Shown in pieces: positions 1-64,000 of a DNA stretch of 64,000 nucleotides. How positions within the stretch are numbered: position 1 is the stretch's first letter; each line of letters begins with the position of its first letter. The position numbers were made by a program, and so were the translations under genes. Source of the DNA: Prosthecobacter algae (GTDB lineage Bacteria > Verrucomicrobiota > Verrucomicrobiia > Verrucomicrobiales > Verrucomicrobiaceae). The stretch is from NCBI RefSeq assembly GCF_039542385.1, contig NZ_BAABIA010000002.1:124001-188000 (forward strand), read 5' to 3'. The notes under the pieces were generated by a model. It worked only from the letters and a program-made list of their open reading frames with translations, made no database searches and had not been told where the DNA came from.

Positions 1-2658
1 GTCCAGGCTGGGTGTGCTGGAATCTGCGTCCATCGGGTTCAGCCCCAGATCAAACTCCTCGTAGTTAAAAAGCCCGTCACCGTCCGCATCTTCCGTCGCG
101 TCGGCATGCTGGTTACGGTCAAACCGGCCTGGGTACCAAAGATTGCTCAGATCTTCCTCCAGATCCGTCATGCCGTCGTCATCGGCATCATAAACGTCAT
201 TGTTACCCCACAGACTGGTGCCTGCCTGGTACTCCTGAAGGTTGGTGACCTGATCGGCATCCAAATCTCCCCCAGCGTCAGAGGGATCCTCTGGATCGAG
301 CCCATAGGCCAGTTCGACAGGATCGGGGATATCGTCTCCATCGGTGTCCACTTCAGCACCGGAGAGCTGAAAATCCGTTAGGTAAGTGCTCAGTCCCAGT
401 AATTTACTGCGCGACCACTTGTCCAGAGGATTGCTATGCGGAGCAATTCGAAGTTCTTCGAAGTCAGTCAGGCCGTCCCCGTCGGAGTCCACATGAGTCG
501 TCTGGGTGTGATGTAACAAATGCTCGTCCCCATCTGAAAGCCCGTCATTGTCGGTGTCCGCCACATCAGGATCCGAACCAATGGCGGTCTCCACATTGGC
601 ATTGAGCCCGTCAGAATCCCAGTCGGTGAAAAGCAGGGGATCTTCACGATGGCTGTCGTCCACGTTGTTATAACCGTCCCAGTCACCGTCTGTCTCATCG
701 TCTTCGAACTGGTCATTGATGCCGTTGCCGTTGGGCGAGGGGTTAAAATCATTCCACAGCAAAGGATCGCTGATATGCGAATCATTCATGTTGATCCGGG
801 GGTCCCCATCGTCATTGGCATAAGGGTCGTCATTGATCCCATTACCATTGGGCAATGGAAGATAATCATTCCACAGATTTCCATCGTAAGGATGCGAATC
901 GTTGTTATCTGGGTAGCTGTCAGTATCACTGTTAGTCGGCGGCGTGACAGGCGGCTCTTCATGATCATTGATGCCGTTGCCGTTATTGTCATTCCACAAA
1001 TTTCCATCATAAGGGTGTGAATCAGCACCGTTAGGATGGTTGTCATTGTCGCTATCCAAAAGCGATTCATCCTCATCATTGTAGCCATTGCCGCCGGGTG
1101 GAAGGAAATCATTCCACAGCAACGGATTGTCAGGGTGTGAATCGTCCTGGTTAATCCGCTGGTCATTATCATCATTTCCATTTGGATCATCGTTGATGCC
1201 ATTGCGCGGACTCCGGTCGTTCCACAGCAAATCGTTCAGGGGATGAGAGTCATCCTGATCAAGATAGGTATCGTTATCAACGTCTGTCAGACCCGTTTCA
1301 AGTGTGTCATTGATGCCGTTGCGCGGAGTTACATCCTCCCACAAGTTGATGTCGCTGGGATCCGAATCTGCATGGTCAGGGTAGCCGTCACCGTCACTGT
1401 CCACGTCAGTGTCCTCCTCATCATTGATGCCATTGCGCGGGCTCCGGTCATTCCACAGCAAACTGTTCTGAGGATCTGAATCATGCTGGTCAAGATGCAA
1501 GTCGCCATCGACATCTGTCAGACCCGTTTCAGACCCGTCATTGATGCCGTTGCGCGGATTAAAATCTGCCCACAAGGCATTGTTCGCGGGATCGGAGTCC
1601 GCATTGTCTGCATATCCGTCACCATCTCCGTCTGGAGGAGGTTCACTGTCGTCGTTGTAGCCACTGTTGTCCCAGTCGCTCCACAACCAAGAAGCGTTGG
1701 GATGTGAGTCGTATTGATTGACGGTTCCATCTTGGTCATCATCTCCGTAGGGATCGTCGTTGAATCCGTTGTTATCCCAGTCATACCAACGTGCGGCGTC
1801 ATCCGGATGCGAGTCGTTCTGATTCAGTGTGCCGTCACTATCGTCATCGCCATTGGGATCATCGTTGAGCCCGTTGTTGTTCCAGTCATTCCACAGCAGG
1901 GAATTGTCAGGGTGCGAGTCATTTAGATTGATCGTGCCATCCTGATCGTCATCCCCGTTTGGATCGTCATTGATCCCGTTGTCATTCCAGTCATTCCATT
2001 GGGTCGGATCATACGGATCTGAGTCGTTGGAATTCACATATCCATCGCCATCCCAGTCATTGGTAGGAGCGTCGTCAACGCCATCATTGTTGTAATCCCG
2101 GCTAAGGGCGCTGTCTTGAGGGTGGGAATCCTCGTGATTTTTCGTCCCGTCTCCATCCCAGTCAAAGTAGCTGATTCCCAAGCCGAGCGTGGGATAATGG
2201 ACCCCGTAAAAATTATGCAGCTCATCGTGGTCGCTGTAGCCATCGGCATCGCTGTCCCAATTGGTCGGACTAAAACCTGCCACGGGGCCGCCCAGCAGAT
2301 CCATCTCATTGCCATCCGAAATCCCATCATAGTCACTGTCTGGATTAAACGGGTCTGTCTGCCACAAAATCTCTCGTGCATTCAGCAACCCATCGCCATC
2401 ACTGTCCTGAGTATCATAAACCCAGGAATTTTCCTCGGAGTCATGGACCTGGTTGTTGTTCCAATCCTCGTATTGACGGGTTTCAACAAAATTCCCGAGG
2501 TAATCCAAAACATCGTAACTCTGTACTGGCACGGCCTGACTAAACGGCTGAGGCCCGAGGATCAATGAGGCAATCAGGATGCCATGCATTAACCAGGCGT
2601 GACGGCTCCAGCGACGCAACTGAGGAAGGACATCCGTACAGTATCTTGATTCGTTCAT
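1..2658 (-). CDS. Secreted Asp/Asn-rich calcium-binding repeat protein (TSP3-like), C-terminus beyond left edge
   Basis: An uninterrupted minus-strand frame runs from an ATG at 2658 to the window edge, giving 886 residues without a stop. The N-terminus has a signal peptide: basic RRWSRH, then a hydrophobic stretch ending PFSQA near residue 43. From about residue 85 the protein is built of acidic D-x-D-x-D-G loops of the thrombospondin type 3 / dockerin-like calcium-binding kind. Residues of about 200-680 form 13 degenerate units of 35-40 residues. Each unit has an acidic loop, a DSHP or DSDP turn, an LWNDW-like aromatic segment and an NGINDDP-like turn. More ordinary TSP3 repeats follow (DSDGDGLTDFEEL type). 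Known TSP3 proteins are secreted or surface proteins stiffened by calcium. Any catalytic or anchoring domain would lie beyond the left edge. The start could also be the internal Met at residue 23. Confidence 0.85.
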   Translation of the reverse strand, partial: MNESRYCTDVLPQLRRWSRHAWLMHGILIASLILGPQPFSQAVPVQSYDVLDYLGNFVETRQYEDWNNNQVHDSEENSWVYDTQDSDGDGLLNAREILWQTDPFNPDSDYDGISDGNEMDLLGGPVAGFSPTNWDSDADGYSDHDELHNFYGVHYPTLGLGISYFDWDGDGTKNHEDSHPQDSALSRDYNNDGVDDAPTNDWDGDGYVNSNDSDPYDPTQWNDWNDNGINDDPNGDDDQDGTINLNDSHPDNSLLWNDWNNNGLNDDPNGDDDSDGTLNQNDSHPDDAARWYDWDNNGFNDDPYGDDDQDGTVNQYDSHPNASWLWSDWDNSGYNDDSEPPPDGDGDGYADNADSDPANNALWADFNPRNGINDGSETGLTDVDGDLHLDQHDSDPQNSLLWNDRSPRNGINDEEDTDVDSDGDGYPDHADSDPSDINLWEDVTPRNGINDTLETGLTDVDNDTYLDQDDSHPLNDLLWNDRSPRNGINDDPNGNDDNDQRINQDDSHPDNPLLWNDFLPPGGNGYNDEDESLLDSDNDNHPNGADSHPYDGNLWNDNNGNGINDHEEPPVTPPTNSDTDSYPDNNDSHPYDGNLWNDYLPLPNGNGINDDPYANDDGDPRINMNDSHISDPLLWNDFNPSPNGNGINDQFEDDETDGDWDGYNNVDDSHREDPLLFTDWDSDGLNANVETAIGSDPDVADTDNDGLSDGDEHLLHHTQTTHVDSDGDGLTDFEELRIAPHSNPLDKWSRSKLLGLSTYLTDFQLSGAEVDTDGDDIPDPVELAYGLDPEDPSDAGGDLDADQVTNLQEYQAGTSLWGNNDVYDADDDGMTDLEEDLSNLWYPGRFDRNQHADATEDADGDGLFNYEEFDLGLNPMDADSSTPSLD
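615..2065 (-). repeat. Thirteen tandem DSHP/LWND coding repeats
   Basis: Inside the repeat protein, 13 tandem units of roughly 105-125 bp can be read on the minus strand. The most regular are WNDWNNNGLNDDPNGDDD followed by SDGTLNQNDSHPDD, and close variants. Later units swap DDPNGD for PRNGINDxxETGLTDVD or NGNGINDxEE. The DNA is diverged but the protein pattern is conserved, so the repeats look old and selected for protein structure. Confidence 0.8.
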
Positions 2659-2990
2659 TTTGATGAAAGGCGTGAAATAAGAATGTCCCCCGATGTGGGG
2701 ATGAAGATTTTCTTTATTTTTGGCCAGGAGATTAACTTTTTAACCGAAAAGCAAACTTTATTGCCAAGGCCCCTTCGGATTTTCTTAGGGCGTGTTTTAA
2801 AACCGTACAAGTTTCTGAAAATGGCCTAACAAGAGATATCTATTTGCATCTACAATACCAGGCGGTGGCACCCTAGTTGGCCCTAAAATCCCTCGCCCAG
2901 GCCATCGAGCACACCACCGCCCTCGCCCATCGCAGGCTCCCGAAGGCTTAGCCGCTAGAGCCTTATCAGGGTATAAATGACCCAGGTATG
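2659..2990. other. Intergenic stretch at the left border of the accessory island
   Basis: No convincing gene is visible here. The part next to 2658 should carry the promoter of the repeat protein. A short CCCC-GATGT-GGGG hairpin sits at about 2688-2701. The stretch 2860-2960 is GC-rich and looks like degenerate coding sequence, but no family can be recognised on either strand. Confidence 0.5.
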
Positions 2991-3185
2991 TCATTTTTCC
3001 TCGAACTTCTGCCAAGAAGACGTGCTCAAAGAACTCCATTCCACGTTGCCTGTCCAATGGTCTAGCCGTACAACAACTTGGTCATTGATATGTCTGATGC
3101 TGAATCTGTTTATGCAGGCAAATATCAGAATGGCAAACAGGGCAATAATCGTCCCCAGTAATGCAAGAGGTGGTATTGACTTCAT
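2991..3185 (-). CDS. Small single-pass membrane protein, last gene of the NdpA operon
   Basis: The 64-residue product has an N-terminal hydrophobic segment (about residues 5-25, PPLALLGTIIALFAILIFAC) followed by a short polar tail. This suggests an inner-membrane anchor with a small cytoplasmic or periplasmic domain. Its ATG lies one base after the TAA of the upstream gene (TAA-T-ATG), so it is probably translated by coupling. No family was recognised. The tight linkage is the main evidence that it is real. Confidence 0.5.
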   Translation of the reverse strand: MKSIPPLALLGTIIALFAILIFACINRFSIRHINDQVVVRLDHWTGNVEWSSLSTSSWQKFEEK

Positions 3186-3186
3186 A

Positions 3187-3714
3187 TTATTTCACTGGGC
3201 CAATTGTGAACCACAGGGCATCCGGATTGCTTCGCCATGAGTCGTCAGCGTTCAGCCTCTCCGCTAAATCAGCAAGGATGAGTTCCCAAAAGCTGATGAA
3301 ACCGTCCTTTGAGACCTCAGGCACATAACGAATCTGCTGCCCGTCGATGGGCTGATATGTGAATGAACTACCTTTGTCCCGATGATGATAATACAAGCCA
3401 AATTGGATGATTGCCCCCCCTTCGGAGTGGGGACGATGGGAGCGTTTGCCATATGGAACATAGAGAAGAAGACCGATTTCCCAGGCTTTGATCTCCGGTT
3501 TATAGCGGATGCCCAAGTCCCATTTTGATTCACCTTCTAGGTTCAGCTTTGCACCATCTACACGCACGTTTAAAGGGTGGGGTTCCGGATAAGGAGCCAT
3601 CCCAGCATTAGTGATTAGCGAAGACAGTACTTCGATGGCATTCCTGGCAAATTGCTTCTCTCGTGCTGCTTCGGCTCTTTTAGCCTCAACGAGTTGGATA
3701 AATGAAATGCTCAT
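3187..3714 (-). CDS. Hypothetical 175-residue protein in the NdpA operon
   Basis: The product starts with a charged helical stretch (residues about 8-32, AKRAEAAREKQFARNAIEVL). A mixed, probably alpha/beta domain follows, rich in aromatic residues (WDLGIRYKPEIKAWEIGLLLYVPYG, FGLYYHH). There is no signal peptide or membrane segment. It sits 18 bp after the 46-residue peptide gene and 1 bp before the small membrane protein. No family was recognised, and its role is probably tied to the NdpA-like and membrane proteins upstream. Confidence 0.7.
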   Translation of the reverse strand: MSISFIQLVEAKRAEAAREKQFARNAIEVLSSLITNAGMAPYPEPHPLNVRVDGAKLNLEGESKWDLGIRYKPEIKAWEIGLLLYVPYGKRSHRPHSEGGAIIQFGLYYHHRDKGSSFTYQPIDGQQIRYVPEVSKDGFISFWELILADLAERLNADDSWRSNPDALWFTIGPVK

Positions 3715-3732
3715 AAACGATATTTCGTAAGT

Positions 3733-3873
3733 TTACTTCTTCCAGCAAACAACACTTGCCGCAGCATCAGGCCCACACGGCCCCACAGGTTTCTTCGGCA
3801 CCGCCGCCCACGCCACCGCCGCGATTAGGCAGCCCAGGGATATAATCAGCGGGATTTTCATACAGATATTCAT
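3733..3873 (-). CDS. 46-residue secreted cysteine-containing peptide
   Basis: The ATG at 3873 shares one base with the TAA of the upstream membrane-protein gene (TAATG), a typical coupled start. The product begins MNICMKIPLII and has a hydrophobic core ending AAVAWA (about residue 23). A mature part of about 23 residues follows with two cysteines (GPCGP and VVCWKK). It looks like a small exported peptide or a short membrane peptide. It could be spurious, but the coupled start, clean signal-peptide shape and 18-bp spacing to the next gene support it. Confidence 0.5.
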   Translation of the reverse strand: MNICMKIPLIISLGCLIAAVAWAAVPKKPVGPCGPDAAASVVCWKK

Positions 3874-5036
3874 TAAAGATTACACCATTTAATGATCGCC
3901 GCGATAGGTGGAAGGAAGCTCAAAAGGAACATCCAGCCCGAAAACTTTTCAGATCTATAACCCCGTTCCTCAAGCGTTTTAAAAGCCTTGGCTAGAACTG
4001 GGTTGTCTCTATCTAGCCCCTTTTTCTCAAAGTCTACTTTCTTCTCCTGAATGGATTTTGTCAAAAGATCCAAGAGGGCACTCTGGGTGAAATGAACCCA
4101 CGCCATGCCCGCCAGATAGAGAACTGCAGATAAAACAATGGCGCTGTTCCCCAAAGGCCCCATGTCTTTATTTACTTCCTTGTAAGCCAGAAAAAGAGCG
4201 ATTGGCACCGTGAGCCCCTTTGTCTCCAGGCCACTCACAATGGTCTCCATTTTTCCGGCAAACTCGACAGCGGCCAGCTTCGCCTCCTCTTCCAGCTTTT
4301 CAGGCGAATGCTCACACAGATAGATGCTCATCTGCTCCCTCAACCCACGCGCAAAGCGGGGGAGGGATGACAGCAGATAAGAGAAGCGGGTTTCAGGGTC
4401 CTGTCCATCAAGATGCGCTGCAATCCGGGAGGCCAGAATTTCCTTTCGAATTTCTGTGGCATCACTGGCTTCCATGAAGGATGCAACAGAAGACAGATCA
4501 AGAGGAGAACTCAGTTCTTTAAGACTGAACCCGGGCTGAATTTCCGTCTTGCGCACTCCAAAGAACCAGAGGCTGTCCGTGTCCCCATCTTGGTGATGGG
4601 CGTAAATCCTTAGCAACTGCCAGAGCTTGATGGCTTGGTGATAGGACTTCAATGGCTCAGGAATATCATCCAGCCTTGTCATCCCAAACCGGTAGAAAAC
4701 CGGTTCGCCATTCCCCCAAACCAAGTACACTTCTGGCTCACGTTGCCATGCCTTGCTCAGTTTGAGGATTCCTTCCACAGACTCGGCAATAACCGCCTTC
4801 TCCACTTGGCTAGTGCATCTTAGATCAACCTTTTGTCCAGCCGGCACGATGGATCCTGGGGCGGCGTGCTCCCAGTTTGAGTAGATCTCATCATCCCCCA
4901 GGACAATCAAAAGATTCGCAGGGATCCCTGCCGACCCCGCCGTTAATGTGAGCATCCCGTCTTGACGCCAAATCGGCATCCCGTCACTTGCTTTGACGAG
5001 ATGCTTCAAGTTGGAGATGACTCTATCGCAATTCAT
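3873..5036 (-). CDS. Membrane protein partner of the NdpA-like protein
   Basis: This 387-residue protein has a large soluble N-terminal part (residues 1 to about 270) of unrecognised fold. Two or three hydrophobic segments lie at the C-terminal end: about 292-312 (NSAIVLSAVLYLAGMAWVHF), about 362-385 (FSGWMFLLSFLPPIAAIIKW), and a possible short one near 275. A charged region lies between them. Its ATG overlaps the NdpA-like gene stop as ATGA, so the two are co-translated. A soluble recognition part plus C-terminal membrane helices is common among effector proteins of phage-defence operons. That role is inferred from layout only. Confidence 0.75.
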   Translation of the reverse strand: MNCDRVISNLKHLVKASDGMPIWRQDGMLTLTAGSAGIPANLLIVLGDDEIYSNWEHAAPGSIVPAGQKVDLRCTSQVEKAVIAESVEGILKLSKAWQREPEVYLVWGNGEPVFYRFGMTRLDDIPEPLKSYHQAIKLWQLLRIYAHHQDGDTDSLWFFGVRKTEIQPGFSLKELSSPLDLSSVASFMEASDATEIRKEILASRIAAHLDGQDPETRFSYLLSSLPRFARGLREQMSIYLCEHSPEKLEEEAKLAAVEFAGKMETIVSGLETKGLTVPIALFLAYKEVNKDMGPLGNSAIVLSAVLYLAGMAWVHFTQSALLDLLTKSIQEKKVDFEKKGLDRDNPVLAKAFKTLEERGYRSEKFSGWMFLLSFLPPIAAIIKWCNL

Positions 5037-6022
5037 GTCAGGATCTCTTCCTGTAGCTTCGCGATCAACTCTGGGGGTGCATTCTTGATCTGTACAGTGG
5101 TTTTATTGACGCTGATCTTGTCTGCCCATTTGACCTTGTTGAGCTGCAGTTTTAGGCCGTTCGCGCTATAAGAAAAATTGATCAGGCTGTCCATAACCCG
5201 TTTGGGAGGTGGGGCAAAGTTTCCAGGCAACCCGTACTTTTCATCGTTGAGGCTGCTAAGAATACCCTCTGGATTATCAGGATTCAGGAGGTTGGCGAGA
5301 CCCGTTAAACTCAGATCCTTATCCTCCTTCCGGCACTGCTGCCAATAGTTATGGAGAGCACTGTTGGCCTCTTCGATGTCCAATCCGTGTTCCTTCGCAA
5401 CCTCATCCAAGACCGAAATCAGAAGGCGCCCTTGAGCCGATGTGTCTGGGAGTTTTTCACACCCCAGAAACTCGCGAAAATAGTCAGATACCCCATCCGC
5501 TTTTTGCGCCACAAACTGAAGAAGTCCAGGTTCGTTCGTTGCAACACCCGCGTGGCGTACTCGCACCCCATGCCTCAAATGATCGAAGTCGAGGGTTGCC
5601 GAAGCTATCGGGTTCATCTGGGCATCGAAAGTCGTCCTCGCCTCCGTGCTAAGGAGGGCGACAAGAAGCAAGGTGTCTTCAGCCAGTTTGTGCTCCGCGA
5701 AAACGACAAACCCCCCGGTGGCCATGACTTGCTCCTTCATGCCCTTCTCAAGAAGCTTGGTAAGGTCATGGGAAAGAGTAATAAACTCCTTGTCTGTCAT
5801 TGCCTTCATGTACCGTTCGAGCCGCAATTGAAAAGTCGGTTTCTCTCCAGCTTCTTCGGCAAATTGCCCTGGGTGACTCTTGCGCGAGAGTGCTTTACGC
5901 AACTCGGCCAGCAGCCTTTGAGCATCTTCAGAATCACTGATCAGTTTCTCCCTCAAGAAATGTGAAATCTCTTTGCTGCGTTGATCCTTGTCGATGCGAT
6001 GGGCGATGAGTTTTATGGACAT
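5033..6022 (-). CDS. NdpA/YejK-like 37-kDa nucleoid-associated protein
   Basis: The product follows the NA37 (NdpA/YejK) family nearly end to end. It shares the opening MSIKLIAHRIDKDQ, the central GGFVVFAEHKLAEDTLLLVALL block, then IASATLDFDHLRHGVRVRH and DYFREFLGC. YejK of E. coli is a 335-residue DNA-associated protein, and this one is 329 residues from the ATG at 6022. The frame could extend to a TTG at 6073, but the family starts at the ATG. It is the first gene of a five-gene overlapping operon in a low-GC island next to a tRNA. That is unlike the stand-alone housekeeping gene and suggests a specialised accessory role. Confidence 0.85.
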   Translation of the reverse strand: MSIKLIAHRIDKDQRSKEISHFLREKLISDSEDAQRLLAELRKALSRKSHPGQFAEEAGEKPTFQLRLERYMKAMTDKEFITLSHDLTKLLEKGMKEQVMATGGFVVFAEHKLAEDTLLLVALLSTEARTTFDAQMNPIASATLDFDHLRHGVRVRHAGVATNEPGLLQFVAQKADGVSDYFREFLGCEKLPDTSAQGRLLISVLDEVAKEHGLDIEEANSALHNYWQQCRKEDKDLSLTGLANLLNPDNPEGILSSLNDEKYGLPGNFAPPPKRVMDSLINFSYSANGLKLQLNKVKWADKISVNKTTVQIKNAPPELIAKLQEEILT

Positions 6023-6139
6023 GGGAGTTGGCGGAAGACTGTTTCCGTATTTGCGTGTAGCCTGTACGTTCAATCATGTAAATAAATTTCCCTAGCATTT
6101 TACCGCATGTCTATACTTAGGCCTGAGATTAAAAGCGGC

Positions 6140-6400
6140 TCAAGCCCGGATGGCCAGCCCCCAGTCCGGCCGCTCCGTATAGGGTTGAACCGCTAGAGAA
6201 AACCCCGTCAGCGCCTCAATCTCCGCTTGGGCCTTCAGGCTCAGCGTCCGCGTTCGCACCTTCTCAGGCTCCAAAAACTCCTTCCGCAGCTTGCTTCGTT
6301 GCTGAGGCGTCAACCCCTGCAGCCAAGCAGCCAGCCGTTGCTGCGCTTCCAGAGCTTCAGGGCATTCGGTTCCATAAATGACAGGATAAAGATTCTTCAT
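6140..6400 (-). CDS. Hypothetical 86-residue protein
   Basis: The likely start is the ATG at 6400 (MKNLYPVIYG); an upstream GTG at 6442 is possible. The product is mostly helical, with a segment EALEAQQRLAAWLQGLTPQQRSKLRKEFLEPEK and a C-terminal part ending PDWGLAIRA. It has no membrane segment. It is separated from the NdpA-like gene by about 120 bp and could lead the same transcript. No family was recognised. Confidence 0.5.
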   Translation of the reverse strand: MKNLYPVIYGTECPEALEAQQRLAAWLQGLTPQQRSKLRKEFLEPEKVRTRTLSLKAQAEIEALTGFSLAVQPYTERPDWGLAIRA

Positions 6401-6772
6401 GACGGTTAAACTGTTCGTTTGCACAGTTTCCACGAACGCCACAAAATCAAATGCGATTTCACCGCATCAATCGCAGAAAACACTAAACCCACATTTGACG
6501 TGGGTTAAAAGTGGTGTAAACTACAATTGCTCTTTCAATTGCCAGGGAGGAGCTCCTGACAAATCAAGCATCTGTCAGGAGGCACACAACAGGTCTGTCT
6601 GATCGACGAATTACATAGACGAAAGATCTCTAAGACCTATCACAACAACACAATCAACTATCAATCCATCATCACATGAAGAGCGACACTCATTGTTTAC
6701 CCATTGCCTCCCAATTAGTACCCACCGTTCGTTAGATCGCGGCTACTAAACAGGGGGATTAATCCTCCCAAA
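6401..6772. promoter_or_regulatory. Intergenic region rich in inverted repeats between divergent units
   Basis: This 372-bp AT-rich stretch lies between the leftward small gene and the rightward membrane-protein/RHH pair, so it should hold promoters for both. Visible inverted repeats are AACCCAC/GTGGGTT (6486-6506), CAATTG twice (6524-6541), and CTCCTGACA/TGTCAGGAG (6553-6581). A perfect 10-bp palindrome GGATTAATCC (6756-6765) sits just before the ATG at 6773. They are plausible operators for the nearby DNA-binding protein. No gene is seen in it. Confidence 0.5.
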
Positions 6773-7054
6773 ATGCCAACGTTACCTAAACCTAATAAGC
6801 CAACTCAACCCGATCGTCTCGGAGAATACGAAAAAAATTGGTCAGAAACGCTAGCAGACTGCGTGCTGACACTTCATAGCAGGGAAAAAGTTCCCATTAG
6901 AAGAAACATCACGCTGATGTTTATACTCCTCGTCCCAAGCCTTGGATTGTTGGCTTGGCTCCAAACTCCACCCTACATGGTGTGGATATTACTTTTCGCG
7001 TGGCTGAGCTGCGTTGGCTTATGCATCCATAGTTGGAAAATTGAAAAAAGATAA
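6773..7054 (+). CDS. Small two-pass membrane protein
   Basis: The 93-residue product has a charged N-terminus and two hydrophobic segments, about residues 46-62 (ITLMFILLVPSLGLLAWL) and 67-86 (YMVWILLFAWLSCVGLCIH), ending in a basic tail. Its last codons overlap the start of the ribbon-helix-helix-like gene, so the two form one unit. The layout (small membrane protein plus overlapping DNA-binding protein) is like some toxin-antitoxin pairs, but no toxin family was recognised. Confidence 0.6.
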   Translation: MPTLPKPNKPTQPDRLGEYEKNWSETLADCVLTLHSREKVPIRRNITLMFILLVPSLGLLAWLQTPPYMVWILLFAWLSCVGLCIHSWKIEKR

Positions 7055-7256
7055 AATTCGTTTAAGTCTCGATCTCCTTCCAGAGGCGAAAGCTCACCTG
7101 GAACTGGTCCAGACAAAAAGTCGAGCCACGACCATTTTAGAGGTCTTCCGCCGAGCTCTTGCGCTGTATGAACTGATCTTGGATCAGCAAGCAGCCAAGG
7201 GCAAAGTGATCCTCGAAAACGCCGATGGCTCCAGAGAAGTCTTGCGCATCCTTTAA
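7041..7256 (+). CDS. Ribbon-helix-helix-like DNA-binding protein
   Basis: The product begins (M)KKDKIRLSLDLLPEAKAHLE, a beta strand followed by a helix. It continues with TTILEVFRRALALYELILDQQ and a short strand GKVILENADGSREVLRIL. This is the form of CopG/MetJ-type ribbon-helix-helix repressors and related antitoxins. The best start is the TTG at 7041, with a GGA motif just upstream; the frame is open back to a TTG at 7014. It overlaps the membrane-protein gene by 14 bp and probably autoregulates the pair through the repeats upstream. Confidence 0.65.
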   Translation: MKKDKIRLSLDLLPEAKAHLELVQTKSRATTILEVFRRALALYELILDQQAAKGKVILENADGSREVLRIL

Positions 7257-7290
7257 GGTGCCCTCGCACTGCTCATAGATCAAATTGTAG

Positions 7291-7316
7291 GCTGCCCAGA
7301 ATGCCTGGGCAGCCTT
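7291..7316 (+). terminator. Hairpin terminator after the RHH-like gene
   Basis: The arms GCTGCCCA (7291-7298) and TGGGCAGC (7306-7313) pair perfectly around a 7-base loop. They lie 35 bp after the stop of the plus-strand RHH-like gene. The T-tract is weak. Confidence 0.55.
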
Positions 7317-7327
7317 GTCATTTAACC

Positions 7328-7440
7328 TCACGCCACCCGCCGCAGGATCTCGTCATCACTGATCGGGTCCAGGGTTTGCAGCACCGCGCCATAGGTCGTC
7401 TCCACCATCTAGGCGGTCTTGTTCCCCAGTAGTGCCGGTG
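7328..7440 (-). pseudogene. Possible C-terminal remnant of a tyrosine recombinase
   Basis: Reading the minus strand gives ALLGNKTA, an in-frame TAG, then MVETTYGAVLQTLDPISDDE and a stop at 7328. The LLGxKTxxMxxxxYG pattern resembles the last box of phage-type integrases, with the Tyr as nucleophile. Only about 35 codons can be followed and one stop interrupts them, so this would be a dead fragment. The call is tentative. Confidence 0.35.
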
Positions 7441-7576
7441 TCTGGGGAGCTGCACGAGGAATCCCCCATGCGTTTTAGAAGCTCGATCTCTTGAGGCGCT
7501 TATCGCGGTGCCAAATAAACCATTGAATTATCACCATTAAGACCAACTGGGAGGCTAGGTAAGCGTAATTTTCTCA

Positions 7577-7596
7577 ACATCAACCATGGTTGATGT
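7577..7596. promoter_or_regulatory. Perfect 20-bp palindrome
   Basis: The half-site ACATCAACCA (7577-7586) is followed directly by its exact reverse complement TGGTTGATGT (7587-7596). A perfect 20-bp dyad is a likely site for a dimeric DNA-binding protein or an island processing site. No partner copy was noticed elsewhere in the window. Confidence 0.5.
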
Positions 7597-7604
7597 GTGC
7601 AGAA

Positions 7605-7639
7605 ACAAATTGAGCCCGGCACCTTGCGGTACCGGGCTC
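7605..7639 (-). terminator. Hairpin terminator for the 7680-8375 gene
   Basis: GAGCCCGG (7612-7619) and CCGGGCTC (7632-7639) pair, with partial pairing extending into the loop. On the minus strand the hairpin is followed by AATTTGTTT. It lies about 40 bp after the stop of the minus-strand gene. Confidence 0.6.
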
Positions 7640-7679
7640 TTTAATATGGGCCACAGAAATATGAGAAGCCTTAATGGAC

Positions 7680-8375
7680 TTACAACTCAGCTGAATTTTC
7701 TGTTACTGGGTTGTTCTCACATTTTCCATGGGCAACGATGACTGGCATCTCATCCTCTTCTTCACAGTTTTCCAGGGCACTGATTTTCGAAGTCAGCGTC
7801 CGAGCCAGCCGTTTGAGCTTTTTCAGACTTCCTAATGAGTATTCTTCAGCAGGAGCCTCATCCAGAACAGCAAACATCTGATCCGCAGCTTCAATTACTT
7901 TAATTTTCTTTTTTGCTCCTTTATCAACTGGCTTTTGGCCTGTGATTTCATTAATCGCTGCTGCAAGAGCACAAAAGGTAGGGCGGTTACCACCATTTTT
8001 TTGCACCGCCGCTTTTAAGGCTTTTGCAGCTTGATCTTTGGGAAGAGCAACTAACAACCGCAACGCACGCTCCGTTTCAGGAACAATAGCGTCATCAAAG
8101 CCGCATTCTTTTACGAGATAGTCAGCTCGATTAGCAGCCTGCATCAATTGATGAGCTCTCTGCGGAGTGATATCTAGGACATTGTCACAGTAAGCAAGCC
8201 AACTGTCATATAATACCCTGTAGAGCTCACGCTCGTGAATTTCACGCAGGGCTTTACCTGATTGCCGAGTTTTGGTGACGCGCTCGACATCTTGTTGAAG
8301 GGTAGCCAATTGAGCTTTTTTCTCTTCATCGATTTCGACTTTGACTTCTGATTCACTTTTATGACTTGGTTGCAT
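7680..8375 (-). CDS. Plasmid/ICE-type regulator-like protein with HTH-like segment
   Basis: The 231-residue product starts with an acidic/basic coiled-coil region (about residues 10-35). It then has GKALREIHERELYRVLYDSWLAYCDN and LDITPQRAHQLMQAANRADYL. The pattern of a small helix followed by an S/TxxxAxxLMxAA helix is typical of phage- and plasmid-borne DNA-binding proteins with a DUF3102/ParB-like HTH. The C-terminal third is charged (KKKIKVIEAADQMF, then LKKLKRLARTLTSKI) with an acidic stretch CEEEDEM. The ATG at 8375 is chosen over a TTG at 8384. Its presence next to recombinase remnants fits a mobile-element regulator. The exact function is unknown. Confidence 0.6.
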   Translation of the reverse strand: MQPSHKSESEVKVEIDEEKKAQLATLQQDVERVTKTRQSGKALREIHERELYRVLYDSWLAYCDNVLDITPQRAHQLMQAANRADYLVKECGFDDAIVPETERALRLLVALPKDQAAKALKAAVQKNGGNRPTFCALAAAINEITGQKPVDKGAKKKIKVIEAADQMFAVLDEAPAEEYSLGSLKKLKRLARTLTSKISALENCEEEDEMPVIVAHGKCENNPVTENSAEL

Positions 8376-8453
8376 TTTTGACAAGTTTTCTGAGGCTCTT
8401 AAACAAATAAGTTCCTTCTTTTGTAATAATTACACTTGCTAATAGTGAATTAA

Positions 8454-8726
8454 TCATGGCTCGACTTGAGTATCGCAAAGGGAGTTTAAATATGCCCTTA
8501 ACGATTCGATTGAAACAAGACGGATACCTTTTACGGCTCCTGGCTTCTTAACAACAATCGACTTAACTAATGGCCTCCCATTGGTTAAGCTCGGCAAGAT
8601 TAGAGAGTTCAGACAACTACGTGAGAGACCCCAAAATCGGAGTCCGCTTTTTGGAAGTCTCACGTACTCATCCTGCCCCCCGTAATAAGGCGCGGTAATA
8701 CTCTGTGAAGAGTGAGTTGCTAACAT
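8454..8726 (-). CDS. Excisionase-like small DNA-binding protein
   Basis: The 90-residue product reads EYVRLPKSGLRFWGLSRSCLNSLILP, then a basic wing SIVVKKPGAVKGIRLVSIES, then LRAYLNSL. This matches small HTH proteins found near integrases in Verrucomicrobiota and other phyla. In these a helix (LSRSxLNxLI) and a wing (RGxRLxxxxSLxxYL) resemble excisionase/MerR-type DNA binding. It lies about 80 bp upstream of the regulator gene on the same strand. An excisionase or element-control role is inferred. Confidence 0.6.
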   Translation of the reverse strand: MLATHSSQSITAPYYGGQDEYVRLPKSGLRFWGLSRSCLNSLILPSLTNGRPLVKSIVVKKPGAVKGIRLVSIESLRAYLNSLCDTQVEP

Positions 8727-9572
8727 CGTTGGTTATGTCAAAGAAGGCAGTTTCTGGAAGGCAAGGCACATTCGCACGTAACCTATTCCTCCATAAACTA
8801 CCACAATACTGTCAGATTGTGATTCCAGCAGCAGCTCCATTCTTTGTGGAACACTTTAAATAAGGATGTGTCGCTAATTCTTTTCAACACTAAGTTTCAA
8901 AAAATTATGAGCACAATTCAATAATTTTGATGATTTATGTAAAGGATGGGTTATATATAATAACAATAGGCACCTTATAAAAAAAGGCGCTCAAATGTTC
9001 CACGCGGATTTTCACGTTCTCGACAGATGTCCCCGGATCTATGCGGTGATATCTGGCATCGCCGCAGCCGCCTTCTTCATGGCCTCGTCACCAACGTGCG
9101 TATAGTGAGCGCTCATCTCCTCGCTATCGTCACCGATGAGCTACATGACCACGGCCATGTGAAAACCCGCTTCTTTGAGCGTGATCACAGACGTGTGGCG
9201 ACAATTGTGGAAGGTAACTGGTGCGATCTCTCGAGTAGCGGATCTGCCGCTTATTTCTTTTGCATGACTGTCCCTATCGCTGAGGCCAGCGGCTGCGAGA
9301 GCACATCAAAGATGATCTCCGACCGGCTTCGCTTGAAAAACTAGGTGCTTCGCAGGAAGCGCCAGAGGGGCATGAAAACTTCTGGTTAGCGCTCTCGGAT
9401 GGATGTTCCTGGAACCTTTTCAATGAGCCAGATCACACTTCAGCACCCCATCCCCGCATCACGTTTTAAATGCAAACAGACATCCGCAAACATCCAGGAA
9501 CAAAATCGAACGTGTTACCAGTTTTGTTATCAGTTTGGCCTCGCCCAGAACTTAAAACGTTCATTATCAACG
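8727..9572. other. AT-rich junction region between island genes and tRNA-Gly
   Basis: No intact gene is visible. It contains an AT-rich stretch (about 8840-9000) and the recombinase pseudogene (about 9039-9290). A further segment up to the tRNA 3' end may be the rest of the decayed integrase, but its frame is lost. No clear direct repeat of the tRNA 3' end was found inside the island. Confidence 0.5.
9039..9290 (-). pseudogene. Dead tyrosine recombinase (integrase) C-terminal fragment
   Basis: The minus strand reads ISGRSATREIAPVTFHNCRH and TSVITLKEAGFHMAVVM, then an in-frame TAG (9141-9143), then LIGDDSEEMSAHYTHVGDEA and a stop at 9039. The R-H of NCRHTS and the Y of SAHYTHV are the expected catalytic box residues of phage-type integrases. 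The usual H of LIGHDSE is Asp here (codon at 9129-9131). With the nonsense codon and lost upstream frame, the enzyme is inactive. It sits about 300 bp from the 3' end of tRNA-Gly, the usual place for an island integrase. Confidence 0.8.
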
Positions 9573-9646
9573 TGGAGCGGGCGATGGGAATCGAACCCAC
9601 GTATCAAGCTTGGGAAGCTCGTGTTCTACCATTGAACTACGCCCGC
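9573..9646 (-). tRNA. tRNA-Gly (CCC)
   Basis: The minus strand folds into a full cloverleaf of 74 nt including an encoded CCA. The acceptor GCGGGCG/CGCCCGC is perfect, the D stem is GTTC/GAAC, and the anticodon stem CGAGC/GCTTG closes the loop TTCCCAA (anticodon CCC). The T arm is GTGGG-TTCGATT-CCCAT. Its 3' end faces the island and the recombinase remnant, so it is the probable integration site. Confidence 0.95.
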
Positions 9647-9846
9647 TTTTTTTGAAGTAGCAGTTCATGCATTTTGGCGATGCGATGGGGAATGTCAAGG
9701 CGACAGGAAGAGAATGCCCAGACGAGGAGAAAGGTGGAGAAAATGTTCTTTTTGAATCCAAGGCCAGGGGGTGGGCGCAAATGGACCTAACCAGAACTGT
9801 GACAGCATCCGCTGAAGGGTTCTGAGGCATTGCACTCCACACTCTC

Positions 9847-11397
9847 ATGAAAACTCATTCCACTCCTTCCCTGGGGCTCCTTCGCCCTTGGTTGAAGACA
9901 CGCCCTGGACGGCTCCTGGCCGTCGCCACCACCTTACTCACCCTGGGGATGCCTCAAGCTCAGGCCTCTAGCCACAGTGATGCGCCCCTCATCAAGCAAG
10001 ATCCCCAGGTGAATCTTACGGATGTCTATGCCTTCGTCCGCCAGCGGCCTTCGGGAGAAAAAGTGCTGGTGGTGGAGGTGAGTGTGCGGCCTTTTTCGGA
10101 GCCTGGAGATGGGGTCATTTATGATCGTTTTGCCGATGATGCGCTTTACTGCATCCACATCGCCCATCCAGTCACGGGGGTGACGATCCAGCGGTATAAC
10201 TTCCGTTTCTCGGACATGAATCCGGTGAAAGGTCCGAGTTTGAAGAACCCCGATACCATCTTGTCTTATGGCCGTGGCACGGAGGTGGGCCCCATCCTGA
10301 ATGTGGGGGATGCACGGCAAAATTACACGCAGACTTACACCATCTCTCGCAATGTGGGAGAGCGTGTGACCACCCTGGGGCGCAATCTCATGGTGCCACC
10401 GCCGAATGTGGGCGCACGCACCACGCCAGCTTACAATGACGCGGAAACTGGCCGTGCCATCTCAGGTGCGACCTCGCGTGAGACCCTGGATTCCTACACC
10501 CAAGAAACCACGTATGACCTGCCCAGTGGCGTGACCGTTTTTGCGGGGCCACGTGAAGATGGCTTCTATGCGGATACGGCTGGGATCTTTGATCTTTTGG
10601 ACAGTCGCATCCTCGATAACACGGGAAGTCTGGCCGATGGGCTAGGCCAGGATGGCAATGGGGTGGATGGTTTTAAAGGTTTTAACGTGCTGCATTACGG
10701 CATCGTCATTCCCCTTTCTCAGCTCCCGAGCATCGCTTACACAGGGGCTCTCCAGCCAGCGGCTACGGGGGTGGGAGTTTTTGCTTCCGTGCGCCGTCCG
10801 CAGGCCATTTTGTATCCTTCCCGGACTTCTTCCAGTGCCTTTGTGCAGGTGAATCGCCTGGGCAATCCGCTGTTCAATGAAGTGCTGGTGTCTCTGGGCT
10901 CCAAAGACCTCTACAACCGCACGCTGCCGAATACGGATAAGAGCACGTTCGCTCGCTTTGCTGAAAATCCTGAGGTGGCGGTGCTGATCAATACGGTGTT
11001 CGGCACTGGCTTTGCCACGACTGGAAGAGCTGACCTGCGGGCGGTTTACATCCCCGATGTGATCCGCGTGAATACCACGACGGGACCGGTGAGAGTGGCC
11101 GGCGATGAGGGCTACAGCCGCCTGAGTTTCATCGGCGGAGACACGATCGCCGATGGCAATGGCAACATGATTCCTTCCGGTTGGCCGAATGGTCGCCGCT
11201 TTGGTGATGATGTGGTGGACATCGCGCTCACAGCAGTCGCCAGTGGCCCGACCTTTGAAACGATCACGGTGGTGGGGGACAACATTCCCTCCAATGACCA
11301 AGTGTATAACCGCACCTTCCCATATGCTGCCACGCCTCATGCAGGCACGCGGAATGAGAAGGACTCCATGCGCATTTGGAAGGCTGCCACAGACTGA
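9847..11397 (+). CDS. DUF4331 family exported protein
   Basis: The 516-residue product has a signal peptide (about residues 1-40, ending MPQAQA) followed by SSHSDAPLIKQDPQVNLTDVYAFV, the start of DUF4331 proteins. Later blocks (GSKDLYNRTLPNTDKSTFARF, and RVAGDEGYSRLSFIGGDTIAD with WPNGRRFGDDVVDIAL) also fit that family. DUF4331 proteins are exported, of unknown function, and are often encoded beside TPR proteins, as here. A strong hairpin terminator separates it from the TPR gene, but with only 76 bp between them readthrough is possible. Confidence 0.9.
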   Translation: MKTHSTPSLGLLRPWLKTRPGRLLAVATTLLTLGMPQAQASSHSDAPLIKQDPQVNLTDVYAFVRQRPSGEKVLVVEVSVRPFSEPGDGVIYDRFADDALYCIHIAHPVTGVTIQRYNFRFSDMNPVKGPSLKNPDTILSYGRGTEVGPILNVGDARQNYTQTYTISRNVGERVTTLGRNLMVPPPNVGARTTPAYNDAETGRAISGATSRETLDSYTQETTYDLPSGVTVFAGPREDGFYADTAGIFDLLDSRILDNTGSLADGLGQDGNGVDGFKGFNVLHYGIVIPLSQLPSIAYTGALQPAATGVGVFASVRRPQAILYPSRTSSSAFVQVNRLGNPLFNEVLVSLGSKDLYNRTLPNTDKSTFARFAENPEVAVLINTVFGTGFATTGRADLRAVYIPDVIRVNTTTGPVRVAGDEGYSRLSFIGGDTIADGNGNMIPSGWPNGRRFGDDVVDIALTAVASGPTFETITVVGDNIPSNDQVYNRTFPYAATPHAGTRNEKDSMRIWKAATD

Positions 11398-11409
11398 GAA
11401 AACTCCCCT

Positions 11410-11449
11410 GCGCGGCGGTGTGCCCCCGCACCCGCCGCGCCTTTTTTTT
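11410..11449 (+). terminator. Rho-independent terminator
   Basis: The arms GCGCGGCGG (11410-11418) and CCGCCGCGC (11432-11440) pair perfectly, followed by eight T residues (11442-11449). It directly follows the DUF4331 gene. Confidence 0.85.
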
Positions 11450-11473
11450 CCGGCCTTTTTATTTAGATTTCTC

Positions 11474-12844
11474 ATGAACGAGCCCCCTTATCCCACCTCC
11501 TTGGTGCTTTTGGCTTCTGTGACGGCGGTGGGCCTCATCACCTGGTCCATCATCAACCCGGTGACTCCGGCACAAGCTGCCGTGGAGCAGCCCGCTCCCG
11601 CAGTGGTCCTGGAGGTGAAGACGCTGATGGAAATGCTAGGCCCGTCGGGTCCGGTATCGAAGACGGATCGCCTGCTGGTCGAGGCGGAGCAAATGACTCT
11701 GAAGCGCCCCCAAAAGGCTGCTTCATGGATCCAGCTAGGCGATGCCCTGGCCCAGAAACAACGGGAGACCCAGGCCCCCTCCTGGTATGCCCAGGCTGAA
11801 CAGGCCTACCAAAAAGCATGGCAAATCGAACCCCAGAATACCGAGGCGCTGAATGGGCTGGCGTGGGTCTATGGCGGTCGGCATGATTTCAAGGAAAGCG
11901 TGCGCTGGGCCAAGCTGGCGCTGGAGGTGGACCCCACACACCCCATTTCCCATGGCATCATCGGGGATGCAGCGGTGGAGTTGGGAGACTTTGAACGGGC
12001 CTATGAAAGTTATCAGGCCATGATGGATGCGCGGCCTGATTTATCCGCCTACAGCCGTGGAGCCTACCTGGTGTGGCTGAGTGGAGATTCCAGAAAGGCG
12101 CGCTGGCTCATGCAGCAGGCCATTGACGCAGGCGGTCCCCATGCAGAGAACACCGCCTGGTGCCACACCCGGCTGGCCATGATGCTCTTCCACGAAGGCG
12201 CACTTTTACCCGCAGCTCAAGCCGTGGAGAAAGCCCTGCGTGAAACACCCGATCATGCGCCGCTGCTTTTGATGCAGGGTAAAATCAAGGTGGCCATGGA
12301 TGATGAAGCCGGGGCCATCGCCGCCTACCAGGCCGTGTTAACGCAGGAAGAGAACCACGAGGCTCTCGTCGGCATGGGGGATCTGCATCTCCTACGCGGG
12401 CGGAAACAGGAGGCTGAGGCTTTCTTCCAGCGGGTGGAAAAGCTGCACCTCTCGAACGCGAAACAAGGCATCCATGATCACACGCAGATGGCCCGTTTTT
12501 ATGCTGACCACGATCGCGAGCTGGAGAAGGCCCTGACCTTTGCCGAAGAACATGCTCAGACTCAAAATGTGTATGAGGCCGATACGCTGGCCTGGGCCCT
12601 TTACCAAAAGGGGGAGTTTTTGCGCGCTCGCAAAGCCATCGAAATCGCCCTCCGTGCAGGCACACCCGATGCTGAAATCTACTACCACGCGGGCCTCATC
12701 GCTGCGGCCATCAAGGACCGTTCAGGGGCGAAAAAATTGCTCGCACGCGCATTGAGTTTGAACCCCCGCTTTCACCCCCTGCACTCAGGAAAAGCGGTCA
12801 AAGCGCTGGATGAACTGGCCCAGCCCCTGGCGACGACGGAATGA
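11474..12844 (+). CDS. Membrane-anchored TPR-repeat protein
   Basis: The ATG at 11474 starts a 456-residue product with one N-terminal hydrophobic segment (residues about 8-27, SLVLLASVTAVGLITWSIIN). A long series of tetratricopeptide repeats covers most of residues 70-435. Clear units are WYAQAEQAYQKAWQIEPQNT, EALNGLAWVYGGRHDFKESV and RWAKLALEVDPTHPISHGIIGDA. It is probably an inner-membrane or exported scaffold. Pairing with DUF4331 recurs in bacteria and suggests a joint but undefined role. The frame is open upstream to 11189 inside the DUF4331 gene, but that part is not coding. Confidence 0.85.
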   Translation: MNEPPYPTSLVLLASVTAVGLITWSIINPVTPAQAAVEQPAPAVVLEVKTLMEMLGPSGPVSKTDRLLVEAEQMTLKRPQKAASWIQLGDALAQKQRETQAPSWYAQAEQAYQKAWQIEPQNTEALNGLAWVYGGRHDFKESVRWAKLALEVDPTHPISHGIIGDAAVELGDFERAYESYQAMMDARPDLSAYSRGAYLVWLSGDSRKARWLMQQAIDAGGPHAENTAWCHTRLAMMLFHEGALLPAAQAVEKALRETPDHAPLLLMQGKIKVAMDDEAGAIAAYQAVLTQEENHEALVGMGDLHLLRGRKQEAEAFFQRVEKLHLSNAKQGIHDHTQMARFYADHDRELEKALTFAEEHAQTQNVYEADTLAWALYQKGEFLRARKAIEIALRAGTPDAEIYYHAGLIAAAIKDRSGAKKLLARALSLNPRFHPLHSGKAVKALDELAQPLATTE

Positions 12845-12912
12845 CCTGGCGCGGCTTTCCCTGCCTCCGGGCTTGAGTTACGTGCGTTGCTAGGCATTTT
12901 CGGGGGACAACC

Positions 12913-14271
12913 ATGTTTTACATCTCCACCCGCGGGCAGACCCGTCCCCATTCCTTCACTGAAGCCGTCGAAGCCGGTCTGGCCACGGATGGTGGACTGT
13001 TTTTGCCAGAGAAGCTGCCGGACCTTTCCGGCAAACTAGCTGGCTGGGCTGGGCTTTCGTACCCGGAACTGGCGGCGGAGTTTTTCCAGATTTTCGCCCC
13101 GGAGATCCCTGCCGAGGAGTGGCGCGCGCTGACGAAGGAAGCTTACTCCCGCTTTGATTCGCCCGATGTCGCTCCGCTCAAAAAGCTCTCAGACCAAACC
13201 TACGTGCTGGAGCTGTGGCATGGGCCCACGCTGGCCTTCAAGGACTTTGCGCTCCAGCTTCTGGGGCTGCTTTACAAACGCCAGGTGAAGCTGAAAGGGC
13301 AGCGCCTAGCCGTCTTGGGTGCCACCTCGGGCGATACGGGCAGCGCGGCCATCCATGGCTGCATGGGCCAGGATGGCATCGAGATTTTCATCCTCTATCC
13401 CACAGGTCGCGTGGCGCCGCTGCAGGAGCGCCAGATGGCCTGCACGGGTGCTAGCAATGTCTTTGCCATCCCAGTGCCGGGCACCTTTGACGATGCGCAG
13501 CGCGTGGTGAAGGAATGTTTTGGCGATGCCACCTTCATCTCTGAGGTGAACCTCTCCGCCGTCAACAGCATCAACATCGCCCGCGTGCTGGCCCAGTGCG
13601 TGTATTACATCTGGGCCTCGTTGAAACTGCCCGCTGAAGTGCGCGCCACGGCGGAGTTCGTCGTGCCCACGGGGAACTTTGGCAACGTGCTGGCTGGGTG
13701 GCTGGCGCAGCAGATGGGGCTTCCTTGCGGCAGCTTCCGGGTGGCTACAAACCAGAACGACATCCTGTATCGCTTCTTTGAAACGGGCGAGTATCGCCAA
13801 GGAGACGTGTCCCCCAGCTTTGCTCCGAGCATGGACATTCAGGCAGCGTCTAACTTTGAGCGTTACCTCTACTTCATGCTGGGGAAGGACCAGAACCGCG
13901 TGCGCGAGATCATGCTGCGCATGAAGAATGGCGACAAGGTGACGCTGCCCAAAACGCAGTCCAGCCTACGTGCCTCCCGCATGGATGATGCCACCATCGC
14001 GCAAGTGATCGGCCAGGTGTGGCAGGACTACCAGTATGTGGTGGACCCCCACACCGCCTGCGCCTTTACGGACATGGCTAAGGACCGCGTGAGTGTGGTG
14101 CTCAGCACGGCCAGCCCCGCCAAGTTCCCTGAAGTGGTGCAGCAGGCCACGGGCAGTGAACCGCTGCACCCCAGCCTGGAAACCTTGAAGGAGAAGCCGC
14201 TGGAGACCCACCCCCTCGAGGCCACAGCTCAGGCGGTGAAAGCCTTCATCCGGGAAAAGCTGGCGCTTTAA
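12913..14271 (+). CDS. thrC: Threonine synthase
   Basis: This PLP enzyme converts O-phosphohomoserine to threonine in the cytoplasm. The 452-residue product begins MFYISTRGQTRPHSFTEAV and AGLATDGGLFLPEKLP, the start of the longer threonine synthase class seen in E. coli and yeast. The PLP lysine is K110 in HGPTLAFKDFALQLLG. The phosphate-binding loop is in LGATSGDTGSAAIHG, followed by FVVPTGNFGNVLAGW. The length is normal. It overlaps the stop of the convergent PhoD-like gene by a few bases. Confidence 0.96.
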   Translation: MFYISTRGQTRPHSFTEAVEAGLATDGGLFLPEKLPDLSGKLAGWAGLSYPELAAEFFQIFAPEIPAEEWRALTKEAYSRFDSPDVAPLKKLSDQTYVLELWHGPTLAFKDFALQLLGLLYKRQVKLKGQRLAVLGATSGDTGSAAIHGCMGQDGIEIFILYPTGRVAPLQERQMACTGASNVFAIPVPGTFDDAQRVVKECFGDATFISEVNLSAVNSINIARVLAQCVYYIWASLKLPAEVRATAEFVVPTGNFGNVLAGWLAQQMGLPCGSFRVATNQNDILYRFFETGEYRQGDVSPSFAPSMDIQAASNFERYLYFMLGKDQNRVREIMLRMKNGDKVTLPKTQSSLRASRMDDATIAQVIGQVWQDYQYVVDPHTACAFTDMAKDRVSVVLSTASPAKFPEVVQQATGSEPLHPSLETLKEKPLETHPLEATAQAVKAFIREKLAL

Positions 14272-16259
14272 TTTCCCTTCTCCCCTGCCCCGTGGATGAC
14301 GCGCTGACCTGCGGCCTCCGCGCCAGGCGTGGGCTGGAGGGAGGCCAAGGTCTGCGCATCGGGGCGGTCACGCCCCACCTTCACGGTGTGGGTGCCCAGG
14401 GCATAGACGCGGGGCTGGAAGCGGCTGCCGCTGACACGCACGGTGTAGAGCAGGTCTCCGGTGCTGTCTTCGATGACCTGCACCACGGGATCTGCCGCGC
14501 CCTCAAAGACCAACTCAGGCAGATACCCAGCCACTTTACGGCCATCATTGCCCTGCATGTCCACGGTGATCGGCCAGCCGGGGAACTGCCCCTTGGGGTC
14601 CTTTTTCACATCGGCAAAACGGGGCCAGCACTCGAAGGTGATTTGACGATTCTTTTTGTTAAACCGCACTAGGCCATAACCATCGGCACGCTGCTTTTCA
14701 TCCTGAATGTCGGGCGGATTCGCATAGGCAATCATGCTGATGCGGTTGCCCAGTCCATCTTTAAAATCTCCGGTCCAGGGCAAGGGACTCCCGGGGACGG
14801 GATTCGGCCCTGGCTTCTCATCCAGCGGATGCCACCAGCGGCCATAGATGGTATTTACCAGCGCTGGACTGGTGAAGGCATAAGGGCCATCGCCAAATTC
14901 CTTGATGCCCTGTTTGACCATGACGGCCAGGTGCTGATCCCCGCAAAGATGCACGGCCCAGGCCCGGCGGATTTCCTCCAGCGCACGGTCGCGCGGGGTT
15001 TGGGGCCAGCCATTGCAGTCCAGGTCCGCCAGCAGACGGTCCTTTTCCTTGCCATGCATGTGTACGGCCCCGCAGAAAGCGGTCTGGGAAAGCACGGCCT
15101 TCATCGCTGCGCCGGTCCAGTCCTGCCCCCAGTCCCGCAGGAATTTTTCCTGCCGCTCGCCCAGCAACTGCAGGCCGGGAAGATCAATGGTCTTCGGGTC
15201 ATAGCTGGGGTCATTGATGTGGTCCGGGCGGGGTCCCATCTGCGGGATCTTGCCCGAGGGGCCGCTCTTAAACTTCCGGTCTTCTAAAATGGCCATGTCC
15301 ACACCGCCCACGGTCATCCGCGTGAAATAAACGGTGATGCCACGCTCCACGGGCGCGGGGTCTGGCGAGTCTGGCAGGTGCCAGGACTGCTGGCGCTGCA
15401 CCTGGTTCACATACTCCACCGGGTACATGTAGCCGCCGTCTGCATTGCCTGGCAGGGTGGAGAGTTTGCCATTTTCACCCCACAGATTCGGATGCCCCAC
15501 ATCATGATCATCGGGGATGCAGATGGTGGGACGATCCCGCATGATCTCGCGGAACTGAAGCCCGAACTCAATCCAGCCAGCGGTGTGCTCTGTGTGGCGG
15601 TAGGTTTGATCTCCGGCAAAGAAAAGCACGTCGGGATTTTGCGCCTTCAGATTGTCAATGATCTCCGGCCTGAGCCCGGTCGTGCGGCTGGAATTGCACG
15701 ACATGTTGGCGATGACGATCTCTTCCTGATCCACCGGATCTCTGCGGATGAGGCCCTCAAACATCGCCCGCTCACCATGGCGCACGCGATAGGGCACAGA
15801 GACGCTGGCATCCCACCCTTCCACGCGGAAATGCACGTCCCATCCTGGATACAGAACCTCTGCTTTGGCGACCTCTTTCCATGCGCCATCGCGCTGCACT
15901 TCCAGTCGAGCTTCGCGCACCTCACCGGGCTTGAGAGGAAACAACTGCGCCGTCATCTTCAGCACCCCGGCTTGATACGTGTAGAGGGCAAAGGCCACCA
16001 CGTCCTCACGCGGCACATCCATGGAGGGGGGCTTGCTAGCACCGCCGCCTTTGGCTTTCCCCTTGCCTGGCATCTTCGTTTTAGCCACCCACCACTCCCC
16101 TGTGGCTAGAGAATCCAGCTCAGGAAACTGAGCCCCGAAGGGAAGTGAGGAATCCTGGGCTGAAACCGACGCGGGCTGGAAAGCCAGCGAGCTGAGGCCC
16201 GCAGCCGTTAGTTTCAGCGCATCACGGCGAGTGACAGAGGAGGAATTGTTTTTCATCAA
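14268..16259 (-). CDS. PhoD-like alkaline phosphatase / metallophosphoesterase, Tat-exported
   Basis: The 663-residue product has a twin-arginine signal (SVTRRDALKLTAAG, residues about 8-21). Metallophosphoesterase motifs of the PhoD family follow: FFAGDQTYRHTEH, then PDDHDVGHPNLWGENGK and HLCGDQHLAVMVKQG. PhoD enzymes bind Fe/Ca and act in the periplasm on phosphodiesters or phosphomonoesters. A Lys/Gly-rich insert (KMPGKGKAKGGGASK, about residues 60-75) sits near the N-terminus. It is the last gene of the sulfatase operon, about 36 bp after the preceding sulfatase stop. Linkage to sulfatases suggests a substrate with both sulfate and phosphate esters, but that is inference. Confidence 0.9.
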   Translation of the reverse strand: MMKNNSSSVTRRDALKLTAAGLSSLAFQPASVSAQDSSLPFGAQFPELDSLATGEWWVAKTKMPGKGKAKGGGASKPPSMDVPREDVVAFALYTYQAGVLKMTAQLFPLKPGEVREARLEVQRDGAWKEVAKAEVLYPGWDVHFRVEGWDASVSVPYRVRHGERAMFEGLIRRDPVDQEEIVIANMSCNSSRTTGLRPEIIDNLKAQNPDVLFFAGDQTYRHTEHTAGWIEFGLQFREIMRDRPTICIPDDHDVGHPNLWGENGKLSTLPGNADGGYMYPVEYVNQVQRQQSWHLPDSPDPAPVERGITVYFTRMTVGGVDMAILEDRKFKSGPSGKIPQMGPRPDHINDPSYDPKTIDLPGLQLLGERQEKFLRDWGQDWTGAAMKAVLSQTAFCGAVHMHGKEKDRLLADLDCNGWPQTPRDRALEEIRRAWAVHLCGDQHLAVMVKQGIKEFGDGPYAFTSPALVNTIYGRWWHPLDEKPGPNPVPGSPLPWTGDFKDGLGNRISMIAYANPPDIQDEKQRADGYGLVRFNKKNRQITFECWPRFADVKKDPKGQFPGWPITVDMQGNDGRKVAGYLPELVFEGAADPVVQVIEDSTGDLLYTVRVSGSRFQPRVYALGTHTVKVGRDRPDAQTLASLQPTPGAEAAGQRVIHGAGEKGN

Positions 16260-16295
16260 AGTTGGTTATTCGAAAGACCAGGACTCGCTCGTGCT

Positions 16296-17822
16296 TCATT
16301 CGGGGATCGCGTCACCGCGCTTCACCGTCTCGCCTTCCCACACCGCTTCATCCGTGGCGGGGTCATAGGTCAGCACGCGGCTGGCACTGTTTGGTGCGGG
16401 AGGCACATCTATTTTAGGCAGCCACTTTTTATGGTCGGCAATGACTGCCGCATGCTCTGGCGCTGCCGCTAGGTTCTTCCAGCCTTCAGGGTCCTTCAGC
16501 ATGTCGTAGAGTTCTTCACTGCCATCGGCATACCGGATGTAGCGCCAGCGCTCACTGCGGATGCCGTGGTTTCCCTGGTTGTGGCTGGTGATGGCGGGGC
16601 GCTCGCGCTTCGTGTCGGCTTTTTGCAACTGCGGCATGAGGCTCAGGCCCTCGATGTCTGTGCGCGCGGGCAGCCCAGCCAGCTCCAGCAGGGTGGGATA
16701 GATATCCAGCAGCTCCGCAGGCTGCGTGCAGCGCTGTCCCGGCTTCACCCCAGGTCCGGCAAAGATCAGCGGCACCCGCGTGCCCTCATCCCACAGCGAG
16801 TTTTTTCCCGTGATGGCTTTTTCCCCCAGATGCCAGCCGTGGTCTCCCCACAGGACGATGATGGTATTGTCGGCGATGCCTGCCTCATCCAGCGCGGTCA
16901 TCAGGCGGCCGATCTGCGCATCCACAAAGCTGGTGCAGGCTAGGTAGCTGCGCACCAGATTGCGCCATTGGTTGTTTTCCTTCACCCACTTCAGCCGAGG
17001 CTCTGGTAGGTTCCAATGCATGTACCAGGAAAAGCGCGGTGTATCCCCCCGATCATCTTCCAGCACCTTGGGCAAAACGCTGTCGTCATCTGGATACAGG
17101 TCGAACCACTTCTGCGTGGCATAACAAGGAACGTGAGGGAGAAAGAAACCCGCTGCTAAGAAGAATGGCTGATCCTTCGGGGCATTCTTGATCTGTTCCA
17201 CCGTCCAGCTTGCCACCTGGTAGTCGCCCTTGGAGGTATCATCATTGTCCAGCGGCCAGACGCCCCAGTCCATGAGGGGATTGTTCCCCATCGGCGTCGG
17301 GGGAATGAGCTTCGCGGGCGGCTTCGTCCCCACGCCACCATAAGGGGCCGTGACCTGAAACTCATCGGCACTGGCGCCCTTTGCTTTGGCTTTATTTTTG
17401 CCCTTCCCTGCACCGCCACCGGTGCCGCCATGATAGATCTTTCCCGTGGCGAGGGTGCGATAACCATTCGCCTCAAAATGCTTGGGCAGTGTCACTCGGT
17501 CCTTCCACTGCGGCAGGGTGCGAAACCATGGCGACAGGCCATAAATGCCCGTGGTGGTGGAGCGCAGACCTAACAGCAAGCTCGTTCTCGAAGGATTGCA
17601 CAGCGGAGCATTGCAGTGGGCATTCAGAAACGTCGTGCCCCGTGCGGCCAGTTTGTCCATGTTCGGCGTCTTGGCCAAAGGATGCCCGCCCATGTGGCCG
17701 ATCCAGTCATTCTGATCATCAATCGCGATGAACAGTACATTAGGCTTCCCCGCAGCCTGGATCTGAGGGGAAAGGGTGAAGGCCAAAGCGGCCAGGAGGA
17801 AAAAAGCCTGTTTCATAATCAT
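16296..17822 (-). CDS. Type I sulfatase (iduronate-2-sulfatase-like)
   Basis: The product is 508 residues with a signal peptide (ending IQAAG near residue 25). It carries the metal-binding FIAIDDQNDW and the formylglycine motif CNPSR (residues 75-79, in NAPLCNPSRTSLLLG). WGDHGWHLGEKAITGKNSLW is characteristic of the iduronate-2-sulfatase-like branch. These enzymes hydrolyse sulfate esters in the periplasm after Cys is converted to formylglycine. It carries a Gly/Lys-rich insert (GGAGKGKNKAKAKGAS, about residues 132-147). It is the fourth of four adjacent sulfatases. The substrate cannot be told from the sequence. Confidence 0.92.
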   Translation of the reverse strand: MIMKQAFFLLAALAFTLSPQIQAAGKPNVLFIAIDDQNDWIGHMGGHPLAKTPNMDKLAARGTTFLNAHCNAPLCNPSRTSLLLGLRSTTTGIYGLSPWFRTLPQWKDRVTLPKHFEANGYRTLATGKIYHGGTGGGAGKGKNKAKAKGASADEFQVTAPYGGVGTKPPAKLIPPTPMGNNPLMDWGVWPLDNDDTSKGDYQVASWTVEQIKNAPKDQPFFLAAGFFLPHVPCYATQKWFDLYPDDDSVLPKVLEDDRGDTPRFSWYMHWNLPEPRLKWVKENNQWRNLVRSYLACTSFVDAQIGRLMTALDEAGIADNTIIVLWGDHGWHLGEKAITGKNSLWDEGTRVPLIFAGPGVKPGQRCTQPAELLDIYPTLLELAGLPARTDIEGLSLMPQLQKADTKRERPAITSHNQGNHGIRSERWRYIRYADGSEELYDMLKDPEGWKNLAAAPEHAAVIADHKKWLPKIDVPPAPNSASRVLTYDPATDEAVWEGETVKRGDAIPE

Positions 17823-17862
17823 CCAAAAAAGAGCGAGGGAGAGGGGGAAGCTACCGTGTCAT

Positions 17863-19428
17863 TCAGGGCGTGGTCAGCGGCTCTTTTTCAAAGTCCGTCT
17901 CATTGACCCAGTTGGCTTTCGGCTTTTCACCACGCATCCATTTTTCATAAAAGCCAGTGCCACTCGTCACCGGATATTCATCGAAGACCTTCCCCTGGCC
18001 AAACATGCGAGGATCTCCCTGCGCCTTCAGCTCCGTGGTCAGCCGCTCCTGCAAGGAGCGGATGCGCTCCACATGCACAGACTCGCCTGCGAGGTTATGC
18101 ACGCAGTCGGAGTCCACGCTCAGATCATAGAGTTCTTCTCCCGGACGAAGGCCAAAGTTCAACTGCCAGAACTTGTCCTTCCGGTCCTTGCGCCCCATCT
18201 CTAGGATGAGTGACTTGGTGGGGCTGCCATCGGTATCCAGATAACCCGTTTCGGGGTTCCCGGCTGGCCAACGGGTGGGCTCAAAGTTCTTCAAATACAG
18301 CGTATCCTGAGTCACGATGCCACGGATGGGATATCCCTGATCCTTGGGCCGTCCCACATCCGTGCGTTCTTTGCCGATGAGGGTGTGGTCACGGGAAGCG
18401 ATGACTTGACCTGCTTTTTCGCTCTCCCAAATCTCCCGCCAACTGCGCCCGGCGATGGGCATCATGCCGCTTTCTTTTTCGGTGATGCCAGCCACGTCCA
18501 GCAGCGTCGCGGCGATGTCGGTAAAGTTGACAAAGTCCTCGATCACCCGGCCTGGATTTTTCACCCCACCCGGCCAGCGGATGGCGAGAGGGACGTGGTT
18601 CGAGGCGGAGTAAGCGTAGCCCTTCCCGCGCGGGAAAGGCATGCCGTGATCACTCGTCACAATGATGAGCGTGTTGTCCAGTTGTCCGCGCTTTTCCAGC
18701 TCGGCAATCATGCGCACCAAGTGGTAATCCGTATGCTCCACTTCCAGGGCGTAATCCAGCATGTCATGGCGCACCGTCTCGGTGTCTGGCCAGTAGGCGG
18801 GCACGCGGTCAATGTCTGTGAGCTTCTTGCCGGCTTTCTTGACGCCTGACTGGAATTCGTAGCCGCGATGAGGCTCGGTGGAACCATACCAAAAGCACCA
18901 AGGGCCTTCTTTGGGAGCAGCCTCTAGGAAGTCCACAAAGTTGGAAGCATAATCGTTGTTCGCGATCTCCTCCGTCAGCCCCTGAGCCTTGCGTTTATTG
19001 AAAGGCTTGCCGGTGATCTGGCGCGGCTTGCCAGCCGCATTTTGGGCGCTGCCTGGTCCCCAGCCTTTGCCGGTGATGCCCATGTGCCAGCCCTTTTCAG
19101 CCAGCACTTCCGGCCAGCTTTTCAGCTTGGCAGGGAAAAAGGCCATGTGGTTTCCTGCCTCTTCATTTTGCCAGGCATGGCGTCCCGTGAGCACGATGGC
19201 CCGTGAGGGTGCACACTTCGCCACGGGGGTGTAGGCATGTTTAAAAAGCAGCCCTTCTTTGGCGATGCGATCAAACCCCGGCGTCTTCACCCAGGGGGTG
19301 CCATACACACCCGCATGCGCACCCCAGTCATCCGCGATGGCAAATAAAATGTTAGGCCGTTTTTCCTCCGCTGCCGCTGTGAGCAGGAGAAGATTCAAAG
19401 AGCTGAGCAATACAAAAATGCGCTTCAT
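17863..19428 (-). CDS. Type I sulfatase
   Basis: The 521-residue exported sulfatase has a signal peptide ([12 protein letters not shown]) and [11 protein letters not shown] for metal binding. The formylglycine motif is CAPSR (72-76, in [19 protein letters not shown]), and [16 protein letters not shown] holds the second metal-binding region. The CAPSR motif fits the heparan N-sulfatase (SGSH)-like branch, though the substrate is unknown. It is co-directional with the other sulfatases, with an 18-bp gap to the one upstream. It has no Lys/Gly insert, unlike the other three. Confidence 0.92.
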
Positions 19429-19446
19429 GAAATGAGGTGTCTTAAA

Positions 19447-21096
19447 TTATTCGGAGGCGGGTGCTGCCTTTTTGCCCCGGCCCTTTTTCTTGCCTTCAGC
19501 GGGCTCTGCCACAGGCCCAGCCAGGGGTGGGTTTTCATAATAGGCCCCATCATTGATCAAGCGCAGATCGCCCGTCCGGCTCAGTTCATCCATGAGTTGT
19601 TTTTCCAGCCGTGTCTTCACTTCCGCATAGGCGGGATCATCAGCCACGTTCTTGGTTTCGTGCGGGTCCTTCTTCAGGTCGTACAGCTCATACTTGGGCC
19701 GCTTGCCATAGACCCATTCATAGTGGGACTTCCACTGAGTGGTGTTTCTCACGCTCACTAGCCAGGCTTTGGTGGGGCCTGCATCATCGTCGGGGTGGGT
19801 GGTGCGGGTGACTTCGGTGATCTCCTGCGCGGTCGGTTCATCCGTGCCATCCAGGCGGTAGGGATCTCCCAGGGGCCAGCGATCTGGCCGGAAGTTGATG
19901 ATAAAAAGATGCTCGGCCGTGTGCAGGGCCCGCTGTGGGTAAGGGCTGAAATCTGCCCGCGCACTCTCCACATGCCGCTCACGTCCTGTCACCACCCAGG
20001 TGCGTGAGGCATCGACCAAACCTTGTTGGTTAGACTTCAAAACCGGCCACAGGCTGCGTCCGGTCATGACCTCAGGGATCGGCAACCCAGCCGCCTCCAG
20101 AAAGGTGGGTGCGAGATCCGTCAAATTCACAAAGTCATCCACCACCCGCCCGCCTTGCACCCCGGGTCCAGTGATGGAAAGACTGACACCCGTGCCGAAG
20201 CCATAGAGATTGCATTTGCCATGAGGGAAACCGGGTGCGCCGTGGTCCCCGCTGATGACGATGAGGGTGTTGTCCAGTTGACCGGATTTCTCCAGTTCAT
20301 CCAACAAAACACCGATGCCCTGGTCCAGCGCCGCCACCTCACCAAAGTAATCGGTCAGGTCCTCGCGCACCTCCGGCACGTCCGGGAGATAGGGAGGCAT
20401 TTTTCCCTTCAGGGCTTCGGGGTCCAGATTCCACAACGCCTTGCCGCTGCCCTTAATCCAGGTGCGGTGCACATTCGTGGGGCCGAACCAGTAGCAGAAA
20501 GGTTTTTGGCCGTCATTGGCCGCTAGGAAGTCTTGGAAATTACCCCGCACTTCTGCGTAGAGTTCCTGCTTGGCAGCCTCCAGCGGTTGACCCGCAGCGA
20601 CGGCTTCAGTGACGTTTTCAGAGAAGTTGTTAAACTTCCCGCCGGCTTTTTGGAAGGCGTAACGCTGGCCCCCATAAGGCGCATCTGAGGGAGATCCCGG
20701 ACCCCACACTTTGTGACTCTTGCCGATGTGGTAGCCCGCACCTCGGAGCAGCAGCGGGTAAGCCGGAATCTTCTCATCCCAGACCGCCCCACGCAAAATC
20801 GCCCCCCGACCTGTGCGCCAGAAATACTGACCCGAAAGCAACGAACTGCGGCAGGGTGTGCAGGAGGGCGCATTCACATGTGCATGGCGGAACAACACGC
20901 CCTTCTTCGCGATCTTGTCAAAGTGAGGCGTGCGCACCGCATCATTGATCCCACCTTTGCCATTCAACTCCGCGTAAATGCTGGCATAGCGCCCCCAATC
21001 GTCGGCAAAGACAAACAGAATGTTAGGCTTGGCTGGAGCCGCAGCAGCAGCCTGCCAAGACACCAGCAGGGAAAGAAGAAGAAAAAGACGTTTCAC
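19447..21096 (-). CDS. Type I sulfatase with CTPCR active-site motif
   Basis: The likely start is a GTG at 21096 (KRLFLLLSLLVSWQAAAAAP signal peptide); a TTG at 21108 is in frame. Motifs are NILFVFADDWG and the formylglycine site CTPCR (residues 79-83, in NAPSCTPCRSSLLSGQYFW), followed later by ISGDHGAPGFPHGKC. CxPCR is the cysteine variant of the usual CxPSR and is accepted by sulfatase-modifying enzymes. The C-terminus ends in a lysine-rich tail (EGKKKGRGKKAAPASE). It lies in the middle of the sulfatase run, 18 bp before the next gene. Confidence 0.9.
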   Translation of the reverse strand: MKRLFLLLSLLVSWQAAAAAPAKPNILFVFADDWGRYASIYAELNGKGGINDAVRTPHFDKIAKKGVLFRHAHVNAPSCTPCRSSLLSGQYFWRTGRGAILRGAVWDEKIPAYPLLLRGAGYHIGKSHKVWGPGSPSDAPYGGQRYAFQKAGGKFNNFSENVTEAVAAGQPLEAAKQELYAEVRGNFQDFLAANDGQKPFCYWFGPTNVHRTWIKGSGKALWNLDPEALKGKMPPYLPDVPEVREDLTDYFGEVAALDQGIGVLLDELEKSGQLDNTLIVISGDHGAPGFPHGKCNLYGFGTGVSLSITGPGVQGGRVVDDFVNLTDLAPTFLEAAGLPIPEVMTGRSLWPVLKSNQQGLVDASRTWVVTGRERHVESARADFSPYPQRALHTAEHLFIINFRPDRWPLGDPYRLDGTDEPTAQEITEVTRTTHPDDDAGPTKAWLVSVRNTTQWKSHYEWVYGKRPKYELYDLKKDPHETKNVADDPAYAEVKTRLEKQLMDELSRTGDLRLINDGAYYENPPLAGPVAEPAEGKKKGRGKKAAPASE

Positions 21097-21138
21097 AGGA
21101 GGTATCAAAGTTCGTTAGCCAGCAGGACATTCCCAGAA

Positions 21139-22569
21139 TTACTCGCGCCATACACCTGGCTCATCGGTCCACTTCGTCAGCACCTGCCGCTCCGTCACCG
21201 GCCACCAGGCCTGGAGTTTATCGGCCAGGCGCTGCACCACCTCAGGGTTCTGCGCCGCCAGGTTCACATCTTCATGCGGGTCTGCCAGCAGATCAAAAAG
21301 CTGTGGGCGCTTTTCCGTGCGCGGATGGCTGCTGGCGTAGCGGTCCAGCTTGCCATCATAGGTCAGCAGCAGCTTCCATTTGCCATCCACCACCCAGCGA
21401 TAAAGCAGGGTGTCTTCCGGTTTCTCAATGCTCACCACATCGTGGGCAAAGGTCTCGCCAAAGACTTCCTTGCGAGAGGTAGGCTCGCCCGATTTCAACA
21501 CGGGCAGCAGGTTCAGCCCGGGCAGGCTTTTCGGGATCTCTGCCCCCACGGCGGCGAGCACGGTGGGCATGATGTCAATGCTGGAGCAAAGCTGCTCTCC
21601 CCGGTTGCCCGGCTGGATGACACGCGGCCAGCTAAACAAGATGGGCTGGCGTGTGCCGCCTTCATTGGCCGACTGCTTGGAGCGCGGTGCATACCCCTGG
21701 CTGTTGGGGTCCTGAATCCAGCCATTGTCCGCCACGTACACAAAGATGGTGTTTTCAGTGAGCCCTTTTTCTTCGATCTTATCGATGAGCTGCCCGCAGG
21801 TTTCATCGAACCATTCGACCATCGCATAATACCTGGCCACGTGATCTGACTCGATGCCCTTGGCCTTGTATTTTTGGAACAGACGATCCGGCGGCGTGTG
21901 CGGGGTGTGGGGCATCATGGGCGCATACCAGAGGAAGAAAGGTTTTTTGGCAGCGAGCGCTTGGTCAATGTAGCCAAACACAGGCTCCAGCCCCTCACGG
22001 CCCACTTTCAATCCATCGTCACCGTGACGTCCGCCAGGCTGGGGAAAACCACGGGTCATGCCCGCTGTGAAGCCGCCCCGCGCCGGGCTGCCCTCCCACC
22101 ATTTGCCAGACTGAAAGGTGAGGTATCCCAGCTTTTGCAGCTCGCCAGCGATGGTGGGGTGCTGCTCCACATGCGAGATCAGTTGCTCACGCAGGGCCGC
22201 GTATTCAGCAGGTTCATCCCCGGCCTTGCCTTTGCCTTTTCCCTTCTTGCCTTTGCCAGTCATAGAAGGCAGCGGGGTGGGGTCATTGCCGGTGGTCTTA
22301 TGCTGGTGAGAATAGAGCCCGTTGGCGAAAGTCATCAAAGCCGGACGACACAGAGCAGTGGGCACATAACCTCTGGAGAACAGCGCGCTGCGGGCCGCTA
22401 ACTTATCCAGGTTGGGTGTCTCGATCTGTTGATGCCCCATGAATCCATAATCCGTCCACGCGTGGTCATCTGAGATGAGATACACCACGTTAGGCGGGGC
22501 TGAATGCGCTGCATGAGGGCCAGCCACGAGAGCCAGACAAAAAGCCAAAAGACCAAGGAGAGTTTTCAT
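21139..22569 (-). CDS. Sulfatase-family protein with noncanonical CRPAL motif
   Basis: The ATG at 22569 opens a signal peptide (MKTLLGLLAFCLALVAGPHA). The fold motifs are present: VVYLISDDHAW, and FVYVADNGWIQDPNSQGYAPRSK. The site where formylglycine is made reads CRPAL (residues 74-78, in TALCRPALMTFANGLYSHQH). The Arg of the C-x-P/A-x-R signature is replaced by Leu. The Cys is kept, so the protein may still be matured or may have changed function. It has a Lys/Gly insert (TGKGKKGKGKGKAGDEP). It is the first gene of the sulfatase block, downstream of a terminator. Confidence 0.85.
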   Translation of the reverse strand: MKTLLGLLAFCLALVAGPHAAHSAPPNVVYLISDDHAWTDYGFMGHQQIETPNLDKLAARSALFSRGYVPTALCRPALMTFANGLYSHQHKTTGNDPTPLPSMTGKGKKGKGKGKAGDEPAEYAALREQLISHVEQHPTIAGELQKLGYLTFQSGKWWEGSPARGGFTAGMTRGFPQPGGRHGDDGLKVGREGLEPVFGYIDQALAAKKPFFLWYAPMMPHTPHTPPDRLFQKYKAKGIESDHVARYYAMVEWFDETCGQLIDKIEEKGLTENTIFVYVADNGWIQDPNSQGYAPRSKQSANEGGTRQPILFSWPRVIQPGNRGEQLCSSIDIMPTVLAAVGAEIPKSLPGLNLLPVLKSGEPTSRKEVFGETFAHDVVSIEKPEDTLLYRWVVDGKWKLLLTYDGKLDRYASSHPRTEKRPQLFDLLADPHEDVNLAAQNPEVVQRLADKLQAWWPVTERQVLTKWTDEPGVWRE

Positions 22570-22699
22570 AAACAAAAAGGGGGTTCTAACGGCGACGGTC
22601 AGCCGCAAAAAATGGAGCTTTCGATAACGAGCCAGCGAGGCCCAGCTTTCGGGAGAATGGAAAGTTGTGGCGAATCTTTCCCCACCCTTCCGAAGGCAC

Positions 22700-22735
22700 A
22701 AAAAACCCCGGCCTGCACCAGGGCAGACCGGGGTT
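22700..22735 (-). terminator. Rho-independent terminator after the Gfo/Idh/MocA gene
   Basis: On the minus strand AACCCCGG (from 22735) pairs with CCGGGGTT (to 22704), with an inner CTGC/GCAG stem, and is followed by six T residues. It separates the oxidoreductase/epimerase unit from the sulfatase block. Confidence 0.88.
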
Positions 22736-22751
22736 CTTCAGAAGGTCCGTG

Positions 22752-24146
22752 TTAGACGATTTCGACGCCGTCCACCTTGAGACCCGGAATAGCGACAGGG
22801 TAGCCGCCATCTGCCGTTGGCTTCGCAGGTGGCTCGGTCTCAGCGGTGACGATGGCAGGCATGTGCTGCACCTTCGAATTGAAGGCTTCGTCCCACTTGA
22901 TCTCTTTGCCAGAGTAGGTCGCCATGCGGCCCAGGACGGCGGTCATCGTGGATTCCGCACCGTAGTAGGCGTTGTTGATCGGCGTGTTGTCACGCACAGC
23001 CGCCTGCAGGATGTCGTGCTCCGTCTGATACGGATCAGGGTCTCCCGTGCGACGGCCTTTTTTGGCCTTGGCTTCGCCTTCTTCAGCACCGCCAGAACCT
23101 GGACGATATTTCCAGATGACGTTGCCTTTGTGGTCCACCGCGTAGCAGTTCGGCTTGTTGTCCAGGTAGATCTTACCCTTGGTGCCGGTGAACTCTTCAC
23201 GCACGGCATTGTACACGCCGGACTGGTGACGGCACTGGCTGTTGATGCGCACGCCGTTTTCATAGGTGAACTCGACGTAGTGATGGTCAAAGATCTGGCC
23301 GAACTTCTTGTCCACACGCTGCTCACGGCCGCCCATGCCCTGGGCACTCACGGGGTGACCGCCGATGAACCAGTTGGCCACGTCAATGTTATGGATGTGC
23401 TGCTCATTGATATGGTCACCGCAGAGCCAGGTGAAGAAGTACCAGTTGTTGATCTGATACATCAGCTCGGACTGGCTAGGCTGCTTATCACGGAACCAGA
23501 TGCCGCCGCCATTCCAGTAAACCTGGCCGGAGACGATATCGCCGATGATGTTCTGTTCCTTCACCTGCTTCAGAGCTTCCATGTAGCAGTTCTGATAACG
23601 GCGCTGCAGACCCACCACGACTTTGAGTTTCTTCTCGTCGGCGATCTTGGCCATCTCCAGGACCTTGCGCACGCCAGGGGCATCCACGGCCACAGGCTTC
23701 TCCATGAACACATGCTTGCCGGCATTCACCGCAGCTTCAAAGTGATAAGGGCGGAAGCCGGGAGGGGTGGTCAGGATGACGAGGTCGCAGCTATCAATGA
23801 CCTTTTTGTAGCCATCCAGGCCGGAGAAAATGCGGGAGTCATCCACTTCCACCTTCTCGGCATGTTTGGTGCGGAGGTTGGACAGGGCACCTTCAGCCTT
23901 TTCTTTGAAGGCATCTGCCACGGCGTGGAGGACCACCCCTTCCTGCTTCGTGCTCAGCGCCTGGTTGGCAGCGCCTGAGCCACGGCCACCGGTGCCGATG
24001 AGGCCGACCTTGATGCGGTCGCTGCCAGCCACGTTGGCCGACTGGGCGATGGTGAGCCCGCTGCTAGCAACGGTGGCGACAGTGGCTGCCGCCGTGGTTT
24101 TGCCGATGAAATCACGGCGTGTGGTGGGGGTAGGTTCAGTATTCAT
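22752..24146 (-). CDS. Gfo/Idh/MocA family oxidoreductase, Tat-exported
   Basis: The 464-residue product starts with a twin-arginine signal (TTRRDFIGKTTAAATVATVA). The Rossmann motif KVGLIGTGGRGSG follows, then the conserved HVFMEKPVAVDAPG containing the EKP active-site motif. Gfo/Idh/MocA enzymes oxidise or reduce sugars and inositols with tightly bound NAD(P). Tat export is expected for those that bind the cofactor before secretion. A Gly/Lys/Arg-rich insert (GSGGAEEGEAKAKKGRRTG) precedes the C-terminal domain. It follows the epimerase gene by 28 bp and ends at a strong terminator. A role in sugar breakdown with the epimerase is likely. Confidence 0.92.
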   Translation of the reverse strand: MNTEPTPTTRRDFIGKTTAAATVATVASSGLTIAQSANVAGSDRIKVGLIGTGGRGSGAANQALSTKQEGVVLHAVADAFKEKAEGALSNLRTKHAEKVEVDDSRIFSGLDGYKKVIDSCDLVILTTPPGFRPYHFEAAVNAGKHVFMEKPVAVDAPGVRKVLEMAKIADEKKLKVVVGLQRRYQNCYMEALKQVKEQNIIGDIVSGQVYWNGGGIWFRDKQPSQSELMYQINNWYFFTWLCGDHINEQHIHNIDVANWFIGGHPVSAQGMGGREQRVDKKFGQIFDHHYVEFTYENGVRINSQCRHQSGVYNAVREEFTGTKGKIYLDNKPNCYAVDHKGNVIWKYRPGSGGAEEGEAKAKKGRRTGDPDPYQTEHDILQAAVRDNTPINNAYYGAESTMTAVLGRMATYSGKEIKWDEAFNSKVQHMPAIVTAETEPPAKPTADGGYPVAIPGLKVDGVEIV

Positions 24147-24174
24147 GGTTAGTTCAGATTAACAGCGGGAAAAA

Positions 24175-25029
24175 TTAGGCGTTCCAGGCTTTGCGGATGA
24201 CCTCGATGCCTTCCAGATAGACCTGGTCTGGAGATGGGAAAAAGTCACGCCACACACGGGTGGCCGCAGCGAGGTCTGGCAGGGAACCGCCGAAGGCTTC
24301 GATGGTCATCCAACCATCGTAACCCAGAGACTTCAGTTTCTGGATCTGCTCGGTGATGTTGATGTGGCCACGGCCAGGGGTGCCGCGATCATTTTCAGAA
24401 ATGTGCACGTGGTTGAGTTTGCCGGAATTAAACACGGTCTCGATGGCCGTGAAGGGGCATTTCTCTTCGATGTTGGCGTGGAAGGTGTCGTACATCGTGC
24501 CAAAATTGGCGTGGTCCACGCGCTTCGCGTAGCTAGCGGCCTGTTCCATGGTGTTGAGCAGGTGGGATTCAAAGCGGTTCAGGGCCTCGATGGCGCACTT
24601 CACACCAGCGGCCTCAGCCACAGGAGAGATGGCGCGATGCACTTCAGCCGCATTGTTCAGTTCCTCTTCCGTCGGGTATTTGCCGCTGAACTGGCCCAGG
24701 ACCTGGTAATAAGGACCGCAAAGGGTCTGCACGCCGGCATTGTGGGCGCACTCCAGCACGCGCTTGAGGTGATCGATCGCACCTTGGCGATTGGCCGCCA
24801 CGGAACTGATGGCGTTGTGCGCCTCATCCGGCAGCACCGTCACCGCCGTTGCCTCCAGGCCGTTGTCTTTCAACACGCGGCCGATCTGGGCAAAGTGGGC
24901 CGGGTTGCTGACATCGAAGATCGGGATCTCGACGCCATCATAGCCGGCGGCTTTGAGTTTCTCGATCACAGGGAAGTTTTCATCGGTCACGTGACCGGTC
25001 CAGAGGAGGAGGTTGAAGCCAATTTTCAT
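24175..25029 (-). CDS. Sugar phosphate isomerase/epimerase (TIM barrel)
   Basis: The ATG at 25029 starts a 284-residue product, MKIGFNLLLWTGHVTDENFP. It has the AP-endonuclease-2 type TIM-barrel motifs of the D-tagatose/D-psicose 3-epimerase group: GYDGVEIPIF, AIEALNRFESHLLNT, MYDTFHANIEE and HVHISENDRGTPGRGHIN. The Glu, Asp, His and Glu of these motifs form the metal site. It is the first gene of a two-gene unit with the Gfo/Idh/MocA oxidoreductase, so it probably interconverts the sugar made or used by that enzyme. The exact sugar is unknown. Confidence 0.88.
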   Translation of the reverse strand: MKIGFNLLLWTGHVTDENFPVIEKLKAAGYDGVEIPIFDVSNPAHFAQIGRVLKDNGLEATAVTVLPDEAHNAISSVAANRQGAIDHLKRVLECAHNAGVQTLCGPYYQVLGQFSGKYPTEEELNNAAEVHRAISPVAEAAGVKCAIEALNRFESHLLNTMEQAASYAKRVDHANFGTMYDTFHANIEEKCPFTAIETVFNSGKLNHVHISENDRGTPGRGHINITEQIQKLKSLGYDGWMTIEAFGGSLPDLAAATRVWRDFFPSPDQVYLEGIEVIRKAWNA

Positions 25030-25211
25030 GAATGGGGACGGCAGACTAGAAAAGCGCCGGGGAAACCGCAAGACTTGCTTTGCGGCGATTTCACAGCGCG
25101 GGCAGAAGAGAACGCAGCCACACCGCTCAAGGTTTCATGTTGAACATAGCAAAGCGAAAACCATACTCAGTCTGTCTCAGATCTGATTTCTCCAAACCCT
25201 CCTGCAAAACG

Positions 25212-25700
25212 ATGTTTACCGCCATCCGTCTCCTGCCCATCCTCGCCGCCTGCTCACTGCTCGCCTCCTGCCAAAATGGTCAAAATCCATTCAGCCAGAA
25301 GACTGCCAGCAGCGATCCCTACGCAGCCAATTACGGCAATGACGGCGGCTACAACCCGTATCCAGGGAGTTCTGGCAGCGTCAGCGGTGGCTACAGTTCC
25401 CCTCCGACTTACACCCCGCCACCTGCTCCTGCGGAGGCGGACCCCTATGCTTTCAACGCCCCGACTTCGACTCCTAAAACCTCCAGCACCCCCAAGAAGA
25501 CCGTCAGCTCCTCCAAGCCGAAGTCCTCGACCGCGAAAAAAAGCACCGCCAAGAAATCCAGCGGCAGCTACAAAGTGGCCAAGGGTGATACCCTCTACGG
25601 CATCGCCAGAAAACGTGGCACCACCGTGGCCAAGATCAAAGCGAGCAACGGCTTGTCTTCAGACGTGATCCGCCCGGGTCAGAGCCTGAAGATCCCGTAA
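25212..25700 (+). CDS. LysM-domain lipoprotein
   Basis: From the ATG at 25212 the product is 162 residues. The signal MFTAIRLLPILAACSLLASC ends in a lipobox LLAS-C (Cys20), so it should be lipidated and held at a membrane. A Gly/Pro/Ser/Tyr-rich linker and a Lys/Ser/Thr-rich stretch (about residues 85-117) follow. One C-terminal LysM domain (about 118-162, YKVAKGDTLYGIARKRGTTV, ending IRPGQSLKIP) should bind peptidoglycan. It probably tethers the envelope layers or modifies the wall. Confidence 0.88.
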   Translation: MFTAIRLLPILAACSLLASCQNGQNPFSQKTASSDPYAANYGNDGGYNPYPGSSGSVSGGYSSPPTYTPPPAPAEADPYAFNAPTSTPKTSSTPKKTVSSSKPKSSTAKKSTAKKSSGSYKVAKGDTLYGIARKRGTTVAKIKASNGLSSDVIRPGQSLKIP

Positions 25701-25755
25701 GCAGCCCCAGCCGGTTCCATAGAAAGTGCCAACGTGGAATGGCGGAGGCTGTCGA

Positions 25756-26475
25756 ATGAACGACCCAGTCACCTCGTCAACCCGTTTGCACCCTATGGAA
25801 ACTCCGCCCAACATCCCTGCTGCTACCGATTCCCGCCCACTGCCCCGCCGCTCTTCCTGGCCACGCACCCTACTGATCGTCGCTGGAGTCTTTCTTCTGG
25901 GTTGTGGCCTCACCGCCGCAGCCACAGCGTGGTGGGTGAAGCGCAATGTTTACGCAGATCTCATCCAGCCCGTCAGCCTCACCAGCCAGGAGCAGCAGAT
26001 GCTGGAGGCCAAACTGCACGTGCTGGAAACCAGCGCTGCACCTGCGAGCCAACCCGAAACGTCTCCGGGCGAACATGAACGCACCCTGGTCATCACGGCA
26101 AAGGAGATCAACGCCTACTTGGCGAGCCAGAACCTGGGAGAAACGGTGCAGGTCCAACTGGGGCCCGATAGCATCTCCGCCACTGTTTTGGCCCCTGTCT
26201 CAGCAGATTCTGGGCTGCCGCTCGTTTCTGGGACCACCGTTCGCCTGGGTGTCAACCTGAGCGCTCGTATGGACGAGCAAAAAAAGGTCGCTCTTCAAGT
26301 CAACGACGTGCGCGTGGGTGGCCTGCCCATGCCTAACGCTTGGTTAGGATACATTAAAGGAGTCAATCTGGCAGGGGAGAACCTGGAGAAAGACCCGGGC
26401 CTGCAAAGATTCCTGGCTGGAATTCAGAGTCTTAAAATCACATCTGAGGGATTGAGAATCGTCCTCGCGGAGTAA
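25756..26475 (+). CDS. Single-pass membrane protein with extracytoplasmic domain
   Basis: A GGAGG motif seven bases upstream supports the ATG at 25756. The 239-residue product has one hydrophobic segment (about residues 37-59, TLLIVAGVFLLGCGLTAAATAWW). A soluble domain follows (ERTLVITAKEINAYLASQNL, RLGVNLSARMDEQKKVALQV), with the conserved-looking RVGGLPMPNAWLGYI. The alternating strands after an amphipathic EINAYLxx segment are reminiscent of YpmS/DUF2140-like proteins, but this is weak. It follows the LysM lipoprotein by 55 bp and is probably co-transcribed. Confidence 0.7.
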   Translation: MNDPVTSSTRLHPMETPPNIPAATDSRPLPRRSSWPRTLLIVAGVFLLGCGLTAAATAWWVKRNVYADLIQPVSLTSQEQQMLEAKLHVLETSAAPASQPETSPGEHERTLVITAKEINAYLASQNLGETVQVQLGPDSISATVLAPVSADSGLPLVSGTTVRLGVNLSARMDEQKKVALQVNDVRVGGLPMPNAWLGYIKGVNLAGENLEKDPGLQRFLAGIQSLKITSEGLRIVLAE

Positions 26476-26642
26476 GTGCTTGAGTCTCAACGGCATTCCC
26501 TTGGACAGCCGAATTGTGAACTGCTCAATAATTTTCAGAAAAAGATGCTTGGCAATGGCACATGGGGTGCTTTAATTGAATCGCACGGTGGGAGGTCTCC
26601 CGGACCAACCTCCATCTCATCAACAAACCAAAATCGACCATC

Positions 26643-27530
26643 ATGAAATTGAAGAGCATGACCTCCGTCATCACGAAGTCGGCACTCGTTCTCGCTGCAT
26701 CTGCCAGCCTGAGCGCATTCGCCGGCACCTCCGCCCCTGCAAAGGGCGTCGCCCCAGTTGTTCCAGAAGAGTCTGGCGCACTGTTTGACACCGTTGGCGC
26801 AACCCTCGAAGTGGGTTACGACACTCGTTATTACTTCCGCGGCCTCTGGTTCGCAGACAACACCGTCTGGACTGGCCTGTCCCTGAGCGTCCCGCTCACG
26901 GAACAGCTCTCCCTGGGCTTCGGTGCTCTGTACACCTCCTCCGTTGAAACCTCTTCCTCCAACGCCGGCATCGGCGGTGTGGACGGCGCTGGTGACTTCG
27001 ACTATTCCGAGCTCGACCTCTCCACCTCCCTGACCTACGACGCTGGCTTCGCCAAGTTCGGTCTGGTCTACACCCACTATGAGTTCTTTGACGGTTTCTC
27101 CGGCACGAACTTCGGCATCCCTAACGGCGCTGGCGAACTGAACGTGAGCGGCGTTGAAGAAGTTGGTATGACGGTTGCTGCCCCTCTGGGTCCAGTGAAC
27201 TTCTACGCTGGTTTCTTCTATGACCTCACCATCGGTGCTTCCTACGCTGAAGTCGGTGCTGACCTTCCGATCGAAATCACTTCTTGGCTGAGCATCGTTC
27301 CTGCTGTCAAAGCAGGCTACGGCTTCTCCAACTACTACACGATCGTTGGCCAGTCCAACCAGAGCGGTCTGACTCACGTGATCCCTTCTCTGTCTGCTCC
27401 AATCAAGCTGACCAAGAGCGCCACGCTGACCCCTTATGTTGCTTACAACATGTCCCTGGACACCCGTCACCTGAACAACACCGAAGACAACGAAATCTTC
27501 GGCGGCGTGAAGCTGAGCGTGAGCTTCTAA
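26643..27530 (+). CDS. Outer-membrane beta-barrel protein
   Basis: The 295-residue product has a signal peptide ending LSAFA (about residue 27). A series of alternating hydrophobic/polar strands with aromatic girdle residues follows (VGYDTRYYFRGLWFADNTVW, AKFGLVYTHYEFFDGFSG). The C-terminal strand ends in Phe (VKLSVSF), the usual signal for outer-membrane insertion. Codon use is strongly biased, which suggests high expression. It has its own terminator. Specificity, if it is a porin, cannot be told. Confidence 0.82.
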   Translation: MKLKSMTSVITKSALVLAASASLSAFAGTSAPAKGVAPVVPEESGALFDTVGATLEVGYDTRYYFRGLWFADNTVWTGLSLSVPLTEQLSLGFGALYTSSVETSSSNAGIGGVDGAGDFDYSELDLSTSLTYDAGFAKFGLVYTHYEFFDGFSGTNFGIPNGAGELNVSGVEEVGMTVAAPLGPVNFYAGFFYDLTIGASYAEVGADLPIEITSWLSIVPAVKAGYGFSNYYTIVGQSNQSGLTHVIPSLSAPIKLTKSATLTPYVAYNMSLDTRHLNNTEDNEIFGGVKLSVSF

Positions 27531-27562
27531 TTCTGTCGGAGTCTTAAAGATTCCTTCACCTA

Positions 27563-27595
27563 ACTCCCGACCAGGGCTCCTGGTCGGGAGTTTTT
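27563..27595 (+). terminator. Rho-independent terminator after the beta-barrel gene
   Basis: ACTCCCGACCA (27563-27573) and TGGTCGGGAGT (27581-27591) pair perfectly around a 7-base loop. A TTTTT tract overlaps the end. Confidence 0.9.
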
Positions 27596-27637
27596 GTTTG
27601 GTGGTGGCGTTGCGACTCGCTATTTTGCCCGATCACC

Positions 27638-29314
27638 ATGGCGACTTCTCCCCTCAATTGGAATTCTTCTTCCCTTACTCACGGCTGGCAGCGCGGCGTC
27701 AAATCCTTCTACTGGGGCCTTGGGTTCAAGGCAGAAGACTTCAACAAACCTCAGATCGGCATCGCCACGCCGCTCCTTGATGGCAATCTCTGCAACATGA
27801 AGGCCTATGAAGTGGCCAAACTGATCCAGCAAGGCTGTGCGGAAGCTGGACTCATCGCCTTTCCTTTCGGCGTTTCCGGTGTCAGCGACAACATCACCCA
27901 AGGTCACGAAGGCGGTGCATCCTCCCTGGTTTCCCGCAATCTCATGGCCAATGGGGCCGAGATGGTCACCAGCGCGCATTGCTACGATGGCATGATCGGC
28001 GTGCATCATTGCGATAAAAATGGCCCCGCCTTTGCCATGGCCCTCGCACGCTTGAACTATCCAGGCCTCATCGTCAATGGCGGCAGCATTTTGCCTGGCT
28101 GCCATGCGGGCAAACCCATCACCATCCTGGATTCCTACGATTCCCAGGCCCAGGCCAACAACGGCAGCATGACCTTTCAGGAATCCGAAGATATCATCCG
28201 CGCCGCCTGCCCGGGTGCCGGCGGCTGCGGCATCGCCGCCTCTTTCAATACATGGGGCATTGCCCTGGAAGCCATGGGTCTCAGCCTGCCAGACACGTCC
28301 TCCATCCCTGCTGTGGATGAAGCCAAAAAGGACGACTGCCTCCGTGTGGGCAAGGCCATGCGTCGTCTACTGGAGCTGGATCTGCGGCCCCGCACCATCA
28401 TCACCAAAGCAGCTCTGACCAATGCGATGACCGCCATTGCTGCCATGGGGGGCTCGACCAATGGCGTGCTGCACATCCTCGCCGTGGCGCGTGAGGCCGG
28501 CGTGGACTTCACCCTTCGGGACATGCAGGCCATCTGCCGTCGCACCCCGGTTTATTGCAATTTTGCTCCGCGTGGGCGTGGGACCATGGCAGACCTGCAT
28601 CGCATCGGCGGCACAGCCATGCTGCTTCGCCATTTCCTCAAGGCGGGTCTCCTGGATGGCTCCTGCATCACCGTCACAGGCCAGCCCCTGGCTGAAAATG
28701 TGGCCCACTGCCCTGATGTGCCGCTCGATCAGGACCTCATCGCCCCGCTTGGTCAGCCCTTCAAAGACTACGCCGATCTCCAGATCTGCTTTGGCAACCT
28801 CGCCCCTCACGGCATGGTCTTCAAAGTTTCCTCCCGCCAAAGTCCTCGCTTCAAAGGCCGCGCCATCTGTTTTGACAGCGTGAAGGCTGTTTCAGACGCT
28901 GCGGCAGCCAAGAAAATCCAGCCGGGCCACTTCGTGGTTTTGCGGGGTGTCGGGCCCATCGCCGCCGGCATGCCAGAACTCCTCGTTGCCAGCGCAGCCT
29001 TGGCTGTGCCAGAGCTTGATGGCCAAGTTGCCTTCCTTTCAGATGGCCGCGTTTCGGGAGTTTCTCACGGGGTCATGGGCATTCATTGCTCACCTGAAGC
29101 AGCCGTCTGCGGCCCCATCGCAGCCATCCAAGACGGGGACGAAATCGAGTTCGACCTGCTCGAAGGCACCATTCACCTGCATGCAGACCTGAGCTCCCGC
29201 TCCGTCGCCTGGGACAAGCCGGTTTCAGGTCGTGGTTATCTGGCCGACTTTGCCGCCACCGCCCTACAGGCACATGAAGGCTGCGTTTCGGCATGGGTCA
29301 TGCGTGACGCATGA
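27638..29314 (+). CDS. ilvD: IlvD/Edd family dehydratase, probable dihydroxy-acid dehydratase
   Basis: The 558-residue protein keeps the three Fe-S cysteines at normal spacing: C52 (GNLCNMKAYEVA), C125 (HHCDKNGPAF) and C197 (CPGAGGCGIAASFNTW). It also keeps the loop SDGRVSGVSHGVMGIHCSPEA with the catalytic Ser. IlvD makes the keto acids of valine and isoleucine synthesis. The motifs are unusual: TPLLDGNLCN for TPCN, CDKNGPAF for CDKNLPG, and GGCGIAASFNTW for GACGGMYTANTM. It may therefore be a divergent IlvD or a sugar-acid dehydratase of the same family. It follows the porin terminator and no other ilv gene lies nearby. Confidence 0.8.
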   Translation: MATSPLNWNSSSLTHGWQRGVKSFYWGLGFKAEDFNKPQIGIATPLLDGNLCNMKAYEVAKLIQQGCAEAGLIAFPFGVSGVSDNITQGHEGGASSLVSRNLMANGAEMVTSAHCYDGMIGVHHCDKNGPAFAMALARLNYPGLIVNGGSILPGCHAGKPITILDSYDSQAQANNGSMTFQESEDIIRAACPGAGGCGIAASFNTWGIALEAMGLSLPDTSSIPAVDEAKKDDCLRVGKAMRRLLELDLRPRTIITKAALTNAMTAIAAMGGSTNGVLHILAVAREAGVDFTLRDMQAICRRTPVYCNFAPRGRGTMADLHRIGGTAMLLRHFLKAGLLDGSCITVTGQPLAENVAHCPDVPLDQDLIAPLGQPFKDYADLQICFGNLAPHGMVFKVSSRQSPRFKGRAICFDSVKAVSDAAAAKKIQPGHFVVLRGVGPIAAGMPELLVASAALAVPELDGQVAFLSDGRVSGVSHGVMGIHCSPEAAVCGPIAAIQDGDEIEFDLLEGTIHLHADLSSRSVAWDKPVSGRGYLADFAATALQAHEGCVSAWVMRDA

Positions 29315-29375
29315 TCTCCGTCTTTGTCCTCGTCACATTGGACGGAAGCTTATACAGTCATCCGCATCTTCCCGC

Positions 29376-30407
29376 ATGAATTCCACGTGGTCCATCCGGC
29401 TCGTCCGAGCCCTATTCTTTGCCCTGTTCGTTTTCACGGGCATCACGATCTCGCTGGGGTTTCAGCAGCCAGCCTGGATGGGTGCACTGACCGGGGCCGC
29501 CATCATGGGCCTGCTGCTGGCGCTGGACATCCTTTTCACACGCTTCAGCCTGCGTGATTTTTCTCACGCCACCTTTGGTCTGGCCATTGGCCTTTTCTGT
29601 GCCTGGCTGGTGACACGAATTGGCGTTTTCCAGCTCGGTTATTTTCAATCCATGGCCGATGGTGAAGCGGTACGCAATGTGGTAGAGATTCTTATCTACA
29701 CGTCCCTCGCCTTTTTTGGCGTCACCTTTGCCCTGCGCAGCGACCGGGACCAGTTCGCCTTCCTCATTCCCTATGTCCGGTTCCGGCGCGATGGCTCCGA
29801 GGGTGAACCGCTGCTGCTGGATACCAATGTCATCATTGATGGGCGCATCGCCTCCGTCGTCCAGACAGGCTTCCTCAGCGGAGCCCTCGTGGTTCCGCGT
29901 TTCGTGCTCGATGAATTGCAGCGGCTCGCCGATTCCAGCGAACCGCAAAAAGTCATCCGGGGTCGCCGTGGACTCGAGGTGATGGAAAAGATGCGGACCA
30001 TCTCAGACCTTCGCCTATCCATCCACGAAGACCCGCCCGGCACTCTGCGAGATTCCTCTGCCCCCGTGGACACCCGGCTCGTCTCCCTGGCCCGCGAGCT
30101 GAATGCCCGACTGCTGACCAATGACGAAAACCTCGCCAAAGTTGCCAGGCTGCGCGGCATCGTGGTCCTGAGTTTCAACGATCTCGCCATCGCCCTCCAG
30201 CCCCAGCTCAATCCTGGCGACGAGCTTTCCCTGTCATTAACCAAGCCGGGCAAAGACAAACATCAGGCCGTCGGCTATCTGGCAGATGGCACCATGATCG
30301 TGGTCAATCAGGCCGCCACATTCATCGGCCAGAGCGTCGAAGTCACCATTTCCGGTGCCCTGCCCACCTCTGCTGGCAGGCTTATTTTTGCTGAGCTCAA
30401 AAAGTAA
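29376..30407 (+). CDS. YacL-like membrane protein with PIN and TRAM domains
   Basis: From the ATG at 29376 the product is 343 residues. It has four hydrophobic segments in residues about 8-120. A PIN nuclease-like domain begins at LLLDTNVIIDGRIASV (D149, conserved acidic site) and extends to about 255, including LTNDENLAKVARLRGI. A C-terminal TRAM-like beta-barrel follows (about 275-343, GYLADGTMIVVNQAATFIGQ). This is the YacL layout. YacL proteins are membrane-bound and of poorly known function, possibly RNA-related. It lies 61 bp after ilvD and may be co-transcribed. Confidence 0.88.
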   Translation: MNSTWSIRLVRALFFALFVFTGITISLGFQQPAWMGALTGAAIMGLLLALDILFTRFSLRDFSHATFGLAIGLFCAWLVTRIGVFQLGYFQSMADGEAVRNVVEILIYTSLAFFGVTFALRSDRDQFAFLIPYVRFRRDGSEGEPLLLDTNVIIDGRIASVVQTGFLSGALVVPRFVLDELQRLADSSEPQKVIRGRRGLEVMEKMRTISDLRLSIHEDPPGTLRDSSAPVDTRLVSLARELNARLLTNDENLAKVARLRGIVVLSFNDLAIALQPQLNPGDELSLSLTKPGKDKHQAVGYLADGTMIVVNQAATFIGQSVEVTISGALPTSAGRLIFAELKK

Positions 30408-30413
30408 AAGGGT

Positions 30414-31376
30414 TCAGCGGCGACGGCGCAGCGTCAGCAAGCTTCCCAGCATCAGCATCAGTATGCTTCCAGGCTCTGGCACACCGACGATGTTCTGGAT
30501 GACTGCCGCGTTCGTCGAAATCCGCGAGGCATACATCCCCCCGGCAGAATCAGGGGCCAGCGCCCAGCCGTTTCCATCATCGCCCTGGTAGTAGCCATCT
30601 CGGTCATACAGCGCAGCCGCAAATTCCAGGCCGTCTCCGGTAATGTTGTTGATGTCGAAAAAACCGTCCACCCCATAGTTGATGCCAGCCAGTTTCCAAA
30701 CTCCGCCATCATTCACGAATAATCCACCGCCTGAATCTCCCACCGACAGCGTGGATTCATTCTGGCCCAATGCATTGTCAAAATCAGCCCGCAGTAAGTC
30801 GCCACCCACGATACCGTCCACCGTATTCGCCCCCCAGCGTGCGACACCATCCGATCCGGTGTGATACCAGCCTTTCACATCTCCGCTGAGTTCCACCTCC
30901 GCTCCTCGCGGTCCGCCACGTCCAAAAACCACCATCTCCAGTCCCGCCTCCGCCCCACCGGTGTACAAAGTGGCATAGGAACTGAAGGTCTCATTGATCT
31001 TGAAGATCCGCAGATCGGTCCCGGCGATGTTCCAAAAGCCCTGTCCGCCATTAGCCGAACTGTCGATCGTATAAGTCACATCCACCACACCATTGAACTC
31101 AGCCGTGCTGGTAAACGTCGGTGAAGCTGAAACTCCGATGTGCTGCGCTGTAATGAAATACTGAGGCGCGATCATCGTGCCCAAAAAGCTGCCATACTCC
31201 CCCTGGTAGGCCCAGCCACTGTCTACATACTGGCCCGTCGGAGCGGTGGTATTTGCCAGAGCATTGTCCGTATCCACCAAAATGACGGCCTGGCTGGTCG
31301 CCGCAGAGCCGAGAAGCCACAGCAACATCCAGCCCCTAAGGCAGCAGCAAGACGCAACAATTTTGGCCGAAGACAT
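30414..31376 (-). CDS. PEP-CTERM trypsin-like serine protease
   Basis: The 320-residue product has a signal peptide (ending AATSQA, about residue 30) and a chymotrypsin-fold catalytic triad. H79 lies in ITAQHIG, D121 in GTDLRIFKI and S215 in SVGDSGGGLF. It ends with a PEP-CTERM sorting tail (residues 299-320): VPEPGS, a hydrophobic helix, and LRRRR. Such tails are cut and anchored by exosortase in EPS-producing Gram-negative bacteria. Its location directly downstream of the exopolysaccharide operon on the same strand fits that link. An exosortase is not seen in the window. Confidence 0.88.
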   Translation of the reverse strand: MSSAKIVASCCCLRGWMLLWLLGSAATSQAVILVDTDNALANTTAPTGQYVDSGWAYQGEYGSFLGTMIAPQYFITAQHIGVSASPTFTSTAEFNGVVDVTYTIDSSANGGQGFWNIAGTDLRIFKINETFSSYATLYTGGAEAGLEMVVFGRGGPRGAEVELSGDVKGWYHTGSDGVARWGANTVDGIVGGDLLRADFDNALGQNESTLSVGDSGGGLFVNDGGVWKLAGINYGVDGFFDINNITGDGLEFAAALYDRDGYYQGDDGNGWALAPDSAGGMYASRISTNAAVIQNIVGVPEPGSILMLMLGSLLTLRRRR

Positions 31377-31450
31377 GGTGAAAATGTAAGCGAGATTTTA
31401 TATCCACCACAATTATTCTAAATTTAAGCTAAAATACAAGCTCCATTCAT
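31377..31450. promoter_or_regulatory. AT-rich promoter region of the PEP-CTERM protease
   Basis: The 74 bp upstream of the minus-strand protease ATG are markedly AT-rich against GC-rich surroundings. On the minus strand they read TTTTAGCTTAAATTTAGAATAATTG, cut here as a likely core promoter/UP element. No clear -35/-10 pair was picked out. Confidence 0.4.
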
Positions 31451-33856
31451 CTACGCCGCCCCGTGAACGATCATCCCACGGAAGGCGCTGCTGCTCATCA
31501 TCGGCTGCAGCAGGCTCATCGCCGCACGCAGCTTGGCAGAGTTTGCCACATTTGGGTTGTTCACCATCAGGACATCAGTGGCCAGAGGTGCGAGAGGTGC
31601 GACATCCGCAAAGTTTTTCAAGATCGCCCCCCCGTCCAGAATGATCCAGTCCACATGCTGCCGGGCCCGTTCAATCCAGGAGCGGTACCCATCCAGCAGT
31701 TCATTCGTGGCATAGGAGGGCAGATCGTGCGCAGGCAGCAAAAAGAGATTCGTCTTGCCATAGCGGAGAGACTCCAGGTCATGCGCCCAAGAACTGTGCT
31801 GGGTCGCGTGGGGGAACCATTGATGCAGCGTGGGCGAGACCGCATTGCACTCCATCATGAACACGCTGCGTCCCTGGTGGCAAAACGCCGCCGCCAGAGC
31901 CGCCGCAGACAGGGTCTTGCCCTCTCCAGCCTCAGCACTGGTGAGAAGGATGATGCCTCCCAGTCCGCTGCGTTTCAGCGCCTGCATTTCCAGGGTGGTG
32001 GTGAGCTGGGACAGCGCACCCGCAGCGCCATGGGGCTCTGAACGCAGCAACTGGCCCAGCATGGCCTCCGGAGTGCCGTGGCCGATCAGCGGCAGATGCG
32101 CCAGCACCGGAGCCTGATTGGCCGTGGTCCCTGCAAGCATGGACGGTGAACGGGCGGCGGGTTGGAAAACAGGAGCCGGGGGAGCTAGGGGCGAAGGCGC
32201 ATAAGGCAGCGTGCCTGGGGCGGCGGAGCCCGAGGTTCTGACGAGCGGCCCTGAAGGCATGTGCGGCACTTCCTTGACCGAGGGAATGTTGGCGGAAGGG
32301 GAACCCTTCTGCCTCAGGAGCCGGAAGACGTGGTCATCCATCAGTCCCCAGCCCACAGGCAGGCCGATAAAGATCAAACCAAAAACCATCAAACTCGCCA
32401 CAGCCGCAATGGGCTTGTTTGGCTTCACCGGCTTGTCGGGTGGAGAGGCGATGTCCGAAAGGCTGAGCGCACCGCTGTCCTTGAAATTGCCTGTCACTTC
32501 AGCCTGGTTCAGCCGCTTCACGATGGTCTGGTACATTTCGCGATCTGCCGCCACCTGATCGCTAAGCATCTTTTGCTCGACGTTTTTGCCGCTTTGGTCC
32601 AACACCTCACCACGTGAGGTTTCCAACTGCTTTTTGAAGTCTGCGATCTGCCGCTCCAGGCTCAAGACTTCGGTTTCGGACATCGTGACCACCGCCATCG
32701 AGGCATGATCCAGTGCGTTCTTGGCCGATTCGATCCGGCCCGCCAATGCAACCATCTGGGGATGCCTGCGCCCACACAGCGGTTCCAGCGCTTTGCGCTC
32801 CGTCATTGCTGACTCGAGTTCTTTGCGGTTAAAGGCCACATCCGGATTGTCTGCCACCACACGCACTTCCAAAAGATCCCGTCCTGCCTGTTGGGTGGTA
32901 CGGATGCTCTGCAGATCGCTCTTGGATTTCGCTAGTTGGATCTCCACATTCGTGATGGCCGTCATGAGCTGGCGCACCTTGTCACCATCCACATCCATCG
33001 CCTCGTTGGTCTGGATGAGGTTCTCGCTCTTGCGGTATTCGGAAAGCTTTCGTTCACTGACTTCCAGGCGCTGTTTCAGTTCATCGGCCTTGGTCTGAAG
33101 GTAGTCGCGCTCGCTCTGCGTCTGGCCGCTTTCCTGTTCGCCGAAAAAGCGGATGTAATCCTGGGCAAAACCATTCGCCAGATCCGCCGCCAGTTGGGGA
33201 TCCCGATTCCGCACCAGAATGCGCAGAATATGGGATTCCTTTTGCGGCTCCACCCGCACACTGCTCTCCACGCTTTCGGCAAAGACATCCATGGGCGGGG
33301 CAGGGTCCAGAGGAGTGTAAAGGCCCACCCATTTCAGCAACTGGTCTTTGCGCCCTAGGGTGCTCAGTTCATCCTGGATAAAAGCGTCCCTCTTCACTGG
33401 GTCAAAACGGGTGTAAAAGTAGTCCGCAAACTTCCGCGACTTGATCTCGGTCAGGTGGTTGTTGATGAGCTGAGGAGCACTCAGTTCCGTCACTCCTTGC
33501 CGCCCCATTTCATTGAAGTTAAAGACATTCGTGTCCTGCAGCCGCAGCCGCAGCTTCGCCTCCGACTCATAAATCTTCGCTCCCATGCCCAGGAGGTAAA
33601 AGACAGCCGCCGCCGCAGGCAGTGCCATGAGCAGACCTAACCACCAGCGTTTCTTCAGGTAACCTGCCAGGTCCGCCAAGCTGATCACCGACTCGCTAAA
33701 ATGAGGGGCAGGCGTCGAGAGATAAGGGCTGGAGTCCGCCGGGGACAGCCCCATGGGAACCCCGAGAGTCGCCGGTGCCATGGGAACAAGGCCCTGCCCG
33801 CCACCGGCAGCCCCTGGCTGGGTGCGGTTGGGATCAAGGGCGAGCTGGTAGGACAT
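31451..33856 (-). CDS. Wzz/GumC-type chain-length protein fused to a BY-kinase-like ATPase domain
   Basis: The 801-residue protein has a Wzz-like fold. A first membrane segment lies at about 71-92, a long coiled-coil periplasmic part at about 95-460 (including LQTKADELKQRLEVSERKLSEYRKSEN), and a second membrane segment near 482-505. The cytoplasmic ATPase domain (634-801) has Walker A SAEAGEGKTLSAAALA (640-655) and Walker B DWIILDGG. Walker A' reads MMECN, where an Asp is usual. There is no C-terminal Tyr cluster, and the protein ends GMIVHGAA. It probably controls polymer length or export but may not act as a standard tyrosine kinase. It is the last gene of the EPS operon. Confidence 0.88.
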   Translation of the reverse strand: MSYQLALDPNRTQPGAAGGGQGLVPMAPATLGVPMGLSPADSSPYLSTPAPHFSESVISLADLAGYLKKRWWLGLLMALPAAAAVFYLLGMGAKIYESEAKLRLRLQDTNVFNFNEMGRQGVTELSAPQLINNHLTEIKSRKFADYFYTRFDPVKRDAFIQDELSTLGRKDQLLKWVGLYTPLDPAPPMDVFAESVESSVRVEPQKESHILRILVRNRDPQLAADLANGFAQDYIRFFGEQESGQTQSERDYLQTKADELKQRLEVSERKLSEYRKSENLIQTNEAMDVDGDKVRQLMTAITNVEIQLAKSKSDLQSIRTTQQAGRDLLEVRVVADNPDVAFNRKELESAMTERKALEPLCGRRHPQMVALAGRIESAKNALDHASMAVVTMSETEVLSLERQIADFKKQLETSRGEVLDQSGKNVEQKMLSDQVAADREMYQTIVKRLNQAEVTGNFKDSGALSLSDIASPPDKPVKPNKPIAAVASLMVFGLIFIGLPVGWGLMDDHVFRLLRQKGSPSANIPSVKEVPHMPSGPLVRTSGSAAPGTLPYAPSPLAPPAPVFQPAARSPSMLAGTTANQAPVLAHLPLIGHGTPEAMLGQLLRSEPHGAAGALSQLTTTLEMQALKRSGLGGIILLTSAEAGEGKTLSAAALAAAFCHQGRSVFMMECNAVSPTLHQWFPHATQHSSWAHDLESLRYGKTNLFLLPAHDLPSYATNELLDGYRSWIERARQHVDWIILDGGAILKNFADVAPLAPLATDVLMVNNPNVANSAKLRAAMSLLQPMMSSSAFRGMIVHGAA

Positions 33857-33883
33857 GACGTGGGCGTGAAACTGGAAGTACCA

Positions 33884-35086
33884 TCATGCACCTGCCCCCA
33901 GGGGGCAAGGAGCAGACGCAGGGGTTTGGGAAGGTTTAGAGTCAGAATGTTCGATTTTCATGGCCTGGAGGATGATCCGGTTCACGATTTTGACATCGAA
34001 GACCTCCTCTGCCAGCTTTCGGCTGGCGAGTCCCATGCGGACAATTTGCTCTGGCTGCTGGATAAAAAACTCCATGGCCTTCACCACGGCCACCTCATCG
34101 CGAGGGGGCAGCAAAAAGCCATTTTCTCCGGACGGCACACACTCGCGGGCGCCGACCGAATCGGTCGTGATCATGGCCCGGCCAGTGGACAAAGCCTCCA
34201 GCGATGCATGAGGCACGCCTTCACGGTACCAGGTGGGCAGGCAAAAGACATGCATGCTTTTCAGCAACCCGGCCACATCCCGCACCATGCCGTGATGAAT
34301 CAAGGTCCCCTCCTTCACCCATTGCTCCACCTCTGCCTCAGAGACCCGGTTGGGGTTGGGATCAAAGGGACCGACGAGATGAAACTCCGCCAGGGGATAC
34401 TTGGCTTTGATCTTCCGTGCCGCCTCCGCAAATACGCAAACGCCTTTGCTGATGAGCAGCCGGCTCACCAGCACAAAACGGATGCGCCCGGCGGCGATGT
34501 CGGCATTTCCTTCCAGCGGCACATGGGGGTATTCATCCAGGTTCACTCCTGAACCTGCAGTGACGTGAACGGGCACTCCCGGCGGCAGCATCTTCAGATC
34601 GGTAAAAAGCTGCACATCGTCACGGTTCTGCATGAAAATAACATCCGCCCTTTTCAGGGCGAACCGGTGCAAAGCCTTGGAAACCCATTGCACCAGCGTC
34701 TGCTTCAGCGTTTCCGGTTTCACAAAGGTGAAGCCCAGCCCAGGCAGCAGGGCATAGACCTTGGGCACCCCTGCCAGCCGCGCCACCACACAGCCATAGA
34801 CCACCGACTTGATGGTGTAGGCAAAGAGCGCATCGGGCTTTTCCTTCCGAAACAGACGGAACATATCCAGCCAGGTGATCCAATCCTTGGCCAGATTCAC
34901 CCGGCTGCGCACCATGCGGATGGGCTCATGCCGCACACCGGCGGCCTCCAGGTACTTCCGCACATGCGGGTAGTCTTCAGCAGCAGAGGTCACCACTTCA
35001 CAACCATGGGCGGCGAAGTCGCGGATGAGATCTCCGCGATGGTAAACCAGGGTGTTGGCATCAGCCGTCAGGACGAGAACTTTCAT
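33884..35086 (-). CDS. Family 4 glycosyltransferase
   Basis: The ATG at 35086 starts a 400-residue product, MKVLVLTADANTLVYHRGDL, with a GT-B fold. The C-terminal donor-binding part includes FVLVSRLLISKGVCVFAEAA, EFHLVGPFD and HVFCLPTWYREGVPHASLEA, which holds the E-x7-E-like nucleotide-sugar site. These enzymes transfer sugars from nucleotide donors to lipid-linked glycans at the inner membrane. Its start overlaps the acyltransferase stop as ATGA. Donor and acceptor are unknown. Confidence 0.9.
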   Translation of the reverse strand: MKVLVLTADANTLVYHRGDLIRDFAAHGCEVVTSAAEDYPHVRKYLEAAGVRHEPIRMVRSRVNLAKDWITWLDMFRLFRKEKPDALFAYTIKSVVYGCVVARLAGVPKVYALLPGLGFTFVKPETLKQTLVQWVSKALHRFALKRADVIFMQNRDDVQLFTDLKMLPPGVPVHVTAGSGVNLDEYPHVPLEGNADIAAGRIRFVLVSRLLISKGVCVFAEAARKIKAKYPLAEFHLVGPFDPNPNRVSEAEVEQWVKEGTLIHHGMVRDVAGLLKSMHVFCLPTWYREGVPHASLEALSTGRAMITTDSVGARECVPSGENGFLLPPRDEVAVVKAMEFFIQQPEQIVRMGLASRKLAEEVFDVKIVNRIILQAMKIEHSDSKPSQTPASAPCPLGAGA

Positions 35087-36195
35087 GCAGAAATCGAAGA
35101 GGAGGAGGAACCGGGCAGCAGGCGCTTCAGGTGCCGGATAGAACGGAAGAGGGCGGCGCGCAGGCTCTCGGGCTGGTAGGCTTCCAGGTCGAGGACTTGG
35201 CGGGAGGTCTGCGACCACTCCTTTTTGTAACGGTAGGTTCCGGGCAGCATGTCAAACAAACGGAGGTTGCGGACCATGCAACATTCCACCGCCCAGCGGA
35301 TGCTGAGATGCCCCATGGAAAAACGCGCCAGGCGGGAGTGCCAGCCGAGCTGGAAAAACAGAAACTCGTCTCCCTCCACAAAACCATAGATGCCGCCGAC
35401 CATATCGCCACCGACCGCAAGAAAAGGCAGCATTGCACGGCCGCTGGGCAGCCACTTCTGGGCCAGCCTCCGGTGGAATCTCCAGGATTTGGGGGTGACA
35501 AAAGAGCTGACTCCATCGGGGTAATGCTGCCGGTGCAAGTCAGCAAATTCATCCAGCCGGGCCTCCATGTCTGCGGACGTCACCAGTTGCTCTTGAAAGT
35601 CGTTTTCCTGCTTCAGCAATTCGCGCCTGCGGCGGAGCTCCCGGCGATGTTTGCCAGGCAAGGCAGCTTCAAACTCCGTCCAGGATGAACTCAACCGAAT
35701 GCACTCGCATTGAGTCGCCTTCAGAATGCCTCCTCCCGTCGTGCATAAGTGTAGCGCCTGGACGATCCAAGGATAGTTAGGGGATTCCTCAGGCAGCTTG
35801 TTCAGCCGCACAGCCTGCCATTCCACGCCCAAAAGGTGGAAGACCTGACACAAAATGGGCGTCAGTTCCGGCTCACGGCCTGCGGGCACCAGAAAGTCCA
35901 GTCGCTCCCCCTTCACCTCGCCCAACCCACCCAGGAAACCCAGGTGCTGGAGATGACGACGCACCCCCTCCACCTCCGGTCCAATCATCAGCGGAGCAAT
36001 GGCCAAAGGTGCACCATGATCGTCACGCACGACGGTGATCGCGAGCGTAAAGCCTTCATGAAACTCTTCCCACCACAGGCTCACCCAGTCCCAGCGAAGG
36101 AACGGCGTGCGCACGGCGCTTTGCTCCAACAGGGCATCCCAGCAGGGTTCCAGGGCTTTGAAGCCAGCCTCGTCACGGATGATGTCCAGCTTCAC
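35083..36195 (-). CDS. CelD/BcsL-type GNAT acyltransferase
   Basis: The product of 370 residues begins MKLDIIRDEAGFKALEPCWD. It contains the CelD-like acyltransferase layout: FLRWDWVSLWWEEF, then FEAALPGKHRRELRRRRELL, and FFQLGWHSRLARFSMGHLSI near the C-terminus. The start is a GTG at 36195 and overlaps the previous stop as GTGA. Proteins of this family sit in polysaccharide clusters and probably acetylate or acylate glycan intermediates. The C-terminus ends in a serine-rich tail. Confidence 0.85.
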   Translation of the reverse strand: MKLDIIRDEAGFKALEPCWDALLEQSAVRTPFLRWDWVSLWWEEFHEGFTLAITVVRDDHGAPLAIAPLMIGPEVEGVRRHLQHLGFLGGLGEVKGERLDFLVPAGREPELTPILCQVFHLLGVEWQAVRLNKLPEESPNYPWIVQALHLCTTGGGILKATQCECIRLSSSWTEFEAALPGKHRRELRRRRELLKQENDFQEQLVTSADMEARLDEFADLHRQHYPDGVSSFVTPKSWRFHRRLAQKWLPSGRAMLPFLAVGGDMVGGIYGFVEGDEFLFFQLGWHSRLARFSMGHLSIRWAVECCMVRNLRLFDMLPGTYRYKKEWSQTSRQVLDLEAYQPESLRAALFRSIRHLKRLLPGSSSSSISA

Positions 36196-37910
36196 TGGCC
36201 ACCTCCTTTCGCCATGATCAGCTCCGCCAGTTTCAGGCGCGCCTCATAGAGCTTGCCCATGTCGTCATCCCAATCGCCAAAACCTCGGGCAAAGGTAGCC
36301 GCCAGATCCAGCGCCTCTTTTTCCAGCCCCAGATCCTTGGCCAGCATGAGGTAATCATAATCCTCTGCCATTTCCCGCAGCCATTTCAGGCGGATGCTGG
36401 CCACAGGCATGTGCGCCCCATTCCGCTTTTGCGTGGCCGGGTAGATGTAGCTGCCGTCACCATTGTAAACCCGGTCTTCCGTGTGGTGGAATGAGCCCGC
36501 ATCCGCCCACACATCCACACCCGGGCTGGCAAACAGCGTGTCCCAGTAGGTCAGTCCGGTGATGCCATGTCGGGGCATCACCCATGCCAGCACGCGGTGG
36601 TTCATCGCCGGGTAGTCCAGGCACCAAACGGGAGGATTCGATTCTTTAAGCTGCTGTGGTTTGCCATGCGCCGCCTCCCAGTCACCGGGCATTTGCACCA
36701 GCGCAGCATAGCACCACACCTCGTCCCCAGCCGTGATGCGGCGAGCGATGTCACGCTTGCCGTTAGGCGATTCCATATCCTCCCAGACTTGGGAGAAATG
36801 CGGCACCCAAATGTCCACATTGCCATCCAGCCGTCCCCACCACCAGTTGTCAGGTGCAGGCTGCTCCGTCACCAGCAAGGGCACCTTCAGCTGATGAGTG
36901 GCCTCCACCTCATTAAAAAAGTCTCCCCAGCGCCGCACCCGCGCATAGGCATCGGCGTCGTTCGGCTCATCCAGCGATCCCATGATGACGTAACCTCGCG
37001 ATTCGGCGCGTAGCTTTTTCATCAGCTTCATCCAATCCGCCACGTAGTTCATCGCTTCCTTCCGGTCTTTCTCCAAAGGATCAGCAAAGGGCCATTCCGG
37101 CCAGATGGGCAGCCCGAGCGTGCTCACATGCCGGTGCAGCAGGTGCTTGCGCATGCCCGCCTCCACCTTGGCATCATTGATCTTGCCCGTGGCTCCGTCC
37201 GGATAGGTCGGGTAAGTTTGGTCAATGCTCAGCCGATGCTGTGCCAGCAAATCGTAGTACTCATTCAGCAAAACCAGCAGTTCAGGCTCCGGTGGTTCTT
37301 TTTGGCGGTCAAAACCATGAACTTCGGCGATCCGGCGCCAAATGGTCATGATGGAGGTGCGTAGCCGCGGCACCACTGGCAAATCAAAAGGCAGCACCTT
37401 CACCGAGATCTGGCGCGTGGCCAAAAACAGACGGTCGGGTCCCAGCACACGTACCTCTCCTTTGTAAACACCAGGCGGTGTGGCATAGGGCACATGCACA
37501 TCCACCCAGTAAGGCTGATTGACGCTTTTCACCTCGGGCAGCTCCTGCCAGGCAAAGGTCTGCGGGACCAGCGCATCCGGGTATTCGCCAGCGGGCAGCG
37601 GTGACATCGGCGTGGACTTCGAAACCTTCACATAATGCTCACGCAGCAGCAGCGGGGCCGGGATTGTTTTGCCCTCTGGCCCTGTCAGGGTAGTGGCCTC
37701 CAGGGTGACCTTCCGCACCTCCTCGGGAGCTCCGTTCACCACCATTTGCAGAGCTTCCCATTCACCTCGGGCCGCCTGCAATTCCAGCTTCGTCACCAGA
37801 GGCAAGTCCTCCGTACGCGAAACGCGGGTCATCGCATCGGTGAGCGATACATTCAGTTCTCCATGCATCGCCGTGGCCAGCAGAGTGAGTCCGAAAACGA
37901 GGGCCTTCAT
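36192..37910 (-). CDS. DUF4091-type glycoside-hydrolase-like exported protein
   Basis: The 572-residue product has a short signal peptide (MKALVFGLTLLATAMHG). A beta-sandwich region (about 20-190) follows, then a catalytic-type domain with GYVIMGSLDEPNDADAYARV, VWCYAALVQMPGDWEA and HGITGLTYWDTLFASPGVDV, ending EDYDYLMLAKDLG. This matches DUF4091 proteins, whose fold resembles glycoside hydrolases. The Glu/Asp residues in the SLDEPND loop could be catalytic. It is embedded in the EPS operon (ATGA overlap upstream, GTGA overlap downstream), so it may trim or edit the polymer. Confidence 0.82.
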   Translation of the reverse strand: MKALVFGLTLLATAMHGELNVSLTDAMTRVSRTEDLPLVTKLELQAARGEWEALQMVVNGAPEEVRKVTLEATTLTGPEGKTIPAPLLLREHYVKVSKSTPMSPLPAGEYPDALVPQTFAWQELPEVKSVNQPYWVDVHVPYATPPGVYKGEVRVLGPDRLFLATRQISVKVLPFDLPVVPRLRTSIMTIWRRIAEVHGFDRQKEPPEPELLVLLNEYYDLLAQHRLSIDQTYPTYPDGATGKINDAKVEAGMRKHLLHRHVSTLGLPIWPEWPFADPLEKDRKEAMNYVADWMKLMKKLRAESRGYVIMGSLDEPNDADAYARVRRWGDFFNEVEATHQLKVPLLVTEQPAPDNWWWGRLDGNVDIWVPHFSQVWEDMESPNGKRDIARRITAGDEVWCYAALVQMPGDWEAAHGKPQQLKESNPPVWCLDYPAMNHRVLAWVMPRHGITGLTYWDTLFASPGVDVWADAGSFHHTEDRVYNGDGSYIYPATQKRNGAHMPVASIRLKWLREMAEDYDYLMLAKDLGLEKEALDLAATFARGFGDWDDDMGKLYEARLKLAELIMAKGGGQ

Positions 37911-39190
37911 ACGGCGAGCACCTCCTGGTAAACTTGTTCGTAACCTCGAGCTGCCACAGCGATGTCAAACCGTTGCACAGCATGACGACGCAGGCTTTCA
38001 GACGAAGGCGGATGGGCGAGGGTGTCTTCCCAAGCTTTGGCCAACGCCTCGGCCTCCTTCACCGGCACCACCTGGCCGACCCCTTCCAACAGACGGGAGC
38101 AGTCCCCGACATCGGTAGTGACGCAGGGCACACCACAGGACAGCGCCTCCATGATTGTCATCGGGCAGGCCTCTGTTCGCGATGCCAGTGAAAAGACATC
38201 CAGGGCAGGATAGGCTCGCTGGGGGTCTGGACGAAACGGGGTGAAATGCACCTGGCTGCGGATGGGTACCACCGAAAGAGAGGCCCGCGCACATTCATCC
38301 AGCTCCCACTCCTCTCCCCCGCATAACCAGAAGTGTGTCTCCGGATGGCGAGCCTGCAGGAGGGCTGCGGCCCGGAGCCAGGTGGACAGGTCCTTCATCT
38401 CATGGAAACGGCCAATGAAGCCAATCAGAGGAGCTCCCTCGGGCACTTTCAGTTCCTGCCGCACACGGGCCCGCGCCTGCGCATCAGGGACAAACCGCAT
38501 TGTATCAATGCCATTGGGCACCCAGGTCATGGCCGCTGCCGGATAACCCATCGGCACGTGATCTTCCAGCGCCGCTGATGAACAGGAGATGATGCGGACG
38601 GGAACCCAGCGGGAGGACCGCCCAATAAGTTTCTGGAAGACCGCCATCTTCAGATCCGAGTCCCCAGGGTTGCGATGGATTTCACGACAGTGAATGCCCC
38701 ACACCACGGCGCGGATCCCGGCCATACGGGCACACCAGCCGCCCACAAAATCGGCATGATGCATCCAGGTCTGCACCACGTCAGGTCGGATCTGACGCAG
38801 CAACTGGACGAGCCGAACCAAGGTGTCCCGACGCAAGAAAGCGGTTGCTTTGAGGTCATGCACTTCGGCTCCGGCATCTCTCAGCCGGGCCATGTCCTGC
38901 GGCCAGGCACGCCCATCCATGACGATCACCACCGTGCGCCATTGGCTGCGATCCATTCTGGCCACCAGATTTCCCAGCATGGCTTCCGCCCCGCCTCCAC
39001 CCGGGGCAGCGATGAAATGGACGAGAGTTTTCTGAACGGGCATGGTCTGACGGGCGGTGTGTTCACCCCTTTGACCCTCGGCAAGCAGCAAATGTTCCGC
39101 TTTCAACAAACTTGGTGCAGCCCAGGCCACAAGATGGCCGACCCACGCGGGTGGCCTACTCCAAGATGCAATCCAGGTTGGGACGTTCAT
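37907..39190 (-). CDS. Family 4 glycosyltransferase with N-terminal extension
   Basis: The core begins at an internal Met (39043), TLVHFIAAPGGGGAEAMLGN. It contains VLQTWMHHADF-like acceptor loops, LIGFIGRFHEMKDLSTWLRA and DVFSLASRTEACPMTIMEAL with the E-x7-E site. The ATG at 39190 overlaps the deacetylase stop as ATGA, which favours a 427-residue product with about 49 extra N-terminal residues (WIASWSRPPAWVGHLVAWAA). If real, the extension may be a membrane-associating segment. Otherwise the start is 39043. It acts in the same polymer pathway as its neighbours. Confidence 0.85.
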   Translation of the reverse strand: MNVPTWIASWSRPPAWVGHLVAWAAPSLLKAEHLLLAEGQRGEHTARQTMPVQKTLVHFIAAPGGGGAEAMLGNLVARMDRSQWRTVVIVMDGRAWPQDMARLRDAGAEVHDLKATAFLRRDTLVRLVQLLRQIRPDVVQTWMHHADFVGGWCARMAGIRAVVWGIHCREIHRNPGDSDLKMAVFQKLIGRSSRWVPVRIISCSSAALEDHVPMGYPAAAMTWVPNGIDTMRFVPDAQARARVRQELKVPEGAPLIGFIGRFHEMKDLSTWLRAAALLQARHPETHFWLCGGEEWELDECARASLSVVPIRSQVHFTPFRPDPQRAYPALDVFSLASRTEACPMTIMEALSCGVPCVTTDVGDCSRLLEGVGQVVPVKEAEALAKAWEDTLAHPPSSESLRRHAVQRFDIAVAARGYEQVYQEVLAV

Positions 39191-40179
39191 GCGCGCCCTC
39201 CTTTCCACTGGCGCACCAGTTCAAAAGCTCCTGAAACGGTGGCCTCAGTCTCCCAAACGGATTCAGGTGCCCCATAGCGAGGCAGATGCATGAAGGGCCC
39301 CGCAGCAGTGGCCCGCCCGCAGATCATCGTCCAGGCGGATTCAAAACCGGCTTCAGCGAGCAAAGACAAAGTCTCCGGCGTAAAGTCTCCAGGACCGCCG
39401 TTGGGAAAGGCAAAAGCACGTGGCGGCTGGCCCAGCTCCGCCAAAATGCGATCCCGGCAGGTGATGATTTCATGCCGCTGTTTTTCCACGGAACAACGGG
39501 CGAGGATGGGATGAGCATGCGTGTGGCCACCAAAATCGATGAGTCCACTGTCGCGCATTTCCCGCACCTGGTCCCAGGTCAGCGGACGCGTGACTTTCGG
39601 AGCTACAGGCAGCGTGACTCCCTTCAATAAGTTCTCCACCCGCAGGCGCATGGCTTCTTCAGGCAGAGTTTTCAGCTCAGCCAGCCATTCCCCCAGCGAA
39701 GCCGCTCCAGGCAGCGGGATCCCGGCGCACAGGGCCAGGTCCACCTGTTGAAACCACAAAGGGTCGGTACCATCCAGAAAACCGGTCGCCAAAAAGATGG
39801 TCGCGGGCAGGCCCAGCTCCCGCAGGATGGGGAATGCCAGCTCGTAGTTGGAGGCATACCCATCGTCAAAGCTCAAAGCCACCGCGCGAGGAGGCAGCCC
39901 CTCCCCCGCCCGCAGCCGACGGGCCATTTCAGCCAGAGGCATCACGTGATAACCTCTCGAAAGATGCTGGCAGACTCGGCGAAAGGTGGAAACGGGCAGA
40001 TGCAGGCTTTCATCTCGCACCCCCGCCGGTTCGCCATCGGCCCTCAGACCGTGAAAAGCCAGGACAGCCCCCTGTCCCGTGAGTTGACTACGGGCCACGG
40101 CGGCCATGCCGCACAGCACCAGCACTGCCGATTTGGCAGTCTGGCCAGCACGATTTAGGCTGGAAGGCAGGGGGAACAA
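39187..40179 (-). CDS. NodB-type polysaccharide deacetylase
   Basis: The 330-residue product contains the NodB motifs. ALSFDDGYASNYELAFPILR carries the catalytic Asp-Asp, GGHTHAHPILARCS the zinc-binding His pair, and AFAFPNGGPGDFTPETLSL the third motif. It removes acetyl groups from N- or O-acetylated sugars. It is the first gene of the EPS operon. An N-terminal hydrophobic stretch (SAVLVLCGMAAVA) may export or anchor it. Confidence 0.9.
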   Translation of the reverse strand: MFPLPSSLNRAGQTAKSAVLVLCGMAAVARSQLTGQGAVLAFHGLRADGEPAGVRDESLHLPVSTFRRVCQHLSRGYHVMPLAEMARRLRAGEGLPPRAVALSFDDGYASNYELAFPILRELGLPATIFLATGFLDGTDPLWFQQVDLALCAGIPLPGAASLGEWLAELKTLPEEAMRLRVENLLKGVTLPVAPKVTRPLTWDQVREMRDSGLIDFGGHTHAHPILARCSVEKQRHEIITCRDRILAELGQPPRAFAFPNGGPGDFTPETLSLLAEAGFESAWTMICGRATAAGPFMHLPRYGAPESVWETEATVSGAFELVRQWKGGRA

Positions 40180-40320
40180 TTTCTAATAATTTAGTAAAAT
40201 TATCAAAATTCAGCTAATAATCAACGGATTCTCACTATTTTCCTCCGGCAGCGGCAGTTGCCCCAGCAGACGCACGCATTCGTTCAGCAAGACATTACCT
40301 CACCATCCCGTCTTGCTCCG
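40180..40320. promoter_or_regulatory. AT-rich divergent promoter region
   Basis: This gap lies between the leftward EPS operon and the rightward fusion gene. The segment 40180-40240 is strongly AT-rich (TTTAGTAAAATTATC and similar) against GC-rich flanks, as expected for two divergent promoters. Clear -35/-10 pairs were not picked out. Confidence 0.5.
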
Positions 40321-42645
40321 ATGCCACTTTCGCTGGTGACCGAACTGAATGAACGCGACCGCCTGCTGCTACGGCGCTGCACGGAAGGGTTTTTGCCGAA
40401 GCGCATCTTCGACGTTCATACCCATCTTTTTCACACGCGGCACTTTGCCGAGGGCAAGGCACCGGTGTTTCTGGAACCTGGCCGGGGCTACGGTATGGCC
40501 GATTTCCAAGCGGCAATGAGCCGCTGGATGCCGGGCTGCGAGGTCGAGGGACTGTTTTTTGGCTATCCCAGCGCTGGCAATGACCGGGCCGGGGAGAACG
40601 CCTGGCTGCAGCAGGAGATCGGGCCCCTCGCGGCCACCTCTGCCAACCGCGCTCTGATGCTGGCCGCGCCAGGAGATGACCCGGCGGAGGTCCGCCGGCT
40701 GATCGAAACGAGCACCTTCATCGGCATCAAGCCCTATCGGCTCTATGCCGAGGTGGAAGATACGCGGGAGGCCCCTATCGAATCGTTTGCCCCGGAATGG
40801 ATGTGGGAGATCTGCCACCACCATCACGGCGTGCTGATGCTGCACATCATGCGTGCCGGAGGAATCACCGATCCGGACAATGTCGAAAGCATCCGCCGAC
40901 TCTGCCAGCGTTACCCCAAGTGTCGGCTGGTGCTGGCCCATGTGGCGCGTTCCTTCAACTATCGCCATGCCCGGGAAGGCCTGCATGTGCTGGCAGACCT
41001 GGACAATGTGGTGGTGGACACTTCTGCGGTGACACAAACAGGGGCCTTCCGTGCCGCCCTGGAGATCCTGGGACCTGGCAGGGTGCTGTGGGGCAGCGAC
41101 TACATGGTGAGCGAGCTCCGTGGTAGCTGCATCAGCCAGGGCGATGGCTTCACCTGGATCCATCCGGAGGAAGACGCCGCCAAAGGCCTCAACATTTTTG
41201 GCGGCTACACACTGGTGGGTATCGAGTCTCTGATGGCACTCCGCGAGGCCTGCGAAGACACCGGGATGAACACTGCGGACATCGAGGACATTTTCCGCAA
41301 CAACGCCCTGCGCCTGCTGGCACCTCACCTGCCCGAGACTGCGGCCATGCCTCCGCAAGCCCTGTGGGAGCATGCCCGGGCACACATTTCCTGCGGTACC
41401 GGCCTCATGTCCAAACGGGCGCAAAGTTTTGATCCCGTGAGTTGGCCCACCTACTTTCGCCAGGCCAGGGGCAGTCGCGTGACCGACCTGCATGGGCGTA
41501 GTTACCTGGACTTCACCGGCGGCGTGGGAGCCATTTTGTTAGGCTATGGAGACCCCGATGTGAATGCGGCGGTGAAACGACGCTTGTCGTTAGGCTCCTA
41601 CTGCACACTCAATGCCCCCGAGGAGGTGGAGCTCGCGGAAGCACTGCTGGATCTGCACCCCTGGGCTGGCAAGGTGCGTTATGCACGTGGTGGTGGGGAT
41701 GCACTCGCCCTCGGGGTGCGCATCGCCCGCGCAGCCACTGGGCGCAGCGGCATCGCCTTCTGTGGTTATCACGGCTGGCATGACTGGTATCTGGCCGCGA
41801 ACCTGGGGGATACCAGCGCCCTTGATGGCCATTTGATTCCTGGACTGCAACCACTCGGCGTGCCGAGGGAGCTGCGAGGCACCGCTACTCCCTTCCGTTA
41901 CAATGACTTGGCCTCGTTTGAAAAAGCTCTTGAGGCCCAAGGGGACAATCTGGCCGCCGTGGTGATGGAGCCCATGCGCAGCGAGGAACCGCGCGACGGT
42001 TTCCTGCAACGGGTGGCCGATGCCGTGCATGCCAGGGGTGGACTATTCATGGTGGATGAGGTGACCGCAGGCTGGCGCTTTGGCTTTCCAGGCGGCAGTG
42101 CGCGAGCGGGCGTGACACCCGACCTCGCCGTCTATGCCAAGGCCACCAGCAACGGCATCCCGTTTGGCGCCGTGATCGGTCAGGAAGCCGTCATGGATGC
42201 CGCCAATCCCAGCTTTATCTCCAGCAGCTACTGGACCGACGGCCTGGGAGCCGCCGCCGCGCTGGCCTGTGTGGGCAAAATGCGCCGGCTGCCTGTGCAG
42301 GCTCATGTGTGGTCTCTCGGCCAGCATTTGCAAAACCAACTGCGGCAGCTCGCGATGAAGCATCCTGGACTGGCCCTCAAAATCGGCGGCATGCCCTGCG
42401 CGCCGTCGCTGACCTTTGGCAACCCAGCCGCCAAGACGCTGATGATCCGCCGCATGCTGGCGCGAGGATTCATGATGTCATCCCAGCTCTACGTCATGTG
42501 GACGCATGACCAGGCGCAGGTGGACAAGATGCTGGCAGCCCTGGACGAAACCCTGGGCGAACTCACCCACCTAGCCCAGGAAAACCGGCTGGAGAACGAA
42601 GCCGGAACGGCTGCCCCTTCCGGCGGCTTTGCACGGCTCGCCTAA
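40321..42645 (+). CDS. Amidohydrolase-class III aminotransferase fusion
   Basis: The ATG at 40321 gives 774 residues; a TTG at 40258 is in frame. Residues about 20-345 form an amidohydrolase-2 TIM barrel: the HxH of IFDVHTHLFH (H33, H35), LMLHIMRAGG, LVLAHVARSFNY and VLWGSDYMVSE. Residues about 365-750 form a glutamate-1-semialdehyde-type aminotransferase: YLDFTGGVGAILLGYG, FCGYHGWHDWYLA, FMVDEVTAGWRFG and the PLP lysine K607 in VYAKATSNGIPFG. Both halves keep their catalytic residues and the frame is continuous. The protein may hydrolyse or decarboxylate a substrate and transaminate the product. It is followed by a symporter gene 17 bp on, which could import the substrate. Confidence 0.88.
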   Translation: MPLSLVTELNERDRLLLRRCTEGFLPKRIFDVHTHLFHTRHFAEGKAPVFLEPGRGYGMADFQAAMSRWMPGCEVEGLFFGYPSAGNDRAGENAWLQQEIGPLAATSANRALMLAAPGDDPAEVRRLIETSTFIGIKPYRLYAEVEDTREAPIESFAPEWMWEICHHHHGVLMLHIMRAGGITDPDNVESIRRLCQRYPKCRLVLAHVARSFNYRHAREGLHVLADLDNVVVDTSAVTQTGAFRAALEILGPGRVLWGSDYMVSELRGSCISQGDGFTWIHPEEDAAKGLNIFGGYTLVGIESLMALREACEDTGMNTADIEDIFRNNALRLLAPHLPETAAMPPQALWEHARAHISCGTGLMSKRAQSFDPVSWPTYFRQARGSRVTDLHGRSYLDFTGGVGAILLGYGDPDVNAAVKRRLSLGSYCTLNAPEEVELAEALLDLHPWAGKVRYARGGGDALALGVRIARAATGRSGIAFCGYHGWHDWYLAANLGDTSALDGHLIPGLQPLGVPRELRGTATPFRYNDLASFEKALEAQGDNLAAVVMEPMRSEEPRDGFLQRVADAVHARGGLFMVDEVTAGWRFGFPGGSARAGVTPDLAVYAKATSNGIPFGAVIGQEAVMDAANPSFISSSYWTDGLGAAAALACVGKMRRLPVQAHVWSLGQHLQNQLRQLAMKHPGLALKIGGMPCAPSLTFGNPAAKTLMIRRMLARGFMMSSQLYVMWTHDQAQVDKMLAALDETLGELTHLAQENRLENEAGTAAPSGGFARLA

Positions 42646-42662
42646 CTTTAATTGCAATATTC

Positions 42663-44159
42663 ATGAGCCATTTCACCTTGATTGATTACCTCCTCTTCGG
42701 CAGTTACCTGCTTGCTTCCGTCCTCATCGGCCTGCTCTTCGTGAAGGAGCAGCGGACCATGAAGGACTTTTTCCTCGCGGGGCGCAGCATGGGCAGCGTG
42801 GTGGTGGCCATCTCCGTCATGGCAGCCATGTTTTCCGGCATCAGCTACCTGGGTGGGCCCGCCGAGGTTTATGTAAACGGACTCGCCTTTGGCTGGGTGC
42901 TTTTCTCGTTCTTCATTGCCACCCCCATCACCACGATTTTCATCCTGCCCTTCTTCTATCGGGCGCGGTTCATCACGGCCTATCAATACCTGGAAGAGCG
43001 CTTTTCACTGCCTGCACGGCTGCTGGCTTCGGGCCTTTTTATCCTGCGGGTGCTGCTGTGGCTGGGTGCTGCCACCTATGCCCCTGCCCTCGCACTACAA
43101 CAGGCCACGGGCCTGTCCCTGGAATTTTCCATCCTGGCCACGGGCATCCTGACCACCCTTTACACCATGATGGGCGGCATGAAGGCCGTCATCTGGACGG
43201 ATGTGATGCAGTTCTGCGTGCTCTTTGGGGGGCAGATTGTGATCCTGCTGGTGGCCGTGGGTAAGATTCCCGGTGGCCTGAGTGAAGTCATTCATGTGGC
43301 CCAAACCCATGGCCAGCCCATGCCTTTGGCGAGTTGGGATCCCACGGTCCGGCTGACCTGGGCCAGCGTCATCCTCGGCGGGGCTGTTTTGAATCTGGTG
43401 CAGATGGCCACTGACCAGGTGGCGGTGCAGCGATACATGACAGCGAAGGATGTGAAGACCGCCCAGCGGGGACTGTGGTACAAGCTCATCGTCACCGTGC
43501 CGGTGCTGGGCCTCTTCTACGGCACCGGCTCCGTGCTACGGGCCTTTTACAACCACCATCCGGATCCGCTGGCAACGCACGCCATTGAAAAGGCGGATCA
43601 GATCCTGCCCTGGTTCGTCGTCCATGAACTGCCCCCCGGTCTGGCGGGCGTGCTCGTCGCCGCCATTTTTGCCGCCAGCATGTCCACCATCTCTGCCGGG
43701 CTGAATTCACTGGCTTCCGCCACCATGGTCGATTTCCAGCAGCGGCTGACGGACAAGCCTCTGCCTGACGATGAACGCCAGATCTTCCAGGCCCGCATGT
43801 GGACTCTTTTCTATGGAGTGCTGGTGGTCGCCCTCGCTTTCGTGGTCGGCCAGTTGGGAACGCTTGTCGAGGTGACCAACACGATCATCGGCCTCGTGGG
43901 CGGTCCTATTCTCGGCATGTTCCTGTGCGGCATCTTTATCGGACGCATCGGGCCAAAGGCGATTCTGATCGCCACGGTGCTTGGCTTTGCCGTGTCCTTG
44001 CTCGTCAAACTCAACACCGATATCTCCTTCGTCTGGATCACCTCCGTGGGTGCGGGTGTGACGATCCTCCTTTCCGGGGCCCTGAGTTTTATCTTGCCCG
44101 GGAGACCTGCCGTGGAGCTCGAAGGCCTGACCTGGCAGCAGCGAAACGACGACGCCTGA
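42663..44159 (+). CDS. Sodium:solute symporter (SSS family)
   Basis: The 498-residue product has about 13 hydrophobic segments. SSS-family blocks are RTMKDFFLAGRSMGSVVVAI, FSGISYLGGPAEVY, MATDQVAVQRYMTAKD and AAIFAASMSTISAGLNSLAS, the last containing the sodium-site Ser/Thr residues. These transporters take up sugars, organic acids, amino acids or sialic acids with Na+. It follows the fusion gene by 17 bp and is very likely co-transcribed, so it may import that enzyme's substrate. Confidence 0.92.
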   Translation: MSHFTLIDYLLFGSYLLASVLIGLLFVKEQRTMKDFFLAGRSMGSVVVAISVMAAMFSGISYLGGPAEVYVNGLAFGWVLFSFFIATPITTIFILPFFYRARFITAYQYLEERFSLPARLLASGLFILRVLLWLGAATYAPALALQQATGLSLEFSILATGILTTLYTMMGGMKAVIWTDVMQFCVLFGGQIVILLVAVGKIPGGLSEVIHVAQTHGQPMPLASWDPTVRLTWASVILGGAVLNLVQMATDQVAVQRYMTAKDVKTAQRGLWYKLIVTVPVLGLFYGTGSVLRAFYNHHPDPLATHAIEKADQILPWFVVHELPPGLAGVLVAAIFAASMSTISAGLNSLASATMVDFQQRLTDKPLPDDERQIFQARMWTLFYGVLVVALAFVVGQLGTLVEVTNTIIGLVGGPILGMFLCGIFIGRIGPKAILIATVLGFAVSLLVKLNTDISFVWITSVGAGVTILLSGALSFILPGRPAVELEGLTWQQRNDDA

Positions 44160-44221
44160 TTTTCCTTCGCAACTTCTGGTCAGGCCTTTCGTTACATGGG
44201 CAACTCCACCTGGAGGCACCC

Positions 44222-46333
44222 ATGAAAGCCCTTCACCTTGCCTTGTGCGCCCTGCTGCCCGCGTTCTGCGTCAGCGCCCAGACTGCCGCTCCGGACGGCA
44301 ATTCCAACTTCCGCCTCTGGCATGACAGCCAGGGCCGCACGGTGGAGGCAACCTTTCGCGGAATCGAAAACGGCAAGATCTACCTGCAAACCCGGGACGG
44401 CCGCATGTTTGATTTTCCCGTCGCCAATCTCACGCCCGAAGACCAGCAAGCCGCCGCCGTCTTGAAACCTGAGGGGTTGGGCATCCAGAAAAATACCGGG
44501 CTGGCCCAGGCCGCAGCGATCATCGACAAAGGCGTCCTCATGGGGCTGCAAAAAGCTGGCCAGCAACCCAATGCCCTGGCCAGTGACGAACAGTTTATCC
44601 GCCGGGTCTATCTGGACCTTGCCGGGCGCATCCCCACCCGAGCCGAGGCCCTGGCCTTCATCGCCGATCCCAGCGCGGCCAAGCGGGCCAATGTGATCGA
44701 CACCCTCGTCAACGACGACGGCTTTGCCTCCCACATGTTCAACTACTTCTCCGACATGCTGCGCGTGGCGGATGATGCGCAGAAGGCGAAGTTCTTCACC
44801 TACCAGGAATGGCTGAAGGAGCAGATCAACGCCAATCGTCCCTGGAACGAGATCGTCCATGACATGATGGTGGCTGACGGCAAGCTGCTCGACAACGGTG
44901 CCTCAGGCTACCTCCTACGCGACCGCGGCATGCGGCTCGACAACCTGAGCCTCACCCTCTCCACCTTCCTCGGCGCCAATGTCTCCTGCGCCCAATGCCA
45001 TGACCATCCCTTTGCCGACTGGACCCAGCGCCAGTTTTATGAAATGGCCGCCTTCTTTGGCGCTTCGGACACCTACAACCGCAACCTCCCCCGTGGCATG
45101 ATACGCGGCCTGAGGGATGAACTCACCCAGCAGCAGTTCCAGCAGGCACGGCGGCTCTTTGACGTGAATTCCCTGGCCATCCAGGACGGCAAGGAGAATG
45201 ACATGACGCTGCCCGACGACTACAAGTATGAGGACGGCAAACCCGGCGAAGCTGTGAAGCCGAAACTCGTCATGTGGGGCAAGGATGACCGCCGCCTACG
45301 TTGCTATCAGGATGCCGAACTGGCCCTAAAAAAGGCGGAGGATGACAGCCAGCTCCGCGAGGTCTTCGCCAAATGGATGACCAGCCCGGACAATCCACGC
45401 TTTGCCATGACCATCGCCAACCGACTTTGGAAACAGGTCTTTGGGGTGGGCATCAAAGAACCCGTCACCGATCTGGATGATCCCAGTGCCGCCAGCAATC
45501 CTCTGCTCCTCCAGCATCTCGGCAACGAAATGGTGCGGCTGAAGTTCGACATCCGTGCCTTCATGCGCCTGCTGTGCAACACGCAGACCTATCAGCGCGA
45601 GGCGGTGACCCGCGAGCTGGCCCTGGGAGAGCCTTATTACTTCCCCGGCCCCATCCTGCGCCGGATGACCGCCGAGCAGGCCTGGGACTCCTGCGTGACT
45701 TTGGCCATTGGCGACAAGGTGGACAATTTCAAACTGAAGCGTGCAGAACCCTATCGCCAAGTGATGGCGCTGAATGTCTCCGAAATCTCACCGGCCCAGA
45801 TCGTGGAAAAGCTGGCCGAGGTGCAAAGCATGCGCCGGATGGCCGATGGAGCCCTCGGCGGAGGTGGCAAAGGCGCTGCCAAAAAGAAAAATCGCCGCGC
45901 CCAGATGATGCAGCCTGCGACCGAAGATGAGGACGGCTTTACCCGCCCGACCATGATGGAGGGCCTGGCTCTGGCACGTGCATCTGAACTGCGGCAGCCG
46001 GAACGTGACGGCCATTTCCTGCGCATGTTTGGCCAGAGCGACCGCCAGATCTCCGACAGCAACACGGTGGAAGGAAGCATTCCTCAAGTGCTGATGCTGA
46101 TGAACGGCGAAGCCCAAAATGTGCTGCAAAATCCCCAGTCACTGGTGCTGGCAACGGCCATGGGTGAGGCGGAAACCGCGAAGAAGGTGGAGTCGCTCTA
46201 CAGCAGCTTTTTCTCCCGCAAGCCAACGTCCGATGAAATGGCTGCTGCCACGAAAGCCTTCGATTCGGGCCTCAGCTCCGCCGACCTCTGCTGGGTACTC
46301 TTCAATGCCCGCGAGTTTGTGTTCGTCCAGTAA
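44222..46333 (+). CDS. DUF1549/DUF1553 exported protein with N-terminal SHD1-like domain
   Basis: A GGAGG motif supports the ATG at 44222. The 703-residue product has a signal peptide (LCALLPAFCVSAQ). An SHD1-like small domain follows (about 28-75, FRLWHDSQGRTVEATFRGIE). DUF1549 follows (about 90-285, FIRRVYLDLAGRIPTRAEAL and NVSCAQCHDHPFADW with a CxxCH). DUF1553 covers about 355-690. It carries a Lys/Gly insert (GGGGKGAAKKKNRRAQ). In Planctomycetes and Verrucomicrobiota these proteins pair with a DUF1501 protein, as here. Their function is unknown. CxxCH suggests a possible haem, but many members lack cytochrome behaviour. Confidence 0.9.
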   Translation: MKALHLALCALLPAFCVSAQTAAPDGNSNFRLWHDSQGRTVEATFRGIENGKIYLQTRDGRMFDFPVANLTPEDQQAAAVLKPEGLGIQKNTGLAQAAAIIDKGVLMGLQKAGQQPNALASDEQFIRRVYLDLAGRIPTRAEALAFIADPSAAKRANVIDTLVNDDGFASHMFNYFSDMLRVADDAQKAKFFTYQEWLKEQINANRPWNEIVHDMMVADGKLLDNGASGYLLRDRGMRLDNLSLTLSTFLGANVSCAQCHDHPFADWTQRQFYEMAAFFGASDTYNRNLPRGMIRGLRDELTQQQFQQARRLFDVNSLAIQDGKENDMTLPDDYKYEDGKPGEAVKPKLVMWGKDDRRLRCYQDAELALKKAEDDSQLREVFAKWMTSPDNPRFAMTIANRLWKQVFGVGIKEPVTDLDDPSAASNPLLLQHLGNEMVRLKFDIRAFMRLLCNTQTYQREAVTRELALGEPYYFPGPILRRMTAEQAWDSCVTLAIGDKVDNFKLKRAEPYRQVMALNVSEISPAQIVEKLAEVQSMRRMADGALGGGGKGAAKKKNRRAQMMQPATEDEDGFTRPTMMEGLALARASELRQPERDGHFLRMFGQSDRQISDSNTVEGSIPQVLMLMNGEAQNVLQNPQSLVLATAMGEAETAKKVESLYSSFFSRKPTSDEMAAATKAFDSGLSSADLCWVLFNAREFVFVQ

Positions 46334-46350
46334 CCCGCCCTTCCGCCTCC

Positions 46351-47631
46351 ATGAACACCGCCCTCCGTTCTCTCGATTCCCTTTCCCGCCGCCAGTTTGC
46401 CGAGCATGTGGCCAAGGCCGCCCTCGGGGTTACCCTGCTGCCTCACGTTCTAAAGGGACAGGCGGCGGCCGATCCCAAATCGCTGCCCGGCTTTGGCAAA
46501 GCTAAGAATGTGATCTGGCTGCAAATGATCGGCGGCATGTCCCACATTGATACTCTGGACCCCAAGGTTGGCGATTCGAAAGGCCCCGGAGACCCGATCA
46601 CCACCAAGGCTGGATATCAGTTGGGAGGCTTCCTGCCAAAGCTCGCCAAAGACCATTCAGAAAAGCTGGCCATCATCCGCAGCATGACATCCAAAACGGG
46701 GGTCCATGCTTCAGGCCAATACCTGATGCGCACCGGCTATGAACAACGGGGCACCATCAAGCACCCGGTGCTGGGTGCCTGGGCGCAGGAACTGCTGGGC
46801 AAAAGCAGCCAGTCCCTGCCCTCCACGGTCTGCGTGGGCCGGGCCCCCGAAAGCGGCAACGGCTTTTTTTCTGCGGCTTTCAGCCCACTGCCGATTCACG
46901 ATCCGGAAGCCGGCCTACAATATGCAGAGTTTGGCGCACCCAAGGAGATCATCGACAAGCGTCTGGCCCTCCTCAACCAAGTGGATGCAGGCTTTCGCGC
47001 CAAGTTCCACGACACCAACCTCAAGGCCTACAGCGACTTTTATGATGACACGCTGAAGCTACTGAGCACGGATGACCTCAAAGCCTTCCGGTTGACCGAA
47101 GAGGACAACGCCGCCCGTGAGACCTATGGCATGAACAAGTTTGGCCAGGGCTGCATGCTGGCGCGGCGCCTGGTGGAGCGCGGTGTGCGTTTTGTCGAAG
47201 TCGCCCAGGGTGGCTGGGACATGCACAATGACATCGCCGATGGCATGGAGGAGAACGGCAACCTCTTGGATACTGCACTGGCAGCCCTGCTGGCAGACCT
47301 GCAATCACGCGGCCTTTTGGAAACCACCCTGGTGGTGCTGTGTTCGGAGTTTGGACGCACCCCCAAGATCAACAGCCGCAATGGGAGGGACCACCATCCC
47401 AAGGTCTTCAGCACCCTGCTGGCCGGAGGTCCGGCCAAAGGAGGCACCATCTACGGAGCCAGCGACAAGGAAGGCAATTCTCCCGCCGACAAGCAGGTGA
47501 CCATTCAGGACTTCCACAGTACTGTGGGTCACGCCATGGGGCTGGATGTGAATCAGATTGTGATGTCGCCCAGCAACCGACCTTTCACCGTGGGTGACAA
47601 GGGCACGGTCATCCCGGAAGTACTGGGATGA
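46351..47631 (+). CDS. DUF1501 family exported protein
   Basis: The 426-residue product has a Tat-like signal (SLSRRQFAEHVAKAALGVTL). The DUF1501 blocks follow: NVIWLQMIGGMSHIDTLDPK, FVEVAQGGWDMHNDIADGME, LCSEFGRTPKINSRNGRDHH and TIQDFHSTVGHAMGLD. DUF1501 has a sulfatase/alkaline-phosphatase-like fold. It follows its usual DUF1549/DUF1553 partner by 17 bp and overlaps the end of the convergent NsrR-like gene by 23 bp. Confidence 0.93.
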   Translation: MNTALRSLDSLSRRQFAEHVAKAALGVTLLPHVLKGQAAADPKSLPGFGKAKNVIWLQMIGGMSHIDTLDPKVGDSKGPGDPITTKAGYQLGGFLPKLAKDHSEKLAIIRSMTSKTGVHASGQYLMRTGYEQRGTIKHPVLGAWAQELLGKSSQSLPSTVCVGRAPESGNGFFSAAFSPLPIHDPEAGLQYAEFGAPKEIIDKRLALLNQVDAGFRAKFHDTNLKAYSDFYDDTLKLLSTDDLKAFRLTEEDNAARETYGMNKFGQGCMLARRLVERGVRFVEVAQGGWDMHNDIADGMEENGNLLDTALAALLADLQSRGLLETTLVVLCSEFGRTPKINSRNGRDHHPKVFSTLLAGGPAKGGTIYGASDKEGNSPADKQVTIQDFHSTVGHAMGLDVNQIVMSPSNRPFTVGDKGTVIPEVLG

Positions 47632-48124
47632 GGTCGGATTCTTCTTCCGCCTCTTGGTCATTGGGAGGGACATCTGGGCGGGCAAGCTTTGGAGCCAACA
47701 AGATGTCCTTCATCGAATGAAGTCGGTTGCCTTCGATAATGTCTTGGAGCGTGTATCTGTCCAAAGCACCGTAGAAAGCTCCCACCGCCTGGGCAAGTGC
47801 GCCTTTTAGGCCGCAGCAGCCATGAATGGGGCAGGTATTGGTGGAAGGATCAAAACACTCCACCAGAGGAACGGAAGTCTCTGTTTTCCGGACCAGCCGT
47901 CCGATCATGATTTCTTCCGGCTTCATCGCGAGTTCGATGCCGCCGCCACGCCCACGGCGGGTAGAGAGGTAGCCTTGTTTTGTCAGATTGTTCACCACCT
48001 TCACCAAATGATGACGGGAGATGTTGTAAGCGTCCGCAACTTCATGGAGCGGGAATGCACTGCCTTTCACTGCTCCAAAAAGCAAGACTCGGAGGGAGTA
48101 ATCTGAAAAGAGGCTTAAACGCAT
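47609..48124 (-). CDS. NsrR-like Rrf2-family transcriptional regulator
   Basis: The 171-residue product begins MRLSLFSDYSLRVLLFGAVK with a winged HTH (ISRHHLVKVVNNLTKQGYLSTRRGRGGG). A cysteine cluster follows, VECFDPSTNTCPIHGCCGLK, like the Fe-S binding cysteines of NsrR. NsrR senses nitric oxide through a [2Fe-2S] or [4Fe-4S] cluster and represses NO-detoxifying genes. The C-terminal acidic tail (about 148-171) is extra. No NO-reductase or flavohaemoglobin gene lies in the window, so its targets are elsewhere. Confidence 0.85.
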   Translation of the reverse strand: MRLSLFSDYSLRVLLFGAVKGSAFPLHEVADAYNISRHHLVKVVNNLTKQGYLSTRRGRGGGIELAMKPEEIMIGRLVRKTETSVPLVECFDPSTNTCPIHGCCGLKGALAQAVGAFYGALDRYTLQDIIEGNRLHSMKDILLAPKLARPDVPPNDQEAEEESDLIPVLPG

Positions 48125-48226
48125 AAATAACTTACGGCTTAAACGCGCCCAACAACGACACCCTCAAGTAAGGAGTTTGTAAGCCATATCCACAGCGCAT
48201 TTAACCCCAAGACCAAGTAGAATAAT

Positions 48227-48241
48227 TGTATTTTCAATACA
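48227..48241. promoter_or_regulatory. Palindromic operator-like site upstream of the NsrR-like gene
   Basis: TGTATT-TTC-AATACA is a perfect 6-bp inverted repeat with a 3-bp spacer. It lies about 105 bp upstream of the regulator start in an AT-rich context. It is a plausible binding site for a dimeric repressor. It does not match a consensus that can be named with confidence. Confidence 0.4.
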
Positions 48242-48430
48242 TTTCAAAACTTGAACACGCTCCCCCTCAGAGATCCTTTACAGGTAATCTTACAATGCTT
48301 TGCACCGATGAATTTGAGTTAGGGAGAAGTCCTGTCTGTAAATGGCTGGGTATGCCAGCCAGTGAGATCGTGAGCAGATTTCTATCAAGGTCTTTTCCGA
48401 CATCGGCTGAATGCCGCAGCTACGGCCCCC

Positions 48431-48472
48431 AAAAAACGTCCGGCCCAACCATCGAATGATGGCAGGGCCGGA
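48431..48472 (-). terminator. Rho-independent terminator after tatC
   Basis: TCCGGCCC/GGGCCGGA arms with an inner CCATC/GATGG stem are followed on the minus strand by CG and six T residues. It lies just after the tatC stop and ends the argH-Nudix-tatC unit. Confidence 0.88.
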
Positions 48473-48494
48473 AAACCAGGACAAAGGCCAGAGA

Positions 48495-49652
48495 TCAGGC
48501 TGGTGGGTTGCCGCTGCGTGACTCGTCTTCGCGGGCGAGTTCCTCCGTGGTCTTTTCAGACGCAGGTGCTGGCGGATCAACTTCAGGCTCATCCTCGGCC
48601 GGGACGGAACCTTGGTCCTCACCCTCATCCAGAGGTTCATCCATGGAAACGGTCTTCGGCGCCTTCTCGATTTCAGGCGGGGGCGCAGACGGAACGGCAC
48701 GGGGTTTCTGATACTCGTCGTCCTCGTCTTTTTCGTCGTCGGAGAACCAAGGGTTGTAGTTCTCGTTGTCCCATTCATCGCCCCCTTCTTTTTCGAGCTC
48801 TTTCTGGTCTTTCTCCAGTTCGGCGTAGTATTCGGGGTAGGCTTCCTTGTCCTTCTTCTCCATGAAGTAGGCGAGGGTCACACAGATGGCGTAAAGGACA
48901 TACAGAGGCCCGGACATGAGCATCAGCGTCAAGACATCCGGTGTCGGTGTGATGACGGCGGCAAAGAGAGTGATGGCCACCAGCGCGTGCCGCCAGGTGG
49001 ACTTCATGATGCGGAAGTTCAGGAAATCCAGCTTCACCAGGGCCATGACAATCACCGGCAGCTCAAAGGCGATGCCGAAGACGAGGATGAACCGCGTGGT
49101 GAAAGTCACATACTCATTGAGAGCCCACATCTGATTGGCCCCCACGGAGGCGGCAAACTCGGAAAAGAAGATGAGCGCCCTGGGCAGCACCACCCAGTAG
49201 GCAAAAGAGGCACCGCCCAGAAAGAGACCTGTACCGATGGCAATCGCGGGAAAGATGAGTTTTTTCTCGGTCGATTTCAGCCCTGGAAGGATGAACTGAA
49301 GAACAAAAATGAGCAGCAGAGGGAAGGAGGCGATGACGGCCGCGATCAGCGAGACGTTCACTGCCATCATGAAGGGCCCTGCCACATCAATATTGATGAG
49401 CAGTTTCCTTGCGGCCTCGATGTCTGGCGCGAAGCCGGCCAGCACCATGGGATAAAGCAGGATGTTAAATAGCTCCTTGTAAAAAACGAAGGAGATGATG
49501 GTGGCGGCGACGAGCGTCATGCCCATGCGCACGAGCATGGTGCGCAGATCGTCCAGGTGATCGAGGAAGGGCTTCTCCTCATCCTCCTTGTTCAGGTTCA
49601 TCGCGACTTTTTCGCGGACTTTGAAGACTTTGTTCAGGATGCCTTGCCACAT
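48495..49652 (-). CDS. tatC: Twin-arginine translocase subunit TatC
   Basis: TatC is the signal-recognising core of the Tat pathway in the inner membrane. The 385-residue product has the conserved opening KPFLDHLDDLRTMLVRMGMT (near residues 28-47) and about six membrane segments up to residue 270. It includes FGIAFELPVIVMAL with the conserved FELP and AVITPTPDVLTLMLM near the fifth helix. After about residue 275 there is an unusual 110-residue acidic, Pro-rich tail (EDDEYQKPRAVPSAPPPEIE and similar). Usual TatC is about 250 residues. Several Tat substrates are encoded in this window. Start could be Met18. Confidence 0.94.
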   Translation of the reverse strand: MWQGILNKVFKVREKVAMNLNKEDEEKPFLDHLDDLRTMLVRMGMTLVAATIISFVFYKELFNILLYPMVLAGFAPDIEAARKLLINIDVAGPFMMAVNVSLIAAVIASFPLLLIFVLQFILPGLKSTEKKLIFPAIAIGTGLFLGGASFAYWVVLPRALIFFSEFAASVGANQMWALNEYVTFTTRFILVFGIAFELPVIVMALVKLDFLNFRIMKSTWRHALVAITLFAAVITPTPDVLTLMLMSGPLYVLYAICVTLAYFMEKKDKEAYPEYYAELEKDQKELEKEGGDEWDNENYNPWFSDDEKDEDDEYQKPRAVPSAPPPEIEKAPKTVSMDEPLDEGEDQGSVPAEDEPEVDPPAPASEKTTEELAREDESRSGNPPA

Positions 49653-49687
49653 ATCAGGTGAAAGTTTCGGGGGGTTAGCTCAACGCC

Positions 49688-50314
49688 TCAAATCGTTCCC
49701 TTGGCCGCCATCCGCGCGAATAAGGCCAGTGTCAGAGCGTTGGTGATCTCATTGGCAGCGATCATCCTCCGCAGTTCTTCTGCACTGACTAAACGCACGT
49801 CGCTGATGTGCTCGCTTCCATCCGGTTCCGGACGGCTGACGACGCACACGGGCTTCGCTTGAAAGAGGTAAACGTGCTCGTCGGTGAATCCTTGCGAAGG
49901 AAGAAACCAACCGAGTGGTTCCAAGGTGCCGCCAGCTTCCAGAGCGTAGCCGGTTTCCTCATGGAGTTCACGCAGGGCGGTATCCACAACGATCGAAGGG
50001 GTGATCTCCGTTACAGGAACATCGATCTGTCCGGCGGGAAATTCCCAGAGGGTCTGCTGCACGGGCACGCGCTCCTGGGAAATGAGAACGAAAAGACCAT
50101 CGGCCGTCATGGGGGCCAGGGCGACGGCGGCCTTGCGCTGCACGACCAGCCAGGGAACGGGCTTTTCATGGCGGTGGGGTGTCAGGCACTCCACTCGGTC
50201 CACACTGATGTGGGGATTGTCAAAAAGGCGCGTGGAACTGACTTTCTGCCAGCCATCCCGATCTTCCACCTTGAACAAGGGGAAGCTAGGTGAAGGGATG
50301 GTGGCTCCACTCAT
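49688..50314 (-). CDS. Nudix hydrolase (ADP-ribose pyrophosphatase-like)
   Basis: The ATG at 50314 overlaps the argH stop as ATGA, giving 208 residues. The Nudix box is readable around ALRELHEETGYAL, with the upstream Gly in EFPAGQID. It has a few extra residues between the Gly and the REL segment (DVPVTEITPSIVVD). Such enzymes split nucleoside diphosphate compounds such as ADP-ribose. It lies between argH and tatC in a tight unit. Confidence 0.88.
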   Translation of the reverse strand: MSGATIPSPSFPLFKVEDRDGWQKVSSTRLFDNPHISVDRVECLTPHRHEKPVPWLVVQRKAAVALAPMTADGLFVLISQERVPVQQTLWEFPAGQIDVPVTEITPSIVVDTALRELHEETGYALEAGGTLEPLGWFLPSQGFTDEHVYLFQAKPVCVVSRPEPDGSEHISDVRLVSAEELRRMIAANEITNALTLALFARMAAKGTI

Positions 50315-51678
50315 TCCGAGAGGGCCTCCTTCCAAAAGGTGATCTGCGCGGCAACATTCTTTGGGGAAGGTGCGCCGATGCCTTTGCGGGCAGCGAGGGC
50401 AGTTTCCAGATTCAGGCAGTCAAAAAGGTCCGCCTCAAAGGCTGGGGAAAAGGCCTGGTACTGCGCCAGCGGAATATCGGCAAAGGCGACTTTCTCCGCG
50501 AGGGAATGGGCGACCAGTTTGCCGATGACTTCGTGGGCCTGGCGGAAGGGCACGCCGTGATTCACAAGGTAGTCGGCCAGGTCCGTGGCCAGCAGCATGG
50601 GGTCGCTGGTGGCGGCACGGGTGCGGGTTTCATTCACCTCCATGCCGGAAATCATTTCCGCGAAGACGGCGAGGGCGGCTTTGATGGTATCCAGCGAGTC
50701 AAAGAGGGGCTCTTTGTCCTCCTGCATGTCGCGATTGTAGGTCATGGGCAGGCCCTTAAGCAGGGTGAGCAGCGCCATGAGATTCCCCACCAGACGGCCC
50801 GATTTACCCCGGGTCAGTTCCGCGACGTCCGGGTTCTTTTTCTGCGGCATCAGGCTGGAGCCGGTGGTGTGGGCATCACTGAGGGTGACGAAACCAAACT
50901 CGGCACTGCACCAGAGGATGATGTCCTCACTGAGGCGGGACAAATGCACGCCGCAGAGAGCGATGGAAAACAGTACCTCGGCGGCAAAGTCGCGGTCGCT
51001 CACAGCATCCATACTGTTTTGGGAAACGGTGTCGAAGTCCAGCAGGCTGGCCACGTATTCGCGATCCAGAATGATGGTGGAACCCGCGAGGGCACCTGAG
51101 CCGAGAGGCATGACATTGAGGCGATCATTCGCATCCAGCAGGCGCTGGGCATCGCGCTCCAGCATCTCCACATAGGCGAGAAGATGGTGAGCGAAGAGGA
51201 CGGGCTGGCCCCGCTGAAGGTGGGTGTAGCCGGGCACGACGGCCGGGCCTGCGCGGTCAGCGGCCTCCACCAACGAGCGCTGAAGCTCTGCGACGAGATC
51301 CACAATTTCAGCGACGGCATCCCGAGTATAGAGGCGCACATCCGTGGCCACCTGGTCATTCCGACTGCGAGCGGTGTGTAGCTTGGCCCCGGCAGGACCG
51401 ATGCGGCGAGTCAGCTCGGACTCGATGTTCATGTGGACGTCTTCCAGGGAGGTCTTGAACTCAAATTTGCCGTCTTCGATCTCGGCACGAATTTCCAAGA
51501 GGCCTTTTTCGATGGCGGCCTGTTCCTCCACGGTGAGGATTCCAGCCTTCAGCAGGCCTTTGGAATGGGCGATGGACCCACGGATATCGTGAGCGAACAG
51601 CCTCCAGTCAAAGGACACGGATTCGCCATAGCTCTGGACGAGCTGGCTGGTTTCTTGAGCAAAGCGGCCTTTCCACAT
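50311..51678 (-). CDS. argH: Argininosuccinate lyase
   Basis: This cytoplasmic enzyme makes arginine and fumarate from argininosuccinate. The 455-residue product begins MWKGRFAQETSQLVQSYGES. It has DVHMNIESELTRRIGPAGAK, LHTARSRNDQVATD, PGYTHLQRGQPVLF and the signature GSSLMPQKKNPDVAELTRGK. The length is normal. It leads the argH-Nudix-tatC operon. Confidence 0.97.
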   Translation of the reverse strand: MWKGRFAQETSQLVQSYGESVSFDWRLFAHDIRGSIAHSKGLLKAGILTVEEQAAIEKGLLEIRAEIEDGKFEFKTSLEDVHMNIESELTRRIGPAGAKLHTARSRNDQVATDVRLYTRDAVAEIVDLVAELQRSLVEAADRAGPAVVPGYTHLQRGQPVLFAHHLLAYVEMLERDAQRLLDANDRLNVMPLGSGALAGSTIILDREYVASLLDFDTVSQNSMDAVSDRDFAAEVLFSIALCGVHLSRLSEDIILWCSAEFGFVTLSDAHTTGSSLMPQKKNPDVAELTRGKSGRLVGNLMALLTLLKGLPMTYNRDMQEDKEPLFDSLDTIKAALAVFAEMISGMEVNETRTRAATSDPMLLATDLADYLVNHGVPFRQAHEVIGKLVAHSLAEKVAFADIPLAQYQAFSPAFEADLFDCLNLETALAARKGIGAPSPKNVAAQITFWKEALSE

Positions 51679-51808
51679 AAACAGGGCGCGGAGAGTAGCG
51701 GCAATGTGTGCGGGTGCAACCCTGGAGCCACGTTCAACGAACGCCCAGAGAGGAAAAAAGCTTTTCTGGCGCGATCACAAGTCGGCCTCAAAACACCTTC
51801 TCACAGCC

Positions 51809-52291
51809 TTAACGGGCCAGGGCAGCGTCGTGCTCGGTCTTGTATTTGCACCCCCCTGTTTTGGCAAATTCATCGCAATGCGCCTGGATGCGCATGGCCT
51901 TCATCTGGGGCTGGAAGCCAAGACGGCGGGTAATGCAGTCGTGCAGAACGGCACTGTGATCGTCTTCAAACTCCACCACACGATCACAGTCCAGGCAGAT
52001 GAGGTGATTGTGCTGGGGTTTGTCGAGGAAATTGGGGTCGTAATAGGTCTGGTCCCGGCCCAGGTCCACCTCGCGGAGGAGGTCGCAATCCACCAACAAC
52101 TGCAAGGTACGATAGACCGTGGCACGGGAGACGGTGCGATCCAGCTTGCGGGCTTTTTCCAGCAGTTCCTCGGCATTGAAGTGGTCGTCGGTCGCAAAGG
52201 CAGCTTCGACGATTGTCTCACGCTGCTTGGTACGACGCAGGCCAGTGTTGGTCAGGTGTGCTTCGAGGCGTTCTTTCACTCGTGGGTCCAT
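51809..52291 (-). CDS. Fur-family metalloregulator
   Basis: The 160-residue product has the winged-helix DNA-binding part (LRRTKQRETIVEAAFATDDH, SRATVYRTLQLLVDCDLLRE). The metal-binding HNHLICLDCDRVVEFED with CxxC follows, and the C-terminal Cys pair reads CDEFAKTGGC. Fur proteins repress iron, zinc or peroxide genes when metal-loaded. The exact subtype (Fur, Zur or PerR) cannot be decided. It sits divergent from an M23 peptidase gene. Confidence 0.9.
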   Translation of the reverse strand: MDPRVKERLEAHLTNTGLRRTKQRETIVEAAFATDDHFNAEELLEKARKLDRTVSRATVYRTLQLLVDCDLLREVDLGRDQTYYDPNFLDKPQHNHLICLDCDRVVEFEDDHSAVLHDCITRRLGFQPQMKAMRIQAHCDEFAKTGGCKYKTEHDAALAR

Positions 52292-52390
52292 ATTGAGAAA
52301 CGTCTAGCCTAATTGAGACTGAACGCAAGCCAGGATCACATTTTGCTCTCATTGTTCGCATGATGTCTATTGAAGGCTCTCAGACACCCT

Positions 52391-53083
52391 ATGCGCCTGC
52401 CTCTTACCACGACTCTCAGCCTCCTAGGCGTGCTGGCATGGCTGATTTGGGAACCCGTGGGCCTGAGAGAGTGGACGACGCGGCGGAAAAACAGCTCAGC
52501 AAGACCTTTGGACCCCGCTTTTTTGCGGCTGAGCGCGGCTGACAAGGCGCGATTACCCCTCGCCATCCGGTTTGACCACCCCATGGGCACGGCGCATGGT
52601 GCCTTCACCTACAACGCCCAGCCTTTCCGGATTTCCCGCCATTTGGGCGATGACCTGAACGGTATTGGCGGTGGAAACTCTGACTTGGGGGATCCGGTCT
52701 TTGCAGCAGGGATGGGTCAGGTGGTGTATGCCGGGGTTCCAGGTCCGGGCTGGGGAAACATGGTGATCCTGGCCCACCGGGTGACAGATCTAGAGGATGC
52801 GAGCCAGGAGCGTGTCTACCAAACTGTGTATGCGCACTTGGACAAGATTCTGATCGCGCTAGGACAGGTCGTGAATCGGGGAGAAAAAATTGGCACGGTG
52901 GGGACGGCCGATGGACAGTATCTAGCGCATCTGCATTTTGAAGTGCGTGAAGGGCCGTATGTCAATCCAGGACAGGGTTATGCGGATGCACCGCTGAATC
53001 GAGTCTCCCCAGAGGCCTTCATCGCTCAAAGGCGTGGGGCTCCGGAAGAGCAAATGAATGCCGCCCCGAAACTGAACCCTTGA
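52391..53083 (+). CDS. M23 family metallopeptidase (murein hydrolase type)
   Basis: From the ATG at 52391 the product is 230 residues with an N-terminal membrane/signal segment (LPLTTTLSLLGVLAWLIW). The LytM-type zinc site is present: HLGDDLNG (H-x3-D), VYAHLDKI and LAHLHFEVREG (HxH). These enzymes cleave peptidoglycan cross-links or activate amidases. A TTG at 52370 could extend the N-terminus by seven residues. It is divergent from fur and convergent with the cytochrome-like gene. Confidence 0.88.
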   Translation: MRLPLTTTLSLLGVLAWLIWEPVGLREWTTRRKNSSARPLDPAFLRLSAADKARLPLAIRFDHPMGTAHGAFTYNAQPFRISRHLGDDLNGIGGGNSDLGDPVFAAGMGQVVYAGVPGPGWGNMVILAHRVTDLEDASQERVYQTVYAHLDKILIALGQVVNRGEKIGTVGTADGQYLAHLHFEVREGPYVNPGQGYADAPLNRVSPEAFIAQRRGAPEEQMNAAPKLNP

Positions 53084-53095
53084 TAAAGCGGTCGG

Positions 53096-54973
53096 TCATT
53101 GCCGCCGGTGGGTGAAAGGGTAACTCTGCGCCACCGCGATGATGAGCGGCAGGGCGTGATAGTCGTTTTTGACGAGCGTTTCCTCCAGCCGCAGAAGGGT
53201 GGGTTGATCCTGGGGCTCCAGGCCACGACCGAGAGCGTATCCCAGCAGGCGGGCGCAGAAATTGCGCACAAATTTGTGCTTTTCACTCATGAGGATGCGG
53301 CGCATTTCAGCCGGGCCTCTGAAGGTGCGTCCATCCACGAAATTAGCGGAGACATCCAGAGCTTTGCCATTTTCATTGTCGCGCCATTTGCCGATGGGAT
53401 CGAAGTTTTCCAGCCCGAATCCGGGAGGGTCGAGGCGATTGTGACAGCCCATGCACTGGGCTTTGCTGCGGTGCTTTTCCAGTTGCTGACGGAAGGTCAA
53501 GTTTTCGATTTTGCGATCATCCTCCGGCAGGGAGCCTACATTCGCAGGCGGTGGCGGCGGTGGGGTGCCCATGAGGGTCTCTAGCACCCATTTCCCACGC
53601 AGCACAGGACTGGTGCGCTGGGGGTAAGCAGTGGCTGCCAGCATGCCACCCATGCCAAGGACACCGCCACGGCGTTCATCCTTCAGCATGACCCGGCGCA
53701 TTTCAGGCCCTTTGACATCGGGAATCTCGTAAAGACGAGCCAGTTCCTCATTCACAAAGGTGTGTTTGCTGTCCAGGAAATCGAGCACGCGACCGTTTTC
53801 CCGCAGGATGGCAGAGGAAAAATACAGCCCTTCGTCATACATGGCCTGGCGCAGGCTCTGGGTGAATTCCTTGTACTTGCCGCGATCGGGATCCACGGTG
53901 TTAAAAAGCGCATCCAGGCCCAACCACTGGGCGGCGAAGTGTTTCGTCAAAGCCTCCGCTTTGGGATCTGCCAGCATGCGCTTCACCTGAGCTTCGATGC
54001 CGGCTGCTTCCTGGAGCTTGCCTTCATCCGCCAGGCGGCTGAGTTCGGCATCCGGCATAGTGGACCAGAGGAAATAGGAGAGACGCTGGGCCATTTCATG
54101 GCCACTGACCTGCCAAGGTTTGGTTTCACCGGGGCGCTCCTGCTCCTGGAGAATGAGGAACTTGGGGGAAAGCAGGACGGCTTTAAAAGCCCGCTTCAGG
54201 GAGGTCTCATAGTCCAGCCCCCCCTTCAGCCCACGATCAAAAATGGCGACCAACGGTGAAACATCGGCCTCGGTGACAGGACGGCGGTAGGCGCGGCGGG
54301 CGAAGGTGTGCAGCGTTTCCTGGGCGGCCTGCTGGGGCTTTTTACTCTCGCTGGGCCACTGGGTGATGAGTTGTTTTTTGATCTCCCATTTTCCCCAGGC
54401 GGCAGCCAATCCGGCATCGGCGGCCCCGATAAACTTCTCAATGAGGAGGGGTGGGATAAAGAGGGTATCTGCATTGTTATCGAAACCCTCGCCGCCAGCG
54501 CCATCCGTGGGGAAGGCATCGCCCAGCGTGTCACTGGCTCCGTAGAGAAGGTCGCGCATTGTCAGGCTATACTCACGGCGGGTGAGGCGGCGGGCCTTCC
54601 GGAAGCCGGGGTCCGTAGGTGTTTGCGCCTTCACGACTTGTTGCGCCTGCTGGATCCAATCGCCTAGTTTTTGCCGATCTTCGTCGGTGGGCTGGATTTT
54701 TTCTTTGGGCGGGGGCATTTGCCGGGTTCGCACTTGATCGCCAATTTTATCCCACAGGCGCACGTCCAGCCGGGCCGATTTAGCATCCCATAGAGGTTCC
54801 AGGTTTATATCGGCCTTAGCGGCATCGGCATCATGGCACTCCAGGCAGTTTTTTTCCAAAAAGGGCAGGATGTCCTTTCCCAGCCTGGACATGACAGCAG
54901 ATTCATCCGCCATGGCGGTGACTGCGAGAAAGCTGCTTGCCAAAATTGCCCAAAAACTGCTGCGTTCGATCAT
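53096..54973 (-). CDS. DUF1587/1592/1588/1585 planctomycete-type cytochrome protein
   Basis: The likely start is the ATG at 54973 (MIERSSFWAILASSFLAVTA signal); the frame is open to 54994. The 625-residue product has a PSCyt1-like haem motif (LEKNCLECHDADAAKADINL) and then DUF1587 (RRLTRREYSLTMRDLLYG). DUF1592, DUF1588 (TSPVLRGKWVLETLMGTPPP) and DUF1585 follow, with a second CxxCH in KAQCMGCHNRLDPPGFGLEN. Such proteins are frequent in Planctomycetes and Verrucomicrobiota. They are exported and often paired with DUF1552 proteins, but none is seen beside this one. Confidence 0.88.
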   Translation of the reverse strand: MIERSSFWAILASSFLAVTAMADESAVMSRLGKDILPFLEKNCLECHDADAAKADINLEPLWDAKSARLDVRLWDKIGDQVRTRQMPPPKEKIQPTDEDRQKLGDWIQQAQQVVKAQTPTDPGFRKARRLTRREYSLTMRDLLYGASDTLGDAFPTDGAGGEGFDNNADTLFIPPLLIEKFIGAADAGLAAAWGKWEIKKQLITQWPSESKKPQQAAQETLHTFARRAYRRPVTEADVSPLVAIFDRGLKGGLDYETSLKRAFKAVLLSPKFLILQEQERPGETKPWQVSGHEMAQRLSYFLWSTMPDAELSRLADEGKLQEAAGIEAQVKRMLADPKAEALTKHFAAQWLGLDALFNTVDPDRGKYKEFTQSLRQAMYDEGLYFSSAILRENGRVLDFLDSKHTFVNEELARLYEIPDVKGPEMRRVMLKDERRGGVLGMGGMLAATAYPQRTSPVLRGKWVLETLMGTPPPPPPANVGSLPEDDRKIENLTFRQQLEKHRSKAQCMGCHNRLDPPGFGLENFDPIGKWRDNENGKALDVSANFVDGRTFRGPAEMRRILMSEKHKFVRNFCARLLGYALGRGLEPQDQPTLLRLEETLVKNDYHALPLIIAVAQSYPFTHRRQ

Positions 54974-55185
54974 GTAAGGATGCATACGTGGCACGGTTGG
55001 CTGCCTTTTTCCAGAATCGGAAAACGGCGGCCCAATTTCACTTCTCCTCCCTGCTGTTGACGAGGCGTCGCGGTTTTCTCTCTTGAAACCGCCCCCTGCG
55101 CCAGTAAATAGCGGCCCTCTTGCGCCTGGCCGCCTCCTGCGCTTCTTTTGACAATCTTGACTCCAGACTCCCTGATAACCTTCTC

Positions 55186-57162
55186 ATGAACAAAGCCATC
55201 CTCGCTCAAGCCGCCAACGAAGCCCGTGGTCTCGCCATGGACGCCGTGCACAAGTGCTCCTCCGGCCACCTCGGCCTGCCCCTCGGCTCGGCTGAGATCG
55301 GTGCCGTCCTCTTCGGTGAAACCCTCCAGTGCGATCCTGCGGAGCCGAAGTGGCTGAACCGCGACCGTTTCATCCTGTCCGCAGGTCACGGCTCCATGTT
55401 CATTTACTCCTGGCTGCACCTCAGCGGCTACGCGGTGTCCATCGAAGACGTGTCGAACTTCCGCGTGCTGCATTCCATCACCCCCGGTCACCCTGAGTTT
55501 CATGAAACTCCTGGAGTGGAGTCCACCACGGGCCCTCTCGGCCAGGGCATCGGCAATGCCGCCGGTTATGCCCTTTCCGGCAAGATGGCCGCAGCGAAGT
55601 ACAACACCGCTGAGCACAAGATCATTGATAACCACATCATCGCCCTGGCAGGTGACGGCTGTCTCCAAGAAGGTGTGGCACGTGAAGCGGTGGCCTTTGC
55701 TGCCCACAACGGTCTGGACAACCTCATCGTCATCTTTGATTCCAACGACGTCACTCTCGACGCCATGGCCAAGGTGACCCAGAGCGAAGACACCCAGGCT
55801 CTCTACACCGCCATCGGCTGGGACGCTGTGACCATTGACGGACACGATCTCGAAGCCGTGAAGAACGCCATCGAAGCCGCCAAGAAGAACGACAACGGCA
55901 AGCCGAAGATCATCATCGCCAAGACCATCATTGGCAAAGGCATCCCTGAAGTCGCTGGCACAGCGAAGGGCCACGGAGAAGGCGGCGCGAAGTTTGTGGA
56001 CGCCGCCAAAAAAGGCCTGGGCATCCCTGAAGGCACTCATTTCTACGTCAGCGACGAGGTGAAGGCCTATTTTGCCGACCTCAAGGCCCAGCGTGCCACC
56101 GCCCACGCGGAGTGGAACCAGACCTTCAGTGCCTGGAGCGCCGCCAACCCTGGCCTGGCTGCTGAACTGGACGCCGCCCGCAATGGCAGCCTGAAGGCTG
56201 AAGACCTCCTCAAGGTCATCCCTGAGTATCCGACTGAAGGCAAGGCTGCCACCCGTAACAGCGGCGGCGAGATCTTGAACCACATCGCCAAGGCGGTGCC
56301 TCATCTCATCACCGGCAGCGCCGACCTTTTCGGCTCCACCAAAAACTACCTCACTGGTGCTGGTGACTTCAGCGCCACCAACCCGACGGGTCGCAACATC
56401 TGGTTCGGCATCCGTGAGCACGCCATGGGCGCGATCTGCAACGGCATCGCCTACGACGGCCTGTTCCTGGGTAGCTGCGCCACCTTCCTGGTGTTCGCGG
56501 ATTATTGCCGCCCGAGCATCCGCCTGGCCGCCCTGGCCAAGCTGCCTGTCACTTACATCTTCACCCATGATTCTGTGGGCGTGGGTGAAGACGGCCCGAC
56601 CCACCAGCCGGTGGAAACCGTCAGTGGTCTGCGTGTGATCCCGAATCTGGACGTCATCCGCCCAGGCGATGCAGAAGAAGCAGCGGCCGCTTTTGCCGCT
56701 GCCTTCAGCCGCGCCGATGGCCCGACCCTGCTGGCTCTCAGTCGTCAGGATCTGCCACACCAGGGCAGCGCCAGCGCCGCAACCCGCCGCGAAGGCACCC
56801 TCAAAGGTGGTTATGTCCTCGTGAAGGAAACCGCCCCCCTGGAAGCCATCGTCATCGCCACCGGTTCTGAAGTCCAGTGGGCCGTCGAAGGAGCCAAGGG
56901 CAAGCCCGGCGTCCGCGTCGTGAGCCTGCCTTGCTTTGAGCGTTTCGACCGTCAGGACGCTGAGTATCGCGAGTCCGTGCTGCCAGCCGCCTGCACGAAG
57001 CGCATCTCCATCGAAGCCGGTGTCACCGGCCTCTGGTGGAAATACGTCGGCACCCAGGGCCAGGTCATCGGCATTGACCGCTTCGGCATCAGTGCCCCAG
57101 GCAACGTCGTCTTCAAGGAACTTGGCATCACCGCCGATGCAGTCGCCAAGGCCCTCGCCTGA
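55186..57162 (+). CDS. tkt: Transketolase
   Basis: Transketolase moves two-carbon units in the pentose phosphate pathway with thiamine diphosphate and Mg. The 658-residue product from the ATG at 55186 has [40 protein letters not shown] and [15 protein letters not shown] with the ThDP motif. It also has [37 protein letters not shown], and the C-terminal domain ending [10 protein letters not shown]. Codon bias is strong, suggesting high expression. Confidence 0.96.
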
Positions 57163-57204
57163 GGCTGACGCGGCCTAGACCGCCTCGTAGATCAAGATCC
57201 CAAA

Positions 57205-57232
57205 GGGAGGCTGGCAACAGCCTCCCTTTTTT
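57205..57232 (+). terminator. Rho-independent terminator after tkt
   Basis: GGGAGGCT (57205-57212) and AGCCTCCC (57219-57226) pair perfectly around a 6-base loop, followed by six T residues. Confidence 0.92.
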
Positions 57233-57311
57233 GCGACCATTTTTCAATCAAGCGAGGAGAAAAGCCCTTCTCTCCGCTTGGCTCTAGCCCAGAAATCTGC
57301 CATTGAATCCC

Positions 57312-57845
57312 ATGGCCCGTGTCCTCATTCTCTTTGCCCATCCGGCGCTGCATCGCTCCCGCATCAATGTGGCGCTGATGGAGGCGGTGCAAGGGATGGA
57401 AGGCGTGACGTTTCGTGATCTCTATGAAGAGTATCCGAACCTGCACATTGACTTTGAAACGGAGCAGGAGCTGCTGCTGGAGCATGAGGTCATCGTGTGG
57501 CAGCACCCGTTTTACTGGTACTCGGCGCCTGCGATCCTGAAAGAATGGCAGGATGTGGTGCTGGAGTATGGCTTTGCCTACGGGGAAGGCGGCACCAAGC
57601 TGGCGGGTAAAAAGGTGATGAGTGCGCTGACCACCGGAGGACCTGAGGAAGCCTACCATCGGGAAGGCTACAACCGCTACACGATGAAGGAACTGCTGGC
57701 TCCCTTTGACCAAACAGCACGCCTATGCGGCATGGAGTATCTGGACCCTTTTGTCATCCATGGAGTTAGGCAACTGACGGACGAGCAGATCCAAGTCTGG
57801 GCACAACGTTACAAGCAGCGCATTCTCGAATTGAGAAATCTCTGA
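57312..57845 (+). CDS. KefF-like NAD(P)H:quinone oxidoreductase
   Basis: From the ATG at 57312 the 177-residue product, ARVLILFAHPALHRSRINVA, has the flavodoxin-like FMN-binding loop. HEVIVWQHPFYWYSAPAILK follows, with AYGEGGTKLAGKKVMSALTT typical of KefF/YwrO-type NAD(P)H oxidoreductases. These reduce quinones and electrophiles, and KefF also activates a K+ efflux channel. No Kef gene is nearby. Confidence 0.86.
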   Translation: MARVLILFAHPALHRSRINVALMEAVQGMEGVTFRDLYEEYPNLHIDFETEQELLLEHEVIVWQHPFYWYSAPAILKEWQDVVLEYGFAYGEGGTKLAGKKVMSALTTGGPEEAYHREGYNRYTMKELLAPFDQTARLCGMEYLDPFVIHGVRQLTDEQIQVWAQRYKQRILELRNL

Positions 57846-57846
57846 A

Positions 57847-59076
57847 TCATTTGTCTGGCCACAGCCGCAAGGCGACCAAGGCGGTATCGGAACGGGCATA
57901 AATACGATTTCCCACAAAGGCGGGGTGAGCCCAGGTCTTGCCAATGATCTGGTGACGAGCCAGCTCATCAAAGCCCTCGGCCTTCAAGCGGAGATAAACG
58001 AGCTCTCCGCTGGCATTGAGGAGGGCGGCGAGTCCTTCACTTTCACGCAACCAGACGAGGCTCATCTGAGGATTACGGTCTTTCGGGGTGAGGGTGTTGG
58101 CATCGCTCCAAAGGATTTTTCCTGTGGTGAGTTCGGTGCCTTGCAGCCCCTTGGTTTTATCGAGCAGATAAACGATGCCGTCTTTGAATAATGGAGCGGA
58201 CATGAGGCCGCACATGTCCTTTTCATTTTTCCAAAGTAGAGTCGGCTTGGCATCAGGACGCAGGGCTTTGGTGCCGTGCCAGTAACCGGATACCAGCAGG
58301 ATGCCATCCCGATAAAGCGGCTGCGCAATGCTGACGCCATAAGTGATTTTATAAGGATAGGTCCAAAGCGTGGCTCCGGTCTCGGGGTTCAGGCTTTGGA
58401 TGTGCTCTGGCCCCCAAGCGATGAGCTGTCGCTGCCCGGCATGGGTGATGATCTCGGGCGTGCAATAGCCTGCGGGGTCTGGCCCACCGCGCCAGAGAAG
58501 CTGGCCGCTGTTCTTATCCAAGGCGAGAACGCTGCCATCTAGCATAGCGCCCACATGCAAAAGGACTTTGTTTCCATCCAACACGGGAGAGGCGGCAAAG
58601 CCCCAGGTGGGCATCTGCGCACCATGCTCCTTCACCGTATCTACCAGCCATAGAATTTTTCCCTCAGCCGCGTCCAGGCACAGGGCCATGCCCGCAGCTC
58701 CTAAAACGTAGGCTTTGCCCTCCTGAAGCGAGACTGAGGATCGAGGGCCTGTGCCATAGTCCATCCGTCCATAGACGGCGGGCCAGCTCTGCGACCATAG
58801 CAGCTTGCCCGAATCTTCGGCATAACAAAGGATGCGTTCAATATCCTGAGGTTCTTTGGGGCGATCCAAAACATAGACCCGCCCATCACTGGTGGTAACA
58901 CCCCCATAACCACCGGCGATATCGGCAGTCCAAAGCTGCTCTGGTGGGCGATTGGCTAAGTCGGCAGGCACGTTCTCGGGATTCCAACGCCCATCCCCTG
59001 TGGGCCCGCGCCAGCGCGGCCAGTCTGCCGCTGAGACGAGCTGGGTGAGGGCCAAGAAGCAAAGCCAGATTTTCAT
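57847..59076 (-). CDS. PQQ-type beta-propeller repeat protein
   Basis: The 409-residue product has a signal peptide (MKIWLCFLALTQLVSA) and then WPRWRGPTGDGRW. Propeller blades of the PQQ-like type follow, each with a DxxxGKxLW motif: YAEDSGKLLWSQ, DAAEGKILWLVD, DKNSGQLLWRGG, NPETGATLWTYP and TTGKILWS. Such proteins are exported and common in Planctomycetes/Verrucomicrobiota. They are usually not PQQ enzymes. Function unknown. It is tail-to-tail with the KefF-like gene. Confidence 0.87.
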   Translation of the reverse strand: MKIWLCFLALTQLVSAADWPRWRGPTGDGRWNPENVPADLANRPPEQLWTADIAGGYGGVTTSDGRVYVLDRPKEPQDIERILCYAEDSGKLLWSQSWPAVYGRMDYGTGPRSSVSLQEGKAYVLGAAGMALCLDAAEGKILWLVDTVKEHGAQMPTWGFAASPVLDGNKVLLHVGAMLDGSVLALDKNSGQLLWRGGPDPAGYCTPEIITHAGQRQLIAWGPEHIQSLNPETGATLWTYPYKITYGVSIAQPLYRDGILLVSGYWHGTKALRPDAKPTLLWKNEKDMCGLMSAPLFKDGIVYLLDKTKGLQGTELTTGKILWSDANTLTPKDRNPQMSLVWLRESEGLAALLNASGELVYLRLKAEGFDELARHQIIGKTWAHPAFVGNRIYARSDTALVALRLWPDK

Positions 59077-59224
59077 GGGGAGAGATGCCTTTAATACGGC
59101 TGTGAAGGCAGGCCCATTTCACGCAGTGCGGCTGGTGAAAGGAAGTCATTTCTTCGACCATTCATGACAAACCAGCGGCAGCAGGAGGATCGGGGCTGAG
59201 GCAATGATGCGGTGTCATCCAACC

Positions 59225-59689
59225 ATGTCCAAGCCACTTCTCATCCTCTTCGGCACCTTTTCAGGGAACTCTGAATCCTGCGCAGAAAAAGCCGCCAGCG
59301 TCGCCCGGCAGCGTGGGTACGATCCAGTGCTGGAAAACATGATGGATTCCACGGCGGATGTGCTGATGCAGTTTGATACTGCCCTCCTCATCACCAGTAC
59401 TTATGGCGATGGCGATCCACCGGACGGCACCGAGAATTTTTATGAGCAGGTGGTCAACCACCCCCGTTTCCGCCTGGAGCATCTGCGATACTCCGTTCTG
59501 GCTTTAGGAGATTCTTGTTATGATCGTTTTTGCCAGTGCGGCAAAGATTATGATGAAGCGCTGGAGGCACATGGAGCCACCCGCTTTCATACCCGAGTGG
59601 ACTGCGACATTGACTATGAGGATCCCTGCGACGCCTGGATTGAAGGCGTGTTCGCCATCCTGGCGGAGGAGCGTTTGCTGGCAGCCTAA
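59225..59689 (+). CDS. Flavodoxin-domain protein (MioC/CysJ-like)
   Basis: The ATG at 59225 gives 154 residues. The FMN phosphate loop is LFGTFSGNSESCAEKAA. Further motifs are TSTYGDGDPPDGTENFYEQV and LALGDSCYDRFCQCGKDYDE, the two aromatic loops of the flavodoxin-like module found in MioC and in CysJ/P450 reductases. It probably carries electrons. It is 20 bp before a HemS/ChuX-like gene and probably serves it. Confidence 0.88.
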   Translation: MSKPLLILFGTFSGNSESCAEKAASVARQRGYDPVLENMMDSTADVLMQFDTALLITSTYGDGDPPDGTENFYEQVVNHPRFRLEHLRYSVLALGDSCYDRFCQCGKDYDEALEAHGATRFHTRVDCDIDYEDPCDAWIEGVFAILAEERLLAA

Positions 59690-59709
59690 CTCTTGATTGC
59701 ACTTTGATC

Positions 59710-60723
59710 ATGGATTCCACCTCGCATCATTCGCCACGCATTGCTTACAGCTTTCCGGCCCATACTTTTGATCTGCGGCGAGTGCGCCCAGAATGGTGCT
59801 TTGAGGCAGATGGCGGTGCCGCGCTAGCCATTCACCTGGATGGTCAATGGACTGAATTTTTCAGCAATCTGCGAGAACTGGGTCTGGTGATGGTCACGGC
59901 GGCCCACGGCCCCTTAAGCCTGGCTGTCGCCTGGGAGCGGCCTTGGTTTCAAAATTACCCCGGCGGTGATGAATGGGTGTGCCTGAGTTCCGGGGCCGAG
60001 CTGCGACCGGCTGCTTTAGGCGGGGGCATGGCGGTGGTCGAAACCGTAGGCGACCAGCAGGTGGCCAGTTTCCAATTTTTTGATCGTGGTGGTGAAGGAT
60101 GCTTGAAGATCCTTGTCACCAATTGGTCCGACTACGAGGTCTTTGAGGACCTTGTGGCCCGTCACGCAAGTGGACGGCGGCCCCACCCCTTTGGCCAGAA
60201 ATCCGAAGTCCGAAAAGAGCCACCTGCACCTGATTCACAGACGGTGCGGCAGCTCTGGAAGGGCCTCTCGAGAAGCCTGCCTGACTCTGCCTTTCCCGGC
60301 ATGGAGGGCGTCTCCCGCCTCTCCGCGCTGGAGGCAGCGGGGCAGGATCTGGCCTGGCGCCTGCCGCGCAGGGTGGTGCGGCAGGCGCTACAATCCATGA
60401 CCCTGGGCCAAGTGCCTCTCGGCGGAGCGGTGCGCAATGAGGCGGTGTTTCTCCCCAGCGGCTTTTTCCCCACTCACTGGGGTGAGTGTGGCTGCGGCAC
60501 CACCTTTTTTGGTGAGGCCTCTCAAATGACCCTGCGCGGCTGCAACCACCGAGGCCAGACCTGGGCGACTCGCTTTGAACTCGGCGGTGACGAAGTCATC
60601 TGCATCGAGTTTTATGATGTGCGCGGTGAGTTTGCTGGCGGTGTAGGCTTAAGACCCGAAGCAGCCTCCTGGCAAAGAGACCAATGGGCCGATGTGCTCA
60701 AGGAATCCGGGATTGTACAGTAG
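59710..60723 (+). CDS. HemS/ChuX-like protein (tentative)
   Basis: From the ATG at 59710 the product is 337 residues. Residues about 40-160 resemble one half of HemS/HmuS haem-utilisation proteins: WTEFFSNLRELGLVMVTAAH, VVETVGDQQVASFQFFDRGG and EGCLKILVTNWSDYEVFEDL, with the QFFD pattern of that family. The C-terminal half (LGGAVRNEAVFLPSGFFPTH, then GECGCGTTFFG and FELGGDEVICIEFYDVRGEF) is not a clear repeat of it. HemS proteins bind or break down haem and need an electron donor, which the adjacent flavodoxin could be. The stop lies inside a long inverted repeat, so the end of the protein is formed by it. Confidence 0.5.
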   Translation: MDSTSHHSPRIAYSFPAHTFDLRRVRPEWCFEADGGAALAIHLDGQWTEFFSNLRELGLVMVTAAHGPLSLAVAWERPWFQNYPGGDEWVCLSSGAELRPAALGGGMAVVETVGDQQVASFQFFDRGGEGCLKILVTNWSDYEVFEDLVARHASGRRPHPFGQKSEVRKEPPAPDSQTVRQLWKGLSRSLPDSAFPGMEGVSRLSALEAAGQDLAWRLPRRVVRQALQSMTLGQVPLGGAVRNEAVFLPSGFFPTHWGECGCGTTFFGEASQMTLRGCNHRGQTWATRFELGGDEVICIEFYDVRGEFAGGVGLRPEAASWQRDQWADVLKESGIVQ

Positions 60724-60822
60724 TCATCACTTTCCGAGTGATGCGAAAGGTGAGGCGTTAACAGATTTGCCATAAAGTATCATCTCTGGATCGCATTACT
60801 CGGAGAGTGGTGACTACTGTAC
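60715..60822. repeat. 32-bp-arm inverted repeat spanning two convergent gene ends
   Basis: Arm 1 (60715-60746) and arm 2 (60791-60822) match over 32 bases with 29 identities, separated by 44 bp. In a plus-strand transcript all three differences become G-U pairs, so the RNA stem is fully paired. In the minus-strand transcript they are A-C mismatches. The repeat overlaps the last codons of the HemS-like gene and the last 14 codons of metF. It may serve as a bidirectional end structure or be a small inserted element. Confidence 0.85.
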
Positions 60823-61700
60823 CCGAGGCCACGCAGCACCTGCACGGTGGCGGTGGCTTTGTTGAGAGTGTAGTAGTGGATGCCTGAGACGCCGTGATCC
60901 AGAAGATCGGCACACTGGGTGATGGCGTGGTGGATACCGACTTGGCGGAAGGCTTCGGCATCGTCCCCTGCCCTCTGGAAACAACGAAGTAGGCGAGCGG
61001 GATAACGCGAGCCTGCGGATAATTCCGCCATGCGGCGCAGGCTACTTGGCTGGGTCAAAGGCAGGATGCCAGCGAGGATGGGGGCGTGGATGCCAGCCAG
61101 CTCACAGCGGGCGCGGAAGTCATGGAAGTCATGATTGTCAAAAAAGACCTGAGTGCACAGGTAGTCAGCCCCGGCATCCACCTTGGCCTTTAGGTAATCC
61201 ATTTCCAGCATTCGGTTAGGCGTGGCGGGGTGACCTTCTGGAAAACAAGCGACACCGATACCAAATCCGCGTGGGTCTGGATGCAGGCCTTGTTCATTGA
61301 ACTGACGGATGAAACGGACCAAATCGGCAGCGGTTTTAAAATCGCCCTCCCGTGTCTCTTGGTTCGGTAAATCGCCGAGCAGTGCCAGCACATTGCTAAC
61401 ACCTGCGGCGGCGTAATTTTCTAAAAGTAGCCTAACCTCTGCCTGCGTGTGGCCCACGCAGGTCAGGTGAGGAATGGGATCAAAGACATCCGACTGGCTG
61501 AGCTCCCCGACCAGCGCCTGGGTCCGATCCCGCGTGCTGCCGCCCGCGCCATAGGTGACGCTGACGAAGTCAGGCCGCCAGGCTGCGAGCTGCTGCAGGG
61601 AATCCTGCAACTCTTTCACGGATTCAGGGGTGCGAGGAGGAAAAAACTCAAACGACAACGTGGGACGTTGCGCGGCCAGAAAGATGTCTTTGATATGCAT
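60780..61700 (-). CDS. metF: Methylenetetrahydrofolate reductase
   Basis: This FAD enzyme reduces 5,10-methylene-THF to 5-methyl-THF, the methyl donor for methionine. The 306-residue product has LSFEFFPPRTPESVKELQDS, FVSVTYGAGGSTRDRTQALV, PHLTCVGHTQAEV, VLALLGDLP and DYLCTQVFFDNHDFHDF, all standard. It starts 4 bp after metE, so the two form an operon. The last dozen residues (SSHHSPSNAIQR) are encoded by the inverted repeat and look added. Confidence 0.96.
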   Translation of the reverse strand: MHIKDIFLAAQRPTLSFEFFPPRTPESVKELQDSLQQLAAWRPDFVSVTYGAGGSTRDRTQALVGELSQSDVFDPIPHLTCVGHTQAEVRLLLENYAAAGVSNVLALLGDLPNQETREGDFKTAADLVRFIRQFNEQGLHPDPRGFGIGVACFPEGHPATPNRMLEMDYLKAKVDAGADYLCTQVFFDNHDFHDFRARCELAGIHAPILAGILPLTQPSSLRRMAELSAGSRYPARLLRCFQRAGDDAEAFRQVGIHHAITQCADLLDHGVSGIHYYTLNKATATVQVLRGLGYSSHHSPSNAIQR

Positions 61701-61704
61701 GTCG

Positions 61705-64000
61705 TTAGGCGTTTACAGGCTTACTGGCACGAAGCTGGCGTGCAGCCTCCACCATGTGAAGGAGGGAAGATCTCACTTCCACCCAACTTCGGGTTTTGAG
61801 GCCGCAGTCGGGATTGATCCACAACTGCGCACGAGGAATGACGGCCTCCGCCTTATGCATGAGGGCCACCATTTCCTCCACACTGGGCACGCGCGGAGAG
61901 TGGATGTCATACACACCTGGTCCAATTTCGTTGGGATACTTGAAATCCACAAAGGCCTCGAGCAACTCCATGTTAGACCGGGAGGTTTCAATGGTGATGA
62001 CATCGGCATCCATGGCGGCGATCGATTCAATGATGTCATTGAATTCGGAATAGCACATATGCGTGTGGATCTGGGTATCGTCCCGCACACCGCTGGCGCA
62101 GAGGCGGAAGGCATTCACGGCCCAGTCCAGGTAAGCTGCCCAGTCGCTGCGGCGTAGCGGCAGGCCCTCTCGGATGGCAGGCTCATCAATCTGAATGGCG
62201 GCGATGCCCGCGGTCTCGAGATCCACGACTTCATCCCGAATGGCGAGGGCGATTTGGCGGGTGGTTTCAGAACGAGGCTGGTCATCACGTACAAAGCTCC
62301 ACTGCAGGATGGTGACGGGCCCGGTGAGCATGCCCTTCATTGGGCGCGATGTCAGCGACTGGGCATACTGGGACCAGCGGACGGTCATGGGAATGGGACG
62401 GCTGACATCGCCAAAGATGATTGGGGGTTTCACATAACGGGAGCCATAACTCTGCACCCAACCGTTTTGAGTGAAGACAAAACCGTCGAGCTGTTCGCCA
62501 AAGTATTCCACCATGTCATTTCGCTCGAATTCTCCGTGGACGGGCATGTCCATGCCGATCTCATCCTGAAAAGTTACGCAGTGCTGGATCTCCTGTTGGA
62601 GAAAGACTTCGTAGGCTTCCGTGCTGAGTTCGCCTTTCTTCCACCGGCCGCGCATGGCACGGACCTCAGCGGTCTGGGGAAAGGACCCGATGGTGGTGGT
62701 TGGGAACTCCGGCAATTTCAACTTGGCCTGCTGCAAGGATTGACGCTGTGCGAAGGGTGATTGGCGATCATAGTCCGTGGCCTTCACTGAGGCTAAGCGA
62801 GTCTTCACTTCCGCACGGTGGATGCGTGAGCTTTCACGACGAGCCTGAAGCGCCTCTTGATTGGATCGAAGCAAGCTTTGATCCGCAGTGCCTCTCAACA
62901 GACCGCTAAGGGTGGTAACCTCTTCCAGTTTTTGATCGGCAAAGGACATCCAGCCTTTGAGTTCGGCATCTAGAGATGGCTCATTGGCCAAGGTGACGGG
63001 AGAATGCTGAAGGGAGCAGGAGGGGGCGACCCAGAGTCTTTCAGAACCGACTACAGCCTGAGCTTCCGCCAAGATTCGCAAGGAGGCGGTGAAGTCATTT
63101 TTCCAAATATTGCGCCCATCTACCACACCGAGGGAGAGAATCTTGTTCGAAGGGAAACGAGCCAACAAGGCATCCAGTTCTGCCCCGCCGCGCACGGCAT
63201 CGAAGTGCAAGGCTTGAACGGGCAAGGAAAGGAAGAGGGGAAGGTTTTCACGCAGTTCGCCGAAGTAACTCGTGACCATAATTTTTAAGCCTGGAGCAGC
63301 CTTAGCTAAACGCTGCCAAGCAACCAAAACAGCATCCCGCTGAGTCTTGGAAAGATCGAGACCGAAGATCGGTTCATCAATCTGCACCCACTCAGCCCCC
63401 AGCCTTTGCAGACGCTGGAGTATCTGTTCATAGACATCCAAAAGCCCATCGAGAAGGCTGAAGCGGTCGAAGTCAGGGTTCGCTGAATCTTGAACTTTAC
63501 CTAACGAAAGGTAAGTCACAGGACCAGGCAGCACGGGTTTGGCTCGATGACCCAAAGACTGAGCTTCTTCAAATTCACGAAAGACTTTGTCCCCGACCAG
63601 TTTGAACTGGGTGATGGAGCGAAATTCAGGGACGATGTAGTGGTAGTTGGTATCGAACCACTTGGTCATCTCACAGGCAAAGGCGGGCTGCTGGCTACAG
63701 CCATGATCACAGGTGTCATGGGCTTCGCCACGGGAACCGCGAGCCATGAGAAACAGGGTGTCCAGATCCATCGTCTCGCCCTTCCAGCCAAAGCGCGGAG
63801 GGACGTTGCCGATGAGACAGGAAAAATCCAGCATCTGGTCGTAGAAGGTGAAGTCGTTGCAGGGAATGAGGTCCATGCCAGCGGCCTGCTGAGTGGCCCA
63901 ATTTTGCTTGCGCAGGCGGCGGCCCGTGGCCTCCAGGTCCTCGCGAGTGAGGCGTCCGTGCCAGTAAGCTTCCGTGGCTTTTTTGAGTTCGCGTTGCTGC
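61705..64000 (-). CDS. metE: Cobalamin-independent methionine synthase, N-terminus beyond right edge
   Basis: MetE transfers a methyl group from 5-methyl-THF-glutamate to homocysteine using zinc. The frame is open to the right edge, giving about 764 residues and lacking only the first few. The window edge reads RELKKATEAYWHGRLTREDL, which matches the N-terminal part of MetE. The C-terminal zinc site is complete: HTHMCYSEFND (His and Cys), the Glu of VITIETSRSNMEL, and the Cys of INPDCGLKTR. DFTFYDQMLDF and EMTKWFDTNYHYIVPEF also match. metF follows after 4 bp. Confidence 0.96.
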   Translation of the reverse strand, partial: QQRELKKATEAYWHGRLTREDLEATGRRLRKQNWATQQAAGMDLIPCNDFTFYDQMLDFSCLIGNVPPRFGWKGETMDLDTLFLMARGSRGEAHDTCDHGCSQQPAFACEMTKWFDTNYHYIVPEFRSITQFKLVGDKVFREFEEAQSLGHRAKPVLPGPVTYLSLGKVQDSANPDFDRFSLLDGLLDVYEQILQRLQRLGAEWVQIDEPIFGLDLSKTQRDAVLVAWQRLAKAAPGLKIMVTSYFGELRENLPLFLSLPVQALHFDAVRGGAELDALLARFPSNKILSLGVVDGRNIWKNDFTASLRILAEAQAVVGSERLWVAPSCSLQHSPVTLANEPSLDAELKGWMSFADQKLEEVTTLSGLLRGTADQSLLRSNQEALQARRESSRIHRAEVKTRLASVKATDYDRQSPFAQRQSLQQAKLKLPEFPTTTIGSFPQTAEVRAMRGRWKKGELSTEAYEVFLQQEIQHCVTFQDEIGMDMPVHGEFERNDMVEYFGEQLDGFVFTQNGWVQSYGSRYVKPPIIFGDVSRPIPMTVRWSQYAQSLTSRPMKGMLTGPVTILQWSFVRDDQPRSETTRQIALAIRDEVVDLETAGIAAIQIDEPAIREGLPLRRSDWAAYLDWAVNAFRLCASGVRDDTQIHTHMCYSEFNDIIESIAAMDADVITIETSRSNMELLEAFVDFKYPNEIGPGVYDIHSPRVPSVEEMVALMHKAEAVIPRAQLWINPDCGLKTRSWVEVRSSLLHMVEAARQLRASKPVNA

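Follow-up and report, generated by a model that had tools for sequence, protein, structure and literature searches.

What is the function of an enzyme in which an amidohydrolase and an aminotransferase are joined in one polypeptide, encoded next to a sodium:solute symporter? Such a gene is found in Prosthecobacter algae, within a 64,000-nucleotide stretch of contig NZ_BAABIA010000002.1 that was analysed as a whole and is called the window here. An earlier note, made from the sequence alone, had taken the pair for a candidate catabolic route. The new point is that the aminotransferase half belongs to a family with other members in nonulosonic-acid biosynthesis-type loci. The relevant features are given below, with AH standing for the amidohydrolase-2 and AT for the class III aminotransferase domain.

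40321..42645, + strand: fusion gene, AH and AT domains, 774 aa (stop-free frame; Pfam; full-length in relatives)
40411..41319, + strand: AH domain, residues 31-333, with metal-site-type H33, H35, K137, H175, H207 and D260 (Pfam PF04909; invariance in 42 sequences; model pLDDT 95.1)
41452..42543, + strand: AT domain, residues 378-741 (Pfam PF00202; nearest solved sequence relative D-phenylglycine aminotransferase)
42139..42141, + strand: codon of the PLP lysine K607 (K in 62/62 AH-clade and 30/30 biosynthesis-locus ATs)
42625..42639, + strand: C-terminal GFxRL motif (G769, F770, R772, L773), common to standalone ATs of both settings
42663..44159, + strand: sodium:solute symporter of the SSS family (498 aa), starting 17 bp after the fusion (Pfam SSF; TIGR00813)

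The fusion protein and the adjacent symporter

The frame is free of stops across 40321-42645 and encodes 774 residues. A longer frame is possible from a TTG at 40258 (795 aa), but the N-termini of relatives line up with the ATG of 40321. Both halves are recognised by Pfam, Amidohydro_2 (PF04909) with 62.2 bits over residues 31-333 (gathering cut-off 26.4) and Aminotran_3 (PF00202) with 125.3 bits over residues 378-741 (cut-off 30.5), and residue 607 is a lysine within AKATSNG. Frame and Pfam thus bear out the earlier description of a single 774-residue chain that carries an amidohydrolase-2 and a class III aminotransferase with Lys607. In an alignment of 32 sequences longer than 700 residues the six listed AH residues and K607 are all invariant. 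The structure model of the whole protein has a pTM of 0.55 and leaves the domain arrangement poorly determined; the channelling from hydrolysis or decarboxylation to transamination that the note had derived from the fusion is a conjecture.

Within the AH family the same six residues are invariant in 42 sequences (that of the window and 41 chosen from 88 by identity), as is Y139 together with K137. We take H33, H35, H175, H207 and D260 to be the metal ligands. The top fold neighbour of the AH model is L-fuconolactonase 4dlf (Z 22.0, rmsd 3.2 over 255), closely trailed by lactonases, decarboxylases and hydratases, many of which are nearly tied (human ACMSD still reaches Z 19.3); no known N-deacylase was recognised among these nearest folds. 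L-fuconolactonase 4dlf, LigI and ACMSD share both the fold and the HxH...H...H...D residues of AH. Sequence profile matches, in comparison, are weak (best 2e-5, 3cjp), and the sole named model reported for AH, the L-fucono-1,5-lactonase FuconLaconase (NF052480), stays far below its equivalog cut-off (17.5 versus 400 bits). Because the folds are nearly tied and the profiles weak, naming a pathway from AH alone was abandoned.

The AT half aligns over most of its length with the PRK06209/GSAM-like models NF004856 and TIGR00713 (residues 348-746 and 374-691, respectively), at scores that place it outside both equivalogs (195.4 versus 486 and 158.8 versus 527.3 bits). It keeps the PLP lysine and PLP-site Asp of GSAM-like class III aminotransferases, K607 and D579 being present in 92/92 ATs compared, where D579 is presumably the pyridine-binding Asp of the PLP site. 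It differs from them by additional Trp/Arg residues and the C-terminal FxRL motif, and where the GSAM-like paralogue of the same genome has an S-G-T stretch the AT of the window has x-G-G. D-phenylglycine aminotransferase (2cy8, 6g1f) is the closest solved relative by sequence (7e-41) and also comes first in a Foldseek search with the AT half (29% identity), although it is remote and unfused.

The frame at 42663-44159 and its profile scores confirm that an SSS transporter gene starts 17 bp after the fusion, as had been noted: SSF (PF00474) gives 180.3 bits (cut-off 22.8) and TIGR00813 269 (cut-off 184). Among solved proteins it is closest to multivitamin and monocarboxylate transporters and to 5nv9. 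Assignment to the named equivalogs PanF (95.9 versus 328.05 bits) and PutP (95.6 versus 515.5) or to the ActP subfamily (30.6 versus 750) was rejected. Fusion and symporter are presumably co-transcribed; a promoter scan found no sigma-70-like site, with 1.1 expected by chance.

Conservation and neighbourhood of the fusion

The fusion is matched at 1e-60 in 47 of 142 related genomes, its own included. Counted from the match rows, 44 of the 47 carry it at full length and the remaining three are cut by contig ends. This leaves 43/141 other related genomes with the full-length fusion, at 42-73% identity, and it also occurs in Planctomycetota and in a few Bacteroidota and Paenibacillus. Brevifollis gellanilyticus (L111) and Agriterribacter humi (L125) are among its cultured carriers. 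Since the full-length protein is kept across relatives, the joining frame is not an assembly error; an artefact of assembly or frame that joins two genes, in favour of which nothing was found, is refuted by these genomes and phyla and can be given practically no weight. The titles and abstract openings of top-ranked papers revealed neither such a fusion nor the two Pfam names together, in keeping with the earlier remark that the combination is unfamiliar from described pathways. The search that the note had asked for, for separate neighbouring homologues of each half, was also successful: eight such loci were found, six with the halves no more than 70 bp apart. Among the split loci, L136 and L157 have other genes intervening between AH and AT. 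From one set of 79 loci the analysis took the 49 numbered L111 to L159; judged by contig names and lengths, L081-L110 repeat genomes already included and were therefore kept out of the module table.

That the pair serves a catabolic route stands only in part. Catabolic-looking neighbours, namely an HpcH/HpaI aldolase, a short-chain dehydrogenase (SDR), a second amidohydrolase (AH2) or an SSS symporter, lie within 10 kb at 44/93 AH loci, but 49/93 have none of them. Of the 81 fused loci, 16 have HpcH nearby, 15 an SDR, 16 AH2 and only 3 an aldo-keto reductase (AKR), while the symporter is not a constant companion either (within 10 kb in 20/81) and is the only one of the five present in the window itself. 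Elsewhere the genome contains an AH2-SDR pair and an HpcH-SDR pair, both with homologues next to the fusion in relatives. Aldolases are found near 19/93 AH loci. For known sialic acid catabolism (NanA, NanK, NanE) the analysis covered DHDPS/NAL-like genes, which lie near 2/142 loci of the AT family.

An aminotransferase family shared with nonulosonate loci

Our survey of the AT family comprised 142 deduplicated loci, with a final gene table made from six-frame ORFs. Family labels (NeuB, PseB, DegT, PseG, MlrC, DHDPS, RidA etc.) were assigned from representative sequences; they were checked by Pfam for SpsF and AKR on L164 and for RidA and a D-serine-dehydratase-like gene on L230, and for NeuB through the NeuB of the Prosthecobacter genome. 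NeuB, SpsF or PseG is nearby in 31 of the 142 loci, which we call biosynthesis-type. In 12 of these the AT is fused to an SpsF-type cytidylyltransferase and in 11 more it lies within 200 bp of SpsF, while an AKR is found within 1 kb of the AT in 19/31. Locus L164 has CTP_transf_3 and Aldo_ket_red by Pfam, and the record of L008 is labelled pseB, pseC, pseG and pseI.

The columns common to 62 AH-clade and 30 biosynthesis ATs are K607, R456, G458, G459, W486, R553, S635, W638, T639 and the terminal FxRL. Nearly all rows carry each of them, and at most of these positions the GSAM-like paralogue of the same genome differs. Column 641 alone separates the two groups at the thresholds used. The comparison covers 30 of the 31 biosynthesis ATs, leaving aside L203, which owes its biosynthesis status to a single NeuB-like neighbour and falls in the AH clade. 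These shared columns could be explained by common ancestry alone; taken with the genomic context, they suggest that the family may perform side-chain amination in nonulosonate biosynthesis-type loci.

AH is absent from the biosynthesis setting (near 0/31 ATs) but stands beside 8/26 other standalone ATs (p 0.0009), or 6/24 if two ATs found through an AH query are omitted (p 0.005). HpcH is near 23/107 non-biosynthesis AT loci and 0/31 biosynthesis loci; for SDR the corresponding figures are 27/107 and 3/31 (p 0.08). A tree of the family used 58/81 fused loci; the other 23 either closely duplicated members of the window's genus or had an AT match shorter than 330 residues. In a clade test, the AH-linked ATs do not form one clade against the biosynthesis ATs (p-AU 2e-70; 5e-17 without the doubtful L203). 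The AH-AT pairing was therefore probably gained, or split apart, on more than one occasion.

A candidate catabolic route and its alternatives

Pseudaminic, legionaminic and like bacterial nonulosonic acids coat flagella, capsules and LPS. To our knowledge their breakdown by bacteria has not been described, nor was it found in the titles and abstract openings of top-ranked papers. Since the family of the AT half also occurs in nonulosonic-acid biosynthesis-type loci, the specific substrate we favour, with a probability of roughly 0.4, is a nonulosonic amino sugar acid (sialic/pseudaminic/legionaminic-like) that bears an N-acyl group; the fusion would be a bifunctional enzyme for its catabolism. 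The monocarboxylate-type SSS symporter would import the acid and AH would hydrolyse the N-acyl group off a side-chain amine; at a guess, this amine sits at the 8-position. AT would then take up the freed amine on PLP and hand it to a keto acid, so that a ketone remains, in the reverse of the amination proposed for the same family in biosynthesis loci. The ketone might be reduced by the SDR and/or the aldo-keto reductase, after which an HpcH/HpaI (or DHDPS/NAL-type) aldolase would cleave the resulting 2-keto-3-deoxy acid, giving pyruvate and a sugar of shorter chain. The wider proposal is more doubtful still, and we put it forward as a conjecture: that Verrucomicrobiota, Planctomycetota, a few Bacteroidota and Paenibacillus possess an undescribed route for aminated nonulosonates that mirrors biosynthesis step by step, with a deacylase-transaminase fusion at its core. 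The AT half of this fusion would share its family with the enzyme that aminates the side chain in surface-sugar loci and that is frequently joined there to the CMP-activating enzyme. The AT-AH-aldolase family would then offer a concrete, testable entry to nonulosonate breakdown and possible tools for stripping or editing these sugars, and would assign a function to a class III aminotransferase for which the closest model in the databases bears the name glutamate-1-semialdehyde aminomutase.

A possible though less probable alternative is the catabolism of oxidised sugars without nonulosonates, in which AH would act as a lactonase, hydratase or decarboxylase after the SDR, HpcH/HpaI would cleave a 2-keto-3-deoxy acid and AT would form an amino acid from the small aldehyde or keto product, or take the amine off a hexosaminic acid. 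The fold neighbours of AH are of just these kinds, in L124, L143, L157 and L158 AH has an SDR immediately upstream, and at L161 the SDR is nearest to gluconate 5-dehydrogenase and the HpcH to HpaI and GarL, none of which reaches the cut-offs shown. HpaI and GarL act on short diacids, which weighs against the nonulosonate reading, as do the lack of a known N-deacylase among the nearest folds of AH and the 49/93 AH loci free of the listed neighbours. This scheme leaves unexplained, however, why ATs of the same family and with the same columns are fused to SpsF and stand beside NeuB and PseG.

The same AT context would also suit an enzyme that edits the cell's own amino nonulosonate by deacylation and transamination, with the symporter importing or recycling the sugar. 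The window adjoins a glycosyltransferase/polysaccharide cluster and the genome has a NeuB, with NeuA- and PseG-like neighbours by reading of the sequences. Such a role in biosynthesis or salvage is nonetheless improbable, given that AH is missing near all 31 biosynthesis-type ATs, that the NeuB stretch has no match to SpsF, AKR or AT representatives at 1e-10, and that aldolases accompany part of the AH loci. About as improbable is the idea that AH and AT belong to one pathway without having an intermediate in common, with a separate step between them and the fusion simply fixing their stoichiometry. The genes intervening in L136 and L157 and the low pTM agree with it, whereas the close spacing at six split loci and the persistence of the direct fusion in several phyla speak against it.

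How does the nonulosonate reading compare with known systems? In KdnB/KdnA (8-amino-Kdo), a dehydrogenase and an aminotransferase likewise exchange the hydroxyl of a sugar acid for an amine, on a different sugar and with an aminotransferase of another class. According to passages of PMC12053666, EpaA (CTP_transf_3 plus Aldo_ket_red) and the SDR EpaB of Acinetobacter prophages convert pseudaminic to 8-epipseudaminic acid. The Pfam pair of EpaA recurs in L164, with the difference that CTP_transf_3 is fused to the AKR in EpaA and is fused to or lies beside the AT in AT-family loci, a comparison made at the level of domains. The parallel is one of SpsF and AKR only, because so few biosynthesis loci have an SDR. 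When one SDR and an AKR from each of the two settings were used to look for EpaA/EpaB-like genes in a phage collection, every match stayed below 60% identity (best rows 21-38%). A Legionella serogroup 6 locus, as described in part of PMC3694923, resembles these loci in its list of genes, with an AT annotated as GSA aminomutase. A reference title in PMC3210612 gives the LPS sugar of Legionella serogroups including this one as a 5-acetamidino-7-acetamido nonulosonate; it has no 8-amino group, which counts against our explanation. The passages seen of PMC3438082 and PMC13317340 contain no glutamate-semialdehyde-type aminotransferase. An 8-amino nonulosonic acid is nevertheless a real bacterial sugar, reported for Flexibacter (Tenacibaculum) maritimus in a passage of PMC3210612.

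The fused gene and its distribution

The earlier note had described a chain of 774 residues joining an amidohydrolase-2 (AH) to a class III aminotransferase (AT), with a gene of the sodium:solute symporter (SSS) family starting 17 bp later, and both descriptions hold:

40321-42645, plus strand: AH-AT fusion gene, single open frame, 774 residues
Residues 31-333 of the fusion: Amidohydro_2 domain, above the Pfam cut-off
Residues 378-741 of the fusion: Aminotran_3 domain, above the Pfam cut-off
42663-44159, plus strand: SSS symporter gene, 17 bp after the fusion gene

An assembly error in the joining frame, which had been considered possible, is ruled out by full-length fusions across related genomes and other phyla. 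The fusion is matched at 1e-60 in 47 of 142 genomes (own included), 44 of them with a full-length fusion (a row count; contig ends truncate the other three), and the 43 full-length fusions from other genomes are 42-73 % identical to that of the window. Elsewhere, full-length fusions occur in 9 of 387 genomes of a phylum sample (own included) and 11 of 294 Planctomycetota (plus one partial), and the fusion is present in 2 of 345 Bacteroidota, the centre genomes of the last two samples having been picked because they carry the fusion. AH and AT share a single frame in 43 of the 49 named loci L111-L159, some of these being cut by contig ends and one (L138) having a frame break; the fusion of L129, overlooked in the first survey of these loci, was recovered in a six-frame table. 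Among the carriers are Brevifollis gellanilyticus, Agriterribacter humi and two Paenibacillus species. In named records, the closest relatives of AH (at least 70 %) belong to Verrucomicrobiota, several Prosthecobacter MAGs and Brevifollis among them. H33, H35, K137, H175, H207, D260 and K607 are invariant in an alignment of 32 sequences of more than 700 residues, and the AH residues of this set stay invariant across a wider set of 42 AH sequences, made up of the window's own and 41 chosen from 88 by identity. Judged by sequence, the fusion is a real and conserved family of predicted bifunctional proteins. Both halves belong to already known families, and no description of the fusion family was found among the top-ranked literature matches.

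Two carriers are unusual. In Paenibacillus psychroresistens (L158, 9935-12118) the aminotransferase part joined to AH, at 32 % identity, is more divergent than that of most other fusions and possibly of another lineage. A record titled Bosea sp. 12-68-7 MAG (L123) holds a truncated Prosthecobacter-like fusion with a second amidohydrolase gene (AH2), an SDR and a symporter, which may reflect mis-binning of the contig or recent transfer.

The AH model (pLDDT 95.1) is nearest in fold to the L-fuconolactonase 4dlf (Z 22.0, rmsd 3.2, 255 aligned). LigI-type lactonases, decarboxylases and LigJ hydratase trail it by no more than about 3 Z units, so that the fold cannot pick the AH reaction. For the AT half the matches are class III aminotransferases, D-phenylglycine aminotransferase coming first in Foldseek; the two-domain model has a pTM of 0.55.

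Two settings of the aminotransferase

The six-frame table comprises 142 deduplicated loci, with neighbours counted within 10 kb: 81 fused, 8 with AH and AT adjacent, 4 with AH only, 18 with AT only and 31 with NeuB, SpsF or PseG (hereafter biosynthesis loci). This is a non-random set, 41 loci having entered through an AH query and the others by way of either the whole fusion or the AT. AH association is fairly tested on standalone ATs only. Among these, AH lies beside 8 of 26 non-biosynthesis ATs versus 0 of 31 in biosynthesis loci (p 0.0009), or 6 of 24 versus 0 of 31 without two AH-query loci (p 0.005), shared ancestry being ignored in both tests.

Genes near the AT, biosynthesis versus other loci
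HpcH/HpaI aldolase (HpcH): 0/31 versus 23/107
Odd Gfo/Idh gene: 0/31 versus 19/107
AH2: 0/31 versus 17/107
SSS: 1/31 versus 24/107
Aldo-keto reductase (AKR): 22/31 versus 8/107
SDR: 3/31 versus 27/107 (p 0.08, not significant, shared ancestry ignored)

In the biosynthesis loci, AKR lies within 1 kb of the AT in 19 of 31 and SpsF within 200 bp in 11. In 12 more of the 31, the SpsF-type cytidylyltransferase is fused to this AT family, a candidate bifunctional enzyme for aminated CMP-sugars:

L008, 8263-10296: SpsF-AT fusion
L169, 7677-9704: SpsF-AT fusion
L182, L204, L205, L219-L224, L226: SpsF-AT fusions

Separate neighbouring homologues of the two halves, a form envisaged in the earlier note, were found at eight loci (L136, L157, L162, L168, L187, L191, L196, L198), six of them with AH and AT within 70 bp. 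A tree of 117 ATs (quick method, SH-aLRT only) includes 66 that are linked to AH; of these, 62 fall in a single group of 77 rows (support 98) placed among biosynthesis ATs, those of L191, L136, L187 and L157 lying outside. Forcing all 66 into one clade apart from the 31 biosynthesis ATs costs 219 log units (p-AU 2e-70), or 171 (p-AU 5e-17) without the doubtful L203, and is rejected both times. The pairing has thus probably arisen, or come apart, more than once, a pattern in favour of a functional link.

At two of the four AH-only loci (L124, L130) there is a different class III aminotransferase, which shares 29 % identity with that of the window and adjoins genes read as MlrC-, RidA- and D-serine-dehydratase-like. 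At L073 (7554-10460) in the own genome, a second class III aminotransferase likewise adjoins a gene read as MlrC-like; this is a different, recurrent D-amino-acid-like module, which at L124 and L130 also includes AH.

A possible link to amino nonulosonic acids

K607, R456, G458, G459, W486, R553, S635, W638, T639 and a terminal FxRL are common to all or nearly all ATs compared (62 of the AH clade, 30 from biosynthesis loci). Most shared columns differ from the GSAM-like paralogue of the own genome, and column 641 alone separates the two settings at the thresholds applied (over 85 % and 75 %). Among the sequence arguments for related substrates in both settings, the shared columns are the best, though short of proof, since common descent by itself could preserve them.

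From published work we infer that the AT of the biosynthesis setting would aminate a side-chain ketone of a nonulosonate. EpaA (CTP_transf_3 and Aldo_ket_red) and EpaB (adh_short_C2) convert pseudaminic to 8-epipseudaminic acid (PMC12053666); an SpsF/aldo-keto fusion is also reported from a Vibrionaceae pseudaminate-type cluster (PMC7371886); SpsF, a putative cytidylyltransferase, is assigned the final step of CMP-legionaminic acid synthesis in B. subtilis (PMC7439481); Flexibacter maritimus has an 8-amino nonulosonic acid (PMC3210612); and a Legionella serogroup 6 O-antigen locus combines CapD, DegT, an aryl-alcohol-dehydrogenase-like gene, acetyltransferases, a cytidylyltransferase, GSA aminomutase and PseG (PMC3694923).

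The fusion might then be a catabolic enzyme for an N-acylated amino nonulosonate-like acid, a specific link that is hypothetical and unproven. Against it count the 49 of 93 AH loci with none of HpcH, SSS, AH2 or SDR within 10 kb (some contigs being short), the few SDRs in biosynthesis loci, and the scarcity of AKR around the fusion (3 of 81 fused loci). HpcH/HpaI-type aldolases cleave 2-keto-3-deoxy-4-hydroxy acids, and nonulosonates are such acids. Several relatives of the genus have a second Amidohydro_2 gene and an SDR downstream of the fusion; beyond these come a divergent symporter (54-57 % identical to that of the window), a kelch gene of NANM-like type, a further SDR, an aldolase of the HpcH/HpaI type and Gfo/Idh genes. 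Among solved structures, the window's symporter has as its nearest relatives the multivitamin transporter, SMCT1 and the sialic acid transporter 5nv9; the next-closest symporter in the own genome is 30 % identical to it.

In the own genome, where the fusion is only one of six AT-family matches, such putatively catabolic parts are scattered: an AH2-SDR pair lies at L217 (78 % and 70 % to locus L055), and an HpcH-SDR pair at L230 (83 % and 79 % to genes in relatives' fusion loci) is accompanied by RidA- and D-serine-dehydratase-like genes. A separate nonulosonate-type cluster with NeuB (L232, contig C6) contains, by eye, NeuA-like and PseG-like genes and one small amidohydrolase-like gene; it has no match to the SpsF, AKR or AT representatives.

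Minor observations

Divergent from the fusion, a surface-polysaccharide-type cluster (31451-40179, minus strand) encodes glycosyltransferases, a GNAT-type acyltransferase, a polysaccharide deacetylase and a GH123-N-like protein; the 801-aa protein at 31451-33856 has no Pfam match at 1e-5. PSCyt2/PSD1 and DUF1501 genes (44222-47631) lie immediately downstream of the symporter and show no evident connection with the fusion. An atypical Gfo/Idh/MocA-type protein containing the stretch NGHPYSWSA accompanies aldolase/SDR/AH loci; in L161 its Pfam match is limited to residues 67-147 (36.7 bits):

L161, 7333-8301: NGHPYSWSA Gfo/Idh/MocA-type gene
L162, 9785-10774: NGHPYSWSA Gfo/Idh/MocA-type gene
L173, 14007-14969: NGHPYSWSA Gfo/Idh/MocA-type gene
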